Notes under the pieces: model-generated
Told to the model about the DNA's origin: nothing
The model's database searches: none
The model's input: the letters and a program-made list of their open reading frames with translations, nothing else
Program-made: the position numbers and the translations under genes
NCBI GenBank assembly: GCA_020426005.1
Contig: JAGQQW010000007.1
Span: 1-61,619 of the forward strand
Length of the DNA: 61,619 nucleotides
Reading direction: 5' to 3'
Origin: Planctomycetota bacterium
GTDB taxonomy: Bacteria; Planctomycetota; UBA1135; GCA-002748355
Shown: piece by piece, positions 1-61,619 of the stretch
How the letters are laid out: the number at the start of each line of letters is the position of its first letter
Position numbering within the stretch: the stretch's first letter is position 1

Positions 1-716
1 ACCGTCAGGTACCGCGCGCCGAGCTGGCCCACGAGGCCCGTCTTGCCGAGCCCGAAGTACGGCAGCCCGAGGGGGAGGGTGGGGTCGGTCGGGTCGATGT
101 CCGCGATGCCCATCAGGTCGCTCGGGAGGCTCGCGCGCCCCTCGGCGATCAGCGATTGAAGGAGCCCGGCGTCGGTGTTCCCCTGCGCGTAGCGCGCGGC
201 GAGCTCGGCCGCGCGCGTCGCCTCGACGCCTTCCTCTTGGTACGCGGCCGTGAGGAGCAGCGCGAGCGCGCGCTTGTGGTCGGCGAAGGCCGCGTCCTCG
301 AGATCGACGTAGGCCCGGAAGCCCCCCTCGGCGAACGCCGCGTCGGCGGTGGTTCCGTCGGGGAGCTCGCCCGCGCTCTCCTGCGCCGCGAGGGCCGCGC
401 GGGTCTGCGTCTCGTCGAGCACGATCGCGCCGGGGTCCTTCTTGCCGAAGTAGCGTTCGGCCCACGGTCCGAGCAAGACTCCGACGACCGTGCACACGAA
501 GGCACCGAGTGCGAGCACGACCGAGAACGGCAATCCCGGCACGAACTCGAGCGCAATGGCGAGGAGCACGCCACCGATCGTGCCGAAGGTGCCGGGGGCC
601 CAGCCGGAAAGGCCGAGGCCGCCACTCGTGAGCACGAAGACCCGCACGAAGTCGAGCCAGCGCGAACCAAGCTCAGGTGTCGGCCGGTCCGATGGCCGGT
701 CAGAACTCGAGGACAC
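1..716 (-). CDS. pgpA: Phosphatidylglycerophosphatase A, partial (runs off left edge), with large internal insertion
   Basis: PgpA dephosphorylates phosphatidylglycerophosphate to phosphatidylglycerol at the inner membrane, the step after PgsA, whose gene lies just upstream. I translated about 238 codons from a GTG at 716; the 3' end lies outside the window. Residues about 26-60 carry the family glycine/proline motif (SGWAPGTFGTIGG) followed by a hydrophobic helix. Residues about 93-102 read KKDPGAIVLDE, matching the family's conserved acidic D-E pair. In ordinary PgpA this is followed at once by a V-G motif. Here about 120 Ala/Glu-rich residues intervene, then LVGQLGARYLT appears at the window edge. 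The GTG start overlaps the end of pgsA by 17 bases, so translation is probably coupled. Family assignment is fairly firm; the extent of the insertion depends on sequence beyond the window. Confidence 0.7.
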   Translation of the reverse strand, partial: MSSSSDRPSDRPTPELGSRWLDFVRVFVLTSGGLGLSGWAPGTFGTIGGVLLAIALEFVPGLPFSVVLALGAFVCTVVGVLLGPWAERYFGKKDPGAIVLDETQTRAALAAQESAGELPDGTTADAAFAEGGFRAYVDLEDAAFADHKRALALLLTAAYQEEGVEATRAAELAARYAQGNTDAGLLQSLIAEGRASLPSDLMGIADIDPTDPTLPLGLPYFGLGKTGLVGQLGARYLT

Positions 717-1263
717 GAGCCGCCTTGCGCACGTAGTTGAAGCCCGAAAGCACCGTGAAACCGAGTGCGACCCAGATCGCGTATCGAACGACTTCGATCG
801 GCCAGTCCCACCCCGCCTGATAGCTCGCTAGGCCGAGCACGTAGACGCACTGCGAAACCATCTTCCACTTGCCGAACTGGTCGGCGCCGAAGTCGCTTCC
901 CTGAGCTTCCGCAGCTCCGCGCAAACTCTGGACGACGAACTCACGAACGAGGATCACGACGACGACCCAGCCTGGAACCCAGGGACTGAGGTCGGGCATC
1001 TGCAAAAAGAGCACGAGTGCGCCGCAGACGAGAATCTTGTCGACGAGCGGATCGAGGAGTCGTCCGACCTGACTGACCTCGTGGAACTTGCGAGCTGCCC
1101 ACCCATCGACGAAGTCGGTCACCGCGCCGACGAAGAGGCATCCGAACATGAGCCAATCGAGGTCCCACGTCATCCGTTCCCGCCCCGGTCGCAGCGCCAG
1201 CAACGTGAGGCCGATCACGACGAGGACCAAGCGACCGAGCGTGATGGCGTTGGCGATCTTCAC
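700..1263 (-). CDS. pgsA: CDP-diacylglycerol--glycerol-3-phosphate 3-phosphatidyltransferase
   Basis: PgsA joins CDP-diacylglycerol and glycerol-3-phosphate to make phosphatidylglycerophosphate, the committed step to phosphatidylglycerol, in the inner membrane. The 187-residue product begins VKIANAITLGRL from a GTG and has the full CDP-alcohol phosphatidyltransferase motif: DFVDGWAARK, then Gly, Asp and Asp at the expected spacing (VGRLLDPLVDK). Several hydrophobic helices follow, and the length is normal for the family. The GTG at 1263 shares four bases (GTGA) with the rimO stop, and the 3' end overlaps pgpA, so rimO-pgsA-pgpA reads as one coupled unit. A longer reading frame extends upstream through rimO, but the motif order and GTGA junction favour this start. 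Confidence 0.93.
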   Translation of the reverse strand: MKIANAITLGRLVLVVIGLTLLALRPGRERMTWDLDWLMFGCLFVGAVTDFVDGWAARKFHEVSQVGRLLDPLVDKILVCGALVLFLQMPDLSPWVPGWVVVVILVREFVVQSLRGAAEAQGSDFGADQFGKWKMVSQCVYVLGLASYQAGWDWPIEVVRYAIWVALGFTVLSGFNYVRKAARVLEF

Positions 1264-2642
1264 GAGGCGTCCACTTCCGCGACGAGGTCGTAACCATCGA
1301 CTGCGCGAATCGTGGCCTCGACGAAGGTCCCGCTCGGATGCTCGGTTTCGAGGAACACGCTGCAATCGATTTCGGGAGCATCGGCGAAGGTCCGCCCGAT
1401 CGAACGGGCGCCTGCCAGCTCGGGACGACCTTCGAGTGCGCGGGGGTCGACCGCACCGTCGACCAGGACCTTCGCACGCTGACCGACGAGCGCGAGGTTG
1501 CGCTCTTCGATGATGCGTCTGGATGCGAGCATGATCGCTTCGACGCGCTCTTCGACGACCTCCTCGGTCACGCGTTCGGCCTCGATCGTGTGTGCGGGAG
1601 TGCCTTCTTCGTCCGAATACGGGAACACTCCGAGTCGCTCGAAGCGGTAGTCCTCCGTCAACCCGAGGAGCTCTTCGAAGTCGGCCTCCGTCTCCCCGGG
1701 GAACCCGACGATGTACGTCGATCGAACGGCGATTCCGGGCACCTCGCTCCGCAGTCGGTCGAGGATGCCGCGCACTTGTTCCGAGCTCACACCGCGCTTC
1801 ATCGCGCGCAGCATCGGACCGGAAATGTGCTGAATCGGGATGTCGAGGTACGGCACGACCTTCGGGTTGTCGCGCAGCTGCTCCGTGATCTTCGAACTCA
1901 CGGTGTGCGGATAGGCATACAGCACGCGGATCCACTCGATTCCGTCGACCTCGCCGAGCGCGACGAGGAGATCCGCGAGTCGGCGCTGGCGACCCGACCA
2001 ATCCATGCCGTACGCCGTGCTGTCCTCGGCGACGAGCACGAGCTCTTTGACGCCACCGCGCGCGAGGCCTCGAGCCTCTTCGACGAGCACTTCGATCGGC
2101 TTGCTGCGCTGCTTGCCCCGGATGCTGGGAATCGCGCAAAACGTGCACACGTGATCGCATCCCTCGCCGATTCGCAGATACGCGTAGCTCTTGGGAGTCA
2201 GCACGAGACGGCTCGCGTCCGATCGAGCGTCCTTGAGGCTGCCGCCTTGCGTGGAGGCGACAAAGCGCTCATCGCCCCCGCGAGCGATGTGGCGCAGGAG
2301 CTGCGGGACCTTGGAGTAGTCGGACAATCCGAGGATCGCGTCGACCTCGGGCAACTCCTTGCGAAGGTCGTCGCCGTAACGCTGCGATAGGCAACCGACG
2401 ACGACGATGCCACGCAGCTTTCCCTGCTTCTTGAGTTCGGCGACTTCGAGGATCGTGTCGATCGACTCCTCTTTCGCGGAATCGATGAAGCCGCAGGTAT
2501 TGATCACCGCGACATCGGAGTCCTCGACGTTTTGGGCGATCAAGAGGCCATCTCGCGCCGCATGCCCGAGCAGGACCTCGGAGTCGACGAGGTTCTTGGG
2601 ACAGCCGAGGCTGATCATCGAGACGCGGACAGGTTCACTCAT
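1260..2642 (-). CDS. rimO: Ribosomal protein S12 methylthiotransferase RimO
   Basis: RimO is a cytosolic radical SAM enzyme that adds a methylthio group to a conserved aspartate of ribosomal protein S12. The 460-residue product has the expected order: an N-terminal UPF0004 domain with three cluster-binding cysteines (Cys14 in SLGCPKN, Cys50, Cys84), a radical SAM domain with the CxxxCxxC motif at 162-169 (GCDHVCTFC), and a C-terminal TRAM-like region. The SLGCPKNLVDSE opening is typical of RimO rather than of the related tRNA enzyme MiaB. The ATG start agrees with the family N-terminus. Its stop overlaps the pgsA start. A 129-base gap with nested hairpins separates it from the FtsK-like gene upstream. 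Confidence 0.95.
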   Translation of the reverse strand: MSEPVRVSMISLGCPKNLVDSEVLLGHAARDGLLIAQNVEDSDVAVINTCGFIDSAKEESIDTILEVAELKKQGKLRGIVVVGCLSQRYGDDLRKELPEVDAILGLSDYSKVPQLLRHIARGGDERFVASTQGGSLKDARSDASRLVLTPKSYAYLRIGEGCDHVCTFCAIPSIRGKQRSKPIEVLVEEARGLARGGVKELVLVAEDSTAYGMDWSGRQRRLADLLVALGEVDGIEWIRVLYAYPHTVSSKITEQLRDNPKVVPYLDIPIQHISGPMLRAMKRGVSSEQVRGILDRLRSEVPGIAVRSTYIVGFPGETEADFEELLGLTEDYRFERLGVFPYSDEEGTPAHTIEAERVTEEVVEERVEAIMLASRRIIEERNLALVGQRAKVLVDGAVDPRALEGRPELAGARSIGRTFADAPEIDCSVFLETEHPSGTFVEATIRAVDGYDLVAEVDAS

Positions 2643-2715
2643 CGGGGCGAAGAGTGTAGCAGCGTGTTGAAAAAGTCGGGCACGCGTCGAGTGAGTGATT
2701 TCACCGACCCGGTAG

Positions 2716-2762
2716 CTCCCGAAAACGTAGGCGAATCGTCGATTCGGGGAGGCTTTCGGGAG
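2716..2762. other. Nested inverted repeat between FtsK-like gene and rimO
   Basis: Outer arms CTCCCGAAA (2716-2724) and TTTCGGGAG (2754-2762) are perfect complements. Inside them, CGAATCG (2732-2738) and CGATTCG (2740-2746) form a second near-palindrome. It lies between the stop of the FtsK-like gene (2772) and the rimO start (2642). There is no following T-run on the minus strand, so it is not a classic intrinsic terminator. It could be an mRNA-stabilising or attenuating hairpin, or a protein-binding site. Confidence 0.5.
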
Positions 2763-2771
2763 AGCGCAGCG

Positions 2772-4976
2772 TCAGGGGCGCGCGCGGGATGCGCGCCATT
2801 CCTCGACGGTCTGCAACGGGTACCACGCGCCGCCATCGTCGGGCTCCTCGACCGCCCCAAGCTCCGCGAGCCGGTCCAGGAGTCCTCGCGCGACGAGGCC
2901 ATCGACCCCGAGACGTCGCTGCAACAGGCTCGGCGTCGGTCGCCGCACGGACAGGACGATTTCGGCTGCCGCGTCGAGTCGTGCCACGTCCGCGGCGTCG
3001 AGGGACACCCCGTGGACTTCCTGCGGACGGCCCGCCACCGCTGGCTCGTGCGTGTGCCCGAGTGCCTCGCCAGCCTTCTCGGCCCCGTCGATCTCGTTCT
3101 CGATCTCGATCTCGCCGGTGTCCTCGGCAGCGCCGTCAGCCTCGTCCTCGTCGCCGGTCGCGATGTCGCCTGCGGGGGCTACTGTCTCGACGGGCGAGCC
3201 GGTATCCACAGGGGTTTCCGGCGCAGCGGGGGCCGCCGGTCCTTCGTCGATCTGCACGAAGTCGTCGAACAGAGACCCCTGGCGCAAGCCCGGAGGAAGC
3301 TCCGTTTTGGATTCGATCTCGGGCATCGGTCGCCGCGAAGGTTGGGGTTGGAGCACCGACGATTCGTGCTCGTCGCCGAGACGTCGATCGGGTGCAGCGG
3401 CGAACGGGTCGGCCTTCGCCGGCATGTCGGCACGCGGCTCTTCTTCGGAGGATGCCGACTCGTCGGCGGGATTCGCCCCTGACAAGCCCCGCTCGGATGG
3501 GCCCCGATTTGCCGGACTTCGATCTCCCGGATTGCGTGCCGACGTGACGTCTTCGGCCCTACCGGTCTCGGCCTTGTCGCTGCCGCTGGTCTGCCCGGAC
3601 AGTCGCAAGGACCCGAAGCCGACATCGCCCCCCTGCCACTGCTTTTCGAGTGCTTCGCCCGCCTTCGCGAGCAGGTCTTCGTCGTCCTTCGATAGGGGCC
3701 CACCGTCCAACAATCCGGCGAGACCGAGCTCTTCGTCGGGGTGCAGCCCCTCGAAGTGATACGGATCGGGATCGACCGTGGCTTCCGGCCCACGGATCAC
3801 GACACGGGGCTCGTCGTCGACGTCGATCGCATCCTCCGCTTCGTCTTCCTGCAGCGCAGAGGCGATGGACGCGGACGCCGCTGAGAACGCTGCCTCCTCC
3901 TCGACATCCATTTCTGCGTCGAGGACGTCGCTCGCGACGTCCTCGTCTTCGTCTTCGCGCGCGGCGCGAAGGGCCTCACGACGTGCGCGGCGCGCGAGCC
4001 GACGTGCCTCGATCGAGTCGTCCCCGTCTTCGTCGGACGCCACGTCCTCGTCGATCTCGAGGGTACCAGCCGAGGAGCCCGACGCCGCAAATGGTTCGGC
4101 GACAGCGGTCGCCGAGAGTTCGAGCCGCGCTTCCGCGAGCACGCGATCGACCATGTCGCGTTCTCGCTGTGCCGCGACTTCGGACTCGCTCCGCGTGGCT
4201 TCGAACCCACGCGCGTCGCGCGAGACAGGAACGGGACGCAACGTCTCCCCCGTCGCTTCCGAGGGTCGGAACGTCACGGATGCGCGCGGCATACGCCCTT
4301 CGGCCCGTCCGGTGGCGGAACGCGATTCCGTGTCGCGCCAGAAATCGAGGTGCCCGCTTCGGAACTGGGAGAAGAAGAACCAATCGGTCGCGAGCAGCAG
4401 CGCCATGACCGCGAGGACACCGAGGACGAGGAAGGCGGGAACGGTCCCGATCGCCGCCATCAGGCGTCCGGACACCCACGAGCCGAACTCGCCACCATTC
4501 CCGCCGAGCGTGCCTGCCAGCGATGCGAACGCCATAACGAACACGACCGCAATCGAGAGTCGCCGCAGCGACGCGCGAACCGATGTGCCGAAGAACGCGA
4601 GCAGCCCCCACACCGTGACGAGGAGGAAGAAGTACAGCGCGGGTGCGAACCCGACACCGCGATAGATGGAGAGCACGAAGTTCTGGCCGACACCGCGCGC
4701 GTCGACATTCCCTGCGTACCCCCAGTGCAGTCGCGCGAGCGCGACTCCGAACACGATGCCGATCGCGACGAGCACCAAGCCGCCAGCGATGCGCCACGGC
4801 CCTTCGGCGTTGGCTTCGTCGGCGCTGTCGTGGCGGTGCGCCTTCTCGAGTGCCAGCTCGATCTTGCGCGACAATGCGGGGCCGTGGCCCCGCGACACAT
4901 CGAGACTTCGTTCCATGGCTCGCTCCGTTCTTCGGTGGGCCGCTCGTTTCGGGGCCGAGGACGAAGGGCGATTCAC
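2772..4976 (-). CDS. FtsK-like membrane protein lacking the ATPase motor
   Basis: This 734-residue protein resembles FtsK at both ends only. The N-terminal part has about four membrane segments (near 62-82, 110-130, 140-157, 178-200), ending LLATDWFFF, which parallels LIATDWPL in the adjacent FtsK. The last ~70 residues (LLQRRLGV... LLDRLAELGAVE... TVEEW) align by eye with the FtsK gamma winged helix (LIQRKLSV... LIELMAEDGIVG... TLEEW). The ~450 residues between are acidic, Ser/Ala-rich and apparently disordered. No Walker A, Walker B or other motor motif is present. The GTG at 4976 overlaps the ftsK stop (GTGA); an in-frame ATG at 4916 is an alternative. I infer that it arose by ftsK duplication with replacement of the motor; its function is unknown. 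It could partner FtsK at the septum or bind DNA passively. Confidence 0.8.
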   Translation of the reverse strand: MNRPSSSAPKRAAHRRTERAMERSLDVSRGHGPALSRKIELALEKAHRHDSADEANAEGPWRIAGGLVLVAIGIVFGVALARLHWGYAGNVDARGVGQNFVLSIYRGVGFAPALYFFLLVTVWGLLAFFGTSVRASLRRLSIAVVFVMAFASLAGTLGGNGGEFGSWVSGRLMAAIGTVPAFLVLGVLAVMALLLATDWFFFSQFRSGHLDFWRDTESRSATGRAEGRMPRASVTFRPSEATGETLRPVPVSRDARGFEATRSESEVAAQRERDMVDRVLAEARLELSATAVAEPFAASGSSAGTLEIDEDVASDEDGDDSIEARRLARRARREALRAAREDEDEDVASDVLDAEMDVEEEAAFSAASASIASALQEDEAEDAIDVDDEPRVVIRGPEATVDPDPYHFEGLHPDEELGLAGLLDGGPLSKDDEDLLAKAGEALEKQWQGGDVGFGSLRLSGQTSGSDKAETGRAEDVTSARNPGDRSPANRGPSERGLSGANPADESASSEEEPRADMPAKADPFAAAPDRRLGDEHESSVLQPQPSRRPMPEIESKTELPPGLRQGSLFDDFVQIDEGPAAPAAPETPVDTGSPVETVAPAGDIATGDEDEADGAAEDTGEIEIENEIDGAEKAGEALGHTHEPAVAGRPQEVHGVSLDAADVARLDAAAEIVLSVRRPTPSLLQRRLGVDGLVARGLLDRLAELGAVEEPDDGGAWYPLQTVEEWRASRARP

Positions 4977-7900
4977 GACGCTTCGTCCTCCTCGTCGTCC
5001 TCGGCCTCTTCGTCTTCGTCGTCTTCTTCTTCGTCCGCGTCTTCGGCGTCGTCTTCTTCGGCGTCGTCTTCTTCGGCGTCGTCTTCTTCGTAGTCCTCGT
5101 CGTCGAGTTCTTCGTCGCCTGTTTCCTCGTCCTCGTCGACGTCTTCGTATTCTTCCTCTTCTTCCTCGTCGACGTCTTCGAGGTCTTCGTCTTCGAGCTC
5201 CTCGCCTTCCACGTCCTCCTCGTCGAGCTCGTCTTCGAGTTCGTCGTCAGAGAGAAGCGCTTCGTCGGGGTCGTCGTCTTCGGCTTCGAAATACTCTTCG
5301 TCGACGTCTTCGTCCTCGTCCTCGACGTCAGCAGAATCGTCAGCCTCGGTCGCGATTCGTTCGGCGGTCTCGGACTGCGCCTCGTCGACTTCGGGGTCTT
5401 CCGATTCGACGGGGTTCTCGTCGCCGGGTGCCGCCTGAAGCTCGTCCGCTGTCACGTCGGAACTCTCGACGAACGGCGACTCTCCGGCCGCTGGCGCCCC
5501 TCCGGCTTCGTACGTGTCGCCTTCGGACTGGGACTCGAGCGCGGAATCGGCGGCCTCTTGGATCGCCTCCCACTCCTCGAGCGTCATCATGACCTCGCGC
5601 GACTTGCTGCCGACGAACTCGCCCACGATGCCGTCTTCGGCCATCAGTTCGATCAATCGACTCGCTCGTGTGTAGCCGACGGAAAGCTTGCGCTGGATCA
5701 GCGTCGCCGAGCCGCGCTGCTCTTCGAGCACGGCTCGAACCGCATCCTCATAGAGCTCGTCTCGCTCCTTCGCGCCACGTCCGCTACCGGTCGGGGTCTG
5801 CGTGAGCGAAGTCTCGAAGACCTGGCCTTGACCATTGTCCTCGAGGAACGACGTGACTCCGTGAATCTCGTCGTCCGAGATGAACGTGCCTTGGGCACGA
5901 ATCAACCGATTGGTCCCCGGCGGGATGTAGAGCATGTCGCCATGACCGAGCAACTGCTCCGCGCCGTTGGCATCGAGAACGACACGGGAATCGATCCGAC
6001 TGCTGACCTGGAACGCGATGCGCGTCGGTAGGTTGGCCTTGATCAAACCCGTAATGACATCTCGACTCGGGCGCTGGGTCGCCAGGATGACGTGGATACC
6101 GACCGCACGCGACTTCTGTGCGAGGCGCTGGATCGAGACTTCGACCTCGTTGGCAGCAACGGCCATCAAGTCCGCGAACTCGTCGATGACCATGACGATC
6201 GTCGGCATCCGGATCGGAGTCCGCTCCGGATCGAAGGCGTTTCCGAGACGCTGCCTCAGCTTGTCCTCGCCGAGCGCGTTGTAGTCCTTGAGGTTGCGCA
6301 CTCCGGCCTTCGAGAGCAGCGCGTAGCGTTGCTCCATCGTTTCGACCGACCACTCGAGCACGCTCGGCACGCGCTTCATCGACGTCACGACCGGGCATAG
6401 CAGGTGCGGGATGCTCGCGTAATTCTGCAGCTCGACCATCTTGGGGTCGATCAGGATGACGCGCACGTCGTCTGGAGACTTCGCGAGCAGGATCGACAAG
6501 AGGATCGAGTTGATGCACACCGACTTGCCCGAACCGGTGGCTCCGGCGATCAAGAGGTGCGGCATGCGTGCGAGATCCGCGATGATCGGTTGACCCGCGA
6601 CGTCCCGCCCCAAGAAGAGCGGCACGGTCTCCGGCGTCTTCCCCGGCTCGCGAAGTTCGCAGAGTTCGCGGAGACGCACGAGGCTGCGACGTTCGTTGGG
6701 CACCTCGATACCGACGGTGTGTTTGCCGGGGATCGGCGCGACGACGCGGACCGAGAACGCCTTGAGCGCCGCAGCGAGATCGGGTGCGAACTTCGGAATC
6801 GCCGTGACGCGCGTGCCTTCGGACAACTCGAGCTCGAACACGGTCACCGCAGGACCGGCGGACACGCGCACGACCTTGCACTCGACGTTGTGACTACCGA
6901 GCCGACGCTCGATGGCTTCGGCGTGACGTCGAAGCACTTCTTTGTCGGCGACCTGGTCCTCTTGCGTCTCTTCGAGCAGATCGAGCGGCGGGAACTTGTA
7001 CTCGCCGACCGATGCGAGTCGCTGTCGCGCGACGCGACTCGGCGTCCCGACGATGTTGATCGGAAGGACTTGGCCGGAGGCACCACTCGCCGCGCGCTTC
7101 TCGGCCGCGACCCGTGCTGCAGCAGCCTTCGCGGTCGCGCTAGCAACGCGGCGGGGCGCGGCGCCCTCGTCCTCCGCATCCTCGTCGTCCTCGACCTCGC
7201 TCTCGTCGTCGCTCTCGTCGTCGCTCTCGTCCTCGGCATCAACGTCGTCGTCGAGGTCTCCGTCTGCGTCCTCGGCATCCGAAAGCTCGTCGTCGGCCTC
7301 GTAGTCCGCATCGTCCTCGACGAGTTCGTCCTCCGCGTCGGCGCGCTCGGCTGCCACACGCGAAGCGCGCGTTCGCTTGCGAGGACTCGTGACATCTTCG
7401 ATCTCGAGTTCGCGCTCGGGTTCCCCTTCGCTGTCACTCGTGGCGTCCCCGACGACCTCGTCTTCGAGTTCGGCATCGACGACGGCTTCCTTCTCGTCCG
7501 CTCTGTCCGCTTTCTTCTTGCGTAGCGCACCGCGCGCCGAGGCCGGCTTTGCGGGCGTGGCGCGCCGTGACGGTGTCGTGTCGATGTCCTCGTCGACAGG
7601 GCCGAAGAGATCCGACAACGCCCCCTTGGCCTTCTGAAACGCGAACGCGAAGCCGCGTCCGAGTGCGCCGGTACCCCGACTGGAGCGACTCGCCTTGCGA
7701 CCCTTCGATTTCGAGCGTGGATTCGTATCTCGACGCGCGATCTCGCGGATGTCCTCGAAGACCGCCCGGAGCGGCCAGTCGGTCGCGATGAGGAAGGCGA
7801 CACAACCGCTGACACCGAGCAGAAGCAGCACGCCGAAACTGCCGAAGCTGTGATAGAGCCGTGGCGCGAGATAGTGGCCGAGCCCGCCGCCGAAGCCGAA

Positions 7901-8296
7901 CGGCGTGCGTACCGAGGTATCCGACAGTGTCGGTCCTGCCAAGAACACCGAGAACGTCAATACGAGGGCGAACGCGCCGAAGACGCGAGCGACCGGACGC
8001 GGCATCGGGCGGTCGAAGAACAGCAGGATGCCCCAGAAGATGATGAAGCCGAACAGCGGGTAGGACGCGAGCCCGAACGACTTGACGAAGAAGCCACCGA
8101 ACGCGTGACCGATGGCCCCTCCCCAGTTGGAGGCTGCGCCATCCAGCAACGGCTGCATCGGATCGCTCAAGCGGTAGCTGAGCGCCGAAATCGTCAAGAA
8201 AAGGCCCAACGTGACGAGCACCAGAGCGAGAATTTCCCGCCCGAGTCGCGCCGCGTCGGACGTGGAGCGCTGCGCCCCAGGGCCGCCCTTCGCCAT
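4973..8296 (-). CDS. ftsK: DNA translocase FtsK
   Basis: FtsK is a septum-anchored hexameric motor that pumps chromosomal DNA during division and helps resolve dimers. The 1107-residue product has four N-terminal membrane segments (about 22-39, 71-94, 102-121, 154-174), an acidic linker (about 245-380), the motor with Walker A GATGSGKSVC (585-594) and Walker B VMVIDEFADLM, and a gamma winged helix (about 846-904). Unusually, about 195 further residues follow gamma, most of them Asp or Glu; FtsK normally ends at gamma. I chose the ATG at 8296 because GGGAGG lies just upstream (spacing about 8); a start at 8374 is possible but lacks this. The stop overlaps the next gene. A TATAAT element sits about 95 bases upstream. 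Confidence 0.95.
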   Translation of the reverse strand: MAKGGPGAQRSTSDAARLGREILALVLVTLGLFLTISALSYRLSDPMQPLLDGAASNWGGAIGHAFGGFFVKSFGLASYPLFGFIIFWGILLFFDRPMPRPVARVFGAFALVLTFSVFLAGPTLSDTSVRTPFGFGGGLGHYLAPRLYHSFGSFGVLLLLGVSGCVAFLIATDWPLRAVFEDIREIARRDTNPRSKSKGRKASRSSRGTGALGRGFAFAFQKAKGALSDLFGPVDEDIDTTPSRRATPAKPASARGALRKKKADRADEKEAVVDAELEDEVVGDATSDSEGEPERELEIEDVTSPRKRTRASRVAAERADAEDELVEDDADYEADDELSDAEDADGDLDDDVDAEDESDDESDDESEVEDDEDAEDEGAAPRRVASATAKAAAARVAAEKRAASGASGQVLPINIVGTPSRVARQRLASVGEYKFPPLDLLEETQEDQVADKEVLRRHAEAIERRLGSHNVECKVVRVSAGPAVTVFELELSEGTRVTAIPKFAPDLAAALKAFSVRVVAPIPGKHTVGIEVPNERRSLVRLRELCELREPGKTPETVPLFLGRDVAGQPIIADLARMPHLLIAGATGSGKSVCINSILLSILLAKSPDDVRVILIDPKMVELQNYASIPHLLCPVVTSMKRVPSVLEWSVETMEQRYALLSKAGVRNLKDYNALGEDKLRQRLGNAFDPERTPIRMPTIVMVIDEFADLMAVAANEVEVSIQRLAQKSRAVGIHVILATQRPSRDVITGLIKANLPTRIAFQVSSRIDSRVVLDANGAEQLLGHGDMLYIPPGTNRLIRAQGTFISDDEIHGVTSFLEDNGQGQVFETSLTQTPTGSGRGAKERDELYEDAVRAVLEEQRGSATLIQRKLSVGYTRASRLIELMAEDGIVGEFVGSKSREVMMTLEEWEAIQEAADSALESQSEGDTYEAGGAPAAGESPFVESSDVTADELQAAPGDENPVESEDPEVDEAQSETAERIATEADDSADVEDEDEDVDEEYFEAEDDDPDEALLSDDELEDELDEEDVEGEELEDEDLEDVDEEEEEEYEDVDEDEETGDEELDDEDYEEDDAEEDDAEEDDAEDADEEEDDEDEEAEDDEEDEAS

Positions 8297-8391
8297 GCCC
8301 TCGACCTCCCTGTATCGCTCCGCCCCGACCGCGCCCCGCCCGGAGCGCTCCCTCGTGGGGCGAACCGCGTCCAACCAACGGACGCCGTGAC

Positions 8392-8419
8392 ATTATACCC
8401 ATCGCAGCGGGTCACGAAA
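8392..8419 (-). promoter_or_regulatory. Candidate sigma-70-type promoter for ftsK
   Basis: The minus strand carries a perfect TATAAT (8397 down to 8392). With a 16-base spacer the -35 position would read TTTCGT, a weak match to TTGACA. Transcription would start near 8385, giving an ftsK leader of about 90 bases. The perfect -10 in G+C-rich DNA is the main argument. Confidence 0.45.
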
Positions 8420-8503
8420 GGGGCAGCCCGCTCCCGGTTGCTGTGCGGCGCGCAAGAATCCGCCCTCTTCGTATCTCGGATTGCCGAGCAGGCGAAAATC
8501 CGG

Positions 8504-9154
8504 TCACCGGCGCGTGAGTAGCTCCTCGATGCACGCGACGAGACGCCGGGCGTGAGCCATCTTGTCCGCCGCCCCCAGATCGACGTCTTCGCCGCGGGCG
8601 GGAATCCAATATGCGTGACTCTCGTCCGACTCCATCGCTGCGGCCCCGTTGAGCACGATGGCGTCGAGCCCCTTGCGCGCGAGCTTGCTCCGCGCAGCAA
8701 CGAAGGCAGCGGATGCTTCTTCCGGCGTCGCCATGCTCTGCAGAGCGAAGCCGACGTGCACCCTGGCAAGGTGGCGTGCCGCGAGCTCGGCCAGGACATC
8801 GGGGTTGAGAACGAGATCGAGATGCCGGGAAACCTCGCTCTTGGCGGGTTTTCCCGCGAGTTTCCGGGCGGGGCGGAAGTCACACACCGCGGCGACACCG
8901 ATCAACGCCTCGACACCGCCACGCTCGAGAACCCGGGCCGCGTTCTCGAGCATTTCGATCGCACTGACGACGGGCAGGATTTGCGCTCCGGGAGGCGGCG
9001 AAAGCCCGACCGGCCCCTGCACGATCGTGACCTCGTGGTCCCGTGCGAGGGCCGCTTCGGCGATCGCGAAGCCCATGCGCCCGCTCGAGGCATTGGAGAG
9101 GAAGCGCACGCTGTCGAGGTGTTCGCGGGTCGGTCCCGAGGTCAGCAGCCACAT
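8504..9154 (-). CDS. coaB: Phosphopantothenate--cysteine ligase (stand-alone CoaB domain)
   Basis: CoaB joins 4'-phosphopantothenate to cysteine in coenzyme A synthesis. The 216-residue product starts MWLLTSGPTREHLDSVRFLS and continues NASSGRMG, the family's nucleotide-binding signature. It also has the middle region with VCDFRPA and a C-terminal LNGAAAMESDE segment in the place of the usual substrate-binding loop. In many bacteria CoaB is the C-terminal half of the bifunctional CoaBC protein; here only the ligase half is encoded, and no flavin-dependent decarboxylase (CoaC) is seen in the window. The ATG at 9154 lies directly before the conserved SGPTRE motif. It is on the same strand as ftsK and ends 207 bases before the ftsK ATG. 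Confidence 0.85.
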   Translation of the reverse strand: MWLLTSGPTREHLDSVRFLSNASSGRMGFAIAEAALARDHEVTIVQGPVGLSPPPGAQILPVVSAIEMLENAARVLERGGVEALIGVAAVCDFRPARKLAGKPAKSEVSRHLDLVLNPDVLAELAARHLARVHVGFALQSMATPEEASAAFVAARSKLARKGLDAIVLNGAAAMESDESHAYWIPARGEDVDLGAADKMAHARRLVACIEELLTRR

Positions 9155-9372
9155 GCTTCGAGAGTCTGACGAATGCGTACCGTTCTGTCGCGTGGGGACC
9201 TCGCGAATCGGCCTTCCAGTAGGGCTCGTGCAGATTTCGTCGACGGGGCATTGGCAGCGCGCGGCCGCGAGCCGTAGGTAGGACCTTCTCGGAACCAGTC
9301 TGACCCGCAGGCCTGGCTCCGTCGCCACCGCGCACGACCTCGTCCTCGAACTCAAAACACGCACACGTTCCG

Positions 9373-11082
9373 ATGCAGTGCCCCCCACTTCCCTGCGTGC
9401 TCGGCTTGCTCGCACTCGCCGCGTGCAGCGCCGAGACCTACCGGATGGAAGCCGACGCAGAGGTCTACCGAATCCTCGGCGAGAAGCGCGAAACGGTCTT
9501 CGGTCCCGATGCCGAGGTGCCCTTCAAGGTCGAGGCGATCGAGGACTCGCTGCGACGACGACTCCTCGGTGAACTCGAAGGCGGGGATTCCCCGCAACTG
9601 CACTTGAGCCTCGAGGATGCCCTTCGGATCGCGGCGGAAAACAGTCGCGACTTCCAGACTCAGAAAGAACGCCTCTACAACAGCGCCCTCGCGCTCACGG
9701 GGCAGCGAAATCGGTACTCGACGATCTTCTCGGGCGGCGCCACCGCCGACTCGACCGGAGTCGCGGACGAGACCGCCGACGGCAGCGCGCGCGGCGACCT
9801 CTCGGCATCCAAGATCTTGGCGAGCGGCGCTCGCGTCCTCGGTGGATTCGTCACGTCGTTCTTCCGCGTGTTCACGAGCGGCGGCGGCTGGAACACGAGC
9901 TCGCTCCTCAATCTCTCGATCACGCAGCCGATCCTCGCAGGTTTCGGACGGACCGTGACGATGGAGCCGCTGACTCAGGCAGAGCGGAACGTCGTCTACT
10001 CGGTCCGCGACTACGAGCGCTTCCGTCGCACGTTCGCGGTCACGATCCTCGAGGAGTACATGTCCATCCTCGAGCAGGGCAACAACCTCGAGAACCAGCG
10101 CGCCAACTTCGAGAACCTCAAGCTCAACAAGACACGGCAGGAAGCGCTCTCCAAGGCTGGTCGCACACCGAAGTTCGAAGTCGACCAGGCGGAGCAACAG
10201 GAATTCTCGGCGCAGGACCGCGTGATCAACGCGCAAGCGCAACTCGCGACCCTGATCGACCGCTTCAAGATTCGCCTCGGACTCCCGATGGCGGTCGAGC
10301 TCGAACTCGACGCGGGCGTGTTGAAGCGACTCAGTAACCTCGGTGTGCACGAACTCGGCCTCGCCGAGTCCGAGGCCCTCGAGATCGCCTTCGGGCGTCG
10401 CCTCGATTGGCAGAACATCCAGGGCTCGCTCGTCGACGCGCAGCGCCAGATCGGCATCACCGCCAACGCGTTGCAGGCAGGCCTCGATCTCACCGCAGCG
10501 ATCGACGTCCCCAACGAGGACACCAAGAAGCCGTTCGTCTTCGATTGGAAGAATTACGAATGGGCGGTCGGCCTGAATCTGGATCTGCCGTTCAACCGCG
10601 TCCCGCAGCGCAACGTCTACCGTCAAGCGATCATCGCGCGCGCCGCGGCGTCGCGAGCCTGCGACGAACTCGAAGACAACATCAAAGCCTCGATCCGACG
10701 CGCATTGCGCGATGTCGGCGCGAGTTGGCGAAGCTACCAGATCCAAAAGAAGGCGTTCGAACTCGCCACGGAACGCGTCAACAGCACGAGCAAGCTGATC
10801 GAAGCAGGCCGCGCGACGACGCGTGACTACCTCGAGTCCGAGTCCGCCCGGCTCCAATCGCAGAATGCGGTGACGAGCGCCCTGGTAGACTACGTCGTCA
10901 ACAAGCTCAGGCTACTTCGCGACCTCGAACTCCTCGACGTAGGCACCGAAGGCCTGGAGATCGACTTCGCAGGCCTCGAACGCTGGACGGTTCGAGACAC
11001 GTCCGAGGAAAAAGCGCCGGAGTCCGGCGAACCCAGAGCCCCCGAGGCGGATCGGCCCGACGTCGATCGGAAAGAGAAATGA
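9373..11082 (+). CDS. TolC-family outer membrane efflux lipoprotein
   Basis: This is the predicted outer-membrane channel of an export system. The 569-residue protein has a short lipoprotein signal ending LALAAC (lipidated Cys18). It then carries the two-fold repeated helical and beta-strand pattern of outer membrane efflux proteins, with long amphipathic helices (around 190-290 and 410-500) and a beta strand segment, NLSITQPILAGFG. It is somewhat longer than the usual 450-500 residues, owing to an N-terminal charged section of about 60 residues before the family domain (HLSLEDALRIAAENS). Its 3' end overlaps the adaptor start by four bases (ATGA), so the four genes from 9373 to 15230 form one operon. 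No clear Shine-Dalgarno sequence precedes the ATG. Confidence 0.85.
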   Translation: MQCPPLPCVLGLLALAACSAETYRMEADAEVYRILGEKRETVFGPDAEVPFKVEAIEDSLRRRLLGELEGGDSPQLHLSLEDALRIAAENSRDFQTQKERLYNSALALTGQRNRYSTIFSGGATADSTGVADETADGSARGDLSASKILASGARVLGGFVTSFFRVFTSGGGWNTSSLLNLSITQPILAGFGRTVTMEPLTQAERNVVYSVRDYERFRRTFAVTILEEYMSILEQGNNLENQRANFENLKLNKTRQEALSKAGRTPKFEVDQAEQQEFSAQDRVINAQAQLATLIDRFKIRLGLPMAVELELDAGVLKRLSNLGVHELGLAESEALEIAFGRRLDWQNIQGSLVDAQRQIGITANALQAGLDLTAAIDVPNEDTKKPFVFDWKNYEWAVGLNLDLPFNRVPQRNVYRQAIIARAAASRACDELEDNIKASIRRALRDVGASWRSYQIQKKAFELATERVNSTSKLIEAGRATTRDYLESESARLQSQNAVTSALVDYVVNKLRLLRDLELLDVGTEGLEIDFAGLERWTVRDTSEEKAPESGEPRAPEADRPDVDRKEK

Positions 11083-13211
11083 AAGCGAGCACCATAGGTC
11101 TGTCTCTGATCGTCGTCCTCGGCGGTGGTTGGTTCGTATGGTCGAAGTTCCTCAAGAACCCGGCCGCCGAAGCGTCGAGCGCTTCGCTGATGACCGTCGA
11201 ACCCGGCACGCTGCGTGTCGAAGTCACGACGTCGGCGACCGTCTACGCGTCGAAGTCCGAAGTCGTTCGATGCAATGTCGAGGGACGCACGACGATCCTC
11301 TGGCTCGCCGAAGAGGGTAGGACCGTCAAGAAGGGTGAGAAGGTCGCCGATCTCGACGTCTCGTCGATTCGCGATCGTTCGGAGACGCAAGCGATCTCGG
11401 TCTCGCGCGCCAAAGCCGCACTCATCACGGCCGAGAAGAACCTCGAGATCCAGAAGAACCAGAACGCCTCGGACATCGAAGCAGCACGCAACGAAGTCCT
11501 CTTCGCGCAGCTCGAACTCGAGAAGTTCTTGGGGCGAGAAGAAATGCGACGTCGCGGCGACGTCCCTTCCGAAATCCTGAGCGAGGTGGACACAGCGTCC
11601 GCGAACAACTCGCCGTCACCGACCGAAGCCAGCAGTCAAGCAGGCGAAACCGGAAACACGACGATGGGCGTGCGACTGCAAGAGCTCGTTGCTGCGCGCG
11701 CCGACATCGAGATCGCCCAAGAGGAAGTCAAGCGCGCGCAGAACCGTCTGCGCTGGACGAAGGAGCTCTGGGAGAGCAAGTACGTCACCGACCAGGATCT
11801 AGAAGCCGATGAGCTGTCGCTCAAGAAGGCCGACAAGCAACTGACCCTCGCGCAGAACAAGCTCCACATCCTCGACCGTTACACGCTGCTCAAGACCGAA
11901 CGCGAACTCGTCGCAAAGGTCAAGGAAGCACAGGCCGAAGAGCGCCGCACCGAGCTCCGCTGCGAGGCGCGCATCGCGCAGGAAGAAGCCGATCTCAACT
12001 CCAAGAAGCAGGAGTTCGAACTCGAACAAGCCAAGTTCGACAAGTTCAAGGAACAGATCGCTTACGGCACGCTCTACGCACCGGGCGACGGCCTGATCGT
12101 CTATGCGACCGTCGGCGATCGTCGCCGGCAGGAGCCGATCGACCTCGGCACCGAAGTCCGGGAAGGGCAGGAGATCATCAAGCTGCCCGACGTCACGACG
12201 ATGCGTCTGCGCGCGAGCGTTCCCGAGTCGGTCGTGTCGAAAGTCGAGGAAGGACAGCGCGTCGAGATCAAGGTCCAGACCGTGCAGGACAAGATCTTCT
12301 ACGGCGAGATCACGAGAGTCGCGAAGGTGCACGACTCGTCCAACTCGTGGTTCAGCGACACCAAGGAATACCGCACCGACATCTCGATCTTCGGTTCGCA
12401 TCCCGAACTCCGCGAAGGCGTCTCCGCAACGGCGATGATCAAAGTCGCCGACCTCGAGAACGTGCTCACGGTCCCGGTCCACGCCATCCAACGCGCAGGC
12501 CAGGTGCTCTACGTCTGGGTCCAGACCGACAGCGGACCGGTCGAACGGATCATCGAGAAAGGCCTGTCGAACGAACGCCGCGTCGAAATCAAGAGTGGCC
12601 TGACCGCGGGCGACAAGGTCTGGCTGTCGACGCCACCGGGCGTGAAGCGACCGCTGTTCGAGAAGGAGAACGCGGAGATCCAAGCGAAGGAACAAGAGCG
12701 CAAGGAGCGCGCCATCGAATCGGCCGCGCAACGGCGCTCCTCGTCGGGTGGCCCGTCGTCGGGCGCCACGGAGGGTGGCGCTCCGACGAATCGTTCCCCC
12801 GGCGGAGCCGGACCGGGCAGCAACGCGAGCGGTGCCGGCGGACGGCCGGGCGGAAGCGGTGGCGCGAACGACGAAGAACGGCAGGCGCGCCGCCAACGCA
12901 TGACCGCGTTCGTGGAAGAGGTCAAAGCACGCTTCCCCGAGGACGCTGGAAAGCTCGAGAGCATCATGAGCCTGTTCCGTGACGCCGAGCTCCGCGCGAA
13001 GATCGACGCCGACCCGGTCCTGGGCCCGAAGTTGCGCGAGATGATGCAGGGCATGGGCAACCGCGGCCGCCGAGGCGGGCAAGGTTCCGGCGGACCCGGC
13101 GCAGCCGGTGATGGTCAGGCGCCTGGTGGTGACGGCTCCGGTCGCCCGCGACGAGGTGGCAACGGCGGCAGCTTCGGCGGTGGTAACCGAGGCGCAGGAC
13201 GCGATGGCTGA
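11079..13211 (+). CDS. MacA/HlyD-type periplasmic adaptor with Gly/Arg-rich C-terminal extension
   Basis: This is the predicted adaptor linking the MacB-type transporter to the TolC-like channel. The 710-residue protein has one N-terminal membrane anchor (about 7-24), a split lipoyl domain (TLRVEVTTSATVYASK near 45; GTLYAPGDGLIVYATVGD near 335), a very long coiled-coil hairpin between them, then beta-barrel and membrane-proximal domains (about 375-540). From about 545 it adds a non-family extension: charged helix, Gly/Ser-rich stretch, a predicted helical segment (MTAFVEEVKARFPEDAGKLE) and a Gly/Arg-rich tail to the end. Ordinary adaptors are around 370-450 residues. It overlaps both neighbours: ATGA with the channel gene and eight bases with the ATPase gene. 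Confidence 0.85.
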   Translation: MKASTIGLSLIVVLGGGWFVWSKFLKNPAAEASSASLMTVEPGTLRVEVTTSATVYASKSEVVRCNVEGRTTILWLAEEGRTVKKGEKVADLDVSSIRDRSETQAISVSRAKAALITAEKNLEIQKNQNASDIEAARNEVLFAQLELEKFLGREEMRRRGDVPSEILSEVDTASANNSPSPTEASSQAGETGNTTMGVRLQELVAARADIEIAQEEVKRAQNRLRWTKELWESKYVTDQDLEADELSLKKADKQLTLAQNKLHILDRYTLLKTERELVAKVKEAQAEERRTELRCEARIAQEEADLNSKKQEFELEQAKFDKFKEQIAYGTLYAPGDGLIVYATVGDRRRQEPIDLGTEVREGQEIIKLPDVTTMRLRASVPESVVSKVEEGQRVEIKVQTVQDKIFYGEITRVAKVHDSSNSWFSDTKEYRTDISIFGSHPELREGVSATAMIKVADLENVLTVPVHAIQRAGQVLYVWVQTDSGPVERIIEKGLSNERRVEIKSGLTAGDKVWLSTPPGVKRPLFEKENAEIQAKEQERKERAIESAAQRRSSSGGPSSGATEGGAPTNRSPGGAGPGSNASGAGGRPGGSGGANDEERQARRQRMTAFVEEVKARFPEDAGKLESIMSLFRDAELRAKIDADPVLGPKLREMMQGMGNRGRRGGQGSGGPGAAGDGQAPGGDGSGRPRRGGNGGSFGGGNRGAGRDG

Positions 13212-13959
13212 TCCGAAGTCCGGCGACACGCCGAGCAGCGACATCCTCGTCCGGCTCGACAAAGTCGAACGCCACTACGTCATGGGGCAAACCGTCGTCC
13301 GGGCGCTCGATGGTGTCGATCTCGAGATCAAGCGCGGCGAGTATTGGGCGATCGTCGGCCGTTCGGGCTCCGGCAAGTCGACGTTGCTCAACCTGCTCGG
13401 TTGTCTCGATCGCCCGACCGGTGGGCATTACTACCTCGGTGGCACGTCGGTCGGCGAACTCGATGACGACGAGATCAGCGAGATCCGCGGACAGCGCATC
13501 GGGTTCATCTTCCAGTCGTTCAATCTGATTCCACAGTTGACCGTGCTCGAGAACCTCGAGGTGCCGCTCTTCTATCAGGACATCGATCCGGCATACGCCC
13601 GGCAGCGCGCTGTCGACCTCGCGACCAAGGTCGGACTCGGCGAACGGCTCGACCACCGTCCCCTCGAACTCAGCGGTGGACAGCAGCAGCGCGTGGCGAT
13701 CGCACGCGCGCTGATGAACGACCCTCTGATCCTGCTCGCCGACGAAGCGACCGGGAACCTCGACTCGCGCACCGAACAAGAGATCCTCGCGCTCCTCGAC
13801 GAGCTCCACTCCGAAGGGAAGACGATCATCATGGTCACGCACGGGCAGACCGTCGCGGATCGCGCGCGACGCGTGCTCTACCTCCGTGACGGCAAGGTCG
13901 AGCAGATCGTCAAGAATCGAGAGTCCGCAATCCACGAAGACGCGGTGCTCGAACAATGA
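13204..13959 (+). CDS. MacB-type ABC transporter ATP-binding protein
   Basis: This cytosolic ATPase subunit (251 residues) powers the export complex made with the adjacent permease. Walker A is GRSGSGKST (52-60), the signature LSGGQQQ begins near 156, and Walker B is LILLADE with catalytic Glu181, followed by the D-loop SRTEQ region and the H-loop VTHGQ. The sequence belongs to the MacB/LolD subgroup (RALDGVDLEIKRGEY, FIFQSFNLIPQLT). I chose the ATG at 13204, which overlaps the adaptor stop by eight bases and gives normal subunit length; a longer frame upstream would duplicate adaptor coding sequence. The stop overlaps the permease ATG (ATGA). Confidence 0.93.
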   Translation: MADPKSGDTPSSDILVRLDKVERHYVMGQTVVRALDGVDLEIKRGEYWAIVGRSGSGKSTLLNLLGCLDRPTGGHYYLGGTSVGELDDDEISEIRGQRIGFIFQSFNLIPQLTVLENLEVPLFYQDIDPAYARQRAVDLATKVGLGERLDHRPLELSGGQQQRVAIARALMNDPLILLADEATGNLDSRTEQEILALLDELHSEGKTIIMVTHGQTVADRARRVLYLRDGKVEQIVKNRESAIHEDAVLEQ

Positions 13960-15230
13960 TCCGCGGCTCGACACTCCGCACCGTCCGACTCGGCGTCAAG
14001 AATCTGATGCTGCACCCGCTGCGGTCGTTCTTGACGACGCTCGGGATCACGATCGGCGTCGCCGCGGTCATCTGCATGCTCGCAGTCGGCGAAGGCGCGA
14101 GCTACGAAGCGCAGCAGAAGATCAAAGCGCTCGGCTCCAACAACATCCTGCTGCGCTCGGTCAAACCCGCCGAACTCGAGACACAGCAACAGAGCTCGAT
14201 GGCGCCGCAGCGGTACGGTCTCGAGTACGAAGAGGTCGAGATCCTCCGCGAGACGATGCCGGCGGTGCGTGTCGTCGTGCCGGTGCGAGAACTCAACAAG
14301 TCGGCCGCGTACGGCGAGTTCCAGGTCAACGTGCCGATCTACGGCACGACCGAGCAGTGGATGGCCGTCAGTGGCGTCAAGCTCTACGAAGGGCGCTTCC
14401 TCGTCGAAGCGGACAGCCGCTACTCCCTCAACGTATGTGTCCTCGGAACACACACCGCGGGTGAACTCTTCCCGTTCGAGAATCCGATCGGTGCGGACAT
14501 CCTCATCGCCAAGAAGAGCTTCCGCGTCGTCGGGATCTACGGACCGCGTGACGACAGTGAATCCGGCGCACTCGCTGCGGATGGCATCGTGATCCCGATC
14601 GAGAGTGCGCGCGAGTATTTCGGCGAGCTCGAGATTCGGACTTCCGCGGGGTCGCGGGAGTTCAAGATGGTGCAACTCCAGGAGATCAAGGTTCAGATCG
14701 AAGGCGAGGGCGACAAGCTCGAAGACAACGTCGTCGCTACGGCAGCATCGATTCGTCAGCTACTGACGCTGCTGCACGACCAACCCGACTACGTCATCGA
14801 CGTCCCACTCGAGAAGCTCCAAGCCGCGAAGGAGCAGGCGCAGATCTGGCAGATCTTCCTCGGCGTAATCGCTTCGATGGCCCTCGTCGTCGCCGGGATC
14901 GGGATCATGAACGTCATGCTCGCGACCGTGACCGAGCGCACGCGCGAGATCGGTATCCGTCGTGCGCTCGGGGCAAAACGCGGACACATCATCTCGCAGT
15001 TCCTCGTCGAGACGGTCGTGTTGTCGTGCGCCGGGGGACTTCTCGGTGTCGCGCTCGGGATTGCCGCGCCCATGATCGTCGAAGCCGCCTCGGGCATGAA
15101 GGCGATCTTCGTTCCGAGCTTCGCGGTTCTCGCGTTCACGATCTCCGCTGGCGTCGGTGTCCTCTTCGGGATCTATCCGGCATGGCGTGCCGCGCAGATG
15201 GACCCGGTCGAAGCCCTGCGACACGAGTAA
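13956..15230 (+). CDS. MacB-type ABC transporter permease
   Basis: The permease (424 residues) has the MacB layout. There is an N-terminal membrane helix (about 24-44, in HPLRSFLTTLGITIGVAAV), a large periplasmic MacB_PCD domain (about 50-285), and a C-terminal FtsX domain with three helices (about 293-318, 343-370, 383-408). The conserved ERTREIGIRRALGA segment lies between the first two C-terminal helices, and PVEALRHE ends the protein. These transporters act as mechanical pumps on periplasmic substrates, passing them through adaptor and channel. It is the last gene of the operon. A terminator-like hairpin lies 297 bases beyond its stop. The substrate cannot be told from sequence; peptides, lipids or macrolide-like compounds are typical for the family. 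Confidence 0.92.
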   Translation: MIRGSTLRTVRLGVKNLMLHPLRSFLTTLGITIGVAAVICMLAVGEGASYEAQQKIKALGSNNILLRSVKPAELETQQQSSMAPQRYGLEYEEVEILRETMPAVRVVVPVRELNKSAAYGEFQVNVPIYGTTEQWMAVSGVKLYEGRFLVEADSRYSLNVCVLGTHTAGELFPFENPIGADILIAKKSFRVVGIYGPRDDSESGALAADGIVIPIESAREYFGELEIRTSAGSREFKMVQLQEIKVQIEGEGDKLEDNVVATAASIRQLLTLLHDQPDYVIDVPLEKLQAAKEQAQIWQIFLGVIASMALVVAGIGIMNVMLATVTERTREIGIRRALGAKRGHIISQFLVETVVLSCAGGLLGVALGIAAPMIVEAASGMKAIFVPSFAVLAFTISAGVGVLFGIYPAWRAAQMDPVEALRHE

Positions 15231-15526
15231 CGAACGAACCGACGGCCCGCGTCCGTCGTTCGTCGCCTCGTCATGTGGATCCACGTCCTCCCAACGCTGC
15301 AATTCGAAGGGAACAAAGCCCTCGGGCTCCACGTCCGAGAACGATGTCAGGGTTCTCGGTCCAATCCCGTAACGGGAACCCTCGATACGAAGGCGTCGCA
15401 TGCACGTCCGTTCGATCGCGCGACAAGGAGTCTCGCGAAAGTTTCGGTTTTGTGGCGAGACGCGACGTATGGTTCTCCGCTCGAAGTCGCGGCCGTGGCT
15501 TCGAGCAACAAGCCAAAGCGAGTACA

Positions 15527-15569
15527 CCGACGCGTCACTGTCCTGCACGGTGGCGCGTCGGGCTTTTTT
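15527..15569 (+). terminator. Intrinsic terminator, plus strand
   Basis: Stem CCGACGCG (15527-15534) and CGCGTCGG (15554-15561), extended by further pairing inside, is followed by GC and six T (15564-15569). It is a good rho-independent terminator for transcripts from the left, most likely the export operon ending at 15230. Confidence 0.65.
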
Positions 15570-15612
15570 CCGCCGGCGTGACGACGCGGTTACGGGAACA
15601 AAGCGGGCGTAC

Positions 15613-15646
15613 AAAAAAGCCCGAGGGCTCACGCCGTGCCCCCGAG
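15613..15646 (-). terminator. Possible intrinsic terminator, minus strand
   Basis: Read on the minus strand, a G-rich arm (CGGGGGCAC) pairs imperfectly with GTG-AG-CCCTCG and is followed by GGC and six T (15618 down to 15613). It faces the plus-strand terminator. The 12-base sequences TCGGGCTTTTTT (15558-15569) and its exact complement (15613-15624) form an inverted pair. It implies a minus-strand transcript arriving from the right, for which no gene was recognised. Confidence 0.4.
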
Positions 15647-16059
15647 GTGATGAACACCGTGCTCAGCACCTCTCGACGTGAACCCTCGTGCGAGTTCGTT
15701 CTGGCCTGTGTCGCATCTGCGTGACCCGACTCGCGTCGGCTCGGATTCGCTGCGACAGCTGACCCTCGACAGATTGTCATGGTCCGCGTTCACGGACAGA
15801 TGGCTTTAGATGGCGCTCACCGGTGAGTTTCGCCGTGCTCCCGACTTTTTTTTACAAAGAGCACGGAACCGCGAAGGCTTTCCGTGCCTCGGCTTCACAA
15901 ACCACTCTTCCGCAAGGACTTGCGAGCTTCGCCTCGACACCCGCCTCGCCGTTTCCCGATATCGAGAATACGGGAGCGCCCCCACTGCGACCGAGTCGCG
16001 GATCCGGACTCAGGAGTCCTGGCCCCTCAGCCCGATAGGAAGGGAACTTCGAGGTGGTC

Positions 16060-19000
16060 ATGGCCGAACTCCCCAGCAGTATTCGTGTTCCGGTCGCAGA
16101 AGACTTGCGCCCCTACTTCGTGCTCGAGGTCGAATCCGAACTCGAAGGCGCGACGAGCCGCTTCGGTGGCTGGTGGGCCGCGGTTTGGTCGAGCTCGATC
16201 CCGTGCATGCAACTCGGTGTCGGCGACGGCTACCCCGTCGGACGCGCCATCGCAGTCGAAGACGACGGCGAGCGGAGCGTGCGCACCGAACTCCTCGCCA
16301 ACGCGGCGTTCTTCGTGACGACCAGGGAGTCGTCTCTTACCACCGCGCGCGAAGTCGGGGTGCAGACGCTCTTCGTGCCCGACGGCGAACCGAGAGTGGA
16401 TCCGCTTCCGGAAGCCGCCACGGGATTCGATCGGTGTCGAATCCTCAGGGCGCACACGTCGTTTCGTCGTGACCTGCTGCTCCAGGACGTCCAGCGTGAG
16501 TTCGAACGACTCGCGCCCGGCATCCTCCGACGCGATCTCGGCGAGAGCGCACGCTGTCGCGAACGCCTTCGACACTACCTGGGCGGCAAGCTCGCCGATC
16601 TCGGTCACGGCGGATGCAAAATCCTCCCGGATGCTGTCGGTGTCGACTTCTTCAAGTACGACGCCGACGACTGGATCGGGGACGTACGCGATCTCTACTT
16701 CTTCGGCGACCAGAGCTTCGACGCGGTCTACTCGTCGCATTGCCTCGAGGATCTCTGGGACCCCCGGCAAGCGCTCGAAGAGTGGTCCCGAATCCTGCGC
16801 ATCGGCGGGCATCTGAGCCTGTATCTCCCGCTTCGCGACTTCTACCCCAACGTCGGCACCGAGGGTGCGAATCCCGGCCACAAGGACGATTACGTCCCAG
16901 AGGATGTCGAAGGGTTCGCGAAGGACCTCGGCAATCTCGACGTCGTTCGCTCCGAGCGCTTCGAGGACGAAGACAGCTTCGAAGTGATCCTGCGCAAACG
17001 AGCAGGGAGGTCGTTCTACTTGCCGACTGGCAACTTCGGGCCGGTTGCGGGCACCACGGGTTCGGCATCCCCTTCCGGCGAACTACCGAAGGTGTCCGTG
17101 TTGATCGTCGAAAACGTCGATTCCAACGACGAACTCGCGGCACGGCGCCTGCGCACGACCATCGCGTGCGCCGAGCAATCCCTTGAAGGAGTGCCGCACG
17201 AAACACTCGTACTCGTGCGCACCCGCCATGCAATCGACGACCGGGCGAGTCTCGGCGAACTCGCGATCCTGCACGAGAACGTGAGGATCATCGAGGATCG
17301 CACACCGATGACCTATCCGGGCCGCGTCGCGCTCCTCGCGAAACAAGCACGCGCCGAGTTCTCGATTCACTTGCTGCCTGGGACCGTCCCCATCGGCAGC
17401 GCGTTGGAGCACCTTTTCGCCGCTGCGAGCAGTGGTGGAGGGTTCGCTTCTGCACGTGCGATCGGGATCGACGGCACGGAGCGCTCTCGCCAGGACGCGG
17501 TCGCCGCCGCTTCGTGCGTGGCCACACGCACGCTCGTGGACGACGCATTCGCGGGTTCGGCCTATCACACGCCGCTCGTGTTCGAAGCCCTGCTCCAGGA
17601 GCACGAGGCTGCGAGTTGCGCCACCAACGCTTGGGTCCTCACCGGCGGCATTCCGTCGATCCCCGACGCTGGCCGCGGCTATGGACAGCTCGCATTCGAT
17701 CGGTCTCTACTCGCGCGCCGCCTACCGGCGCGCCGGGGCGAGGATTCCCGCCATTCGGGGCAGCGGGTTCTCTTCGTATGCCTGCGAACGTTCGGCGACG
17801 CGATCTTGTCGACGATCGCACTCGACGCTCTCGCAAGGGAACACCCGAACGACCGGATCGACGTCCTCACCGAAGCGAGCAACGCCTGGATCTATGCGTC
17901 GCACGAACGCGTCGCACGCGTCGTGACCTGCCCACCCGCAGCCGAACGAGTCTCCGAAGAACTCGCGATCCATCGTGCACTGTTCGGCTGCGCCCCTCGA
18001 AGCGGCCAGGAACGATGCGAGTACGACCGCTTCGTCCTCTGTTCTCCGAGGCTCGACAATGCTAGCTACTGCGATGCCGGAGGGATGCGACTCGCGTCGT
18101 ATTACGCAGCTCAGGCAGGCGTCCGCACTTCTCGAGGGATCCCCGTGATCCGGGTCCCCGAAGACGCCACCCGCGAAAGCGACAGACTGCGCGCACGCCT
18201 CTTGCACGGCGCCCCGTACGCCGTCTTGCATACCACGGCAGGCTGGGATTCCAAGTCGCTGACACCTCCGCAAGCCATCCAGATCGTCGACAGACTCGCG
18301 TCGCATGGGCTTCCGGTCATCGTCGTCGGCGGACCCGACGAGCACGTCGACCATCCTAAGGCCATCAATCTCGCGGGCACCGTCCCCGCACCGACCAGCG
18401 CGGCACTCATCGCCGGCGCTACCTGCTACGTCGGGCCAGACTCGGGATGCCTGCATCTGGCATCGACGTTCGGGGTGCCTTCGCTCGCACTCTTCGCGGG
18501 CTCCCATCCGTGGATCGCACCGCCCCTCGCCGCGGGCAGCACGTCGCTGCTTTCGTTCACGAGCTGCGTGCGCCCCTGCGGTCGATCGTGTCGGGACAAG
18601 ACCTGCGACATGCGTGGCATTACCCGCGATCAACTCGAAACCGAAATCGACGCGCTCGTGCAGCGGGCGATGCACGGAGATCCACCGGCATGGGATACGG
18701 CGACCCACCGGGTCATGTGTGATGGAACCGAGGTGACGTGGATCGACGGACGAGACGGCCCAGAACGTCTCGAGGCGACAGCCTGCGCTGGCAATGTCGT
18801 CGACCTCGCCACCAACGGCACTCGCAGCGTCCACTCTGCGAACCAGTTCGCGCAGCTCGATGCGATCACGCTCGGTGAGCCCGCTACAGAGTTGCAGCGG
18901 ATCCGCAGCGCGTTGGTCGAATCCGAGACTCCCGCGCGGTATGCGGTTCACCACAGCCCGCAGCTCGAAGCGATCCTTGCCAGACTGGATCGCCGCACGC

Positions 19001-19668
19001 GGCTCGACGCGTTCATCACCTTGGCGGCACACGCCGCTCACGTTTCGAACACGTCGCTGGCGATCTCGTGGCTCGAACGCGCAGCACTCCATCTACGAGC
19101 GACGATCGCCGGTGAGAACGGGCGAGCACGTCCGGCGTACTCCGCGTGGCTCGACGTCGTGTTCGCCTTCCTCACCACGGTCCCACCGAGCGGCGACTAC
19201 ACGGTGGCGAGCATCACGGAGCACGCGCTCGCGTTCTGGTTCGAGCATCTCGAAGCCGCACCTTCGTCGCACACGCTCTTGCAACTCGGCCCTGCATGCC
19301 GACACGCACCGGAGTCCTTGCGCAATACGATTGCCGACAACCTCGAACGCATCGAAGAGCACCGTATCGGCTACAACGAACTGCGCCGCTGCAACGCTGC
19401 GCTTCGCCTGCTCGGGCGCCCCGAACGCGCGCTGCAATTGATCAACTCGAGGCGACGACGCATCCAAGACCCCGTACTCCTCGGCAATCTCGCATGGGAC
19501 AAGGCGCTCGTTCTTCTCGAAGACGAGACGCGTCGCGACGAACTCGCGAGCGCGTTGCTCGAAGCGAGCCGCTTCTCGGATACGGAAGCGACACGCGAAG
19601 TCGCCGGACGCCTGCTAGCGACACTGCCCGTCACCACGAAGGACAGCCTCGCGATGCAGCCCGCGTGA
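16060..19668 (+). CDS. Multidomain methyltransferase / GT2-like / GT9 glycosyltransferase fusion
   Basis: The ~1202-residue cytosolic protein joins several parts. Residues about 165-300 resemble a class I SAM methyltransferase (GVDFF... SFDAVYSSHCLEDL... RILRIGGHLSLYLPL). Residues about 345-530 look like a GT-A fold with no clear DxD. Residues about 570-850 are a GT9 (ADP-heptose:LPS heptosyltransferase-like) domain, with RVLFVCLRTFGDAILS, HTTAGWDSKSL, YVGPDSGCLHLAS, and a Cys cluster CGRSCRDKTCDM. About 300 helical residues of unknown type follow. GT9 enzymes normally act alone at around 350 residues. I chose the ATG at 16060 because GAGG ends five bases before it; a GTG at 16054 is possible. 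It heads a run of glycosyltransferase-like genes and may act on a surface glycan; the substrate is unknown. Confidence 0.75.
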   Translation: MAELPSSIRVPVAEDLRPYFVLEVESELEGATSRFGGWWAAVWSSSIPCMQLGVGDGYPVGRAIAVEDDGERSVRTELLANAAFFVTTRESSLTTAREVGVQTLFVPDGEPRVDPLPEAATGFDRCRILRAHTSFRRDLLLQDVQREFERLAPGILRRDLGESARCRERLRHYLGGKLADLGHGGCKILPDAVGVDFFKYDADDWIGDVRDLYFFGDQSFDAVYSSHCLEDLWDPRQALEEWSRILRIGGHLSLYLPLRDFYPNVGTEGANPGHKDDYVPEDVEGFAKDLGNLDVVRSERFEDEDSFEVILRKRAGRSFYLPTGNFGPVAGTTGSASPSGELPKVSVLIVENVDSNDELAARRLRTTIACAEQSLEGVPHETLVLVRTRHAIDDRASLGELAILHENVRIIEDRTPMTYPGRVALLAKQARAEFSIHLLPGTVPIGSALEHLFAAASSGGGFASARAIGIDGTERSRQDAVAAASCVATRTLVDDAFAGSAYHTPLVFEALLQEHEAASCATNAWVLTGGIPSIPDAGRGYGQLAFDRSLLARRLPARRGEDSRHSGQRVLFVCLRTFGDAILSTIALDALAREHPNDRIDVLTEASNAWIYASHERVARVVTCPPAAERVSEELAIHRALFGCAPRSGQERCEYDRFVLCSPRLDNASYCDAGGMRLASYYAAQAGVRTSRGIPVIRVPEDATRESDRLRARLLHGAPYAVLHTTAGWDSKSLTPPQAIQIVDRLASHGLPVIVVGGPDEHVDHPKAINLAGTVPAPTSAALIAGATCYVGPDSGCLHLASTFGVPSLALFAGSHPWIAPPLAAGSTSLLSFTSCVRPCGRSCRDKTCDMRGITRDQLETEIDALVQRAMHGDPPAWDTATHRVMCDGTEVTWIDGRDGPERLEATACAGNVVDLATNGTRSVHSANQFAQLDAITLGEPATELQRIRSALVESETPARYAVHHSPQLEAILARLDRRTRLDAFITLAAHAAHVSNTSLAISWLERAALHLRATIAGENGRARPAYSAWLDVVFAFLTTVPPSGDYTVASITEHALAFWFEHLEAAPSSHTLLQLGPACRHAPESLRNTIADNLERIEEHRIGYNELRRCNAALRLLGRPERALQLINSRRRRIQDPVLLGNLAWDKALVLLEDETRRDELASALLEASRFSDTEATREVAGRLLATLPVTTKDSLAMQPA

Positions 19669-19717
19669 GCGCGCGTCCCTCAAGTCGAACGTCTGAACTG
19701 CCGATGAGAAGGGCATC

Positions 19718-20473
19718 GTGAAGGACCGTCGCATCAGTGCGTATTTGACGACCTCGAATCACGGACGCGAGGCTGTCGGCCTCGACGAGATCCTGGCGTC
19801 GTATCTCACGTTCTCGAGCGAAGTCGTCGTCTGCGACCGCGACAGCCATGACGGGACATGGGAAGAGCTGCGTCACATGACGCAGCAAGACTCTCGTGTT
19901 CGTCTCCTGCGCTGCACCTCGTTGACGCTTCCGCACGACGCACTCTCGCTCGCGCGTGAGGCATGTCGATGCCCCTGGACTTTCGAAGGCTCACCGACGC
20001 TCGTCGTCGATGACTCCGACTCGCCGGGCTTCGATGCGCTGCTGGACCTGCTCGACGACGAGTGGCGGACGCGCGACGGGTGGCCGTGCATCGCGCTCCC
20101 GGTCCTTCGATTCCGTGGCGGAGTCGAGCACGTACGTCGCGACCGCCCTCTTTCGAGGCCGTCGCTGTCATGCAACGATCCGGAGATCACGCACGACATC
20201 CAAGGTCTGACCGATCGGCATACGGGAACACCGATCCCTTGTATCGAAACCGTGCCAGCGGACGTCGAAGCACTGCGGCATGACGGTAGCCACGCTACGG
20301 AACTCGGCGACGCACTCGACCGCGCAACGCACGGCATCCCCGTACTGTGGTGTCACGAGTCGATTCGCGACGTCCTCCCACCGAACCGGCTGCCGAGCGG
20401 CCTCGTCCCGACTCCGCTGCGTCGGACGCGCGTCCTGCGCCCGCAGCCTCGACCGATCTCCGTCGTACACTGA
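19718..20473 (+). CDS. GT2-like glycosyltransferase-related protein
   Basis: The 251-residue protein starts from a GTG with AAGGG a few bases upstream. Its first half looks like a GT-A fold. ISAYLTTSNHGR opens it, followed by SEVVVCDRDSHDGTWEELR, the position where family 2 enzymes carry the nucleotide-sugar-binding Asp and the S-x-DGT signature, and then VVDDSDSP in the place of the DxD motif. The second half is short and shows no membrane helix. It lies 49 bases after the fusion gene, on the same strand. I consider it a divergent GT2-family protein; activity is unproven because acceptor-side motifs are not obvious. Confidence 0.55.
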   Translation: MKDRRISAYLTTSNHGREAVGLDEILASYLTFSSEVVVCDRDSHDGTWEELRHMTQQDSRVRLLRCTSLTLPHDALSLAREACRCPWTFEGSPTLVVDDSDSPGFDALLDLLDDEWRTRDGWPCIALPVLRFRGGVEHVRRDRPLSRPSLSCNDPEITHDIQGLTDRHTGTPIPCIETVPADVEALRHDGSHATELGDALDRATHGIPVLWCHESIRDVLPPNRLPSGLVPTPLRRTRVLRPQPRPISVVH

Positions 20474-20480
20474 GACGGTT

Positions 20481-20945
20481 TCATTCGGTGCGCGTGAAGG
20501 TCGCCTGCATGAGAGGCTGCCAAGCGACGCCGTCCTGCGACAAGGCGATCTCGAACACGTAGCCATCGTCCTTGAACGTGTAGCGGTAGCGGTTGTGCCC
20601 GTGCGGCGTCGCCTTCTCGAACGTGAGAACATCACCTTCGAACTGCCCGTCGACGACCGATCCGGGACCGCCCATCGAATCGAACCAGTGCATGCGATAG
20701 CACGCGTTTTCGGCGTCGTAGCCGTACACGCCGTGACCGCGGAAGTTGACAGTCGAACCTTCCGACTGCACGTAGTCGGACACGACGAAGAAACCATCCA
20801 GCATCTTCGCATGGAGCGTGCTCGTACGACGGCGCTCTTCTGGCCCCCATGCCGAAGCGAACTGGATCTCTTCCCCCGTGAAGGTGCCGCACATCGCCTC
20901 GAGTCTGCGATGTTCGGGGAGCGGTTGCGGTGCCGTGAATGCCAT
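20481..20945 (-). CDS. DUF1579 family protein
   Basis: The 154-residue protein has the DUF1579 pattern of a small beta-barrel-like fold: an N-terminal HRRLEAMCGTFTGEE, then strands with RRTSTLHAKMLDGFFVVSDY, NFRGHGVYGYD and HWFDSMGG, and a C-terminal EKATPHGHNRYRYTF segment. The family's biochemical role is not established. The ATG at 20945 has AGAGG about eight bases upstream; a longer frame further upstream lacks family resemblance. It lies antisense between two glycosyltransferase-like genes and ends only seven bases from the end of the preceding one, so it interrupts that cluster. Confidence 0.75.
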   Translation of the reverse strand: MAFTAPQPLPEHRRLEAMCGTFTGEEIQFASAWGPEERRRTSTLHAKMLDGFFVVSDYVQSEGSTVNFRGHGVYGYDAENACYRMHWFDSMGGPGSVVDGQFEGDVLTFEKATPHGHNRYRYTFKDDGYVFEIALSQDGVAWQPLMQATFTRTE

Positions 20946-21154
20946 GGCCGGACCTCTGATGTGGACTTCGCGCATCATGAGCCTCGAGAGCGCCGGCTGC
21001 ACGCGGCGTTCTCGTGACGCTCTCCCGCTCGTGGTGTTCGCCAGCTCCACGGTGTCATCGCGAGTTCGAGCTCGCAGAACAACTCTCCTGCGATTCGCCC
21101 ACCGTCGTTGCCGATAAGCCCGAAACACGGCTTTCGGCGGGGAGAAGACGGCGA

Positions 21155-22180
21155 GTGCACAAGATCAGCGGCTACACGATCTGCTTCGATGCGAACGCAC
21201 GAGGGGTCGATCTCGAGGCGAGCATTCGATCGTTCTTGCAAGTCTGCGACGAGGTCGTCGTCGTCGACTGCAATGCGGACGGCAATGAAGGCGGCGACAG
21301 CCTTCGAGCCTTGTCGAATAGCGAATCTCGACTCCGGATCGTCCACGAGCCGATCGACCGAGATAGCCCGAGCGCGGCGTTCGACCTGATGTTCGCGAGG
21401 CCGACTCGTGCTCGACAGGAGTGCAACGGGACCGCCGTCTTGAACTTCGACCTCGGCGACTTCGCCGATGCAGACCACCGCGACGATCTTCGCGCGCTCG
21501 CCGATCGACTCGAGTTCGAAGAAGCCCACGTAGGCGCGTATGCACTTCCGCGCGCGGTGCACGCCGCCGACCCAAGGACGTGTGACGCCTCACTCGGTTC
21601 GTCGATCTGCCTCTCCCGGAACGATCCGTTCTACGTTCACGACCTGCAACGGTCGTGGCGTCGGTTCCAGGCCGAAGGAACGCTGCGGATCGGTGTCGGA
21701 ACCCAATCGCACGCTCGCATCGTTCGAAACGACACGCTGAACCCGGTTCCTCATGCCCCGATCCACGACCCGAGGATCGAGGCCTGGATCGAAGACGCAA
21801 GAGGCGTCGGCTCTGCTGCCCTCCTCGCGCGGGACGAACTCCAGATCGCTCTCAACGCCGCCTTCGAAGTGCAGCCGACGATCGTGCGGTACCTGTCCGA
21901 GGAAGCACAGCGTCTGCGCATCGAGTGGATGCGCGACTGGTGGCTACCGAAACTCATCGAATCGTGCGACGAGGAAGCGACCGAACGCCTGCGCGACCAC
22001 GAACGGTGGGATCCATGGTTGCTCGCTTCGTGCGACCTGGCGGAAACGTTCACGAGTGGTACGTCGCCGCAGGAGCGCCGTTCGATCTTCGTCGCGTGCG
22101 GTCGCGTATGCGCCGACGAGACTCGCGGCCTCGCAACACAAGACCTCGTCACGCGTGAGGGCGCAGGGACACACCGATGA
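21155..22180 (+). CDS. GT2-like glycosyltransferase-related protein
   Basis: About 341 residues from the GTG at 21155, chosen because GGGGAG lies about 11 bases upstream and the fold begins directly after it (ISGYTICFDANARGVDLEAS). CDEVVVVDCNADGNEGGDSL corresponds to the GT2 nucleotide-binding strand and DGT-like loop. The C-terminal ~150 residues are helical and Trp-rich (RIEWMRDWWLPK), without a membrane segment. The stop overlaps the next gene (ATGA). The three GT-like proteins of this cluster share the core pattern but little direct identity by eye. Role inferred: sugar transfer or a catalytically reduced relative; acceptor unknown. Confidence 0.55.
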   Translation: MHKISGYTICFDANARGVDLEASIRSFLQVCDEVVVVDCNADGNEGGDSLRALSNSESRLRIVHEPIDRDSPSAAFDLMFARPTRARQECNGTAVLNFDLGDFADADHRDDLRALADRLEFEEAHVGAYALPRAVHAADPRTCDASLGSSICLSRNDPFYVHDLQRSWRRFQAEGTLRIGVGTQSHARIVRNDTLNPVPHAPIHDPRIEAWIEDARGVGSAALLARDELQIALNAAFEVQPTIVRYLSEEAQRLRIEWMRDWWLPKLIESCDEEATERLRDHERWDPWLLASCDLAETFTSGTSPQERRSIFVACGRVCADETRGLATQDLVTREGAGTHR

Positions 22181-24543
22181 ATCTCCTCGTTCTCGAATGC
22201 TGCCGGCAATCCCGCCGACTGCTCTCGCGCCTCGTGGCAGCAACGCGCCAAGACATCGAAGACCTGACGATCGTCCTGATCACACGAGAAGGAGCGACGC
22301 CCGACGCCCGGATCCTCGAGATCGCGCGATCGAGCAGCAGTTGCGATTTCGTGACGATGCAGCTGAGAGATGACGACGGGTTGGGCAGCCTCCTTCGACT
22401 CGTTCGGAAGCGCTACAAGGATGCGAACAAGATCGCGATCTGCTTCGACGACGAGACTCTCGTGCACCCGCAGGCGTTGCGCCGCATGTTCGCGGAGATC
22501 GGCGGTCAGGTCGTGTATGCCGTCGCTGGCTACATTGCCCGCGATGGATCCGCACAGCGCAGTGGCGACGTGGCGGACGGTGCGTTGCCGTCGTTCTCTG
22601 CCGATCGAATCGACGGTCTCGCGGTCGCAGAACTCGACGCTCTCGACGCGATCCATGCGAACGATTCGGAAGGTCGCCGAACGCGGCGCCGCGTGCTCGC
22701 GGAGAGCCTGATCCGCAGCGACACTTCGACCTACGTGACCGAGCTCCTCGTCGAGCGAGACATTGCATCGATTCGCGTCGAGTACGCCCGTGCGGATGCG
22801 CCAGTCACCTTCACGTGCGTTGCACCCGGCGCTGCTGGTTCCTCCGCACCCGTGATGCCTGCGGAAGGATCGGCGACGACACGGACCACACCGTCCACGA
22901 ATGCAATCCCCGAAGCTGAGCACGACTTCGACGACGAACCTCTGCTCGCACACGCATTCCGCCAGGACGAGGCCTCTCGAACCATCAGCTCGGACGAGCC
23001 CGAACGCCACGAGCCGCCACCTTCGGTAGGCTTCGACCCGGGACTGTCGATGGACGTCGACACGTCGTTCGCGAGCGAGTCGCTCGATGACGATGCAAAG
23101 GCACTCTTGACCGAACTCGCAACCGAGGGTCGCCTCGACCTCGAAGAGCTCGAAGCGAGCCTCAAGGACGACGACGCTTCCTCGATCCTCTTCGTTTCCC
23201 GCCTACCGGGTTTGCCGGACGACTTCCGCAAGCGGATGCGCGCGAAGTTCATCGACGCCGGCGGCGATCCCGATCTGGTTCGCGACGAAGAGCCCGCTTC
23301 GAAGAAGTCCGCGGCGGCAGGATCGCTCTCGATGGACGACTTGGGTGTGAGCGACCTGGACGCGGATACGCGCGCAATCCTCGAGGCCGCAATCGAAGGT
23401 CCACCGGACCTGAGTTGGCTCGAAGAAGACGTCGAAGACGAGTCCGCGACGCGGGCTGAGAACAACGCGGAGCCGGACGACTACGCGATCGACGACGCAC
23501 TCGACCGTCTCAAACAGCTCGAGAAGAAGCTCGAAGACGAAGAGCCCGAAGAGGAGAAACCGAGCGCACTCGACGGTTGGTTCGAAGACTTCGAGCGAGA
23601 AGAGGACGAGAAGGCACCGGCTCCGACGCCGAGCGAACCGGAGTCGCCAGCCCCCAAGACACGCAAGAAACTGGACATCGACTTCACGCTCGAACCCGAA
23701 TCGAATGCGAACCCGCTGGCCTGGAAACCGGCGAGTGAGTTCGACGGCATTCGAGATCGTGCCCGAGAGATCGCGAGTCAGATCGCCGAAAGCCTCGTGA
23801 GTCTCCAGCAGCCGAACGGCGAGTTTCTCGAACCCGAGCGCTATGCCAAGGAATGTGCGGCGGCACTGTGGCACGGCCTCGACCGGCAACTGTACCGAGG
23901 TGCGATCCAGAAGGCGCTCGACGCGAGCCAGCGGCGGGCCGAGGCGTTGACCCTTCAGAACCAAGATGACGGGCAAGCGCCGATGCGCGCATATGCCCTC
24001 GGGGCCATGGGCTTCGCGGACGCAGCTCGTCAGCCTCTGGACAGCAAGTATTGCATCGACACGCTCGTCGAAGCCGTCCTGTGCAGTCGTCGCGGTGAAG
24101 TCTTCGACCTCAAACGAGTCAACATGGTGAGGCGTGCGCTCGACGACACGGGTGCACTCTTCGACCGGTGGGCACCGGAGGACCCCGACGCGAGCGTTCT
24201 ATCCGCACGCGACCAGGCCTTTGCGACTCTGCTCGCTAGCGAGCTCGCTCTCCGCAATCCCGACCAGGGTTCGATCGTGAGCTTCGCACGCGAACTCGAA
24301 GACAGGCTTCTAGCACTGGCTCGCACCAAAGCGGGAGCAGCCATGTCGATCGCTGCCTCGGCATATCGCTGCGCCGACCGGCGCGACGACGGCAACTTGA
24401 TGCACCTCATCATCGACCGCTTCGCGAATGCGAGCTGGGACGGAGCCGACAACGCGAGCGGCGAAGGACACAGCGAAAGCCTGTCTTACTTGGGGCTGCA
24501 CCTGGCATTCGACCCGGCACTCGAATCGGCGGAGGCTTACTGA
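22177..24543 (+). CDS. GT-A-like N-terminus, acidic linker and helical C-terminal domain; function unknown
   Basis: The 788-residue protein has three parts. Residues 1-205 look like a GT-A fold (LIVLITREGATPDARILEI-like strands; ICFDDETLVHPQAL in the DxD position). Residues about 215-515 are acidic and low in hydrophobics, with short repeated helical modules around DDDAKALLTELATEGRLDL and DLDADTRAILEAAIEGPPDL. Residues about 520-788 are helical, with LVSLQQPNGEFLEPERYAKE and regularly spaced helices that recall an alpha/alpha toroid of the kind seen in cyclases and some glycosidases. It overlaps both neighbours (ATGA before, TGATG after), so it is cotranslated with them. I do not recognise the family. 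Confidence 0.6.
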   Translation: MNLLVLECCRQSRRLLSRLVAATRQDIEDLTIVLITREGATPDARILEIARSSSSCDFVTMQLRDDDGLGSLLRLVRKRYKDANKIAICFDDETLVHPQALRRMFAEIGGQVVYAVAGYIARDGSAQRSGDVADGALPSFSADRIDGLAVAELDALDAIHANDSEGRRTRRRVLAESLIRSDTSTYVTELLVERDIASIRVEYARADAPVTFTCVAPGAAGSSAPVMPAEGSATTRTTPSTNAIPEAEHDFDDEPLLAHAFRQDEASRTISSDEPERHEPPPSVGFDPGLSMDVDTSFASESLDDDAKALLTELATEGRLDLEELEASLKDDDASSILFVSRLPGLPDDFRKRMRAKFIDAGGDPDLVRDEEPASKKSAAAGSLSMDDLGVSDLDADTRAILEAAIEGPPDLSWLEEDVEDESATRAENNAEPDDYAIDDALDRLKQLEKKLEDEEPEEEKPSALDGWFEDFEREEDEKAPAPTPSEPESPAPKTRKKLDIDFTLEPESNANPLAWKPASEFDGIRDRAREIASQIAESLVSLQQPNGEFLEPERYAKECAAALWHGLDRQLYRGAIQKALDASQRRAEALTLQNQDDGQAPMRAYALGAMGFADAARQPLDSKYCIDTLVEAVLCSRRGEVFDLKRVNMVRRALDDTGALFDRWAPEDPDASVLSARDQAFATLLASELALRNPDQGSIVSFARELEDRLLALARTKAGAAMSIAASAYRCADRRDDGNLMHLIIDRFANASWDGADNASGEGHSESLSYLGLHLAFDPALESAEAY

Positions 24544-25151
24544 TGAACGTACTCGAACACCCGGTCATTGCCCGAGGCCTCCGAATCGAGACGCGAGACG
24601 AATCGATCGCGACGCCGTCGCTATCGCCGCTGCACGCGGCTCGATCCTCGAAGGATCCAGCCGGAATCCGCATGACTGTGGGTGGCGGGATCTTGCTGTG
24701 CAGCCAAGTCGAGATGGCCGGTTGGAGCGATTGGAACATCGAGGTCATCGAACCGACATCCGTCGTATCGATCTCCGTCGAGTGGCGCCTCGACGGCAAT
24801 CTCGTCGACATCGTGCGCTTCGGAGACAAACACGTCGCTCGCGGCACGCGGGTCGTGCACGTTACGGACGTGCGCGACGTCTTCTTCGGGCGTATGCACC
24901 TGCGGCGTTTGCCACCCACGATGCCGGATGATTTCGAGTCCTGCCTCGTGCTGACGAGCCATGCCTCGGATTGGATCCTGCGCAGCACGATGCGATCGCG
25001 CCCACCCGAGGACCTCGAACTCGATGCGCAGATTGCATTCCATCGACGCATGCGCGTCTCCCCCGAACTCTCGAGCCTCACGGACGAGTCCCGAACGCTT
25101 GCCGCCGGCACGAAGATCCGCCTCGGCCTGACCGAGGTCACACCGATCTGA
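24543..25151 (+). CDS. Hypothetical protein, last gene of glycosyltransferase-like cluster
   Basis: The 202-residue protein has no membrane segment or signal peptide. The middle is beta-rich (MTVGGGILLCSQVEMAGWSD, VVSISVEWRLDGN, RVVHVTDVRDVFFGRMHLRR), suggesting a small beta-sandwich. I do not recognise a family. Its ATG shares one base with the upstream stop (TGATG), so it is coupled to the GT-A/helical protein and probably works with it. A 50-base gap separates it from the kinase gene. Confidence 0.5.
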   Translation: MNVLEHPVIARGLRIETRDESIATPSLSPLHAARSSKDPAGIRMTVGGGILLCSQVEMAGWSDWNIEVIEPTSVVSISVEWRLDGNLVDIVRFGDKHVARGTRVVHVTDVRDVFFGRMHLRRLPPTMPDDFESCLVLTSHASDWILRSTMRSRPPEDLELDAQIAFHRRMRVSPELSSLTDESRTLAAGTKIRLGLTEVTPI

Positions 25152-25201
25152 AATCCCGCCTCATGCGGTATCGACCCCACGCGGTCTGATAGATTCCGCA
25201 C

Positions 25202-28200
25202 ATGGGCTCGAGAGACGAGCAGATCGATTCGATTCTCGAGCGATGCTTCGCTACGGATCCAGCGCGGTTCGAAGCGGAGATTCGCGCGGCTTGCTCGGCT
25301 CATCCCGAGCTCGCAACAGCCATCGAGGCACGCCTCGAAAAACTGCGACGGATAGGATTCCTCGAGGCACACGAACCACGTGGAATCGACGTTCTGCAAA
25401 TCGAAGACTTCACGCTTCGCGAAGCACTCGGCCGAGGAGGCATGGGCGTCGTTCATCGGGCGACTCAGACCTCACTGGGCCGCGATGTCGCGCTCAAACT
25501 GATTCGACCCGAGTTCCTGTTCTTCGAGGGCGCGCATCAGCGCTTTCACCGCGAAATCGTCGCGATCTCGAAGCTGCAGCATCGCAACATCGTCCCGGTT
25601 CTCGCCTCCGGAGAGGCGAGCGGGACGCCTTGGTTCGCAATGGAGCTCCTGCGTGGCGCGTCCCTGCGCGACCTCTTGGACGAGTTGGCAAAGCAACCCC
25701 CTCAGGACACGACGGCAGCAGACTACGGCACAGCGCTCCTCAGGCGCGCACACGCGACCGACGAGGTCCGGGACGACGCGTTCACCGGGACGCGCATCCA
25801 GTGCGCGATCCGCATCGTCAGAGACGTCGCCAACGCGCTCGAACACGCTCACGGACGCGGTGTCATCCACCGCGATGTCAAGCCGTCCAACATCTCGGTC
25901 GAGCCGGATGGGACGATTCGCCTGTTCGACTTCGGACTGGCGCGCTCGGGGGACATCGACGCCCGCATGACTCAGGATCCAGGCACGCTCGGATCTCTGC
26001 ACTACATGCCTCCCGAGGCGTTGCGTGGTGAAATCGCGGCCCCCGAACGCGGAGACGTCTGGGCGCTCGGCGTCATCCTCTACGAACTACTGACGCACCG
26101 TCGCCCATTCGAGAGCAAAGACAGGGAATCCCTGCGTGAGTCGATTCTCGCCGCGACTCCGTCGAGACCACGCGAGTACGATCGTGCGATCCCGGTCGAT
26201 GTCGAGACCGTTTGCGCCACGGCACTCGAGCCGTCCGAAGCGCGTCGCTACGCGAGCGCACGTGATTTCGCGCGCGATCTGGATCACCTTCTCGCGCACC
26301 GCCCGATCGAAGCACGTCCCCCGGGTCGTGCATTGCGTCTCCGTCGTTGGATCCAGCGTCATCCGACGATGAGCGTCGCCGTACTTCTCGGGTTCTTTCT
26401 CCTCGTCGTGGCACCTCTCGTCACGATCTCACAAGTACTGCGCGAACGAAACGCCGCCATCGCCGAGCGAGATCGCGCGGACCGGATCGGCTATTCCGCC
26501 GGGCTTCTCGCGGCCGACACGTCGACGAGGAACTCCGAGATCTCGGTCGCGAAGGCGTTCTTGTCGGGGTGCGCAGAAGAGCTCCGGGACTTCGAGTGGC
26601 GACACCTGTCCACGCTCGTCGATTCGCGGTCGAGTCGACTCGCGATTCCAGCGCGCGCCTTCGACCTACGTGCCGTCGATGATCGCACGGTCGCGTTCGT
26701 CGACGGCGGGAACACCATCAGGCTCGTCGGCGTACCGAACATCGAAGTTCGCAGCGAACTGCAAATCGAGAACGCCTCCCTCACAGCCATCTCGAGTGTT
26801 CCTGACGAGCACGGAGGAATCGACGTCATCGTCGGGGATTCACAGGGCACGATTCACGTCGTGCCACGAACGCTCGCAGGCTCGTCGCGCTCCACGATCC
26901 GGACCGGATCGACTCCGATCCGCGCGATCATCACAGATCCGAAGTCGTCATCACGCATCGGAATCCTCGCAGCGACTCTCCTTGATGACTTCGGGCCGGA
27001 CGGCAGCACCCTGCACGTCTTCGAGCGGGATGGCGCGCGATGGAGTCCCGTCGTATCTCGGCAATTTGCCGGTGCTGCGGCTCGCAGTGTGGTGTTCGAC
27101 CCCGATCACGATCGACTTTATTTCGATCGTGGCAATGACATCCTCCAGTGGGACTATCGAACAAACGGAGCCCCGCGTCTGTTGTCTCGATCGAGTCACC
27201 GCATCAAGGCGCTCGCCGTGTTGCCACGCGAACGACGGCTTCTCGTCGCGCGCCAAGCAGCGACGATCCTCGCGATCGATCTCGAGCAACCCGACGATGT
27301 CAGGTCGCTCACGTCGCACGATGCACAAGTGGTCGACCTCTGCGTCGACGACGACGGTCGCAGCTTCGTATCGGCGAGCTGGGACAAGACCGTCACACTT
27401 TGGAACGACCAATCCGACGCGACACCACGCCGTCTGCGCGGCTCCGACGAGTCCCTGGACACAGCCGCTCTTTGCGGCGCGTTCGTCGTCGCGACGAGTT
27501 CACGCATCGTTGCTGGCGAGGGAGAGCCGGAGCTTCACGTCTGGCGACGTTCCGCTGCACCGCGCGCCACGTTCACACTGGCACGACCCGTCGCCAGATT
27601 GGCATTCGATGCGCAGCGATCGACCCTCTACGCAGGTGGCTACGACGGCCTCATCAGGGCGTTCGACATCGATGAGAATCGGTTGCGCTTCGTGCTGTCG
27701 CACGGCCGCCCGCCGACCGCACTCCTCGTCGTCGGCGAAACCTTGCACGCCGTCGATGCGAACGGCACATGGACGACTTGGAAGAACGGTGCGGAAACAC
27801 GCCGCTTGCAGCAAGGCCACGCCATCACAGCACTCGTTCACTCCACGACCACGGGCGATCATGGCAGCTTTCTCGCGGGAACCTCCGATGGACGCGTGAT
27901 CGAGTTCGATCCGGACGGCAATCCCGTGAGGAGCATCGAGCTCGGCACTTCGCTCGTGCGTTGCATCGTCCTGAGCCCGAACCGCGACATGTTCTGCGCG
28001 ACCGACGATGCGGGCGATGTTCATTTGATCGCGAACGACACGCTCGAACGCAAGTTGTCGTTTCGTGCACTCGAAGCTCGCGCGTTCGCCGCGGCGTGGT
28101 CGTCGGATGGCAGCAGGCTCTTCGTCGCCGGCAAGGACCGCAGGATCGTGTGCCACTCGGCGCAGGACGGAAAACGGCTAGGCGTCTTGCACGGCCACGA

Positions 28201-28423
28201 TGGCGGTGTGCACGACCTCGTGATGAATCCATCGGGAACTCGCCTGTTCAGTGCAGGGGCGGGCGACTTCAGCGTTCGGATCTGGAATCCCGAGAACTTC
28301 GAGCTGCTGTTCACGATTCGTGGACACGGCTCCGCGATTCTCGATCTCGCGATCGACACCGAAGGGCATCGAATCGCGACCGGCGACATGCGCGGACTGG
28401 TCCGCGTCGTGTCGGATCATTGA
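25202..28423 (+). CDS. Membrane Ser/Thr protein kinase with C-terminal WD40 repeats
   Basis: This 1073-residue kinase resembles the large planctomycete Hanks-type kinases. Kinase motifs are the glycine loop GRGGMGVV (77-84), Lys99 in VALKL, the catalytic loop HRDVKPSN (223-230), DFG (243-245) and an MPPE P+1 region. A single membrane helix follows at about 389-408 (SVAVLLGFFLLVVAPLVTIS). The rest, about 480-1073, is a row of WD40-type blades (for example FVSASWDKTVTLWN and LFSAGAGDFSVRIWN), placed outside the cytoplasm if the kinase is inside. An N-terminal ~65-residue helical segment precedes the kinase. It converges on the ECF sigma gene at 28444-29043; in this phylum such sigma factors are often paired with kinases, so a signalling link is inferred. 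Confidence 0.88.
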   Translation: MGSRDEQIDSILERCFATDPARFEAEIRAACSAHPELATAIEARLEKLRRIGFLEAHEPRGIDVLQIEDFTLREALGRGGMGVVHRATQTSLGRDVALKLIRPEFLFFEGAHQRFHREIVAISKLQHRNIVPVLASGEASGTPWFAMELLRGASLRDLLDELAKQPPQDTTAADYGTALLRRAHATDEVRDDAFTGTRIQCAIRIVRDVANALEHAHGRGVIHRDVKPSNISVEPDGTIRLFDFGLARSGDIDARMTQDPGTLGSLHYMPPEALRGEIAAPERGDVWALGVILYELLTHRRPFESKDRESLRESILAATPSRPREYDRAIPVDVETVCATALEPSEARRYASARDFARDLDHLLAHRPIEARPPGRALRLRRWIQRHPTMSVAVLLGFFLLVVAPLVTISQVLRERNAAIAERDRADRIGYSAGLLAADTSTRNSEISVAKAFLSGCAEELRDFEWRHLSTLVDSRSSRLAIPARAFDLRAVDDRTVAFVDGGNTIRLVGVPNIEVRSELQIENASLTAISSVPDEHGGIDVIVGDSQGTIHVVPRTLAGSSRSTIRTGSTPIRAIITDPKSSSRIGILAATLLDDFGPDGSTLHVFERDGARWSPVVSRQFAGAAARSVVFDPDHDRLYFDRGNDILQWDYRTNGAPRLLSRSSHRIKALAVLPRERRLLVARQAATILAIDLEQPDDVRSLTSHDAQVVDLCVDDDGRSFVSASWDKTVTLWNDQSDATPRRLRGSDESLDTAALCGAFVVATSSRIVAGEGEPELHVWRRSAAPRATFTLARPVARLAFDAQRSTLYAGGYDGLIRAFDIDENRLRFVLSHGRPPTALLVVGETLHAVDANGTWTTWKNGAETRRLQQGHAITALVHSTTTGDHGSFLAGTSDGRVIEFDPDGNPVRSIELGTSLVRCIVLSPNRDMFCATDDAGDVHLIANDTLERKLSFRALEARAFAAAWSSDGSRLFVAGKDRRIVCHSAQDGKRLGVLHGHDGGVHDLVMNPSGTRLFSAGAGDFSVRIWNPENFELLFTIRGHGSAILDLAIDTEGHRIATGDMRGLVRVVSDH

Positions 28424-28446
28424 CGGCTTGCCGGCAAACGCCGTCA
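28421..28446. terminator. Palindromic hairpin shared by two converging stop codons
   Basis: TGACGGC (28421-28427) and GCCGTCA (28440-28446) are perfect complements with a 12-base loop that itself contains TTGCCGGCAA. The arms include the TGA stops of the kinase gene (plus) and the sigma gene (minus). There is no T-run, so it may act as a bidirectional transcript end by hairpin only. Confidence 0.45.
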
Positions 28447-29043
28447 GTCGGACAAGATCGATGACAGTTTGACGAGCGCACGCGCGAGCATCATGCGCAC
28501 GGCGTCCTCCCCACGATCGGTGAGTTCCGCGATCTCGCGGTTCGTGTAGCCGTAGATCCGCGACATCGTGAGAAGTTCACGATAGTGCTCCGGGAGCGCT
28601 TCGAACGCAGCATGGACACGCTCGATCTCCTCGTGCACGGCAGCGTCACGACTCGGCGTGAAGAGCGTACCGATCCGCTCTTCGATCGAGGCATCCGAGC
28701 TGATCGACGACGCCGACAGGCTCTGCTCGCGATCGACGCTTCGACGCTGGGCATGCCAGTATCTCGCGCGATCTTGGACCTTTCGCAACGCGAGCGTGAA
28801 CAACCAGTGCCGGAACGCGGCTTCACTGCGATACTCGAAGGCATCCGCTTCGACGAGACACTCACGACACACGGACTGGACGAAGTCCGAAACGGAGTCC
28901 TTGGCGAGAGCCCGATCGCTCAGCCGCAGACGCAAGAATGCTCGCAGGCGCGGAAGATGCCTGGCCAGCAGCTGCGTGACGGCCTGCTCGTCGCCTCGCG
29001 AAGCCTCACGGACCAACTTCGAACCCTCGTCCCAATCTGCCAC
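28444..29043 (-). CDS. ECF-type RNA polymerase sigma factor
   Basis: About 199 residues from a GTG at 29043. Region 2 is visible (ASRGDEQAVTQLLARHLPRL to the aromatic RHWLFTLALRKVQDRARYW), and region 4 with its helix-turn-helix (LPEHYRELLTMSRIYGYTNR, then EIAELTDRGEDAVRMML). The spacing is that of an ECF factor with regions 2 and 4 only. The start is uncertain: the frame stays open upstream but would run into the diverging glycosyltransferase gene at 29204, and no strong Shine-Dalgarno is seen. It ends beside the WD40 kinase gene, and the two probably form a signalling pair, though they converge rather than share an operon. Confidence 0.82.
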   Translation of the reverse strand: MADWDEGSKLVREASRGDEQAVTQLLARHLPRLRAFLRLRLSDRALAKDSVSDFVQSVCRECLVEADAFEYRSEAAFRHWLFTLALRKVQDRARYWHAQRRSVDREQSLSASSISSDASIEERIGTLFTPSRDAAVHEEIERVHAAFEALPEHYRELLTMSRIYGYTNREIAELTDRGEDAVRMMLARALVKLSSILSD

Positions 29044-29203
29044 GTGTGGATGATCCCAGCGAACGGTCCCGATGACAACTCCGCCACGAGCACCGAGGGC
29101 ACCAAGCTCCCTTGTCACCGAACTGGAAGTCGACAGGACCAGGAGGATCCAGCTCACGACCCCGATCCGTCGAAGAACACGACATGCGTACTCTGGAGGA
29201 AGC

Positions 29204-30427
29204 ATGACATCCATCGGAACCGCGAGTGTTCTCGAATCGGCGATCGATGTCACGAAGCTCGACGACGGGCGCCCGTTCGTCTGCTTCTGTGGGCAGGATT
29301 GGTACTACCACAACCGGGCCCACAGCGACTTCCAGCTGATGACGCGCCTCGCACGCACGCGCAAGGTCCTGCTCATCAACAGTATCGGGATGCGCATGCC
29401 GACCCCGGGGAAGAGCGCGGCGTTCTGGTCTCGGGTCCGGCGCAAGGTCGCGAGCATGACGAAAGGGCTCGCTCGCCCCGTCGAGGACTTGCCCGACTAT
29501 TGGGTCCTGAGTCCCGTGTTGTTTCCGATGTACGGCAGCGCGATCGGTCGACTCACCAACGCGCGACTCGTCGAACTCCAGGTTCGCCGCGCGATCAAGC
29601 GTGCCGGCATCCGAGACCCACACGTCTTCGTCACCGTGCCGACCGCGTTGCAGATCGCGAACAAGCTCGACAAGGCGTCGCTGATCTACAATCGCTCCGA
29701 CAAGCACTCGGCGTTCGGCGAAGCGGATACCGGCCTGATCGAAGGCCTCGAAGACACGCTCCTCGAGACGGCTGACCTCTCGCTCTACGTCAGCCGAGAA
29801 CTGATGCGCGAGGAGACCGAGAAGCGCCGGGGCAAGTCGCTCTTCTTGGACCACGGTGTCGACCTCGAAGTGTTCCAGCGCGTGCCGGAAGAGCTGCAGC
29901 CCGAGGAGCTCCGCCGTATTCCACACCCGCGCATCGGCTTCTTCGGCGGGCTCGACGACTACACGGTGGATTTCGACCTGCTCGAGAAGCTCGCTCGCGA
30001 GCTCCCGAACGTGTCGCTCGTTCTCGTCGGTCGTGCGATGTGTTCGATGGAACGATTCGCACGCTACGACAACGTGCACTGGGTCGACTTCAAGTCGTAC
30101 GAAGAGATCCCTGCATGGGGATCGGGCTTCGATGTCGCGCTGATGCCGTGGCAACGCAACGAGTGGATCCGCCACTGCAATCCGATCAAGCTCAAGGAAT
30201 ACCTCGCGCTGGGGCTCGACATCGTCAGCACCGACTTCCCCGAGATCGAGCACTACGCGGACTGCGTACGCATCGGGCGTGATGACGACGAGTTCTTGCA
30301 GCACGTGAAACTCAGCCTCGAAAACGGTCCGCTCCACACAAAAGAGGCGCAGCGACAACGAGTCGACACGTCGACGTGGGACTCGCGCACGACCGAACTG
30401 ATCGAAGCCGTCTCGCGACTCTCGTAG
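29204..30427 (+). CDS. Family 4-like (GT-B) glycosyltransferase
   Basis: A 407-residue protein with a GT-B layout. The N-terminal half has PFVCFCGQDWYYHNRAHSDF and a Rossmann-like series ending LIYNRSDKHSAFG. The C-terminal half begins RIGFFGGLDDYTVDFDLL and carries LVLVGRA, then IPAWGSGFDVALMPWQRNEW and CNPIKLKEYLALGLDIVSTD. The Lys-Leu-x-Glu-Tyr element matches the nucleotide-sugar-binding E-x7-E region of GT4 enzymes of the teichuronic acid/WcaI type. GGAGGA sits just before the ATG. It diverges from the ECF sigma gene and converges on the radical SAM gene. The donor and acceptor sugars are unknown. Confidence 0.8.
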   Translation: MTSIGTASVLESAIDVTKLDDGRPFVCFCGQDWYYHNRAHSDFQLMTRLARTRKVLLINSIGMRMPTPGKSAAFWSRVRRKVASMTKGLARPVEDLPDYWVLSPVLFPMYGSAIGRLTNARLVELQVRRAIKRAGIRDPHVFVTVPTALQIANKLDKASLIYNRSDKHSAFGEADTGLIEGLEDTLLETADLSLYVSRELMREETEKRRGKSLFLDHGVDLEVFQRVPEELQPEELRRIPHPRIGFFGGLDDYTVDFDLLEKLARELPNVSLVLVGRAMCSMERFARYDNVHWVDFKSYEEIPAWGSGFDVALMPWQRNEWIRHCNPIKLKEYLALGLDIVSTDFPEIEHYADCVRIGRDDDEFLQHVKLSLENGPLHTKEAQRQRVDTSTWDSRTTELIEAVSRLS

Positions 30428-30445
30428 CCACGCAATCGATCCGGC

Positions 30446-31957
30446 TCAGGGCACGAACGTCGTTGCCAACCGGTTGCCGATGCGCGACGCGAATCGGCGC
30501 TCGGCAGCGATACCGAGCCGAATGTCGAAACGAGTCCGCATGCGTGCCAGTCGCCGAAGTCCGGATGCCGCGATCCGTGACAGGGAACCACGCACGGGTG
30601 TGACAGGCGCGTGGAACGCGAGCGGCAGAACGTACTCCGTCAAATCGCGGATCCAGCGCTCTTCGGTCGGCTCGAGCCACGGCAAGGCGCGCAGGCCTGC
30701 AGCGAGTCCGAATCGGTAATCGTGAAGCTCCTGGAGCGTTCTCGGGAAGTTCGGAACCTGCGTCAAGACGCTGCTGCCCGTCGTCGTCGAGGGGATGATT
30801 TGATACGCACGAAAGTGCAGATGCGCCCGTCGATCCGCGCGGACGATCGCCGCGCCGAGCTTCAACGTCGCGTAGCGATCCTCTCGGGTTTCCTCCGGCA
30901 CACCGAACAGCAAGTTGTGCGTCGTGCGTATTCCCGCATTCCGAAGTCGACGCACGAGCGGAAGAACGTCGGCGACGCGATGCCTCTTTCGCATCGTGAC
31001 GAGTAGCCGGTCCGACCCGGATTCGGTGCCGATCTCGATTCGATGGCAGCCGCTACGCGCGAGCAGTTCCATCTCGTCGTCGCTCAGCCGCATCAAGTCA
31101 CACACGGACCCGAGCGCGAACCATCTGAGGTCGAGACCTCGCTCGAGAAACTGCTCGGCGACGGCCACGGCACGCCTGTGATCGACGAAGAAGTCGAGCT
31201 CACCGATCGCGATCTGGCGAACCCGCCCGCGCCGCATCGTCATCTCGACGGCATCGACGACGCTCGACGCGGGGAAGACGCCGTACGGCGTGTTCTCGTC
31301 GAAGCAGAAGTGGCAGCGCTTGGCACAGCCCGAACCGGTGTGGACCTGGAGAGCTGGCTCGTCATTGTCGAACGTCGCTGGTTCGGGTCCCGCGTAGCGA
31401 GCCAGGTCGAGTTCGGCGAGCACGCCGTTCCAAGCAGGATCGAAAGCGCGGCGACGCGGTGCATCCGTTCGCACGACGCGTTTTCCTTCGAGGAGCGTGA
31501 GTCCACCGACAGTGTCCAGCGGGGCTCCTGAGGCGACGGCATCCACGACATCAGGCAGCACGAGTTCTCCAGGCCCATGCACCACCGCTCGAATCCGCCG
31601 ATCAAGGTCCAACTCGCCTGCGTCAAGGAGTCCGAAGAACCCACCCCCGACGACGACGGGCGTGCCCTCGGGCACGACATCGAGCATCGCACGCAACCCT
31701 TCGATCTGGAGCGCCGGGTACATTTCACCCGCCCAGATGACGACCAGCGCAGCATCGCCCAAAAATTCCTGCCACGATTCGTCCGGCCTCCCATCGTGCC
31801 CTTCCTCCAAGAACGTCACGCCGTATCCCGCCGCGCGCAGCGCTCCCAGGATCGGCATGAGGTGGTGGGAAAAACGCTGCTGTTGGATCTTCGGCGGCAA
31901 CCAGCGTGGAACGAAGACGACGACGCGCGGAGCGTGGGACGCACCGAGTTGCTGCAT
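30446..31957 (-). CDS. B12-binding-type radical SAM protein
   Basis: The 503-residue protein has an N-terminal cobalamin-binding-like Rossmann domain (about 10-170; PVVVGGGFFGLLDAGEL) and a radical SAM domain whose cluster motif is CAKRCHFCFDEN, a CxxxCxxC. ALGSVCDLMRLSDDEMELL and IEIGTESGSDRLL follow, as usual for class B radical SAM enzymes. The C-terminal ~150 residues are specific to this protein. Family members methylate or rearrange unactivated carbons in lipids, hopanoids or natural products; the substrate here is unknown. The ATG at 31957 begins just ahead of the Rossmann fold. It converges on the GT4 gene and diverges from the RNA methyltransferase gene. Confidence 0.82.
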   Translation of the reverse strand: MQQLGASHAPRVVVFVPRWLPPKIQQQRFSHHLMPILGALRAAGYGVTFLEEGHDGRPDESWQEFLGDAALVVIWAGEMYPALQIEGLRAMLDVVPEGTPVVVGGGFFGLLDAGELDLDRRIRAVVHGPGELVLPDVVDAVASGAPLDTVGGLTLLEGKRVVRTDAPRRRAFDPAWNGVLAELDLARYAGPEPATFDNDEPALQVHTGSGCAKRCHFCFDENTPYGVFPASSVVDAVEMTMRRGRVRQIAIGELDFFVDHRRAVAVAEQFLERGLDLRWFALGSVCDLMRLSDDEMELLARSGCHRIEIGTESGSDRLLVTMRKRHRVADVLPLVRRLRNAGIRTTHNLLFGVPEETREDRYATLKLGAAIVRADRRAHLHFRAYQIIPSTTTGSSVLTQVPNFPRTLQELHDYRFGLAAGLRALPWLEPTEERWIRDLTEYVLPLAFHAPVTPVRGSLSRIAASGLRRLARMRTRFDIRLGIAAERRFASRIGNRLATTFVP

Positions 31958-32030
31958 GACGAAAGCCTGTAGGACCAAGGACCGGGCAAAGGGTGGGCTT
32001 CGCCCCGAGACCGTATGGTTAAATCCACAC

Positions 32031-32828
32031 GTGCCGCGAATTCGTGACGAAGAAAACGCGAAATCTTCTGCACGACGGGTCCACGCGCCGCGTGTCGTGC
32101 TCGCGAGGCCGCAGCTGGGCGAGAACATCGGCTTCGTCGTGCGATTGCTGTCGAACCATGACTTCGACGATCTCGTCCTCGTGTCACCGAGGCCCGGCTT
32201 CGAAGTCGGTGCGGAAAAGACCGCTTCGATGTGCAGAGGACTCCTCGACGAGGCGAACGTTCTTTCGAGCCTCGACGAAGCCCTCGCGGGCCGCGACGTC
32301 GTCGTCGGCTTCACGGCGCGCCATGGCCGAGAGCGCCCGGTCGATCGCGTCGAACGACTTCACGAAATCGTCGCCGGTGCCAACGCACCAGCACTCGTCT
32401 TCGGCAACGAAGAGAGCGGCCTCGACGGAAGCGAAGCGGCGCAATGCACACACCTCGTCACGATCGAACGGGATGGACTCTCGTCGCTCAACCTATCGCA
32501 TGCCGTCGCGATCGCGCTCCATGAAGCCACGAGGCACGACGAGCGTCGCATCGACCGTCCTGCAAACGCACCGAGTTTGACGACTCTCGAAGAACGACAG
32601 CGCCTCGAAGAGCGCGCGCGCGCGATCTTGGAGCGATTCGAGTTCCGCCTGGACGATCCGCATATCGATGGTGCCTTTGCCCGGCTCGTGCACGCTCGCG
32701 GCATCGAGCGGCGCGACGCACGGACCCTGCTGCGATTCGTTCGCCACTTCGAGTGGTGGCTCGACGAACGCGTTAGAGAGCAGCGCGTTCAAGAGCAGCG
32801 CGAACCAGAGCAGCGCGATCGAGGGTGA
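32031..32828 (+). CDS. SpoU/TrmJ-like RNA 2'-O-methyltransferase
   Basis: The ~265-residue protein from a GTG at 32031 is a SPOUT-class methyltransferase. All three motifs are visible: motif 1 ENIGFVVRLLSNHDFDDLVL, motif 2 APALVFGNEESGLDG, and motif 3 LSSLNLSHAVAIALHE, which form the knotted SAM site. Order and spacing match TrmJ, which methylates tRNA position 32, but the C-terminal part is short and charged (many Arg/Glu/Gln), so rRNA or another tRNA position is possible. An upstream in-frame extension runs antisense to the radical SAM gene and has no family resemblance, which favours this GTG. Confidence 0.85.
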   Translation: MPRIRDEENAKSSARRVHAPRVVLARPQLGENIGFVVRLLSNHDFDDLVLVSPRPGFEVGAEKTASMCRGLLDEANVLSSLDEALAGRDVVVGFTARHGRERPVDRVERLHEIVAGANAPALVFGNEESGLDGSEAAQCTHLVTIERDGLSSLNLSHAVAIALHEATRHDERRIDRPANAPSLTTLEERQRLEERARAILERFEFRLDDPHIDGAFARLVHARGIERRDARTLLRFVRHFEWWLDERVREQRVQEQREPEQRDRG

Positions 32829-32830
32829 TT

Positions 32831-33595
32831 TCAGGCCGCCGAACGACCGAGCACGTGCCACGACGCGAGCACGACTTCGGCGAACCAATGCTCGTAGATC
32901 GGCAAGGGTTCCTTGATCACTTCGCGGAGCGTGCCCCGATCTCCCGCATGCACGAGAAAGGTCGGATAGCCCGACGATTCGAGCACTTGACTCGCGACGA
33001 GACAGGCGATCGGAAGATTGAAGTCGACGAACGGTGACAACTCGACGAAGGCGCGACATACCGCCGCTGCGCTGCGCACGGGATGGGACGGACCGGCATC
33101 CATGGTGCCGTGCACGTGTCGCCAGGCGCTCTCGACCGAGAACTGATCCAGCACCTCTGCGGCACGGTCGACCGGGACGTAGTCGACGCCTTCGATTGCA
33201 TCCCACGGCAGATCCGTGCGCGGGAGATTCCGCACACACGAGCCGGCGTCTCCGAGCGCTTCGATCAGATCTTGCACCGTTTGCCGCGTCGGAAGCCGCC
33301 CGAAGTCGGCCGCGCGATCGATCGCATCGATCGCGCGACGGAAGCCTCGAATCCAAGCAGATTCGACGTGCTCCGGGCGGAAGCGCCCGGGGCGCTGTTC
33401 GAGAACAGCCAGGACGTCGTTCTCGGTCACGCGCAGGCCTCGCAGGCCGAGCAACCCGAGGATCCAACGCGCGTCGCGTGAGGTGCGACGACTCGCATCG
33501 CGAAGTACGGGCCCACCACCCTCGAGAATCGCTTCCGCAAGGCATACATCGAGTTCGGTCGCAGCCTCGGGGATCCAACGCGACATGGGTACCAT
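32831..33595 (-). CDS. Fic-fold protein with degenerate active site
   Basis: The 254-residue protein resembles the Fic/DOC fold by pattern. HPVRSAAAVCRAFVELSPFV, then DFN and LESSGYPTFLV, matches the usual HP-x2-AA...F...HPF-x2-GN-GR...GYP layout. The catalytic motif itself is ruined: His is Ser, the first Gly is Phe, the second Gly is Leu and Arg is Pro (SPFVDFNLP). AMPylation is therefore not expected. The N-terminal ~100 residues are helical. The gene ends two bases after the RNA methyltransferase gene on the opposite strand. ATGs at 33595 and 33586 are both possible, with no strong Shine-Dalgarno. The assignment rests on motif order only. Confidence 0.5.
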   Translation of the reverse strand: MVPMSRWIPEAATELDVCLAEAILEGGGPVLRDASRRTSRDARWILGLLGLRGLRVTENDVLAVLEQRPGRFRPEHVESAWIRGFRRAIDAIDRAADFGRLPTRQTVQDLIEALGDAGSCVRNLPRTDLPWDAIEGVDYVPVDRAAEVLDQFSVESAWRHVHGTMDAGPSHPVRSAAAVCRAFVELSPFVDFNLPIACLVASQVLESSGYPTFLVHAGDRGTLREVIKEPLPIYEHWFAEVVLASWHVLGRSAA

Positions 33596-33695
33596 GTCGG
33601 CACACGGCTTGCTCGAACTGCAGTGCAGAGCCCTTGCGGCCGCGACAAGCAAGTGTCCCGCGTCAGCACTGGACGATTGTAGAAAGAACCGACAC

Positions 33696-36239
33696 ATGGC
33701 CGCCTCCGACACCTTCCCGAACTCACCGACCGCCACAGCACCCAAGAAGCGTGGAGGCCGCCTCAAGCGCTGGCTGCTCACGATTCTCGTCGTGGTCGTC
33801 GCGATCCTCGCGCTCGGGTACTTCCTCGCGCCCGTCGTCGTTCGTTCGAACTGGATCCGCGGCAAGATCGTGACCAACGTCCAGGACAACCTCGATGCGA
33901 AGGTCACGATCGATTCGATCGACTTCTCGTGGGGCGATGGCATCGTCCTGACCGGGCTATCCGTCGCGAACCCGACAGGCTTCCCCGATGGCCCCGCATT
34001 GAAGGTCGGTCGCATCGACGCGGGCCTGTCGTGGAAGTCACTGCTGACGGGCCGCATCTCCGTGCAAGCCGCCGTCCAAAAGCCCGAGGTGTTCGTCCAC
34101 GTGCTCGAGGACGGTCGCATCAATCTCATCGAGCTGCAGAAGGACAAGGCAGCGAAGACCGGCGACGCGGGTGGTTCGAGCAAGAAACCAGACAAGAAGT
34201 CGGACGAGCGCGACTTCGACTATCGCGTTCGCTTCGAAGTCGATGGCGGCCTCGTCCAGGTCCATGATGCGTCGCGCGGCATCGACGAACGGATCCAGAA
34301 CATCCGGCTGGCTCTCGCCAACTCCGACTTCGGGAGTCCGGTCGGCATGTCGTTCGACGCCGAACTCGCCGGCAAGGACGGAACGGCAAAAGGTACGCTC
34401 ACCGCACGAGCTCAGGCAGATCCTCGGAACGCGCAGCCACTGGACTTCTTCTCGTTCGAGACGAGCGGCTTCGAACTCGGCGACTACGCGGCCCTCGTTG
34501 CCGCGTTCGTCGAAGGCGAGAAGTTCGAGTCCCTACGCGGACACGTTCGCGGCAAACTCGCTGCGAAGCCGGTCGAGCAGAATGGAGCGCGACAGGATGA
34601 GTTCGCGATCACTGGCGATCTCATCGTGAGCAACCTCGATGTTCGCGGTGGACCCTTCGGCGAAGGGCGCGGCATCGTCAGCAAAGCTTGGACGATCCGA
34701 CCGAATCTTCGGTTCAACCCCGAGAAGAAGACCGGCAGCTTCGACGGAACCGACGTCGACCTCGGCTTCGCGACGATGCGTGCCCTTCCCGCAACCGAGG
34801 CGGACAAGGTGCTCGGCGATAGTGCAACACCGAGCGGCGCCGTCGGCCTCGTCATCGATGTCGATCTCGCGAAGCTCGGCGAGCAGCCACTCCTGCCGAA
34901 GGGGACGTACGCCGGAACGTTGCAGATGAAGCTCTCCGGAGTTCCCCCGACCGGCGAGGGCGCGACGACGTTGCCGTTCGGACTCGTCGTCGATGCCAGC
35001 GACGTGCGGGTTCGCGGCGACTTCCTGAAAGAACCGCTCGCGATCGCGGACCCCGTACGACTCGAAAGTCGTGGCAAGCTCGTGTTCGGAGACGGTCTGC
35101 CGACAACGGACGCGACGTTCGGCGTTCGCGGAGCAGGACTGGACGGCGGCGGGTCGTTCGGCATGTCGCAGGATGGCGCGTATTCGGCCAAGGCCGGGAT
35201 CGACGTGGTCTCGGGTCCGCTGGTCGCGTTGCTCGGCGGTTTCTTCCCCACGGGACTCGGTCTCGAAGGGAAGGGCCGAATCGACGCGAATGTAAGCGGT
35301 CGCTTGCCGAGTGATGACCGCAGCGGCGGTCTTCTCGCCGAGGACTTGCCCGAAGTCGATGCCAAGCTCACGGTCCCGACGGTGACGTGGTTCGGCTCGC
35401 GACTCGCGGGGCTCACCAACGAGGTGCGACTCGCAGACGGCAAGCTCGACGTGACGACTCCGGGTGGCGCGATGCTCAACGCCGGCCCCCTGTCGATCGC
35501 ACTGCACGCCAAGGACCTCATGGGCGACGCGTCAACGCTCGCGTTCGATGTGTCTTGGAACGGTGGTCGAGCCAATGGCGGCATGGTGCCCGCGCTGCAG
35601 TATGCAGTCCCTCTCCTCGCGGGCTTGCCGACCAACGACCTCAAAGCGATCGCCGGCATCGCTTTCGACGCGACCACCGCGTTGAAGATCTCGGGCAACG
35701 GTCCGTTGCCGAAGAGTGCCGACGCCGTGATGGCAGCACTCGAGAAGTGGTCCGCGAGCGGCAATGTCGAACTGAGCGATGGCTCGTTCACGCCGAGCCC
35801 ACTCCTCACGGACGTGTTTCGATTCTTCGGTGATCAGAGCAAGATCGCGTTCTCGAACATCTCATCGAAGATCCGCGTGAAGGACGGCAAGGTGTGGACC
35901 GACGGCTTCGAACTCGGCGGCAAGGACGGCATCGTTCGGCTTCAGGGCAGCACGACGTTGAGTGGCAAGCTCGACGTCAAGCTCGACCTCACCGACGTGC
36001 TCTCCAAGCACAAGGATGGCCAGAAGATCCTCGCCGTGCTCGGCGGCAAGCTGTCGACCGATCTCGCCGGCACCCTGTGGTCGCCGAAGCTGGACCTCGG
36101 TGCGACGTTCGACAACGCGCTGAAGTCAGCGCTGAAGAACACTGTCGAGGACGCGACGAAGGGAGCGATCGACGACCTTCTGAAGGGGAAGAAGCCCGAC
36201 CTCGGCGACCTGTTCAAGAAGCTCGGCGGGAAGAAGTGA
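33696..36239 (+). CDS. AsmA-like envelope protein
   Basis: An 847-residue protein with a cytoplasmic N-terminus, one membrane helix (about 25-48: WLLTILVVVVAILALGYFLA), and a long beta-rich periplasmic part. The opening after the helix (VVVRSNWIRGKIVTNVQDNL, then DAKVTIDSIDFSWGDGIVLTG) is the classic AsmA start, and the C-terminal part (FGDQSKIAFSNISSKIRVKD, then GKVWTDGFELGG) matches the AsmA-like C-terminus. AsmA/TamB-type proteins are bridge-like grooves linked to lipid transport between membranes. The ATG at 33696 is chosen because the membrane helix follows directly. It diverges from the Fic-like gene and converges on the next gene. Confidence 0.88.
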   Translation: MAASDTFPNSPTATAPKKRGGRLKRWLLTILVVVVAILALGYFLAPVVVRSNWIRGKIVTNVQDNLDAKVTIDSIDFSWGDGIVLTGLSVANPTGFPDGPALKVGRIDAGLSWKSLLTGRISVQAAVQKPEVFVHVLEDGRINLIELQKDKAAKTGDAGGSSKKPDKKSDERDFDYRVRFEVDGGLVQVHDASRGIDERIQNIRLALANSDFGSPVGMSFDAELAGKDGTAKGTLTARAQADPRNAQPLDFFSFETSGFELGDYAALVAAFVEGEKFESLRGHVRGKLAAKPVEQNGARQDEFAITGDLIVSNLDVRGGPFGEGRGIVSKAWTIRPNLRFNPEKKTGSFDGTDVDLGFATMRALPATEADKVLGDSATPSGAVGLVIDVDLAKLGEQPLLPKGTYAGTLQMKLSGVPPTGEGATTLPFGLVVDASDVRVRGDFLKEPLAIADPVRLESRGKLVFGDGLPTTDATFGVRGAGLDGGGSFGMSQDGAYSAKAGIDVVSGPLVALLGGFFPTGLGLEGKGRIDANVSGRLPSDDRSGGLLAEDLPEVDAKLTVPTVTWFGSRLAGLTNEVRLADGKLDVTTPGGAMLNAGPLSIALHAKDLMGDASTLAFDVSWNGGRANGGMVPALQYAVPLLAGLPTNDLKAIAGIAFDATTALKISGNGPLPKSADAVMAALEKWSASGNVELSDGSFTPSPLLTDVFRFFGDQSKIAFSNISSKIRVKDGKVWTDGFELGGKDGIVRLQGSTTLSGKLDVKLDLTDVLSKHKDGQKILAVLGGKLSTDLAGTLWSPKLDLGATFDNALKSALKNTVEDATKGAIDDLLKGKKPDLGDLFKKLGGKK

Positions 36240-36248
36240 CAGAAGCGA

Positions 36249-37910
36249 TCATGCCAGCTTCGGAATGAGATCGATCGCCTCGACCGGGTCGTGCCGCTTG
36301 CCGTCGAACTCCGCACGCAAGGCGTGGTAGACGAGAAGCCCGAAGCGAGTCCGGAGTGCGTCGAGTTCTTCGCGCGCGGAGGTAGACGAACCATCCCACT
36401 TGTCGCGAATCGCATCACGATCTGTCGCCGCCAGTGCGAACTCCGGCTCAACATCGACATCCGACATGCCATCTGTGGCCTTGTATAGAATTCGATTGTT
36501 CGGAACTTGGTACGCACACACGAACCCAGGCGCACCTCGCCTGTGATATGCGTGCAAGAACATCTCACAGGACACGGAAAAGCAGCGGGCCATCTCGAGC
36601 CAGAACCCTGCGTCATCGACAGGTTCGAGTTCATCGCGAAGCTCGAGCTCGGCGAGGAGGAAGGCGAGTTCCGCGAAGCAGAACATGTTGATGCCGTTCG
36701 GCGCCCCATGCGAGTCGAATGCAGTGGCCTCGCCATTCGCGAACATCTCGAAGTACTCTCGCACTTTCGAGCGACTTCGTTTCGAGCCCGCTTCGTCGAC
36801 GCATAGCCACGAATACACTTGGGAGCCGAGTACGGCGAGGTCGGTGACCAGCGCATCGTCCGGAACCCATGGCTCGATCGACTCCAAGGGCACGATTTCT
36901 TCTCCGTTCGCTTTCAGCTTCGCGACGAAGAACCCACGCGCCTTGTAACGTCCGCTGAGCATCGCACCGATTCGCTCGGAACGCGCAGCATCGTCGCCTT
37001 CGAGCGATTGCGATTCGCGGTCGAGCCGCAAGAACATTGCGTGAGCGGCCTGACTCTCCGACGAACCGCCGTCCCGCGTGCACCACTCTGCCCGCAAGTC
37101 CCACTCGTCTTCGCGAGTGCGCGCCAGTGGGCGCACGACATCGAGGACACGACTCCGTTTGTCCGCATCGTCCGCGAGGTCACCGACCTTGATCTCCAGA
37201 GGCAACCCACGTGGCGGGCTTGCCGTGGGTCCGATTCGGTTCGTCACCACGGAGTGGCTCGAAACCACCGGCGGATCGCCGACGAACTGGATTGCCAAAC
37301 GGACCGGGCGCGATGTCGGTTGGACCGGGATGAACCAAATGTGTGGGTCGAAGCCGATCGGCAAGTAGTCGATGACTTGCTGACCTTGATTCAGGACGCG
37401 AATCGAGAGGATGCGTGTCCGCGTGTGCGTCAGTTGCAGCGCGACTGCCACGACCTGATCGAGATCGATCCGTCGTGGAACGCGAAGGCGATACTTGCAT
37501 TCGCTCGACGCGAAATCGTCGTGCACGCTGAGATAGAACGGTAGCGCCTGACCAGCGAGCGTCCGGAACTGCGTAGAGCCGCCGCTCGCGACGGGGATCC
37601 AGTCGGACGCGTGGCCGATCGATGGCACGACTGCGGATTCACCGAGATTGGTTTCGAACTCGCACAACCCGCCGTCTTCGTCCTGATACGAGAGCGAGTA
37701 TGTCGACGCGTCGTAGGTCCACCCTGGGGGCAGACAGTCTCCCGCTTCGAGCATCTCGCGGAGGTACTCGAAGTAGTCCGAAGGGCTCACACCTTCGAGA
37801 CATAGCGACAAGGCCTCGGCGAGTTCGACCGCGAGGTCGTAGCAGGAGAGCTCCGTTCCGGCCAACGTGTAGTCGTCTCGCGGCGGCGTGATCGTTGCTT
37901 TGATTTCCAT
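36249..37910 (-). CDS. Hypothetical protein in ECF sigma/kinase operon
   Basis: The 553-residue protein has no signal peptide or membrane helix and matches no family I know. The first ~120 residues are acidic; the middle (about 125-230) has beta strands (CKYRLRVPRRIDLDQVVAVA, then LQLTHTRTRILSIRVLNQGQ); the C-terminal half is mainly helical, with WLCVDEAGSKRSRSKVREYF. The ATG at 37910 has AAGGAG about nine bases upstream. It starts 16 bases after the kinase stop on the same strand, so it is the third gene of the sigma-kinase operon and may be a substrate or effector of it. Confidence 0.65.
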   Translation of the reverse strand: MEIKATITPPRDDYTLAGTELSCYDLAVELAEALSLCLEGVSPSDYFEYLREMLEAGDCLPPGWTYDASTYSLSYQDEDGGLCEFETNLGESAVVPSIGHASDWIPVASGGSTQFRTLAGQALPFYLSVHDDFASSECKYRLRVPRRIDLDQVVAVALQLTHTRTRILSIRVLNQGQQVIDYLPIGFDPHIWFIPVQPTSRPVRLAIQFVGDPPVVSSHSVVTNRIGPTASPPRGLPLEIKVGDLADDADKRSRVLDVVRPLARTREDEWDLRAEWCTRDGGSSESQAAHAMFLRLDRESQSLEGDDAARSERIGAMLSGRYKARGFFVAKLKANGEEIVPLESIEPWVPDDALVTDLAVLGSQVYSWLCVDEAGSKRSRSKVREYFEMFANGEATAFDSHGAPNGINMFCFAELAFLLAELELRDELEPVDDAGFWLEMARCFSVSCEMFLHAYHRRGAPGFVCAYQVPNNRILYKATDGMSDVDVEPEFALAATDRDAIRDKWDGSSTSAREELDALRTRFGLLVYHALRAEFDGKRHDPVEAIDLIPKLA

Positions 37911-37926
37911 AGACCAGCTCCTTGTT

Positions 37927-40452
37927 TCACGCGTCGATAGATCGGGCACAGCGAAAACCGACGTCGATGCGCCGATTCGCGGGTCCCGTGTCGGCCTTCA
38001 TTTGCATGTTGAGATTCAAACCCCGGGCACGCACATCCCACGAATGACCTGGGGCGTAGCGAGACTCGACGCGATACAGATCACGTCCGTCCGGACCGGG
38101 TTCGAGCACCGGAGTCTCGGTCCACTCGCCAACGTTGCCGAGCATCCAATGAATACCCTCCGGGCTCACGGTCGCCGCTTCGGGATGGCTTCGGACTGGG
38201 TAGAACATGCTCAGATTCAATTGGATATTCGCCGACTCGAAGATGTTGATCGGACGTCCCTTCAACCGAAAACACTCGGGCCATGTGTCGCCAACCCACG
38301 GATAATTCCGAAGTTCGTTGCCCCCGCGTGCAGCCCAGTTCCATTCCCCCACGGTGGGCAAGCGCTTGCCGCGCCACTCGGCGTAGTCCCTCGCCTCCCG
38401 CCAAGAGACGTGGGTGATGGGCAAGTCGTCATACTCGCCGGTCATCATCGCGGCGAGCCTTGGTGACAAGTGCTTCGAATACTCCGGCCCCATCGCAGTC
38501 GTGAACTGTCGAAACTCACCGATCGACACTTCGTACTTGTCGATCCAAAACGGCGGAATGCGCCACGGCTGCTTCGTCAACTCGTTCGCAGCATATGGTT
38601 CGCGCTCGAACACACCGCCGTCGACGCGAACCATGTCCTGCGTGTAGTTTGCTTCGGTCGGATACCGAACTTCGATTTCCGTGCTCGTCCCTGCCCGAAC
38701 AGCGCGAGAAAATTCGAGGACAGGTTTGCCTGGAGCACTCACGAACACCCGGACCATGCCGGCCGGCACCTTCGTCGGTTGACCGGTGACCGGACCATGG
38801 TCTTCGTGGAATTCGGGTTCCCCGTGGTACTGATTCAAGAGCGCAGTGCGATAGGTCGCTTGGATATCGCGATCGCGTGCCGCGAGCCGCACGACGAGTC
38901 GGGGTTTGAGGCTATCCGAGACCTTGGCCACTCCTCCCGAGATCGCAGCGTGGCGGAAGAGACCATGCAGCGCAGTTCCAACCGCTTGTAGGACTCCATC
39001 CGTCACGGGAGTCTCCGCGAGTGTGCGTCGCGAATCGGAATCGAGCTTGTCCAAGTACTCTCGCAACCGATTCACGAAGGTCGTGACCGCAGCAGCCGAA
39101 GAATCGGAATACGAAGGCTGCTGCAGCCGCTCGGCGATGCGCTTGACTTCGCCGAACGAACTCACGCCGACGTCGTCCCAATCTTCGATTCGCTGGAACT
39201 CATCCAGTCGGGCTAGATTCCGTCGAAGCTCTGCGTTGTTCGTTCGCCACTGCATCCACCACGCGCCGGTCGCCATCGCCAGGCCTGCGATCACCACAGC
39301 TGCGACAGCCGATCGGTGCGCTCGCAACGTCTGCAACGCTCGTTCCGTGATCGACGGCGGCCGCGCACGGATCGCCTCGAACCGCAAGAAGCGCCGAAGA
39401 TCCTCCGCGAACTCCGCCGCCGCCTGGTAGCGCTTCGCAGGGTCGCTGCGCATCGCCTTCTCGCAGATCGTCACGAGGTCGCGCGGCAGATCGCGATTGA
39501 GCGACCTGAGCGACGGTGGCTGACCACGACGGATGTTGGAGAGGATCTCGACGGCCGTCGTTCCGCCGAACGGACGACGCATCGCGAGGAGTTCGTAGAG
39601 AACGACGCCGAGCGAATAGACGTCCGTGCGATGGTCGATACGCAGTTCGTGCGCCGCGGCCTGCTCCGGGCTCATGTACGGCAACGAGCCGAGGACTTGC
39701 CCCGTCTCGGTCAACGTCCCGAGGCTCTCGTCGCGCGCGATGCCGAAGTCAGCGATGCGAATCGACCCGTCGCGCGCGAGCAGGATGTTGCTGGGCTTGA
39801 TGTCCCGATGGACGATGCCGTGGTCATGCGCGTGCTGCAGACCTTCGGCCACGCGCGCGACGAGGTCCGCGATCGCCGCCGTTCGCTCGCTCGAACCCCT
39901 CGCGGGCAAGATCGGCGTCGTCTCACTGCCCTCCGTGCCCTGATCCTCCCCTGCTCGCAGCTCGGACTCGAGATCGTTCCCATCCACGAACTCCATCGCG
40001 AACCAGTGCACGTCCTCGTCGTGCCCGTCGGCATAGATTCGAATGATCGCCGGATGCGAGAGTTTGGCGACGGCGCGCGCCTCGCGATGGAAGCGCTCGA
40101 CGCGCGGCCCAGTCGTCGCGAGCGCACCCGTCAGCACCTTGATCGCGACGATGCGGTCCAGGGACGGTTGGCGTCCTCGATACACGACCCCCATACGCCC
40201 GCGACCGAGCTCCTCGAGTACTTCGTAGTCGCCGAGACGCCTGCCACCTCGAAGTCGCTGCCCCTCGAGTAGCGGCGGTTCGATGAAGTCCTTCGGGGCC
40301 TCGCCATCGTGGCGCAAGAGGCGCAGGACTGCCTCGGCGAGCTCCGCATCGCCCTGAGCCTCGCGGCGCACGTACACTTCACGGTCGTTCTCGTCGACCT
40401 CGAGCGCTCGATGGAAGAGGTCTTGGATCTTCGACCACTCGGCCGAAGTCAC
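37927..40452 (-). CDS. Membrane Ser/Thr protein kinase with C-terminal formylglycine-generating-enzyme-like domain
   Basis: An 841-residue kinase. Glycine loop GRGRMGVV (83-90), Lys105 (VAIKV), catalytic loop HRDIKPSN (215-222), DFG (235-237), and MSPEQ in the P+1 loop are intact, although the third glycine-loop residue is Arg. A membrane helix follows near 372-392. The last ~220 residues are FGE-sulfatase/SUMF1-like (WIDKYEVSIGEFRQF, LPITHVSWREARDYAEWRGK, RLPTVGEWNWAARGG, GNVGEWTETP), likely a lectin-type fold outside the cytoplasm. The catalytic cysteines of true formylglycine-generating enzyme are not evident, so a sensor role is more likely. The GTG at 40452 overlaps the sigma gene stop (GTGA), so the two are coupled. 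Confidence 0.9.
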   Translation of the reverse strand: MTSAEWSKIQDLFHRALEVDENDREVYVRREAQGDAELAEAVLRLLRHDGEAPKDFIEPPLLEGQRLRGGRRLGDYEVLEELGRGRMGVVYRGRQPSLDRIVAIKVLTGALATTGPRVERFHREARAVAKLSHPAIIRIYADGHDEDVHWFAMEFVDGNDLESELRAGEDQGTEGSETTPILPARGSSERTAAIADLVARVAEGLQHAHDHGIVHRDIKPSNILLARDGSIRIADFGIARDESLGTLTETGQVLGSLPYMSPEQAAAHELRIDHRTDVYSLGVVLYELLAMRRPFGGTTAVEILSNIRRGQPPSLRSLNRDLPRDLVTICEKAMRSDPAKRYQAAAEFAEDLRRFLRFEAIRARPPSITERALQTLRAHRSAVAAVVIAGLAMATGAWWMQWRTNNAELRRNLARLDEFQRIEDWDDVGVSSFGEVKRIAERLQQPSYSDSSAAAVTTFVNRLREYLDKLDSDSRRTLAETPVTDGVLQAVGTALHGLFRHAAISGGVAKVSDSLKPRLVVRLAARDRDIQATYRTALLNQYHGEPEFHEDHGPVTGQPTKVPAGMVRVFVSAPGKPVLEFSRAVRAGTSTEIEVRYPTEANYTQDMVRVDGGVFEREPYAANELTKQPWRIPPFWIDKYEVSIGEFRQFTTAMGPEYSKHLSPRLAAMMTGEYDDLPITHVSWREARDYAEWRGKRLPTVGEWNWAARGGNELRNYPWVGDTWPECFRLKGRPINIFESANIQLNLSMFYPVRSHPEAATVSPEGIHWMLGNVGEWTETPVLEPGPDGRDLYRVESRYAPGHSWDVRARGLNLNMQMKADTGPANRRIDVGFRCARSIDA

Positions 40453-41033
40453 GCCACATCTCCAGCAGCTTCGCCGAGTTTCGAATGCAAGAACGCGCGT
40501 GCGAGGCGCAGCCTGCGGTATGCCTCCCGTTCGGAGATCTCGAGGACTTCCGCGCACTCCGAGATCGAGAGCCCTGCGAAGAACCGTAGCTCGACGAGTT
40601 GGGCCAGATTCGCCGACTGTGCCGACAGGAGTTCGATCGCTTCGTGGAGCGCCACGAGGTCCAGAGACCGGTCTTCGTAGGCAGCGACGATCGAATCGAG
40701 TGCGACACGCGACCGCGAGTCCGGACGCTTGGCCGCACGCTTGCGTCGAGCATGATCGACGAGGATCGAACGCATGGCGCATGCCGCGGTCGCGACGAAG
40801 TGCTTCCGATCGTTCCAATCCGAGGGATGTCGAACCATCCGCATGTAGCACTCATGGACGAGTGCTGTCGGCCCCAACGTGTGCGCTGCGTCGCGTCCCG
40901 CCATCTTGCGTCCTGCGATCGAGCGCAACTCTTCGTAGACGAGGCCGAAGAAATCGGCTTGCGCCTGCGGATCGCCGGAACGCATCCGCTCCAGCAGCAC
41001 GCGCGTTCCAGTGTCGGGCGAGCGTTCCGTCAT
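40449..41033 (-). CDS. ECF-type RNA polymerase sigma factor (planctomycete subgroup)
   Basis: The 194-residue protein contains region 2 (FFGLVYEELRSIAGRKMAG, HTLGPTALVHECYMRMV, HFVATAACAMRSILVDHARR) and region 4 (LVELRFFAGLSISECAEVLE, then ISEREAYRRLRLARAFLH). ALVHECYMR and ILVDHARRKRAAKR are hallmarks of the ECF-like group known as TIGR02999, common in Planctomycetota and often found next to kinases. The ATG at 41033 gives the normal length. The stop overlaps the kinase GTG, so sigma factor, kinase and the unknown protein are cotranscribed. No anti-sigma factor gene is seen here; regulation through the kinase is inferred. Confidence 0.9.
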   Translation of the reverse strand: MTERSPDTGTRVLLERMRSGDPQAQADFFGLVYEELRSIAGRKMAGRDAAHTLGPTALVHECYMRMVRHPSDWNDRKHFVATAACAMRSILVDHARRKRAAKRPDSRSRVALDSIVAAYEDRSLDLVALHEAIELLSAQSANLAQLVELRFFAGLSISECAEVLEISEREAYRRLRLARAFLHSKLGEAAGDVA

Positions 41034-41196
41034 GTGATGCCCACAAAGCGAGGACTCGGGAAACGAGGGGGTGGTTCGCGCCAGCATACGGCACGAGTTT
41101 CGCGAGTTGCGTCGCTTCTGGGTCGCCGAGCAAAACGAAGACATACCGCGTCAACGCGCGGATGGCCTCGCACCTGACGAAAAAAGTCCGGCAGGC

Positions 41197-42078
41197 CTAC
41201 TCGAATCGATGCAGCCCGCCGAACGACTCCGGCAGGATGTGCTCGAGGCGGCGCCTCGCGTGGTCGGGGATGCGGTCCTTGGCCGTCATGATCGCGTGCT
41301 CGAGAGCTCGAGCACAGTGGCACGACCGCTCCATTGGCAGGCTTCGCGCCAACCACGCGATGACCGCCTTGGCGGTACTGACGTTGTTCTTGATGACCTC
41401 GAGAACGGCCTCGACACTCACATCAGCCTCACTGTCGTGCCAGCAGTCGTAGTCCGTCGCGAGCGCGAGTGTCGAGTAGCAGAGGCCGGCTTCGCGGGCG
41501 AGTTTCGCTTCTTGGAGGTTCGTCATTCCGATCACGGACGCGCCCCAACTGCGATAGAGGTGCGATTCGGCACGCGTCGAGAATTGCGGCCCCTCCATGC
41601 AGACGTAGGTTCCGCCCTCGTGCACCGTCGCTCCGGCCTCGCCCGCCGCCTCGAAGACCCTTGCCCCGAGACAGGAGCAAATCGGGTCCGCGAAGTGCAC
41701 GTGCCCCACGATTCCGTCACCGAAGAACGTGTCCGCACGATGCCGCGTGCGATCGATGAACTGGTCCACGACGACCAGGTGCCCGGGGACGATCTCTTCG
41801 CGCAAGCTGCCCACCGCCGAGATCGCGAGGATGCCCCCGACCTCCAGCATCTTCATCGCATAGACGTTGGCCTGGAACGGAAGCTCACTCGGCATCAAAC
41901 GATGCCCCTTACCGTGGCGCGGCAGGAAGACGAGCTCGGTCTCACCGAGCCGTCCCGTCGTCAGGATGTCCGATGGCTTGCCGAACGGAGTCTCGACCTC
42001 GACCTCGCGCACGTCGGTCAGACCATCCATTTCGTACAGCCCACTACCGCCGATCACGCCGAGCTTCTTCAGTTGCAT
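41197..42078 (-). CDS. mtnP: S-methyl-5'-thioadenosine phosphorylase
   Basis: This cytosolic enzyme splits methylthioadenosine with phosphate into adenine and methylthioribose-1-phosphate in methionine salvage. The 293-residue product has the family motifs: phosphate-binding [14 protein letters not shown] near the N-terminus, [20 protein letters not shown], the purine/ribose site [14 protein letters not shown], and [20 protein letters not shown] with TDYDCWH. The Met and Asn residues in MTNL and the Asp in TDYD suit adenine. A methylthioinosine preference cannot be excluded without comparison. The ATG at 42078 precedes the fold directly. Six T follow its stop on the minus strand (41185 down to 41180), but no strong stem was found. 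It diverges from kbl. Confidence 0.9.
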
Positions 42079-42144
42079 GCGGGGAACGGTAGCAGGATGC
42101 CTGCGAACTTGCGCGGGGACCGTCGGTCGGGTGTCCTATCACCC

Positions 42145-43332
42145 ATGTACGGACGTGCACGCGAACGCCTTCGGGCAGAACTCGATGAAATCCGCGAAGC
42201 CGGCCTCTACAAGCAAGAACGTGTGATCGAAACCCCGCAAGGGGCGAACATCGCCGTTGCCGAGCGAGAGGTCCTCAACTTCTGCGCCAACAACTATCTC
42301 GGTCTCGCCAACGACCCTCGCCTCCGCGAAGCGGCGAAACGCGGCGTCGACGCATACGGCCTCGGCCTTTCGTCGGTGCGCTTCATTTGTGGGACACAGA
42401 CGATCCACAAGACGCTCGAGAAGAAGATCGCCGACTTCCACCGGAAGGAGGACACGATCCTCTACATCGCGTGCTTCGATGCGAACGGCGGATTGTTCGA
42501 ACCGTTCCTCGGCACGGAGGACGCGATCATCAGCGATGCACTCAATCACGCATCGATCATCGATGGCGTGCGTCTCTGCAAGGCGCAGCGCTTCCGGTAC
42601 GAACACGGCGACATGAAGGATCTCGAACGCTGCCTCCTCGAAGCGAAGGACGCGCGCACGAAGATCATCACGACGGATGGAGTGTTCTCGATGGACGGCG
42701 ATGTCGCGAAGTTGCGAGACATCTGCGACCTCGCGGAGAAGCACGAGGCACTGGTGCACGTCGACGAGTGCCACGCGACCGGGTTCTTCGGACCGACCGG
42801 ACGTGGTAGCGCCGAACACTGCGGTGTCTTGGATCGCGTCGACATCATCACGTCGACGATCGGCAAGGCGCTCGGCGGATCGGCCGGAGGGTTCACGACC
42901 GGGCCGCGCGAAGTCATCGACATCCTCCGGCAGCGTTCACGCCCCTACCTGTTCTCCAACACGCTCCCGCCGGCGATCGTCACTGCCGCGATCGAGTGCA
43001 TCGACATCCTCAGTGCGACGACCGAACTGCGGGACAAACTCGAACGCAACACCAAGTGGTTCCGCGAAGCGATGACGGCACGGGGCTTCGCGATCAAACC
43101 GGGAGAACACCCGATCGTTCCGATCATGCTCGGCGAAGCCAAGCTCGCGCAGCAAATGGCAGCCGACCTGCTCGACGAGGGCATCTACGTGATCGGCTTC
43201 TCGTATCCGGTCGTTCCGAAGGGCACGGCGCGCATTCGGGTCCAGGTCAGCGCGGCCCACGAGCAAGAGCACCTCGAGCGCGCGGTCGAGGCATTCACGA
43301 AGGTCGGAAAACGCCTGTCCGTCCTCAGCTGA
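42145..43332 (+). CDS. kbl: Glycine C-acetyltransferase (2-amino-3-ketobutyrate CoA ligase)
   Basis: A cytosolic PLP enzyme of the alpha-oxoamine synthase group that turns 2-amino-3-oxobutyrate and CoA into glycine and acetyl-CoA (threonine breakdown). The 395-residue product shows [17 protein letters not shown] at the N-terminus, [18 protein letters not shown], the PLP-binding [12 protein letters not shown], and the Schiff-base lysine region [16 protein letters not shown]. The Ser-Ser-Val-Arg-Phe and CGTQ segment is typical of Kbl rather than of 8-amino-7-oxononanoate or 5-aminolevulinate synthases. The usual partner, threonine dehydrogenase (tdh), is not in the window. A longer upstream frame is antisense to mtnP. 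It diverges from mtnP with a 66-base gap. Confidence 0.93.
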
Positions 43333-43442
43333 TCCTGCGCGACGCTCCGCTGGAAGCAGCCTCATCGTCGTTTCGGGAAGAATGCCTCGATTGAGACGCT
43401 CCGAACGGGACCTGAAGCACCACCAAAAGGTCCGTCGACTGC

Positions 43443-43472
43443 TTGCACTTCGAGACGGCGTGGAGACGATAA
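43443..43472 (+). promoter_or_regulatory. Weak candidate promoter upstream of thioredoxin-like gene
   Basis: TTGCAC (43443-43448) is followed after 18-19 bases by an A/T-rich CGATAAA (43467-43473), resembling -35 and -10 elements. It would give a leader of about 85 bases to the ATG at 43565. The match is modest. Confidence 0.25.
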
Positions 43473-43564
43473 AGGGACCGGAGGACCGCGACTTCGGTTC
43501 TTTACTTTCGGGCTCGTGCCCCCCCGGCAGCCCGGACGAGCTTTCAGAAAAGGAACAGAGAACC

Positions 43565-44551
43565 ATGATGAAGCAATTCCTGCATCTTGGCGTTCTCGCT
43601 GCTGCTCTCGCGATCATGGGAGCCCCGGCGGGCGCTGCACCGCAGTGATGAGGCGGAGCCGCTGCTCCCTCCGGAGGAGGGGGCGGTTCCACCGCAGGTG
43701 GCGGTGGAGGTAGTGTCGGCGGAGCCGGCGGTGGCGTGAGTCGAGGCGGCGGTGGTGCTCGCGGCGGTGGTATCGCCGTGGACATGGAACGCAGCGACGA
43801 GAGCAAGAAGCGACTTCGTGTGCGTTGGACGCACCCGGTGCCGACGAGCGAAGAGTCCCTCGATTTCGAGACCGCGCTCGCCGAACTCCGTGGCAACGAT
43901 CCGCGCCCCTTGCTCATCCTTCGCGACTGCGACTTCTGTAAGGGCAAGGATCACGCGTTGCTCGATCGCACGCTCGACAACGAGAAGACGCTGCTCTTCA
44001 CCCAGTGGTATCACTGCGTGAAGCTCGATCGTCGCGTCGTCGAGAAGAGCCATCCGTGGCACGCGATCTTCTCGGACGAGAAACCGCCGCACTTGTTGAT
44101 CCTGTCCTGGGACGGGAGCAAGCGCATCGAACTCGACGGCCAGCAGAAGCAATCGCGCCTCTGGAACGTGCTCTCCGACATCCTGTCGGACGAGTACAAG
44201 AAGAGCCCCGAACTCGCGATCAAGGCTTGGCAGCGTCACCTGGACACGTTCGACACGATCATCTCTCGTCGCAAGGAACTCGAGCGTCAGCTCGACGAGC
44301 GCCTTGCCGACGGCAAGAAGGTCCGCGCGAACAAGATCGAGAAGCAACTTGCCGACCTCGAGAAGGAGTACAAGAAGACTCTCGAACTCGAAGCCAAGAC
44401 GCTCGATCTGATCCTCAAGCGTGCACCGAAGGCGAAGACGGTTGCCGACTTCGATGCCGAAGTGGTCGAAGACGTGCAGTCGTCGGGCAGCTCTCTGCTC
44501 GACAAGATCCGCAAGGACAAGGACAAGTCTCCGGTCGGCGCAGGCAACTGA
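43565..44551 (+). pseudogene. Secreted thioredoxin-like protein interrupted by two in-frame TGA codons after its signal peptide
   Basis: From the ATG at 43565 a signal peptide is encoded (MMKQFLHLGVLAAALAIMGA, then PAGAAPQ). It is followed by two consecutive TGA codons (43646-43651). The same frame then continues without a break to 44551: a Gly-rich stretch whose codons keep the GGN pattern, a thioredoxin-like segment with CDFC (LLILRDCDFCKGKDHALL) and LLFTQWYHCVKLD, and a long charged coiled coil to the end. Because signal, linker and domain are all in one frame, I infer one ancestral secreted protein. It is now broken, read through, or restarted downstream (GTG 43736 or ATG 43784, which would leave it cytosolic). 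TGA is an ordinary stop elsewhere in this window. A sequencing error would have to create both stops. Confidence 0.6.
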
Positions 44552-44589
44552 CCCACGCACGCGTTCGTCGACTCGTTCGACGAAGCAAC

Positions 44590-44626
44590 GAAGAAGGCCG
44601 CCCCTCGATGAAGGGCGGCCTTCTTC
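44590..44626. terminator. Strong bidirectional terminator hairpin between converging genes
   Basis: GAAGAAGGCCGCCC (44590-44603) pairs perfectly with GGGCGGCCTTCTTC (44613-44626) around a 9-base loop. The A/T-rich outer ends give a T-containing tail on both strands (CTTCTTC on plus, CTTCTTCG on minus). It sits between the thioredoxin-like gene and uppP, which converge. Confidence 0.8.
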
Positions 44627-44656
44627 GTATCCAGGCGCCGCCCGGTTCGTGCGCTG

Positions 44657-45463
44657 CTACGAAACGAACACGAGGATCGCGATTCCCAGCAGGATGCGAT
44701 AGATGACGAAGGGCGTCATGCCGATGCGTTCGACGAGCCGCAAGAAGAACTCGATGCAGAGGTAGGCGGACACCGCGGAGACGACGACGCCGATCGCGAG
44801 CACGGGCACATCGATCTGCGCTCGAGCCTCGAGCAGGTCTTTGGTCTTGAGTGCACCCGCGGCAAGGATCAGTGGAATCGAGAGCAAGAACGAGAAGCGT
44901 GCCGCAGCCTCGCGCGTGAGGCCGCCGAAGAGCCCAGCCGTGATCGTTGCTCCGGACCGCGAGGTCCCAGGGATCAGCGCGAGCGCTTGGCACGCCCCCA
45001 CGAACAACGCATCGAACGTCCCGATTCGCTCGACCGAACGTATGCGCCGACCGACACGATCCGAGACCCACAGCAGGATCCCGAATCCGATCGAAGCCCA
45101 CGCGATCACGCGCGCACCGCGAAGGCTGCCTTCGATGGTGTCCTTGAGGAGGTAGCCGCAGAGGGCTGCCGGGATCGTTCCGAGAATCACGGCCCACGCG
45201 AGGCGAGCCGACGCCGAACGCTCTCGCGCGAACACCGACGCGAAGAACGAACGGGACAACTGCACGAGTTCGCGACGGAAGTAGATCACGACGGCCAGCA
45301 GACTGCCGACGTGCACGGCGACGTCGAAGACGGCCGCGTCGGCCCCCTCCCCGCGCCCCGTGATCATCCCGACGAGGATTAGGTGCGCGGAACTCGAAAT
45401 AGGCAAGAACTCGGTCAGTCCTTGGACGAGGGCCAGGAGGGCGGCTTCGACGAGATTGCTCAA
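44657..45463 (-). CDS. uppP: Undecaprenyl-diphosphatase
   Basis: UppP (BacA) removes a phosphate from undecaprenyl diphosphate at the membrane so the lipid carrier can be reused for peptidoglycan and polysaccharide synthesis. The 268-residue product has both family signatures: the first near residues 13-28 (VQGLTEFLPISSSAHL, with Glu18) and the second IPGTSRSGATIT, plus about seven to eight hydrophobic helices and VFDVAVHVGSLLAVVIYF. I chose the TTG at 45463 because it places the first motif at the usual distance from the N-terminus and gives normal length. The frame stays open 189 bases further upstream but without family resemblance, and no clear Shine-Dalgarno is visible. Confidence 0.92.
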   Translation of the reverse strand: MSNLVEAALLALVQGLTEFLPISSSAHLILVGMITGRGEGADAAVFDVAVHVGSLLAVVIYFRRELVQLSRSFFASVFARERSASARLAWAVILGTIPAALCGYLLKDTIEGSLRGARVIAWASIGFGILLWVSDRVGRRIRSVERIGTFDALFVGACQALALIPGTSRSGATITAGLFGGLTREAAARFSFLLSIPLILAAGALKTKDLLEARAQIDVPVLAIGVVVSAVSAYLCIEFFLRLVERIGMTPFVIYRILLGIAILVFVS

Positions 45464-45819
45464 CGGTCTACCGAATAGTGCGGACGTGGACGTGCGTCCT
45501 CGTCTTAGCGGACGCGGGTCTGCGAAGCGCGGCTGGCGCCCGGCGTTTTGCCGGTCGGGACGGTTCACCGCGCACGGCGTATGGACCTGATCGGGTCGCA
45601 CCGCCCCGGACCCTGAGCCGGTCGATTTCTTAAGCGTCCCGAGAGCCACCATCGAAGCCTGTCACGAGATGAGCGGCCTGGCGCTACCTTGGTTTTCGCG
45701 CCAGTCGAGCGTCCCCCAAAGCGCTTCGACAGGCAAATCGTCTCCAGTCCACGGGCCCCCCGTCGACCATCTCCGCGACCTGCGAGTCGCGCCTCTTGCA
45801 TCAGCGAGATTCGAACCCG
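45464..45819. other. 356-base divergent intergenic region
   Basis: It lies between the uppP start (minus) and a secreted-protein gene (plus), so it should hold promoters for both. I found no convincing -10/-35 pair, RNA gene or conserved reading frame. The only A/T-rich patch is TTTCTTAA near 45630. Confidence 0.5.
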
Positions 45820-46845
45820 ATGAAGCTACTACTGCCCATTACCTCGGCACTCCTACTCACGAGTGCCCTGTCTGCCCAAACGGTGACCGGAAAGACTGCG
45901 ACGGACTTCGGCAACGCAGTCAAAGCCGGCACCAACAGCGATGCGAATGCCGCGAAGAAGGACACCGCGATCGACGCCAAGGGCGTCTTCGTGAATTCCA
46001 TGATCATGGGCGCCGGCCATGCCGGTTCTGCCGCAACGATCCGCAAGTTCGATGACCGGTTCCGCCGCACGACGACGTGGACTGCGAGCGTGTCGGATCG
46101 TGGCAACCTCGGAAGCCGTGACAGCAACAACGACTCGTCGGCCAACACGACAGGCGATGGCGCAGCGGCTGGCGCGCACGGCTGTGAGTTCGTGTTCGCC
46201 GCCGACACGGACACCAAGGGCAAGCTGACGATCCACGTCGCTGCCGGCGCCTCGACTGGTGGCAGCGCGACGGCGAGTGTCAAGATCGGCGACAAGACCT
46301 ACGCGGTCAAAGCCGGTGAAAAGCCGATGCTCGTCTCCGTCGACGTCACGCTGACGAAGGCCGGCCTCACGGCATCGGTCGCCACGAGCGGTGCGTGTGC
46401 ACTCAAGGGCGCCGGCTTCGCGAGCTACGGCGCGACGGCGACCGTCTCGTTCACGGGTGAACCGTCGAGCGGCGGCGGCAAGTGCACGGTCACCGATGGC
46501 GCCAAGGGCTGTGGCCCGACGCTCAAGGGCACCGCTTCGGCTGGTTCCGGCTTCTTCGGCCCGAGCGTCAAGCTCGAGCTGAGCGGCGCCGACAAGAACG
46601 CGATCGGACTGCTGCTCTACTCGCCGGACGGCAAGACGCTGGACATCGGCGGCTGCCCGCTCTTCTCGACGATCGCGCACGCCGCGGCGTTCATCACCGA
46701 CGATACGGGCGCGGCAACGCACACCCTGCGTTTCCCCTCGGGTCGTGACATCACGATCAGCGTCGGCGAAGTGATCCTGTCGTTCACGACGAGCGGCGTG
46801 ACCTTCAAGGCCACGAACACGCTCGACATCGTCTGCACGAAGTGA
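45820..46845 (+). CDS. Secreted protein of unknown function
   Basis: The 341-residue protein begins with a clear signal peptide (MKLLLPITSALLLTSALSAQ). The mature part is rich in Gly, Ala, Thr and Ser, apparently all beta strands, with six cysteines (for example HGCEFVF, GACALKG, GGKCTVTDGAKGCG and IGGCPLF) that could form disulfides outside the cytoplasm, and it ends DIVCTK. I do not recognise a family. The ATG at 45820 directly precedes the signal peptide; an earlier in-frame GTG or TTG would add non-signal residues. A strong hairpin follows the stop, so it is probably transcribed alone. Confidence 0.72.
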   Translation: MKLLLPITSALLLTSALSAQTVTGKTATDFGNAVKAGTNSDANAAKKDTAIDAKGVFVNSMIMGAGHAGSAATIRKFDDRFRRTTTWTASVSDRGNLGSRDSNNDSSANTTGDGAAAGAHGCEFVFAADTDTKGKLTIHVAAGASTGGSATASVKIGDKTYAVKAGEKPMLVSVDVTLTKAGLTASVATSGACALKGAGFASYGATATVSFTGEPSSGGGKCTVTDGAKGCGPTLKGTASAGSGFFGPSVKLELSGADKNAIGLLLYSPDGKTLDIGGCPLFSTIAHAAAFITDDTGAATHTLRFPSGRDITISVGEVILSFTTSGVTFKATNTLDIVCTK

Positions 46846-46849
46846 CGCC

Positions 46850-46883
46850 CCCCTGCGGCTTCGCATCTCGCGAAGCCGCGGGG
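46850..46883 (+). terminator. Terminator-like hairpin after secreted-protein gene
   Basis: GCGGCTTCGC (46855-46864) and GCGAAGCCGC (46870-46879) pair perfectly around five bases, extended by CCCC/GGGG after one mismatch. It begins five bases after the stop. Only AAGTTTG follows, so termination is by a strong stem with a poor T-run. Confidence 0.65.
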
Positions 46884-46977
46884 AAGTTTGCGCCCGACTT
46901 CAGCTTGCAATCAGCACCGAGCTGGATACTGCTCGGATTCCGGTCAGAATCACGGCCGGGATTGCGAGGGCGCGAAC

Positions 46978-48042
46978 ATGGACGGTTCACTGGCACTACG
47001 ATCTCGACGACCGACGTTGCGGCTCGTCGCGACACGCCGCGGAACGGGCAACGACGCTGCGACATCGCTCGACGAAATCGCGTCTCTCGTGGATCGAGCA
47101 GGCTGGGATCTCGACCTGTCGTCAGACCTCGAAGGCTCCTCGTCGAAACCGTGCACGTTGACCGGCGAAGACGGCGAATGTGACGATACGGCTGCCGTGA
47201 TCGCCTTCTACGACCCATCGCAGCATCCGATCTCCCGCATCCCGGAACTCGTCCTACCGATCGCGCGAGGCGAACACGACTTCGTCGTCGGGGCTGCACA
47301 CGGTTCGGGGCCTTCCCCGTCATGGAAGTCGCGCCTGCTGGCTCGCTTGACCCGCCCCCTGTCGGCGCTCCCCCATCCCTACTCGGGATTCTTCGCGTTC
47401 GACAGCCGCCGGCTTCGGTCCCCTCGCTCCGTGCGAACGATGAAGATCGGACACGCGCTCGAAGCGTGGACCATGGGCACATTCGATCGTCCGTGCACGG
47501 TCGACTTCGACTGCGGCGGAGAAGGGGCGCATCGCGGTCCAGTCGCAACCGACTCGCCGCTGACGCTGCGACGTGTGCTCGCGATGTACCGCAACGCCTA
47601 CCCGTCGCGCATGGAGTTCGTGCAATTCGCGTTCGTGGGCGGCACGGGCTTCGTCGTCGACGTTTCCGTCTACGCGGCGATCCAGTGGTTCTTCGGCATC
47701 GGTCATCTCCAGGCACGCGTGGCGTCGTTCTGGGTGAGCGCATCCTGGAACTGGTTCTGGAACCGCCAGCTGACGTTTGCAGGCCGCGAACACGCGAGAA
47801 AGCGCGTCCAGTGGTCGAAGTTCTTGCTCACGTCGCTACTCGGCTTCGGCGTCAACTGGGGCACGTACTACGCTCTGACGACCTGGATTTCGTTCTTCGA
47901 TGGAACCTTCACGCGCGTGATCGCGATGTTCCTCGGCGTTCTCGCGGGCATGAGTCTCAATTTCGTGCTCGCGCGCAGGTTCGTCTTCTCGCAGAAGCAG
48001 AGCCAAGCGGCGAGCGTCGCCGCCAGGCTCCCCCACGCGTGA
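46978..48042 (+). CDS. Truncated GT2 (dolichol-phosphate-mannose synthase-like) remnant fused to GtrA-like membrane domain
   Basis: The 354-residue protein has two parts. Residues about 25-200 resemble the second half of a polyprenyl-phosphate glycosyltransferase: AVIAFYDPSQHPISRIPELV parallels the usual DADLxHP acceptor/metal segment, then GEHDFVVGAAHGSG and HPYSGFFAFDSRRL. The first half with the nucleotide-binding strand is missing, and DxD has become DPS. Residues about 220-345 are a GtrA-like four-helix membrane domain (FVQFAFVGGTGFVVDVSVYA, FWVSASWNWFWNRQLTF). Intact GT2-GtrA fusions flip or glycosylate lipid carriers; this one is probably inactive as a transferase. The stop overlaps the next start (TGATG), coupling it to an RND efflux operon. 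Confidence 0.75.
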   Translation: MDGSLALRSRRPTLRLVATRRGTGNDAATSLDEIASLVDRAGWDLDLSSDLEGSSSKPCTLTGEDGECDDTAAVIAFYDPSQHPISRIPELVLPIARGEHDFVVGAAHGSGPSPSWKSRLLARLTRPLSALPHPYSGFFAFDSRRLRSPRSVRTMKIGHALEAWTMGTFDRPCTVDFDCGGEGAHRGPVATDSPLTLRRVLAMYRNAYPSRMEFVQFAFVGGTGFVVDVSVYAAIQWFFGIGHLQARVASFWVSASWNWFWNRQLTFAGREHARKRVQWSKFLLTSLLGFGVNWGTYYALTTWISFFDGTFTRVIAMFLGVLAGMSLNFVLARRFVFSQKQSQAASVAARLPHA

Positions 48043-49454
48043 TGCAGCGCGAACCCTCGCAGGTCGGACGTCCCGCCTTCCACGGCTCACCTTCGGCTCG
48101 ACTCGTCGTTGCCTGCCTTCTTGCCACCGTTCTCGGTAGCTGCATGGCGGACACGACTGCGTACGAACACGAGCGGCTGGGACAGGACATGTTCTCGAGA
48201 ACGGGGTATCGACTCCGTCGCGACGACGACGCATCGACTCTCCCGCCTGGTATCGATGTGTCCGATGGCGTGTCTCGAGACGAGGCGGTCGCGATCGCTT
48301 TGTGGAACAACCGGGACTTCGCCGTCACTCTCGGCGAACTCGGCGTCGGGCGCGCTCGCCTCGCAGATTCGGGCTTGCTGACCAACCCGATCCTCTCGCT
48401 GCTCTTTCCACTCGGTCCCAAGCAGCTCGAGTTCACGATCGGGATTCCGTTCGAGTCACTCTTCTTGCGGTCCCAGCGCATCGACATGGCGCGCGCGGAC
48501 TGCGAGCGACTCGCGTCGCTCCTGCAGCGGCATGGACTCGACCTGATTCGGGACGTGAGTCTCGCCTACATCGATCACGACCTCGCCGAACGTCGCGCGG
48601 AGCTCGCGACCGATGCACTCGGACTCGCGAACGAACGTGCCGAGGCAGCTCGCCTACGCGTCGAAGCGGGCGAGACTTCACGCGTCCTGTACGACACCGC
48701 CCTCGCAGACGCCGAACGAGCGCGCTGCGAGGTCCTGCGTCGCACGTCTGCTGCTCGCGAACTCGGCGAACGCCTGATGACGTGGATGGCCTGGCGCCCT
48801 CCGAATGCATCGATCCCACTGCACACCGCCCGGCAGCCGACGATTCCGACGATCCCCGAGACCCCTGATCTCTTGACGCGAGCTCTTGCTGCGCGACCCG
48901 ACCTTCGGGCAGCCGAGTTCGCGGCCGAAGCGGCGAGCCGCGCCGCGGGGCTCGCGCATCGCGACTGGCTCACCGTCTCAGCGCTCATCGACGCCAATGG
49001 ATCGGGCTCGCAGGGCTTCGAAATCGGTCCGGGATTCACGGCTGCGATCCCGATCTTCCGGCAGGGCACGGCAGCCATCCGCGATGCGGAGTTCAAACTC
49101 GCGCTGACCCGCTACGCGAGCATCCGGCAGAGCATCGAGGCCGACGTGTCGCTCTTCTCGCTCGGGTGTGATCAAGCACGGCAACTGCTCGAGCGCTTGT
49201 CGACGAAGCTGCGTCCTGCCGTCGTCGCGCGCTTCGAAGGCTTGCGCTTGCAGATCGCTGCAGGGCAGGAAGCCGAGGACGCGACGCTTCCTGCACGTGG
49301 CGAACTGCTCCAAGTCGACATCGATCTCGCCGAGGCCGATGCGAACCTGCGCCGCGCCATCGTTCGGCTCGAGCACGCTTGCGGCTCTTCGCTCGGCGCG
49401 CAGCGACAGGCAGATGCCGTCGAGAGAGCCTTGGCGACGGAGGGAGATTCATGA
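48042..49454 (+). CDS. TolC-family outer membrane efflux lipoprotein of RND operon
   Basis: The 470-residue protein starts with a positively charged leader, a hydrophobic stretch and a lipobox (LLATVLGSC). It then has the outer membrane efflux protein pattern of alternating long helices and strands in two repeats (VAIALWNNRDFAVTLGELGV, then GVGRARLADSGLLTNPILSL; LTRALAARPDLRAAEFAAEA). This is the CusC/CzcC-like subgroup expected beside a metal-type RND pump. It shares one base with the GtrA-like stop and four with the adaptor start (ATGA). Confidence 0.85.
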   Translation: MQREPSQVGRPAFHGSPSARLVVACLLATVLGSCMADTTAYEHERLGQDMFSRTGYRLRRDDDASTLPPGIDVSDGVSRDEAVAIALWNNRDFAVTLGELGVGRARLADSGLLTNPILSLLFPLGPKQLEFTIGIPFESLFLRSQRIDMARADCERLASLLQRHGLDLIRDVSLAYIDHDLAERRAELATDALGLANERAEAARLRVEAGETSRVLYDTALADAERARCEVLRRTSAARELGERLMTWMAWRPPNASIPLHTARQPTIPTIPETPDLLTRALAARPDLRAAEFAAEAASRAAGLAHRDWLTVSALIDANGSGSQGFEIGPGFTAAIPIFRQGTAAIRDAEFKLALTRYASIRQSIEADVSLFSLGCDQARQLLERLSTKLRPAVVARFEGLRLQIAAGQEAEDATLPARGELLQVDIDLAEADANLRRAIVRLEHACGSSLGAQRQADAVERALATEGDS

Positions 49455-50653
49455 TCACGAAATGCGCCGTCACCGTCCTCGCGGGGCTCGCGTTGACAGC
49501 ATGTCATCGACCGGCAGCGGACACATCGAAAGTCGGGGCACCGCCACCGGCACGCACGGTCGTGCGTGAAGGCGACCTGAATACGATCCTGCTGACGCCC
49601 GATGCCGAATCGCGACTCGGCATCGAGACGAAGCCGGTCGAACTGCACGACGCTGCACGGATGCACGTGTTGCCCGCTGTCGTCATGCTTCCTCCCGATG
49701 CCCGCACGACGCTGACCGCGCCCTTCACGGGTCGCGTGCAGTTCTCCAAGCAGACTCCTCCGAAGCCAGGGAGCACGTCGGAAGCGGCGACGCTTCTCGC
49801 GACGATCATCCCCGTCGCGAGCCCCGATGTGCGCACAGGCCTCGTCAACTCCCGTGAAGCGATGCGAGGCACCCTGACGCGCGCGAGCGAGGACGAAGCA
49901 GCGGCACGCATCGCGCTCGCTCGTGCCGAACGGCTCCTCCGTGACCACGTGGGCAGTCAGCGCGCGGTCGACGACGCGAACGCAGCGCTCGCGGTCGCAC
50001 GCGCGACGCGCGAAAGCGCCGAACGCGAACTCACGGCGATCGAAGGCAGCCTGTCCGCGAACGGTGACGAAGGCCCATCGATCGAGCTCGCGCAACCGCC
50101 CTCGATGACGCTCCTTCAGGTCCTCGTGACCGATGGTCAGTTCGTACAGAGCGGGATGCCACTCTTCGTGCTCCAAGCGAACGGGCGACGCTGGATCCGT
50201 GTCGACGTGCCGGTCTTCCTCGCCCCGAAGCTAAGGGCCGATGTCGACGTTCACTACGGACAGGTCGCGTCACGATCGCAGGACGACGCACGGCTGGCGC
50301 GTCCGGTCGCCATGCCGCGCGAGGGCACTCCACTGACATGGAGCGTCGCTCGCTTCTACGAGACCGACGACGCGAACCTGGGCATCGGAGAGCGTTGCTC
50401 GGTCACGATTCCAGAACTCGGCGCGGGCGCCGAGCGGCTCGGGGTTCCTGCCGAGGCCGTGCTCTACGACGCATCGGGTGGAACCTGGGTCTACCTGCGC
50501 GCCGGACAGCACGAGTATCGGCGCGAGCGCGTCGACATCGAGTTCACACGTGAGGACATCGCCTACTGTGCACACGGCCCTGCACGCGGAACGGAAGTCG
50601 TGACCGCCGGTGCGGCGGAGCTCTTCGGGTTCGAGTTCGGCGTGGGGAAGTAG
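49451..50653 (+). CDS. RND efflux periplasmic adaptor lipoprotein
   Basis: The 400-residue protein has a lipoprotein signal (MITKCAVTVLAGLALTACH). It then shows the CusB-like order: an N-terminal beta region (TPDAESRLGIETKPVEL), a barrel-sandwich half (TLTAPFTGRVQF), a helical hairpin (about 130-210, TRASEDEAAARIALARAERL), the second half, a beta-barrel domain and a membrane-proximal domain (VPAEAVLYDASGGTWVYLRA). The usual methionine or histidine metal motifs of CusB are not obvious, so the substrate cannot be predicted. The ATG at 49451 overlaps the upstream stop (ATGA), and the pump gene follows six bases after the stop. Confidence 0.85.
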   Translation: MITKCAVTVLAGLALTACHRPAADTSKVGAPPPARTVVREGDLNTILLTPDAESRLGIETKPVELHDAARMHVLPAVVMLPPDARTTLTAPFTGRVQFSKQTPPKPGSTSEAATLLATIIPVASPDVRTGLVNSREAMRGTLTRASEDEAAARIALARAERLLRDHVGSQRAVDDANAALAVARATRESAERELTAIEGSLSANGDEGPSIELAQPPSMTLLQVLVTDGQFVQSGMPLFVLQANGRRWIRVDVPVFLAPKLRADVDVHYGQVASRSQDDARLARPVAMPREGTPLTWSVARFYETDDANLGIGERCSVTIPELGAGAERLGVPAEAVLYDASGGTWVYLRAGQHEYRRERVDIEFTREDIAYCAHGPARGTEVVTAGAAELFGFEFGVGK

Positions 50654-50659
50654 CCTGAA

Positions 50660-53600
50660 ATGCGCTCGATCATCGCATGGTCCTTGCGGTACCCGATCCT
50701 CGTGGTCGCCCTCGCGATCGCGCTGATCGTCCTCGGGATCCAGGTCACGCATACGAGTGCGTACGACGCATTCCCTGAGTTCGCGCCGCCGCGCGTCGAG
50801 ATCCAGACGGAGGCGCCAGGTTACTCCGCGGAGGAGATCGAGCAGCTCGTCACGATTCCGATCGAAAACGTCCTGACGGGAACCTCCGGCTTGGCGAAGA
50901 TCCGCTCGAAATCCGTGAGCGGTCTCTCGTCGGTACTCTTGCTCTTCGAGTACGACGCCGATCTCCTGCAAGCGCGTGCGCTCGTTCAGGAGCGTCTCGA
51001 TGCCGTGACCGCACGCTTGCCACGGTCGACGCTCAAGCCCGTCATTCTCCAACCCATGTCGTCGACGAGCCGCGCCCTCAAGATCGGCGTGCGCTCCGAC
51101 TCGCTCGACCGCATGCAGCTCAGCGAACTCGCCCTATGGACGATTCGCCCACGTCTGATGGCGATCCCCGGAGTCGCCAATGTCGCGGTCTGGGGGCAGC
51201 GCAGTACGCAACTGCAGGTGCGCGTCGACACCGAGCGATTGCAGAACTCCGGCGTGACAGCCACCGAGATCGTCGCGGCAGCGCGACGCGCCGTCTCGAT
51301 CGACGCCGGCGGGTTCGTCGACACGACCAATCAACGCATCGCCGTCCAAGTCGACACGACGATCCTCACACCTGCACAACTCGCCTCGCAGGTACTGCGA
51401 TCCACGAACGGCGTCGTGATCACGATCGGCGATGTCGCCGACGTGCAATGGGATCACCCGCCGCCGATCGGTGACGCGATCATCGACGACGTGCCGGGCC
51501 TGCTGTTGATCGTCGAGAAGCTGCCGTGGGGCAACACGCTCGACATCACGCACGACGTCGAAACGGCGATCGAAGCGCTTCGTCCCGGTCTCGGTGACGT
51601 GCACATCGATTCGACCATCTTTCGGCCGGCGACGTTCATCACCGAAGCGCTCGACAACCTCGGTCATACGATGCTCATCGGTTGTGGCCTCGTCGTCGCG
51701 GTGTTGATCGCGTTCTTGTTCGACTGGTATGCCGCGTGCATCAGCCTGATCGCGATTCCACTGTCGATCAGTGCCGCACTCGTGATCCTTCACTGGTTCG
51801 GCACGACCATCAACACGATGACACTCGCCGGTCTCGTCATCGCACTCGGCGAAGTCGTCGACGATGCGATCATCGACGTCGAGAACATCGGGCGCAGACT
51901 CGCCGAACGCCGTGAACGCGGCGACCAGGTCTCGCCGTTCCAGGTCGTCCTCGATGCCTCGCTCGAAGTCCGCAGCGCGGTGGTCTTCGGCAGCATCATC
52001 ATCGTTCTCGTCTTCATTCCGATCTTCTTCCTCGACGGACTGGCAGGTGCGTTCTTCAGGCCACTGACGATCGCGTACGTGATCGCGATCCTCGCGTCGC
52101 TGCTCGTTGCGCTCACGGTCACACCGGCGTTGTCGCTGATGCTGCTCGGCCGCGGACGTGCACGAGCCAAGGAATCGCCACTCGTACGCGTGCTCACTCA
52201 CGGGTATCGGAGCATCCTCCCGCGCGTCCTCGCCTTCCCCAGAACGATCGCCATCGCCGTCGTGGCCTTGCTGATCGCGACGGTCTTCACGAGTCGTGAG
52301 CTCCAGCGTGAGTTCCTCCCGCACTTCCGCGAGCGGGATTTCCTCATGCACTGGGTCGAAAAACCCGCGACGGGAATCGAAGCGATGAGCCGCATCACGC
52401 AGCGCGTCAGCAAGGAGCTGCGCGCGGTCCCGGGCGTACGGAACTTCGGTTCGCACATCGGGCGTGCGGAAGTCGCCGACGAAGTCGTCGGGCCGAACTT
52501 CACCGAACTGTGGATCAGCATCGACCCGTCGGTCGACTATGAGTCCACGGTCGCCCGTGTGCAGGAGATCGTCGACGGGTATCCAGGGTTGCAGCGCGAC
52601 TTGCTCACGTATCTGCGAGAGCGCGTCAAAGAAGTGCTCACCGGTGCCGGTGCGTCGATCGTCGTGCGCATCATCGGACCCGAGCTCACGGTCCTCCGGG
52701 ACAAGGCGAACGAAATCGCGAGTTCGCTCGCGGACGTGCCCGGCGTCGCGGATCTGCACGTCGAACAACAACAGCTCATCCCTCGCGTCTCGGTGCGCGT
52801 GCGTACGGACGCAGCCAAGCGCTTCGGCATCGACCCCGCGACGGTTCGCGGTACGGTCGCCCTCCTGCTGCGCGGCGAAGTCGTCGGCGAAGTCCGCGTC
52901 GACCAGAAGATCCGTGCCGCCGTCGTCACCGGAACGGATGGCGTGCGTTCGGATGTCGAGGGCTTGCGCGAATGGCTCATCGAGATCCCCGGCGGCGGTC
53001 ATGTCGCCCTCGGTGAAATCGCGGACATCAGCGTCGTGCCTACCCAGAACGTCGTGCAGCGCGAAGATGCATCTCGCAAGATCGATATCACGTGCAACGT
53101 GCGTGGCGAGGATCTCGGCACGGTCGCGAGTGCGATTGGAGCGCGGGTCGCGAAGGCAGGGTTCCCACTCGGCTACCACGCGGACGTGCTCGGCGAGTTC
53201 GACGCACGGCAGAAGGCGCAGGACCGTCTACTATCGCTCGCACTGGCGTCGCTGATCGGCATCGTGCTGCTCCTCCACGCGGACTTCCGCTCGTGGCGCC
53301 TGACGTTGCTCGTCGTCGCGAGCCTGCCCTTCGCGCTGATCGGTGGTGTCGTCGGCGCCTTCGCCGACCACGCGACGCTGTCGCTCGGGTCGATGGTCGG
53401 ATTCGTGACGGTTCTCGGCATCGCGGCCCGCAACGGCATCCTCTTGATCAGCCACTATCGTCATCTCGAAGAGCACGAGGGGATGACCTTCGGACGCGAG
53501 CTGGTCCTGCGCGGCGCGTGCGAACGGCTCTCGCCGATCCTCATGACCGCGACCTGCGCTGCCCTCGCTTTGCTACCCCTCACGATCGGTCCCGAGCTGC

Positions 53601-53743
53601 CTGGGCAAGAGATCGAACGGCCGATGGCCTTCGTGATCGTCGGCGGACTCGTGAGTTCGACGTTACTCAGTGTGTTCGTTCTGCCGGCGTTCTACTACGC
53701 CTTCGGGCAGCCGCGCAGCTCTAAGGGTACGATGACTGACTGA
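50660..53743 (+). CDS. RND efflux pump, heavy-metal-efflux-like subfamily
   Basis: The 1027-residue inner membrane pump has the standard 12-helix RND layout with two large periplasmic loops (about 35-330 and 560-860). The proton-relay segment [19 protein letters not shown] (391-409) retains two Asp and a Glu. The [16 protein letters not shown] form is that of the CusA/CzcA-like HME branch rather than AcrB-type drug pumps. The opening ([39 protein letters not shown]) also fits HME proteins. Metal-binding Met residues of CusA were not identified by eye, so substrate is uncertain. It is the last gene of the GtrA-like/TolC/adaptor/pump operon. Confidence 0.9.
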
Positions 53744-53795
53744 CGCGCCGAAACGACGGCACGACGAGCCCACATCCTCGAGTGACACGACTGTC

Positions 53796-55013
53796 ATGTC
53801 CTCCCCACGCACGATCCTCCACGCCGACATGGACGCTTTCTATGCGGCCGTGGAGCAGCGCGACCATCCGGAGTATCGCGGTCGTCCGCTCATCGTCGGG
53901 GGCATCGGGAAGCGCGGCGTCGTCTCGACCGCGAGCTACGAGGCGAGGCGCTTCGGCGTGCATTCGGCGCAGCCCGGCGCGATCGCGCAGCAGCTGTGCC
54001 CGGGTGGCATCTTCGTGCAGCCGCGCATGTCGGCGTACGTCGAGGCTTCGCGGCAGATTCGTGCGATCTTCGAGAGGTTCACTCCACAGATCGAGCCGTT
54101 GTCGCTCGACGAGGCGTTCCTCGACGTCACGGGATCGCGGCTCTTGTTCGGCGATGGGCGCGAGATCGCGCGCACGATTCGCGAGCGTGTGTTCGAAGAG
54201 ACCGAGCTCACGATCTCGATCGGCGTCGCTTCGTCGAAGTACGTCGCGAAAGTCGCGAGCGACCTCGAGAAGCCGAACGCACTCGTCGTCGTCGAGCCAG
54301 GGACCGAGCGCGCGTTCTTGCGACCTCTGTCCGTCTCACGACTGTGGGGTGCAGGGAAGCGCATGCAAGAGCTGCTCGACGGTCACGGGATTCGCACGAT
54401 CGGCGACGTGCAGGACATCGGTCGCGCAACGCTCGAGGCGTTGATCGGCGCGCATGCGGGGCAGCACTTTTGGTCCCTCGCACACGGTGAAGACGTGCGC
54501 GATGTCGTCGCCGATCGCGATGCGAAGTCGATCAGTCACGAAACGACGTTCGAGGACGATCTCGACGATCCCGAAGCGGCCCGCGCCGTGCTGCTCTCGC
54601 TCGCCGAAGGTGTCGGGCGCCGGCTACGTGCGCACGGCCTCGTCGCGACGACCGTCAGGCTCAAGCTGCGCTACCCGCCGTTCGAGACCCTCACGCGTCA
54701 GCAGCGCCTCGACGTGCCGAGCGACGACGATCGCGTGCTCCATCGAGTCGGCGTCCAGCTGCTCGATGCGGTCGACCGTGGCTCCGGCATCCGGCTGATC
54801 GGGATCGGCGCTTCGGGACTGCGACCTGCGAGCGGGGTCGCGCGTCAGGGTTCGCTCTTTCGCGAAGGGCCGGATCCGCGCAAGGCAGGTGCCGCGCTGC
54901 GCGCGATGGACGCGATCAACGAGCGCTTCGGTTCGGATTCGATCACGCACGCGGGCACGAAACTCACTCGCAGCGAAGACGGTGCCGAGCGGAGCCGCCG
55001 GCGACCACACTAG
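53796..55013 (+). CDS. dinB: DNA polymerase IV
   Basis: A Y-family polymerase that copies past DNA lesions. The 405-residue product has the catalytic acids in ILHADMDAFYAAVEQRD (Asp11) and SLDEAFLDVT (Asp105, Glu106), the steric-gate Phe/Tyr region, YEARRFGV, thumb helices (IGVASSKYVAKVASD) and a C-terminal little-finger domain. RQGSLF near residue 348 looks like a beta-clamp-binding peptide, followed by about 50 further residues. Such polymerases are usually induced by DNA damage, but I saw no LexA-like box in the 52 bases after the pump gene. Its TAG stop overlaps the end of the opposite-strand gene by four bases. Confidence 0.95.
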   Translation: MSSPRTILHADMDAFYAAVEQRDHPEYRGRPLIVGGIGKRGVVSTASYEARRFGVHSAQPGAIAQQLCPGGIFVQPRMSAYVEASRQIRAIFERFTPQIEPLSLDEAFLDVTGSRLLFGDGREIARTIRERVFEETELTISIGVASSKYVAKVASDLEKPNALVVVEPGTERAFLRPLSVSRLWGAGKRMQELLDGHGIRTIGDVQDIGRATLEALIGAHAGQHFWSLAHGEDVRDVVADRDAKSISHETTFEDDLDDPEAARAVLLSLAEGVGRRLRAHGLVATTVRLKLRYPPFETLTRQQRLDVPSDDDRVLHRVGVQLLDAVDRGSGIRLIGIGASGLRPASGVARQGSLFREGPDPRKAGAALRAMDAINERFGSDSITHAGTKLTRSEDGAERSRRRPH

Positions 55014-55618
55014 ACGCGCGACTTCGCCAGCAGCATCACCGCGTTGGATGCCCAGATCGTGTAGTTCGGCGCCGGTTCGATCGTCAGGAATTGGGTGCAG
55101 AACGGCACGTCGACGGGCCAACCTGCAGGAAGCGTGACGGGAATGTCGAGCTGGCCGCTCGCCGGCACACGGAACTGGCCGAACGTGACGATCGGGATGC
55201 AGAAGAGGTGCCCGACACCGAACGGCTCGAGTGACTTCATCGTCAGACGATCCCCCAGCAAGAGCACGGTCAAACTCCCTGGTGCCGCACCGAGACCGAG
55301 TGTGATCGCGCTGTTCGGCGCAACGGTACCCGAGACTCCATGCAGTGGCGGAACGACGTTGCTATCGACGATCACCCACCCACCGCGGCGATCGAGACTG
55401 GGTGCCAGGCCACGACTCCCTACCCCACCGGTCATCACGGTGGCGCCCAAGAGCGCGTGCGAATCGCTGACGTACACACCCGCACCACCGACGGTCGGCG
55501 GGCAACCGGTCGACAGACTCCCATTCCCGCCGACCGAATTACAACTGCGTGATTTCGTCGTCTCGGTGGCTGCCGAAATCGCGACGCATCGAGGGCGCGA
55601 GCGGGGGAAACGTTGCAC
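55010..55618 (-). pseudogene. C-terminal fragment of a secreted beta-rich surface protein
   Basis: The 202-residue frame begins abruptly without a signal peptide. Residues about 25-95 are Gly/Ser-rich with Cys and short repeats (GGAGVYVSDSHALLGATVMT, GGVGSRG), like the last coils of a beta-helix. The remainder (APNSAITLGLGAAPGSLTVL, VPASGQLDIPVTLPAGWPVD) resembles C-terminal domains found on many secreted planctomycete proteins. I infer that the N-terminal part has been lost and the frame is a decayed remnant. A real short gene from the ATG at 55618 is possible but less likely for an exported fold. Confidence 0.45.
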
Positions 55619-55647
55619 TTCGCGAAGAGGAACGAACCGATAGGATC

Positions 55648-56472
55648 GTGGATGTGTACCCCGATCGAATTGACGTGAGCCTCGTGACGAACGAGTTTGG
55701 TCAACTCGAGCCCTCGCACGAAATGGGACGACTGGCCGACTTGATCGGGCACGTCATCTTCCAAGCCGCGAACGGACGATTGGGCAAGGGGCGTCGCCGA
55801 CCGATCATGCACCTCGTGTTCGTCGAAGACGGGAGCAAGGCGCCGGCACATCCTGTACTCGCGCCGGGAGAGATCTACGAAAGTCCGATCAGCTCTGCGA
55901 TCTACGCAGCACAAGCTTGGCGAATGCAAGACATGCCGAGCGAACCCGTTGCACTCTCTTTAGCGCTTGCCGATTGCGTCGAGACGCTCGGAAGCCGACT
56001 CGTGACGCACATCGAGATCGACGCGGGACCAGATTGGGATGCCGCCTGCCATAGAATGCGTGCCGTCATGCACGGAGAGGCTCTCGAAAAAGCGATGACG
56101 CCGTGGGCACGCCACGCGGGTACCGGACTAGCCGCGCGCGTGTATTTGAGGATGGACGCGCTACGTGGCTGTAGCCTCTTCGCGGTCGTCAGGGATTCCG
56201 AGCAACAAGAGCGCAAGCTCGAACTCGATGACTCGAACCTCATCGGACTAGCATCAGGAGCACGGAAACTTCCACGAAAGCTCCCACGTATCACTTGGCT
56301 ATCGGATCACGAATTCGCGATCCCGATGACACAGTGGGAACAACTCCGGTGGGATATCGAGAAAGGCTCGGGATATGCCGCGGGCGAGATGCCTCCCGTC
56401 CGAGATATCCTGGAACAGCTCGGTGTCGAAGTCTGCGACGAGGCCTGGCTTGACGAGCCGCCAAAGTCGTAA
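55648..56472 (+). CDS. Hypothetical protein with atypical base use
   Basis: About 274 residues from a GTG at 55648 (GTG at 55654 also possible). No signal peptide, membrane helix or family motif is recognised. The C-terminal part (WLSDHEFAIPMTQWEQLRWD; MPPVRDILEQLGVEVCDEAW) reads like a folded alpha/beta protein. Third codon positions use A and T more often than in neighbouring genes, suggesting a newer arrival. It lies alone between the decayed surface-protein fragment and the channel gene. That the frame is coding is likely but not certain. Confidence 0.55.
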   Translation: MDVYPDRIDVSLVTNEFGQLEPSHEMGRLADLIGHVIFQAANGRLGKGRRRPIMHLVFVEDGSKAPAHPVLAPGEIYESPISSAIYAAQAWRMQDMPSEPVALSLALADCVETLGSRLVTHIEIDAGPDWDAACHRMRAVMHGEALEKAMTPWARHAGTGLAARVYLRMDALRGCSLFAVVRDSEQQERKLELDDSNLIGLASGARKLPRKLPRITWLSDHEFAIPMTQWEQLRWDIEKGSGYAAGEMPPVRDILEQLGVEVCDEAWLDEPPKS

Positions 56473-56570
56473 CACAGCTTGCGCAAACTCGGAGCAAGAT
56501 CCCGACGCTCGCTAACGGCTTGCGGGCAAGCGTGCACGCGACGTACGCGAGCAGGATGGCGACTCCGCAC

Positions 56571-57158
56571 TCAATCCGAAGACTCGGAGAGAGCGCGCTC
56601 GATGCGCCTGTCGGGAACGAGCCAAACGAGAGCAACGACCGCGTAGAGCACTCCCGCCAGCCACGGAAGCACGAGCGCGACCGGGATCGCGATCAGGTAC
56701 AGTCCGAGTGACGTCCAGCCCTTGATGTCGCGACCGACCGCACGCGCGAGCACCGACTCGCGGCCGTGTCGCCGGATCATCGCGCCTTGCAGGATGAAGT
56801 AGGCAATCGCGGCGCACAGTAGAACGACACCGTAGAGAGCCGTCGGTACGGGCGCGAAGTGGTTCTCTCCCATCCAACCCGTCGTGAACGGCACGAGCGA
56901 GAGCCAGAAGAGCAAGTGCATGTTGGCCCACATGATCCCTGCGCTCGCATGCTTGGCCGTGTGGAACATGTGATGGTGATTGTTCCAGTAGATCGCGAGG
57001 TAGACGAAGCTCAGCACGTAGCTCGAGAACACTGGCAGGAGCGGGCGCAGGTCCGACAGTTCGGGGGAATGCGCGGGCACTTTGAGTTCGAGCACCATGA
57101 TCGTGATCACGATCGCGAGCACACCGTCACTGAAGGCTTCGAGTCGGGACTTGTTCAT
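56571..57158 (-). CDS. TMEM175-type potassium channel family protein
   Basis: The 195-residue protein starts MNKSRLEAFSDGVLAIVITI, with the R-x3-FSDG signature in the first helix (Phe9-Gly12), and has about six hydrophobic helices. This is the size of the bacterial single-repeat TMEM175 (DUF1211) proteins, which form tetrameric potassium-selective channels. The second helix region, LSFVYLAIYWNNHHHMFHTA, is typical of the family. The ATG at 57158 overlaps the stop of the lipoprotein gene (ATGA), so the two are cotranslated. A far longer frame upstream is out of keeping with the family. Confidence 0.9.
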   Translation of the reverse strand: MNKSRLEAFSDGVLAIVITIMVLELKVPAHSPELSDLRPLLPVFSSYVLSFVYLAIYWNNHHHMFHTAKHASAGIMWANMHLLFWLSLVPFTTGWMGENHFAPVPTALYGVVLLCAAIAYFILQGAMIRRHGRESVLARAVGRDIKGWTSLGLYLIAIPVALVLPWLAGVLYAVVALVWLVPDRRIERALSESSD

Positions 57159-58045
57159 GGTGCGCGATGATCGACGGGATCCCTCGTCTTCGTCTTCGGG
57201 TGCGCACACCTTGCCGCCAGCAAGCGTAAGACGCAGCTTCTCGTCGGATCCTCGGGATCCCGTCCAACGAGGCGCGTGATGCCTCCGCACACACGGAACG
57301 GAGGATCGGGGTCGACAGCAGTCAGCATGCAACGAAGGCCGACAGCCTTGTTGACGAGAATGCGCATCGGAAACTCGTAAGCAGCGTGTCCCGTCGCTGG
57401 ATCCGTGCACGAAGTCGCGTGCTCGAAGGACATGCCGGCCGACACGCGCACCCCACCGAGCAGGCTGAACAGCGATGGACGACGAAGCGCCTGCCACAAG
57501 ACGTCGGCCAACGCATCGGTCTGCTGAACGACACGCAAGACGTCCATGACCGCGAACATCGCACGATGCTCGTCCGTTGCGGTCCCGAACGGAAGTCCCG
57601 TGGGAGCTCCCTTCCTCGCCGGCACCGTACGACAAGCGTGCGTCACACCGTGCACGAGGTGCTTCAGCACCGTCACGTCTTCGGACGCGACGAGTTGCTC
57701 GCGTTCGTCGAAGACGGTGACACGCAGGGACAAGCCATCCTTGATGTCCGCCTCGGCTTCGTTCGAGGCAATGCGAACGAACCACGTGCGCACCGAGGTT
57801 CCATGCACCAGATGGAGCCCGAAGAGGACGGCGTCGCCGATGCCGAGCTTGCCGCCGACAACGGGCTCGTCGATGCCGTCCAGCAGGCCGGATGCCGACG
57901 GAAGCGCGGACGCGCTTGGTGCGAGGAGGTCGGTTCTCCACGCCCAGTCCGTGGGCGGCGCCTGGGTCGTCGTGCAGGCGGATATCGAGAGTACGAGCGA
58001 GAGCAAGCCGCCACACACGAGGCCTCGATGCCGAGGACCGCCCAA
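57155..58045 (-). CDS. Hypothetical lipoprotein coupled to TMEM175-type channel gene
   Basis: About 296 residues from a TTG at 58045. The N-terminus has a basic stretch, a hydrophobic core and a lipobox (LLSLVLSISAC), so it should be lipid-anchored outside the inner membrane. The mature part contains alternating strands and helices (GIGDAVLFGLHLVHGTSVRT; WFVRIASNEAEADIKDG) and five more cysteines. No family is recognised. The stop overlaps the channel start. A GTG at about residue 10 (V-CGGLLSLV) is another possible start. A 10-bp hairpin lies directly before the TTG. Confidence 0.65.
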   Translation of the reverse strand: MGGPRHRGLVCGGLLSLVLSISACTTTQAPPTDWAWRTDLLAPSASALPSASGLLDGIDEPVVGGKLGIGDAVLFGLHLVHGTSVRTWFVRIASNEAEADIKDGLSLRVTVFDEREQLVASEDVTVLKHLVHGVTHACRTVPARKGAPTGLPFGTATDEHRAMFAVMDVLRVVQQTDALADVLWQALRRPSLFSLLGGVRVSAGMSFEHATSCTDPATGHAAYEFPMRILVNKAVGLRCMLTAVDPDPPFRVCGGITRLVGRDPEDPTRSCVLRLLAARCAHPKTKTRDPVDHRAP

Positions 58046-58057
58046 TCGGCACCGAGT

Positions 58058-58083
58058 CCGTCCGCTCGAAACGGAGCGGACGG
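58058..58083 (-). promoter_or_regulatory. Hairpin in the leader of the lipoprotein-channel operon
   Basis: CCGTCCGCTC (58058-58067) and GAGCGGACGG (58074-58083) pair perfectly around six bases. On the transcript it ends 12 bases before the TTG start, where it could hide the ribosome site. No T-run follows, so it is not a terminator. Confidence 0.5.
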
Positions 58084-58221
58084 GGCGTCCGAACTTCTGG
58101 GACACCCCACTCGTTCTTGTAGTTCTTAGCCAGATTCGGGCTGGCACAATGCTCGAGTTCGCGGTGACTAGAGCCCGACGAGCAGCATGCATCTCGACCT
58201 TCACGCGTGACAACGCAGCGT

Positions 58222-59316
58222 TCAGTTGAAGCTGCCCGAGAGCTTCAATGCAGGTGCGATGTAATGGTCGACGATGATCCCGGTCGATCCGGACGGGTTG
58301 CCCCAAAGGAACTGCGACCCGGTCGTTTGGAGTCCGATTCGAAATCCGATGGCACTCGAGAACCCGATGCCGAGTGCGTTGATCGAGCTGTCGAAGAACG
58401 CCGCCTGCGCGTAGATGGAGACGCCGTCGAGTCCGGGATTGTTGGGAACCGGCAAATGCACGTCGAGGCGCAACTGATTGCCGGCCTGGGTCATCGTCGT
58501 CGCGACGAAGATGTCTGGGCTGACGTAGAGGGAGTTTCCGGGAGCACCGAGTGGCGTGAGATCGAGGGGTAAGGGAATGGAACCGAAGAACTTGTCCGAA
58601 AACCCGAAGAGAACGACCACCGGGGTAGTCACCGGAATGACAGGCGTCGGGAAACCACCGAGCACACCAAGGAAGCCGCCTGGGTGACTCTGAGAATCAA
58701 TCGGTGTCAATCCCACTGGGTTGCCACCGATCTTGCCGCCGGTCCCGTACGGATAGCCGGTCCCCGTCCCACCGTGACAATCGATCATGTACATGTTGAA
58801 CGAGTTGTTTGCCCACGGGAAATTCGTTTCGATGAGCAGATCACCCGATGCGCGCGTGTAGACGAACGGCGTCGAACACTTGATCGCGACGTTCCACGGT
58901 TGTGGTTTCCATCTGCCATTGACTTGCGCAGGGAGCTGGAGATTTCCCGAGAAGACGCGGACCATCGCGCCTGATTGATTCTTCGCAAAGTCCCGCGAAA
59001 CAGCACCGACCGACGTTGCAGCGTGACCGAGCCAAGCCTCGAATCCGTTGAGCGTGGTTGCGGTCCATGCGTTGCTGGCTCGCGCATCGACGCGAAACGT
59101 GACCTCCGTCAACGTCGCAGTGGTCGTGCAAAACTCACTGCCACGCACGAGTTGTTGTGTTCGAGAAGGAAGTGTCAAGAACTCCGTGATCGCACTGTTC
59201 GCGTCCATCGTTGCAACGTGCGGTGGCACGATGCGCGTTTGCTGCGCGTGACCGACGGCGGCGATTCCGGAGAGGACGGAGGCAGCGGCGAAGAGCGTCG
59301 AGAAATCGATGTTCAT
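58222..59316 (-). CDS. Secreted protein of unknown function
   Basis: The 364-residue protein opens with a signal peptide (MNIDFSTLFAAASVLSGIAA, then VGHAQ). The mature part looks all-beta, with Gly/Pro/Asn-rich loops, motifs such as FNMYMIDCHGGTGTGYPYGT and GGFLGVLGGFPTPVIPVTTP, and a C-terminal strand region ending VDHYIAPALKLSGSFN. The two-domain layout, a jelly-roll-like half then a C-terminal half with GAPGNSLYVSPD, resembles other planctomycete exported proteins but I cannot name a family. The ATG at 59316 is next to the signal; another start 15 bases upstream is possible. Confidence 0.72.
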   Translation of the reverse strand: MNIDFSTLFAAASVLSGIAAVGHAQQTRIVPPHVATMDANSAITEFLTLPSRTQQLVRGSEFCTTTATLTEVTFRVDARASNAWTATTLNGFEAWLGHAATSVGAVSRDFAKNQSGAMVRVFSGNLQLPAQVNGRWKPQPWNVAIKCSTPFVYTRASGDLLIETNFPWANNSFNMYMIDCHGGTGTGYPYGTGGKIGGNPVGLTPIDSQSHPGGFLGVLGGFPTPVIPVTTPVVVLFGFSDKFFGSIPLPLDLTPLGAPGNSLYVSPDIFVATTMTQAGNQLRLDVHLPVPNNPGLDGVSIYAQAAFFDSSINALGIGFSSAIGFRIGLQTTGSQFLWGNPSGSTGIIVDHYIAPALKLSGSFN

Positions 59317-59677
59317 TGGACGGATCCGCACACGAGCAATCGGACGGGGGCACGGCCTGCAGGTCGAACCTGCGACTCACCATCGGTGCGTTCATGGAAA
59401 GCCGCGCGCATCCTATCCGCTGCGGCATCCCGTCAGCGCGCGGCACCGAGGAGTGTTTCCGCATGCGCAGGAACTCCCGAAGGTTCGACACGGTCGAACC
59501 GAATTCGGACAGGCACGTGAACGCATGCAACGGTTCACAAGAACATGGCGACGCAATCGTTCTTGCAGACGATGCAGGGATCGAGGCTTCGGTCCGCGAG
59601 AGGCAGCATCGCGGGAGCGCCCAATCCTTTGCGGGACGCACGACTCGTCACGATCACGGCCGTTCCCGCGAGGAAAC
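59317..59677. other. 361-base region between secreted-protein gene and tRNA-Pro, no gene seen
   Basis: The region holds the presumed promoter of the secreted-protein gene (minus strand). A T-arm-like GCAGGTTCGACCTGC (minus strand, around 59356-59372) is present, but no complete tRNA can be folded around it. No conserved reading frame was found. Confidence 0.45.
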
Positions 59678-59755
<78 letters not shown>

Positions 59756-59758
59756 ACA

Positions 59759-59772
59759 CTGCGGAACCGCAG
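59759..59772. repeat. Short perfect palindrome just upstream of tRNA-Pro
   Basis: CTGCGG-AA-CCGCAG lies four bases before the 5' end of the tRNA on its strand. It might assist RNA processing, or be chance in G+C-rich DNA. Confidence 0.3.
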
Positions 59773-59841
59773 CGAGCCGCGAATCCGAGGCGGAGAGCCT
59801 AGCGAACCGGCCGGAAAAACCAACGCTCGAGGGGCGGCGTC

Positions 59842-60867
59842 TCACTCCGGCGGAACGTCGCTGCGGGGGCTCGCTTCGCTCTCTTCGCGGAGGAGGCGGG
59901 TCATGAGGTCCTCGACCGCCTGGCGTGGGTCTTTGCCGTCGAAGAGAACCGCCGCAACCTCCTCGGAGATCGGCATGGGGACGCCGAGTTCGGCTGCCTG
60001 GCGCAGGACCGCGCGGCAGGTCCAGACGCCTTCGGAGACCTGCTGGGTTCCGGCGAGGATCGACGCGAGGGTCTGGCCCCGCCCGAGGAGTTCGCCGAGG
60101 CGGCGATTGCGCCCGTGGGGACTCACCGACGTCGTGATCAGGTCGCCGATTCCGGCGAGCCCGAAGAAGGTCTCGCGATCTGCACCGAGCGCGACGCCGA
60201 AGCGGGACATTTCGGCGATGCCGCGCGTCAGGAGCGCCGACTTGGCGTTGTCGCCGAGTTCCAGACCGTCGCTGATACCGGCGGCGATCGCGATGACGTT
60301 CTTGAGCGCGCCGCCGAGTTCAGCGCCGAGGCGGTCTTGGCTGCGGTACAGGCGCAACGTCGGACCGGAGAGCTCTTCTTGGATCTCGGCGAGTTCGTCA
60401 CCGCCCGGCCCTGCGAGAACGAGCGTCGCCGGTTTGAGCGCGGCGAGTTCTTCGGCGTGGCAGGGCCCGGTCAGCACGAAGAGCACCGGGTCTTCGATGC
60501 ATTCGGCGAGGACTTCACTCGGCAAGCGCGCGGTCGACTCTTCCATCCCCTTGCTGCACGACACGACGGGGATACCCGAGAGGTGCGGACCGATACGCTG
60601 CATGACGCCCCGCACGTGCTGGGTCGGAACGACGGCGAGCACGCGCTCCGCGCCCGCGACGAGCGACTCGCAGTCGCTCCCGATCTCAATGCCTGGCGAC
60701 AAGTCGATGTTCGGGAGATAGCGCGGATTGCGCCGCGTCGTCGCCATCTCGCCCGTGTAGGCCTCGTTGTGTCCCCACAGCCGAACGGCATGACCGAGTG
60801 CGTCGAGGTGCACGGCGAGTGCGGTGCCGAAGCCGCCGTTGCCGAGCACGAGGTAGGTCCGCTTCAT
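59842..60867 (-). CDS. gpsA: Glycerol-3-phosphate dehydrogenase [NAD(P)+]
   Basis: GpsA reduces dihydroxyacetone phosphate to sn-glycerol-3-phosphate, the backbone of phospholipids. The 341-residue product has the Rossmann motif GNGGFG (9-14) at the N-terminus, LAVVPTQHVRGVM, the catalytic-domain signature GAELGGALKNVIAIAAGISD with its Lys, then NAKSALLTRGIAEM, and GLAGIGDLITTSVSPHGRNR. All are conserved in the family. The C-terminus has an extra charged tail. The ATG at 60867 overlaps the plsY stop (ATGA), so plsY-gpsA is an operon: GpsA makes the substrate PlsY acylates. Confidence 0.96.
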   Translation of the reverse strand: MKRTYLVLGNGGFGTALAVHLDALGHAVRLWGHNEAYTGEMATTRRNPRYLPNIDLSPGIEIGSDCESLVAGAERVLAVVPTQHVRGVMQRIGPHLSGIPVVSCSKGMEESTARLPSEVLAECIEDPVLFVLTGPCHAEELAALKPATLVLAGPGGDELAEIQEELSGPTLRLYRSQDRLGAELGGALKNVIAIAAGISDGLELGDNAKSALLTRGIAEMSRFGVALGADRETFFGLAGIGDLITTSVSPHGRNRRLGELLGRGQTLASILAGTQQVSEGVWTCRAVLRQAAELGVPMPISEEVAAVLFDGKDPRQAVEDLMTRLLREESEASPRSDVPPE

Positions 60868-61508
60868 GACACCGCCTCGTCGCGGTTGCGCTTTGCTTCG
60901 AGGAGCTTGCGCAGGTTGGATCGATGGGTCCACACGAGGAAGAACGCGAGCAGGATCGCCAGCGTCGTCGTGTACACGCGAGGACCGAACGCAGTCGCTG
61001 GTTGTCGGAGCACGACGGTGAGCGCGAGCGCGAACCCGAGGGCGATCGAACCGAGTGCGACCACGCGCGTCGACAGCGCCACGACGAAGAAGACACCGAT
61101 CGCCACCAACACCGCCATCGGCTCGAGCGCAAAGAACGCACCGCCCGCGGTGGCAACGCCCTTCCCGCCCTTGAAGCCAAGATACGGCGAGAAGCAGTGC
61201 CCGAGCACGGCGACGAGCGCGAACAGCGGCGCCGCCCAGTGTATGTCGAGTGCGTTCGCAACCCGCGGCACCAGCCAGAAGACCGGCAGGAAGCCCTTGA
61301 GGAAGTCGAGCACGTAGATACCCGCGAACGCGACCCAGCGCGACCTGCCAGGGAAGCATCGCGACGCATTCGTCGCGCCGATATTGCCCGAACCGACGCT
61401 TCGCACGTCCTTGCCGAGCAAGATCTTCACGACGACGAAGCCGAACGGAATCCCGCCGACCAAGAACGTCGCCACCAGCCACGCGAAGAGTGCCGGACTC
61501 GAGTGCAT
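60864..61508 (-). CDS. plsY: Acyl-phosphate--glycerol-3-phosphate acyltransferase
   Basis: PlsY is an inner membrane enzyme that moves an acyl group from acyl phosphate to glycerol-3-phosphate, giving lysophosphatidic acid. The 214-residue product has about six hydrophobic helices and the family loops: VGSGNIGATNASR near residues 40-52, GHCFSPYLGFKGGKGVATAG near 102-121, and THRSNLRKLL at the C-terminal side. The ATG at 61508 is preferred; a TTG at 61526 would add six residues. No clear Shine-Dalgarno is seen. The stop overlaps the gpsA start. Confidence 0.94.
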   Translation of the reverse strand: MHSSPALFAWLVATFLVGGIPFGFVVVKILLGKDVRSVGSGNIGATNASRCFPGRSRWVAFAGIYVLDFLKGFLPVFWLVPRVANALDIHWAAPLFALVAVLGHCFSPYLGFKGGKGVATAGGAFFALEPMAVLVAIGVFFVVALSTRVVALGSIALGFALALTVVLRQPATAFGPRVYTTTLAILLAFFLVWTHRSNLRKLLEAKRNRDEAVS

Positions 61509-61534
61509 GGCGAGCGAGGATACCAACGCGTCCC

Positions 61535-61619
61535 GCGTGAAAGGTGCCAGGGTCGAAGTTCCGTACTTTCGTGCGTGAAACGTGCCAGGGACGATTCACG
61601 CACGAAAGTACGGAACTTC
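61535..61619. repeat. Compound direct and inverted repeat at right edge
   Basis: Two 25-base arms (61555-61579 and 61595-61619) are perfect reverse complements, beginning GAAGTTCCGTACTTTCGTGC on the left, around a 15-base spacer. Overlaid on this, a 22-base direct repeat starting GCGTGAAA and containing GTGCCAGGG occurs at 61535-61556 and 61573-61594 with two differences. The right arm ends at the last base of the window, so the element probably continues. It lies upstream of plsY. It could be a dispersed repeat, a mobile-element end or a regulatory hairpin. Confidence 0.85.

Follow-up and report, generated by a model that had tools for sequence, protein, structure and literature searches.

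Gene content and flanks of the cassette

The window, that is the whole 61,619-nucleotide stretch of DNA from an uncultured planctomycete analysed here (contig JAGQQW010000007.1), holds five neighbouring plus-strand genes, P1 to P5 (16054-19668, 19718-20473, 21014 or likely 21155-22180, 22177-24543 and 24543-25151). On their left lie four plus-strand genes encoding an OEP protein (9373-11082; Pfam OEP, 2e-26), a HlyD-like adaptor (11079-13211; HlyD_D23, 3e-9), an ABC ATPase (13108-13959; ABC_tran, 2e-33) and a MacB/FtsX permease (13956-15230; MacB_PCD, 4e-33). These form a tripartite MacAB-TolC-type exporter (9373..15230), which was retained in all six same-family relatives examined. Between MacB and P1, a pattern scan located a terminator-like hairpin on the plus strand (15527..15561; 15 pairs, then a T-rich tail), which may point to a transcription unit separate from that of MacB; hairpins of this kind numbered eight against 9.4 expected from shuffles, a total not above chance.

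The last three genes overlap end to end, by four bases at the P3/P4 junction (ATGA) and by one base at the P4/P5 junction (TGATG), and are translationally coupled. A minus-strand DUF1579 gene (20481..20948; PF07617, 4e-16) lies between P2 and P3. Downstream of P5, a convergent pair, composed of a Ser/Thr kinase with a WD40 propeller (25202-28423, plus strand; Pkinase 7e-39, WD40 2e-26) and an ECF sigma factor (28444-29253, minus strand; Sigma70_r4_2, 3e-13), separates the cassette from a TuaH-like glycosyltransferase, GT4 (29072..30427, plus strand; PF13692 6e-7, over cut-off). The latter matched the NCBIfam TuaH model at 2.7e-19, below the cut-off of that model. Further right lies a SpoU-type RNA methylase (32046..32798, plus strand), which is 58% identical at the locus of the sister species of the genus (genome G001:C138) and also occurs at L130, L132 and L136.

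In the sister genome, P1 to P5 were kept in the same order and on the same strand with 54-67% amino acid identity, and the series MacB-P1-P2-P3-P4-P5-GT4 is uninterrupted on one strand. No match to the DUF1579 gene was found at the sister locus, from which the kinase and sigma factor pair is absent as well. Since GT4 (79% identical) directly follows P5 there, it is probably part of the same unit. The first-pass annotation had recognized the five plus-strand genes and the overlap of the last three; its boundary at 25151 holds for P1 to P5 and not for the end of the unit. It had passed over the DUF1579 gene and GT4.

P1 to P5 are all coding and under purifying selection: conserved order and strand in the sister, divergence that is highest at the third codon position and dN/dS values of 0.23-0.42 (NG86) show that they are not chance open reading frames. 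Their proteins diverge faster than those of the exporter block, for which identity to the sister reaches 79-90% and dN/dS only 0.11-0.18, a difference that fits surface-glycan genes. The genes found 3' of MacB differ among the same-family genomes read. The cassette occupies a variable slot bounded by the conserved OEP-HlyD-ABC-MacB block on one side and by GT4...SpoU on the other.

Four of the six genes (P1 to P5 and GT4) encode glycosyltransferases or methyltransferases. None of P2 to P5 contains a 19-residue window at a Kyte-Doolittle value of 1.6, and the single window above it in P1 (1.77) falls within the GT9 Rossmann lobe, confirming the absence of membrane helices annotated initially. 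The cassette has no gene for a flippase, a polymerase, a ligase or an initiating transferase and no nucleotide-sugar gene, and a Pfam scan of the main open reading frames of the window yielded no flippase or polymerase of a Wzx/Wzy-type O-antigen or exopolysaccharide locus. The description as a soluble, glycosyltransferase-rich set devoid of its own flippase or polymerase is supported. A mobile island was rejected on composition, GC content being flat at 62-66% throughout the region, and so was a known anti-phage defence system, as neither P1 to P5 nor GT4 matched a PADLOC model (E up to 0.1). No structured RNA reached the Rfam gathering score between 15000 and 30500.

Domain composition of the encoded proteins

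P1 (16054..19668, plus strand, 1204 aa) had been read as a triple glycosyltransferase fusion, which our data contradict. Residues 1-160 carry no assignment and are followed by a class I SAM methyltransferase (about 160-330), a degenerate GT2-like region (343-555), a GT9 domain (570-870) and an uncharacterised C-terminus (880-1204). The methyltransferase scored above cut-off (PF08241 1e-9, 39.2 bits vs 21.2) and displays an atypical glycine motif, DLGHGGxK. The GT9 domain was likewise above cut-off (PF01075 3e-10, 40.1 bits vs 22), and profile matches to PDB entries were led by the GT9 structure 3tov (1.6e-14) and included 1psw (1.9e-9). Its motifs are intact: LRxxGDxxL and GPDSGxLHxAS, both invariant in the five P1 homologues, and C-x3-C-x3-C-x4-C (C838, C842, C846 and C851). 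AGWxxK, which bears the N-lobe Lys, was conserved in four of the five, with Arg in the fifth. The GT2-like region matched GT-A sets with 42-69% probability in profile comparison, and shows PGT at the presumed equivalent of the QGDExxHEDD-type site.

P2 (19718..20473, plus strand, 251 aa) and P3 (plus strand, about 341 aa) are divergent GT2-type proteins, as initially annotated, paralogous to each other and homologous to the GT2 GT-A domain. P3 more likely starts with a GTG codon (21155) than at 21014, as in the longer call, since its identity to the sister sets in a short way upstream of that GTG. Individually, P2 matched PF00535 at E=0.0022, under the Pfam cut-off, and P3 had no single-sequence Pfam hit, whereas the combined profile matched GT2 sets with 96-97% probability (E about 1e-10). 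With hhalign, P3 matched a GT2 subfamily at 85% (E 6e-6) and P2 at 93% (E 3e-7); it is 56% identical to its sister orthologue. The canonical metal-binding motif of the subfamily, QGDExxHEDD, is complete in neither, P2 retaining VVDDxD and P3 just a GD pair. In the GT-A-like regions of both P1 and P3, the acidic motif that usually binds the metal has been lost in part.

P4 (22177..24543, plus strand, 788 aa) has an alpha/beta N-terminus predicted at low confidence, followed by an acidic linker with the repeat [SD]LDxD[AT][KR]A[IL]L (copies at 302 and 393) and an all-helical C-terminus. The acidic and helical parts proposed earlier were recovered. The GT-A part was rejected as unsupported: the best match was PF13641 at E=0.14 and hhalign gave less than 1.5% probability against GT2 sets, in a comparison based on a two-sequence alignment that very distant kinship could escape. 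No significant Pfam or NCBIfam family was found for P4, and its AlphaFold2 model was of low confidence (pLDDT 40). P5 (24543..25151, plus strand, 202 aa) is mostly beta in prediction and probably beta-rich, according to a low-confidence model (pLDDT 51, pTM 0.53) for which Foldseek returned nothing at E<=0.001 (best E 0.09). Besides the sister, no homologue of either protein was found in 154 genomes of the order, nor in plasmids; none of P4 was found in 392 genomes of the phylum, and in a search of 294 of the phylum P5 met nothing but weak hits, the best of which (E 7e-4; 88 residues, about 20 bits) was put down to chance. P4 and P5 are genus-restricted orphans with no assignable fold.

Homologues in relatives and comparison with known systems

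P1 to P5 were neighbours in one other genome only, the sister. Members of the P1 family occur without P2 to P5 in G006, G020 and G026 (the P1 of L036, at a contig end, could not be judged). P1 stands alone amid unrelated genes in G020 and G026. Its homologue in G006, which has an extra methyltransferase, lies next to an NDP-sugar epimerase and to a fusion of two GT4 domains with a methyltransferase. In G003 and G005, the GT4 that follows P5 in the sister has as neighbours exosortase/EpsH and another GT4 bearing exopolysaccharide-type glycosyltransferase signatures, as in exosortase (EpsH)-associated loci (PMC1569441). Unlike these loci, the window yielded no exosortase, the single one detected in this genome (PF09721) being on another contig, C621. 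The surroundings in G003, G005 and G006 are ordinary exopolysaccharide-type ones. The first-pass claim that the cluster matches no known polysaccharide locus holds only in part.

P1 shares PF01075, the C-lobe motifs, LRxxGD and the C-terminal Cys motif with GT9 heptosyltransferases I/II/III (PDB 3tov, 1psw, 2gt1), and differs from them by its fusion to a methyltransferase and a degenerate GT2-like region and by its N- and C-terminal extensions. Against the named LPS heptosyltransferase models it scored far below the equivalog cut-off (best TIGR02201, 42.2 bits vs 170.2). P2 and P3 align across the GT-A domain with Planctomycetota GT2 proteins of PF00535/PF13704 type (e.g. L083, L084, L085), yet score under the thresholds set by Pfam, and their acidic/His motif is eroded in part. 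Autotransporter heptosyltransferases (TibC/AAH, BAHT; PMC4358343), a class marked by dodecameric assembly and by heptosylation of an autotransporter, resemble P1 in being soluble, with a GT9-like GT-B catalytic domain and four cysteines near the C-lobe. However, the x3/x3/x4 spacing of P1 differs from that of the TibC iron finger (Cys339/342/358/370; PMC4358343), the fusion sets P1 apart, its NCBIfam matches (E up to 1) include no autotransporter-heptosyltransferase model, and no autotransporter was noticed beside it.

A lineage-specific glycan-assembly cassette as the favoured reading

To our knowledge, surface-glycan assembly in Planctomycetota is poorly characterised. The P1 domains, the GT2 profile of P2 and P3, the gene order in the sister, the neighbours in G003, G005 and G006 and the faster divergence together make it reasonably probable that P1 to P5 and GT4 are a lineage-specific cytoplasmic cassette that assembles a glycan, either a surface polysaccharide or a core, and relies on other loci for export. 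The GT9 domain of P1 would transfer heptose or another nucleotide-activated sugar onto a growing, probably lipid-linked acceptor, and the methyltransferase would decorate or cap the glycan. P2 and P3 may add further sugars, one or both being perhaps non-catalytic now, and GT4 one more residue. P4, with its acidic repeats and helical domain, and the beta-rich P5 could be non-catalytic partners that scaffold the enzymes or bind glycan, while flipping, polymerisation and export would depend on machinery encoded outside the cassette; action as a single pathway is what we infer. Observations counted against this reading are the lack of membrane, initiating and nucleotide-sugar genes in the cassette, the company of P2 to P5 with P1 in just one other genome, the solitary P1 of G020 and G026, P4 and P5 with folds that could not be assigned, and the eroded metal motif of P1 and P3.

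Another possible explanation is cytosolic protein glycosylation, in which soluble glycosyltransferases modify target proteins before export, the GT9 domain acting like autotransporter heptosyltransferases and P4 and P5 selecting or presenting the target. In its favour are the solubility of all cassette proteins, the lack of a membrane partner among them, the existence of GT9-like enzymes that act on proteins (TibC/BAHT, PMC4358343) and the C-terminal Cys4 of P1. Considering the divergent Cys spacing, the missing model match, the absence of an obvious adjoining substrate gene and the polysaccharide-type nearest neighbours in relatives, we regard such a role as unlikely. It is likewise unlikely that the cassette is partly degenerate, P2, P3 and the GT2-like region of P1 being pseudo-glycosyltransferases that bind or scaffold around an active GT9-methyltransferase and GT4. 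The eroded motif of P3, the PGT of P1 and the modest GT-A match of its GT2-like region agree with this, but VVDDxD in P2 and the GD pair in P3 persist in both species, and purifying selection cannot tell active from inactive enzymes.

An assortment of unrelated genes collected in the variable slot, with no common function, would account for the changing content 3' of MacB and for the two insertions that split the genes here (DUF1579; kinase/sigma). It is highly improbable in view of the P3-P4-P5 coupling, the order and strand shared with the sister despite the low identity of the cassette proteins, and the predominance of glycosyltransferase or methyltransferase genes. Improbable as well, to a lesser degree, is a self-contained cytosolic machine in which a complex of pseudo-glycosyltransferases with P4 and P5 guides the GT9-methyltransferase towards its target, which would be a protein or lipid-linked; we know of no described GT9 system with such an arrangement.

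Under the favoured glycan-assembly reading, the cassette looks like an ordinary surface-sugar cluster in a form peculiar to its lineage and not a new type of system. What it adds is a methyltransferase-GT9 fusion family, for which the literature searched contained no paper in Planctomycetes, and the two orphan partners P4 and P5, whose role is testable. If the cassette did modify protein, cytosolic GT9-type protein glycosylation would extend beyond autotransporter heptosyltransferases. Across related genera, the slot next to the conserved MacB-type exporter is occupied by different genes, some of which are glycan genes.

Coding status and extent of the unit

The five plus-strand genes proposed by the first-pass annotation were found where it had placed them: P1 (16054-19668), P2 (19718-20473), P3 (starting at 21014 or, likelier, at 21155 and ending at 22180), P4 (22177-24543) and P5 (24543-25151). 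The overlaps claimed for the last three were confirmed, P3 and P4 sharing 4 bases and P4 and P5 a single one, and no convincing membrane helix was detected in any of the five products, as had been asserted. The window forms contig C613 of a metagenome assembly whose placement in Planctomycetota follows from its named relatives. Comparison within the genus was made with one sister genome (record CALLZN01), in which a locus on contig C138 matches P1-P5 in identical order and orientation, with amino acid identities of 59% (P1), 54% (P2), 56% (P3), 67% (P4) and 55% (P5). Divergence was highest at third codon positions, with NG86 dN/dS ratios of 0.23-0.42; the genes of the exporter block (OEP-HlyD-ABC-MacB, 9373-15230, plus strand) were more conserved, at 79-90% identity and ratios of 0.11-0.18, all of these ratios being approximate because dS is near 1. 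Judged from sequence, P1-P5 are genes.

The sister carries OEP-HlyD-ABC-MacB-P1-P2-P3-P4-P5-GT4 on a single strand, GT4 being a TuaH-like glycosyltransferase gene (29072-30427, plus strand, in the window), and no additional gene was recognised there from P1 to GT4. The cassette unit is probably larger than P1-P5, and it is interrupted in the window. A DUF1579 gene (20481-20948, minus strand) separates P2 from P3, and P5 is kept apart from GT4 by a convergent pair (25202-29253), one gene encoding a Ser/Thr kinase with a WD40 propeller and the other an ECF sigma factor. None of these three genes matched the sister locus, and the last two look like an inserted signalling pair. Between MacB and P1, a strong hairpin (15527-15561) followed by a T-rich tail suggests that the exporter operon ends upstream of P1; terminator-like hairpin matches were not enriched relative to shuffles.

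Domain content of the cassette proteins

P1 contains a PF08241 methyltransferase and a PF01075 GT9 domain, both above the Pfam cut-off. A profile of five P1 homologues matched solved GT9/heptosyltransferase structures (3tov, 1.6e-14), and the GT9 motifs were unchanged in all five. The intervening segment is GT2-like with a probability of 42-69% according to two of the profile comparisons, two more giving less than 10%, and reads PGT at the presumed acidic-motif position, where we would expect active relatives to carry such a motif. Domain searches gave no assignment for residues 1-160 and 880-1204.

P2 and P3 are mutually paralogous (hhalign 93%) and related to a GT2 subfamily from other genomes of the same order (L083-L085, L097), their combined profile reaching 96-97% against GT2 sets. 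An additional P2/P3 paralogue in the sister (contig C240; L030, 6480-7529, minus strand) adjoins a PF10017 histidine-specific methyltransferase, with a formamidopyrimidine-DNA glycosylase gene nearby.

The proposal that P4 is a GT-A enzyme was without support. Its structure model was of low confidence (pLDDT 40), and its acidic linker holds a short motif, [SD]xDxDxxxA[IL]L, which occurs twice in this protein, at residues 302 and 393, and three times in its sister counterpart, at 266, 335 and 423. P5 was predicted to be chiefly beta (pLDDT 51), with no significant match in a fold search. Among the relatives searched, homologues of P4 and P5 were found in this genus only. The folds and catalytic status of P3-P5 are weakly constrained because the alignments comprise two sequences, window and sister, with one more paralogue for P2/P3.

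Genomic context in relatives

The exporter block was retained in all six same-family genomes compared, and the content downstream of it varied (gene calls in relatives were based on a simple codon-position score, not on a trained gene finder). In G003 an exosortase-EpsI gene comes directly after MacB, then GT4 and another GT4, with the RNA methylase gene SpoU at a greater distance. GT4 likewise adjoins an exosortase gene and a second GT4 in G005, on a contig other than that of the exporter; in G002, GT4-GT4-SpoU are grouped at a distance of some 20 kb from the exporter block, and G004 has an aminotransferase-like gene and SpoU in the slot after MacB. The second GT4 scored best against exosortase-associated and exopolysaccharide glycosyltransferase models, under their cut-offs. 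In the window, the first ~75 codons of a radical SAM ORF (30446-32314, minus strand) are antisense to SpoU (32046-32798), and its true start probably lies further in.

The P1 homologue of G006 has as neighbours an NDP-sugar epimerase and a fusion protein in which a methyltransferase accompanies two GT-B-type domains. This homologue (L028, 9229-14274, minus strand) bears an extra C-terminal methyltransferase, PF13578. Those of G026 and G020 are surrounded by unrelated genes, and that of L036 follows a histidine kinase-like gene and sits at the edge of its contig.

Candidate function

The simplest account is that P1-P5 and GT4 form a lineage-specific glycan-assembly cassette, whose GT9, GT2-type and GT4 enzymes would, along with a methyltransferase, assemble a glycan at the cytoplasmic side; the two genus-specific partners P4 and P5, whose roles we infer, would presumably be non-catalytic. 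A protein-glycosylation system is a less likely reading; GT9-like enzymes acting on protein do exist, as exemplified by TibC (PMC4358343), but P1 fails the tested features of that protein-modifying family. For the glycan-assembly cassette, the neighbourhoods of GT4 and P1 in relatives point to a surface polysaccharide as product, the GT4 context counting because exosortase genes usually occur amid exopolysaccharide genes (PMC1569441); both sugar and acceptor we infer. The reported lack of a flippase or polymerase alongside holds for the main window ORFs scanned, none of which encoded either; the assembly is 67% complete, and glycan gene content was judged within the window.

Elsewhere in the window, a BacA-type undecaprenyl-pyrophosphate phosphatase gene (44657-45652, minus strand) lies about 20 kb from the cassette. 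Both genomes encode a kinase that carries a formylglycine-generating-enzyme-like (FGE-sulfatase) domain as a fusion, at 37927-40851 (minus strand) in the window and at 15068-17812 (plus strand) of L138.
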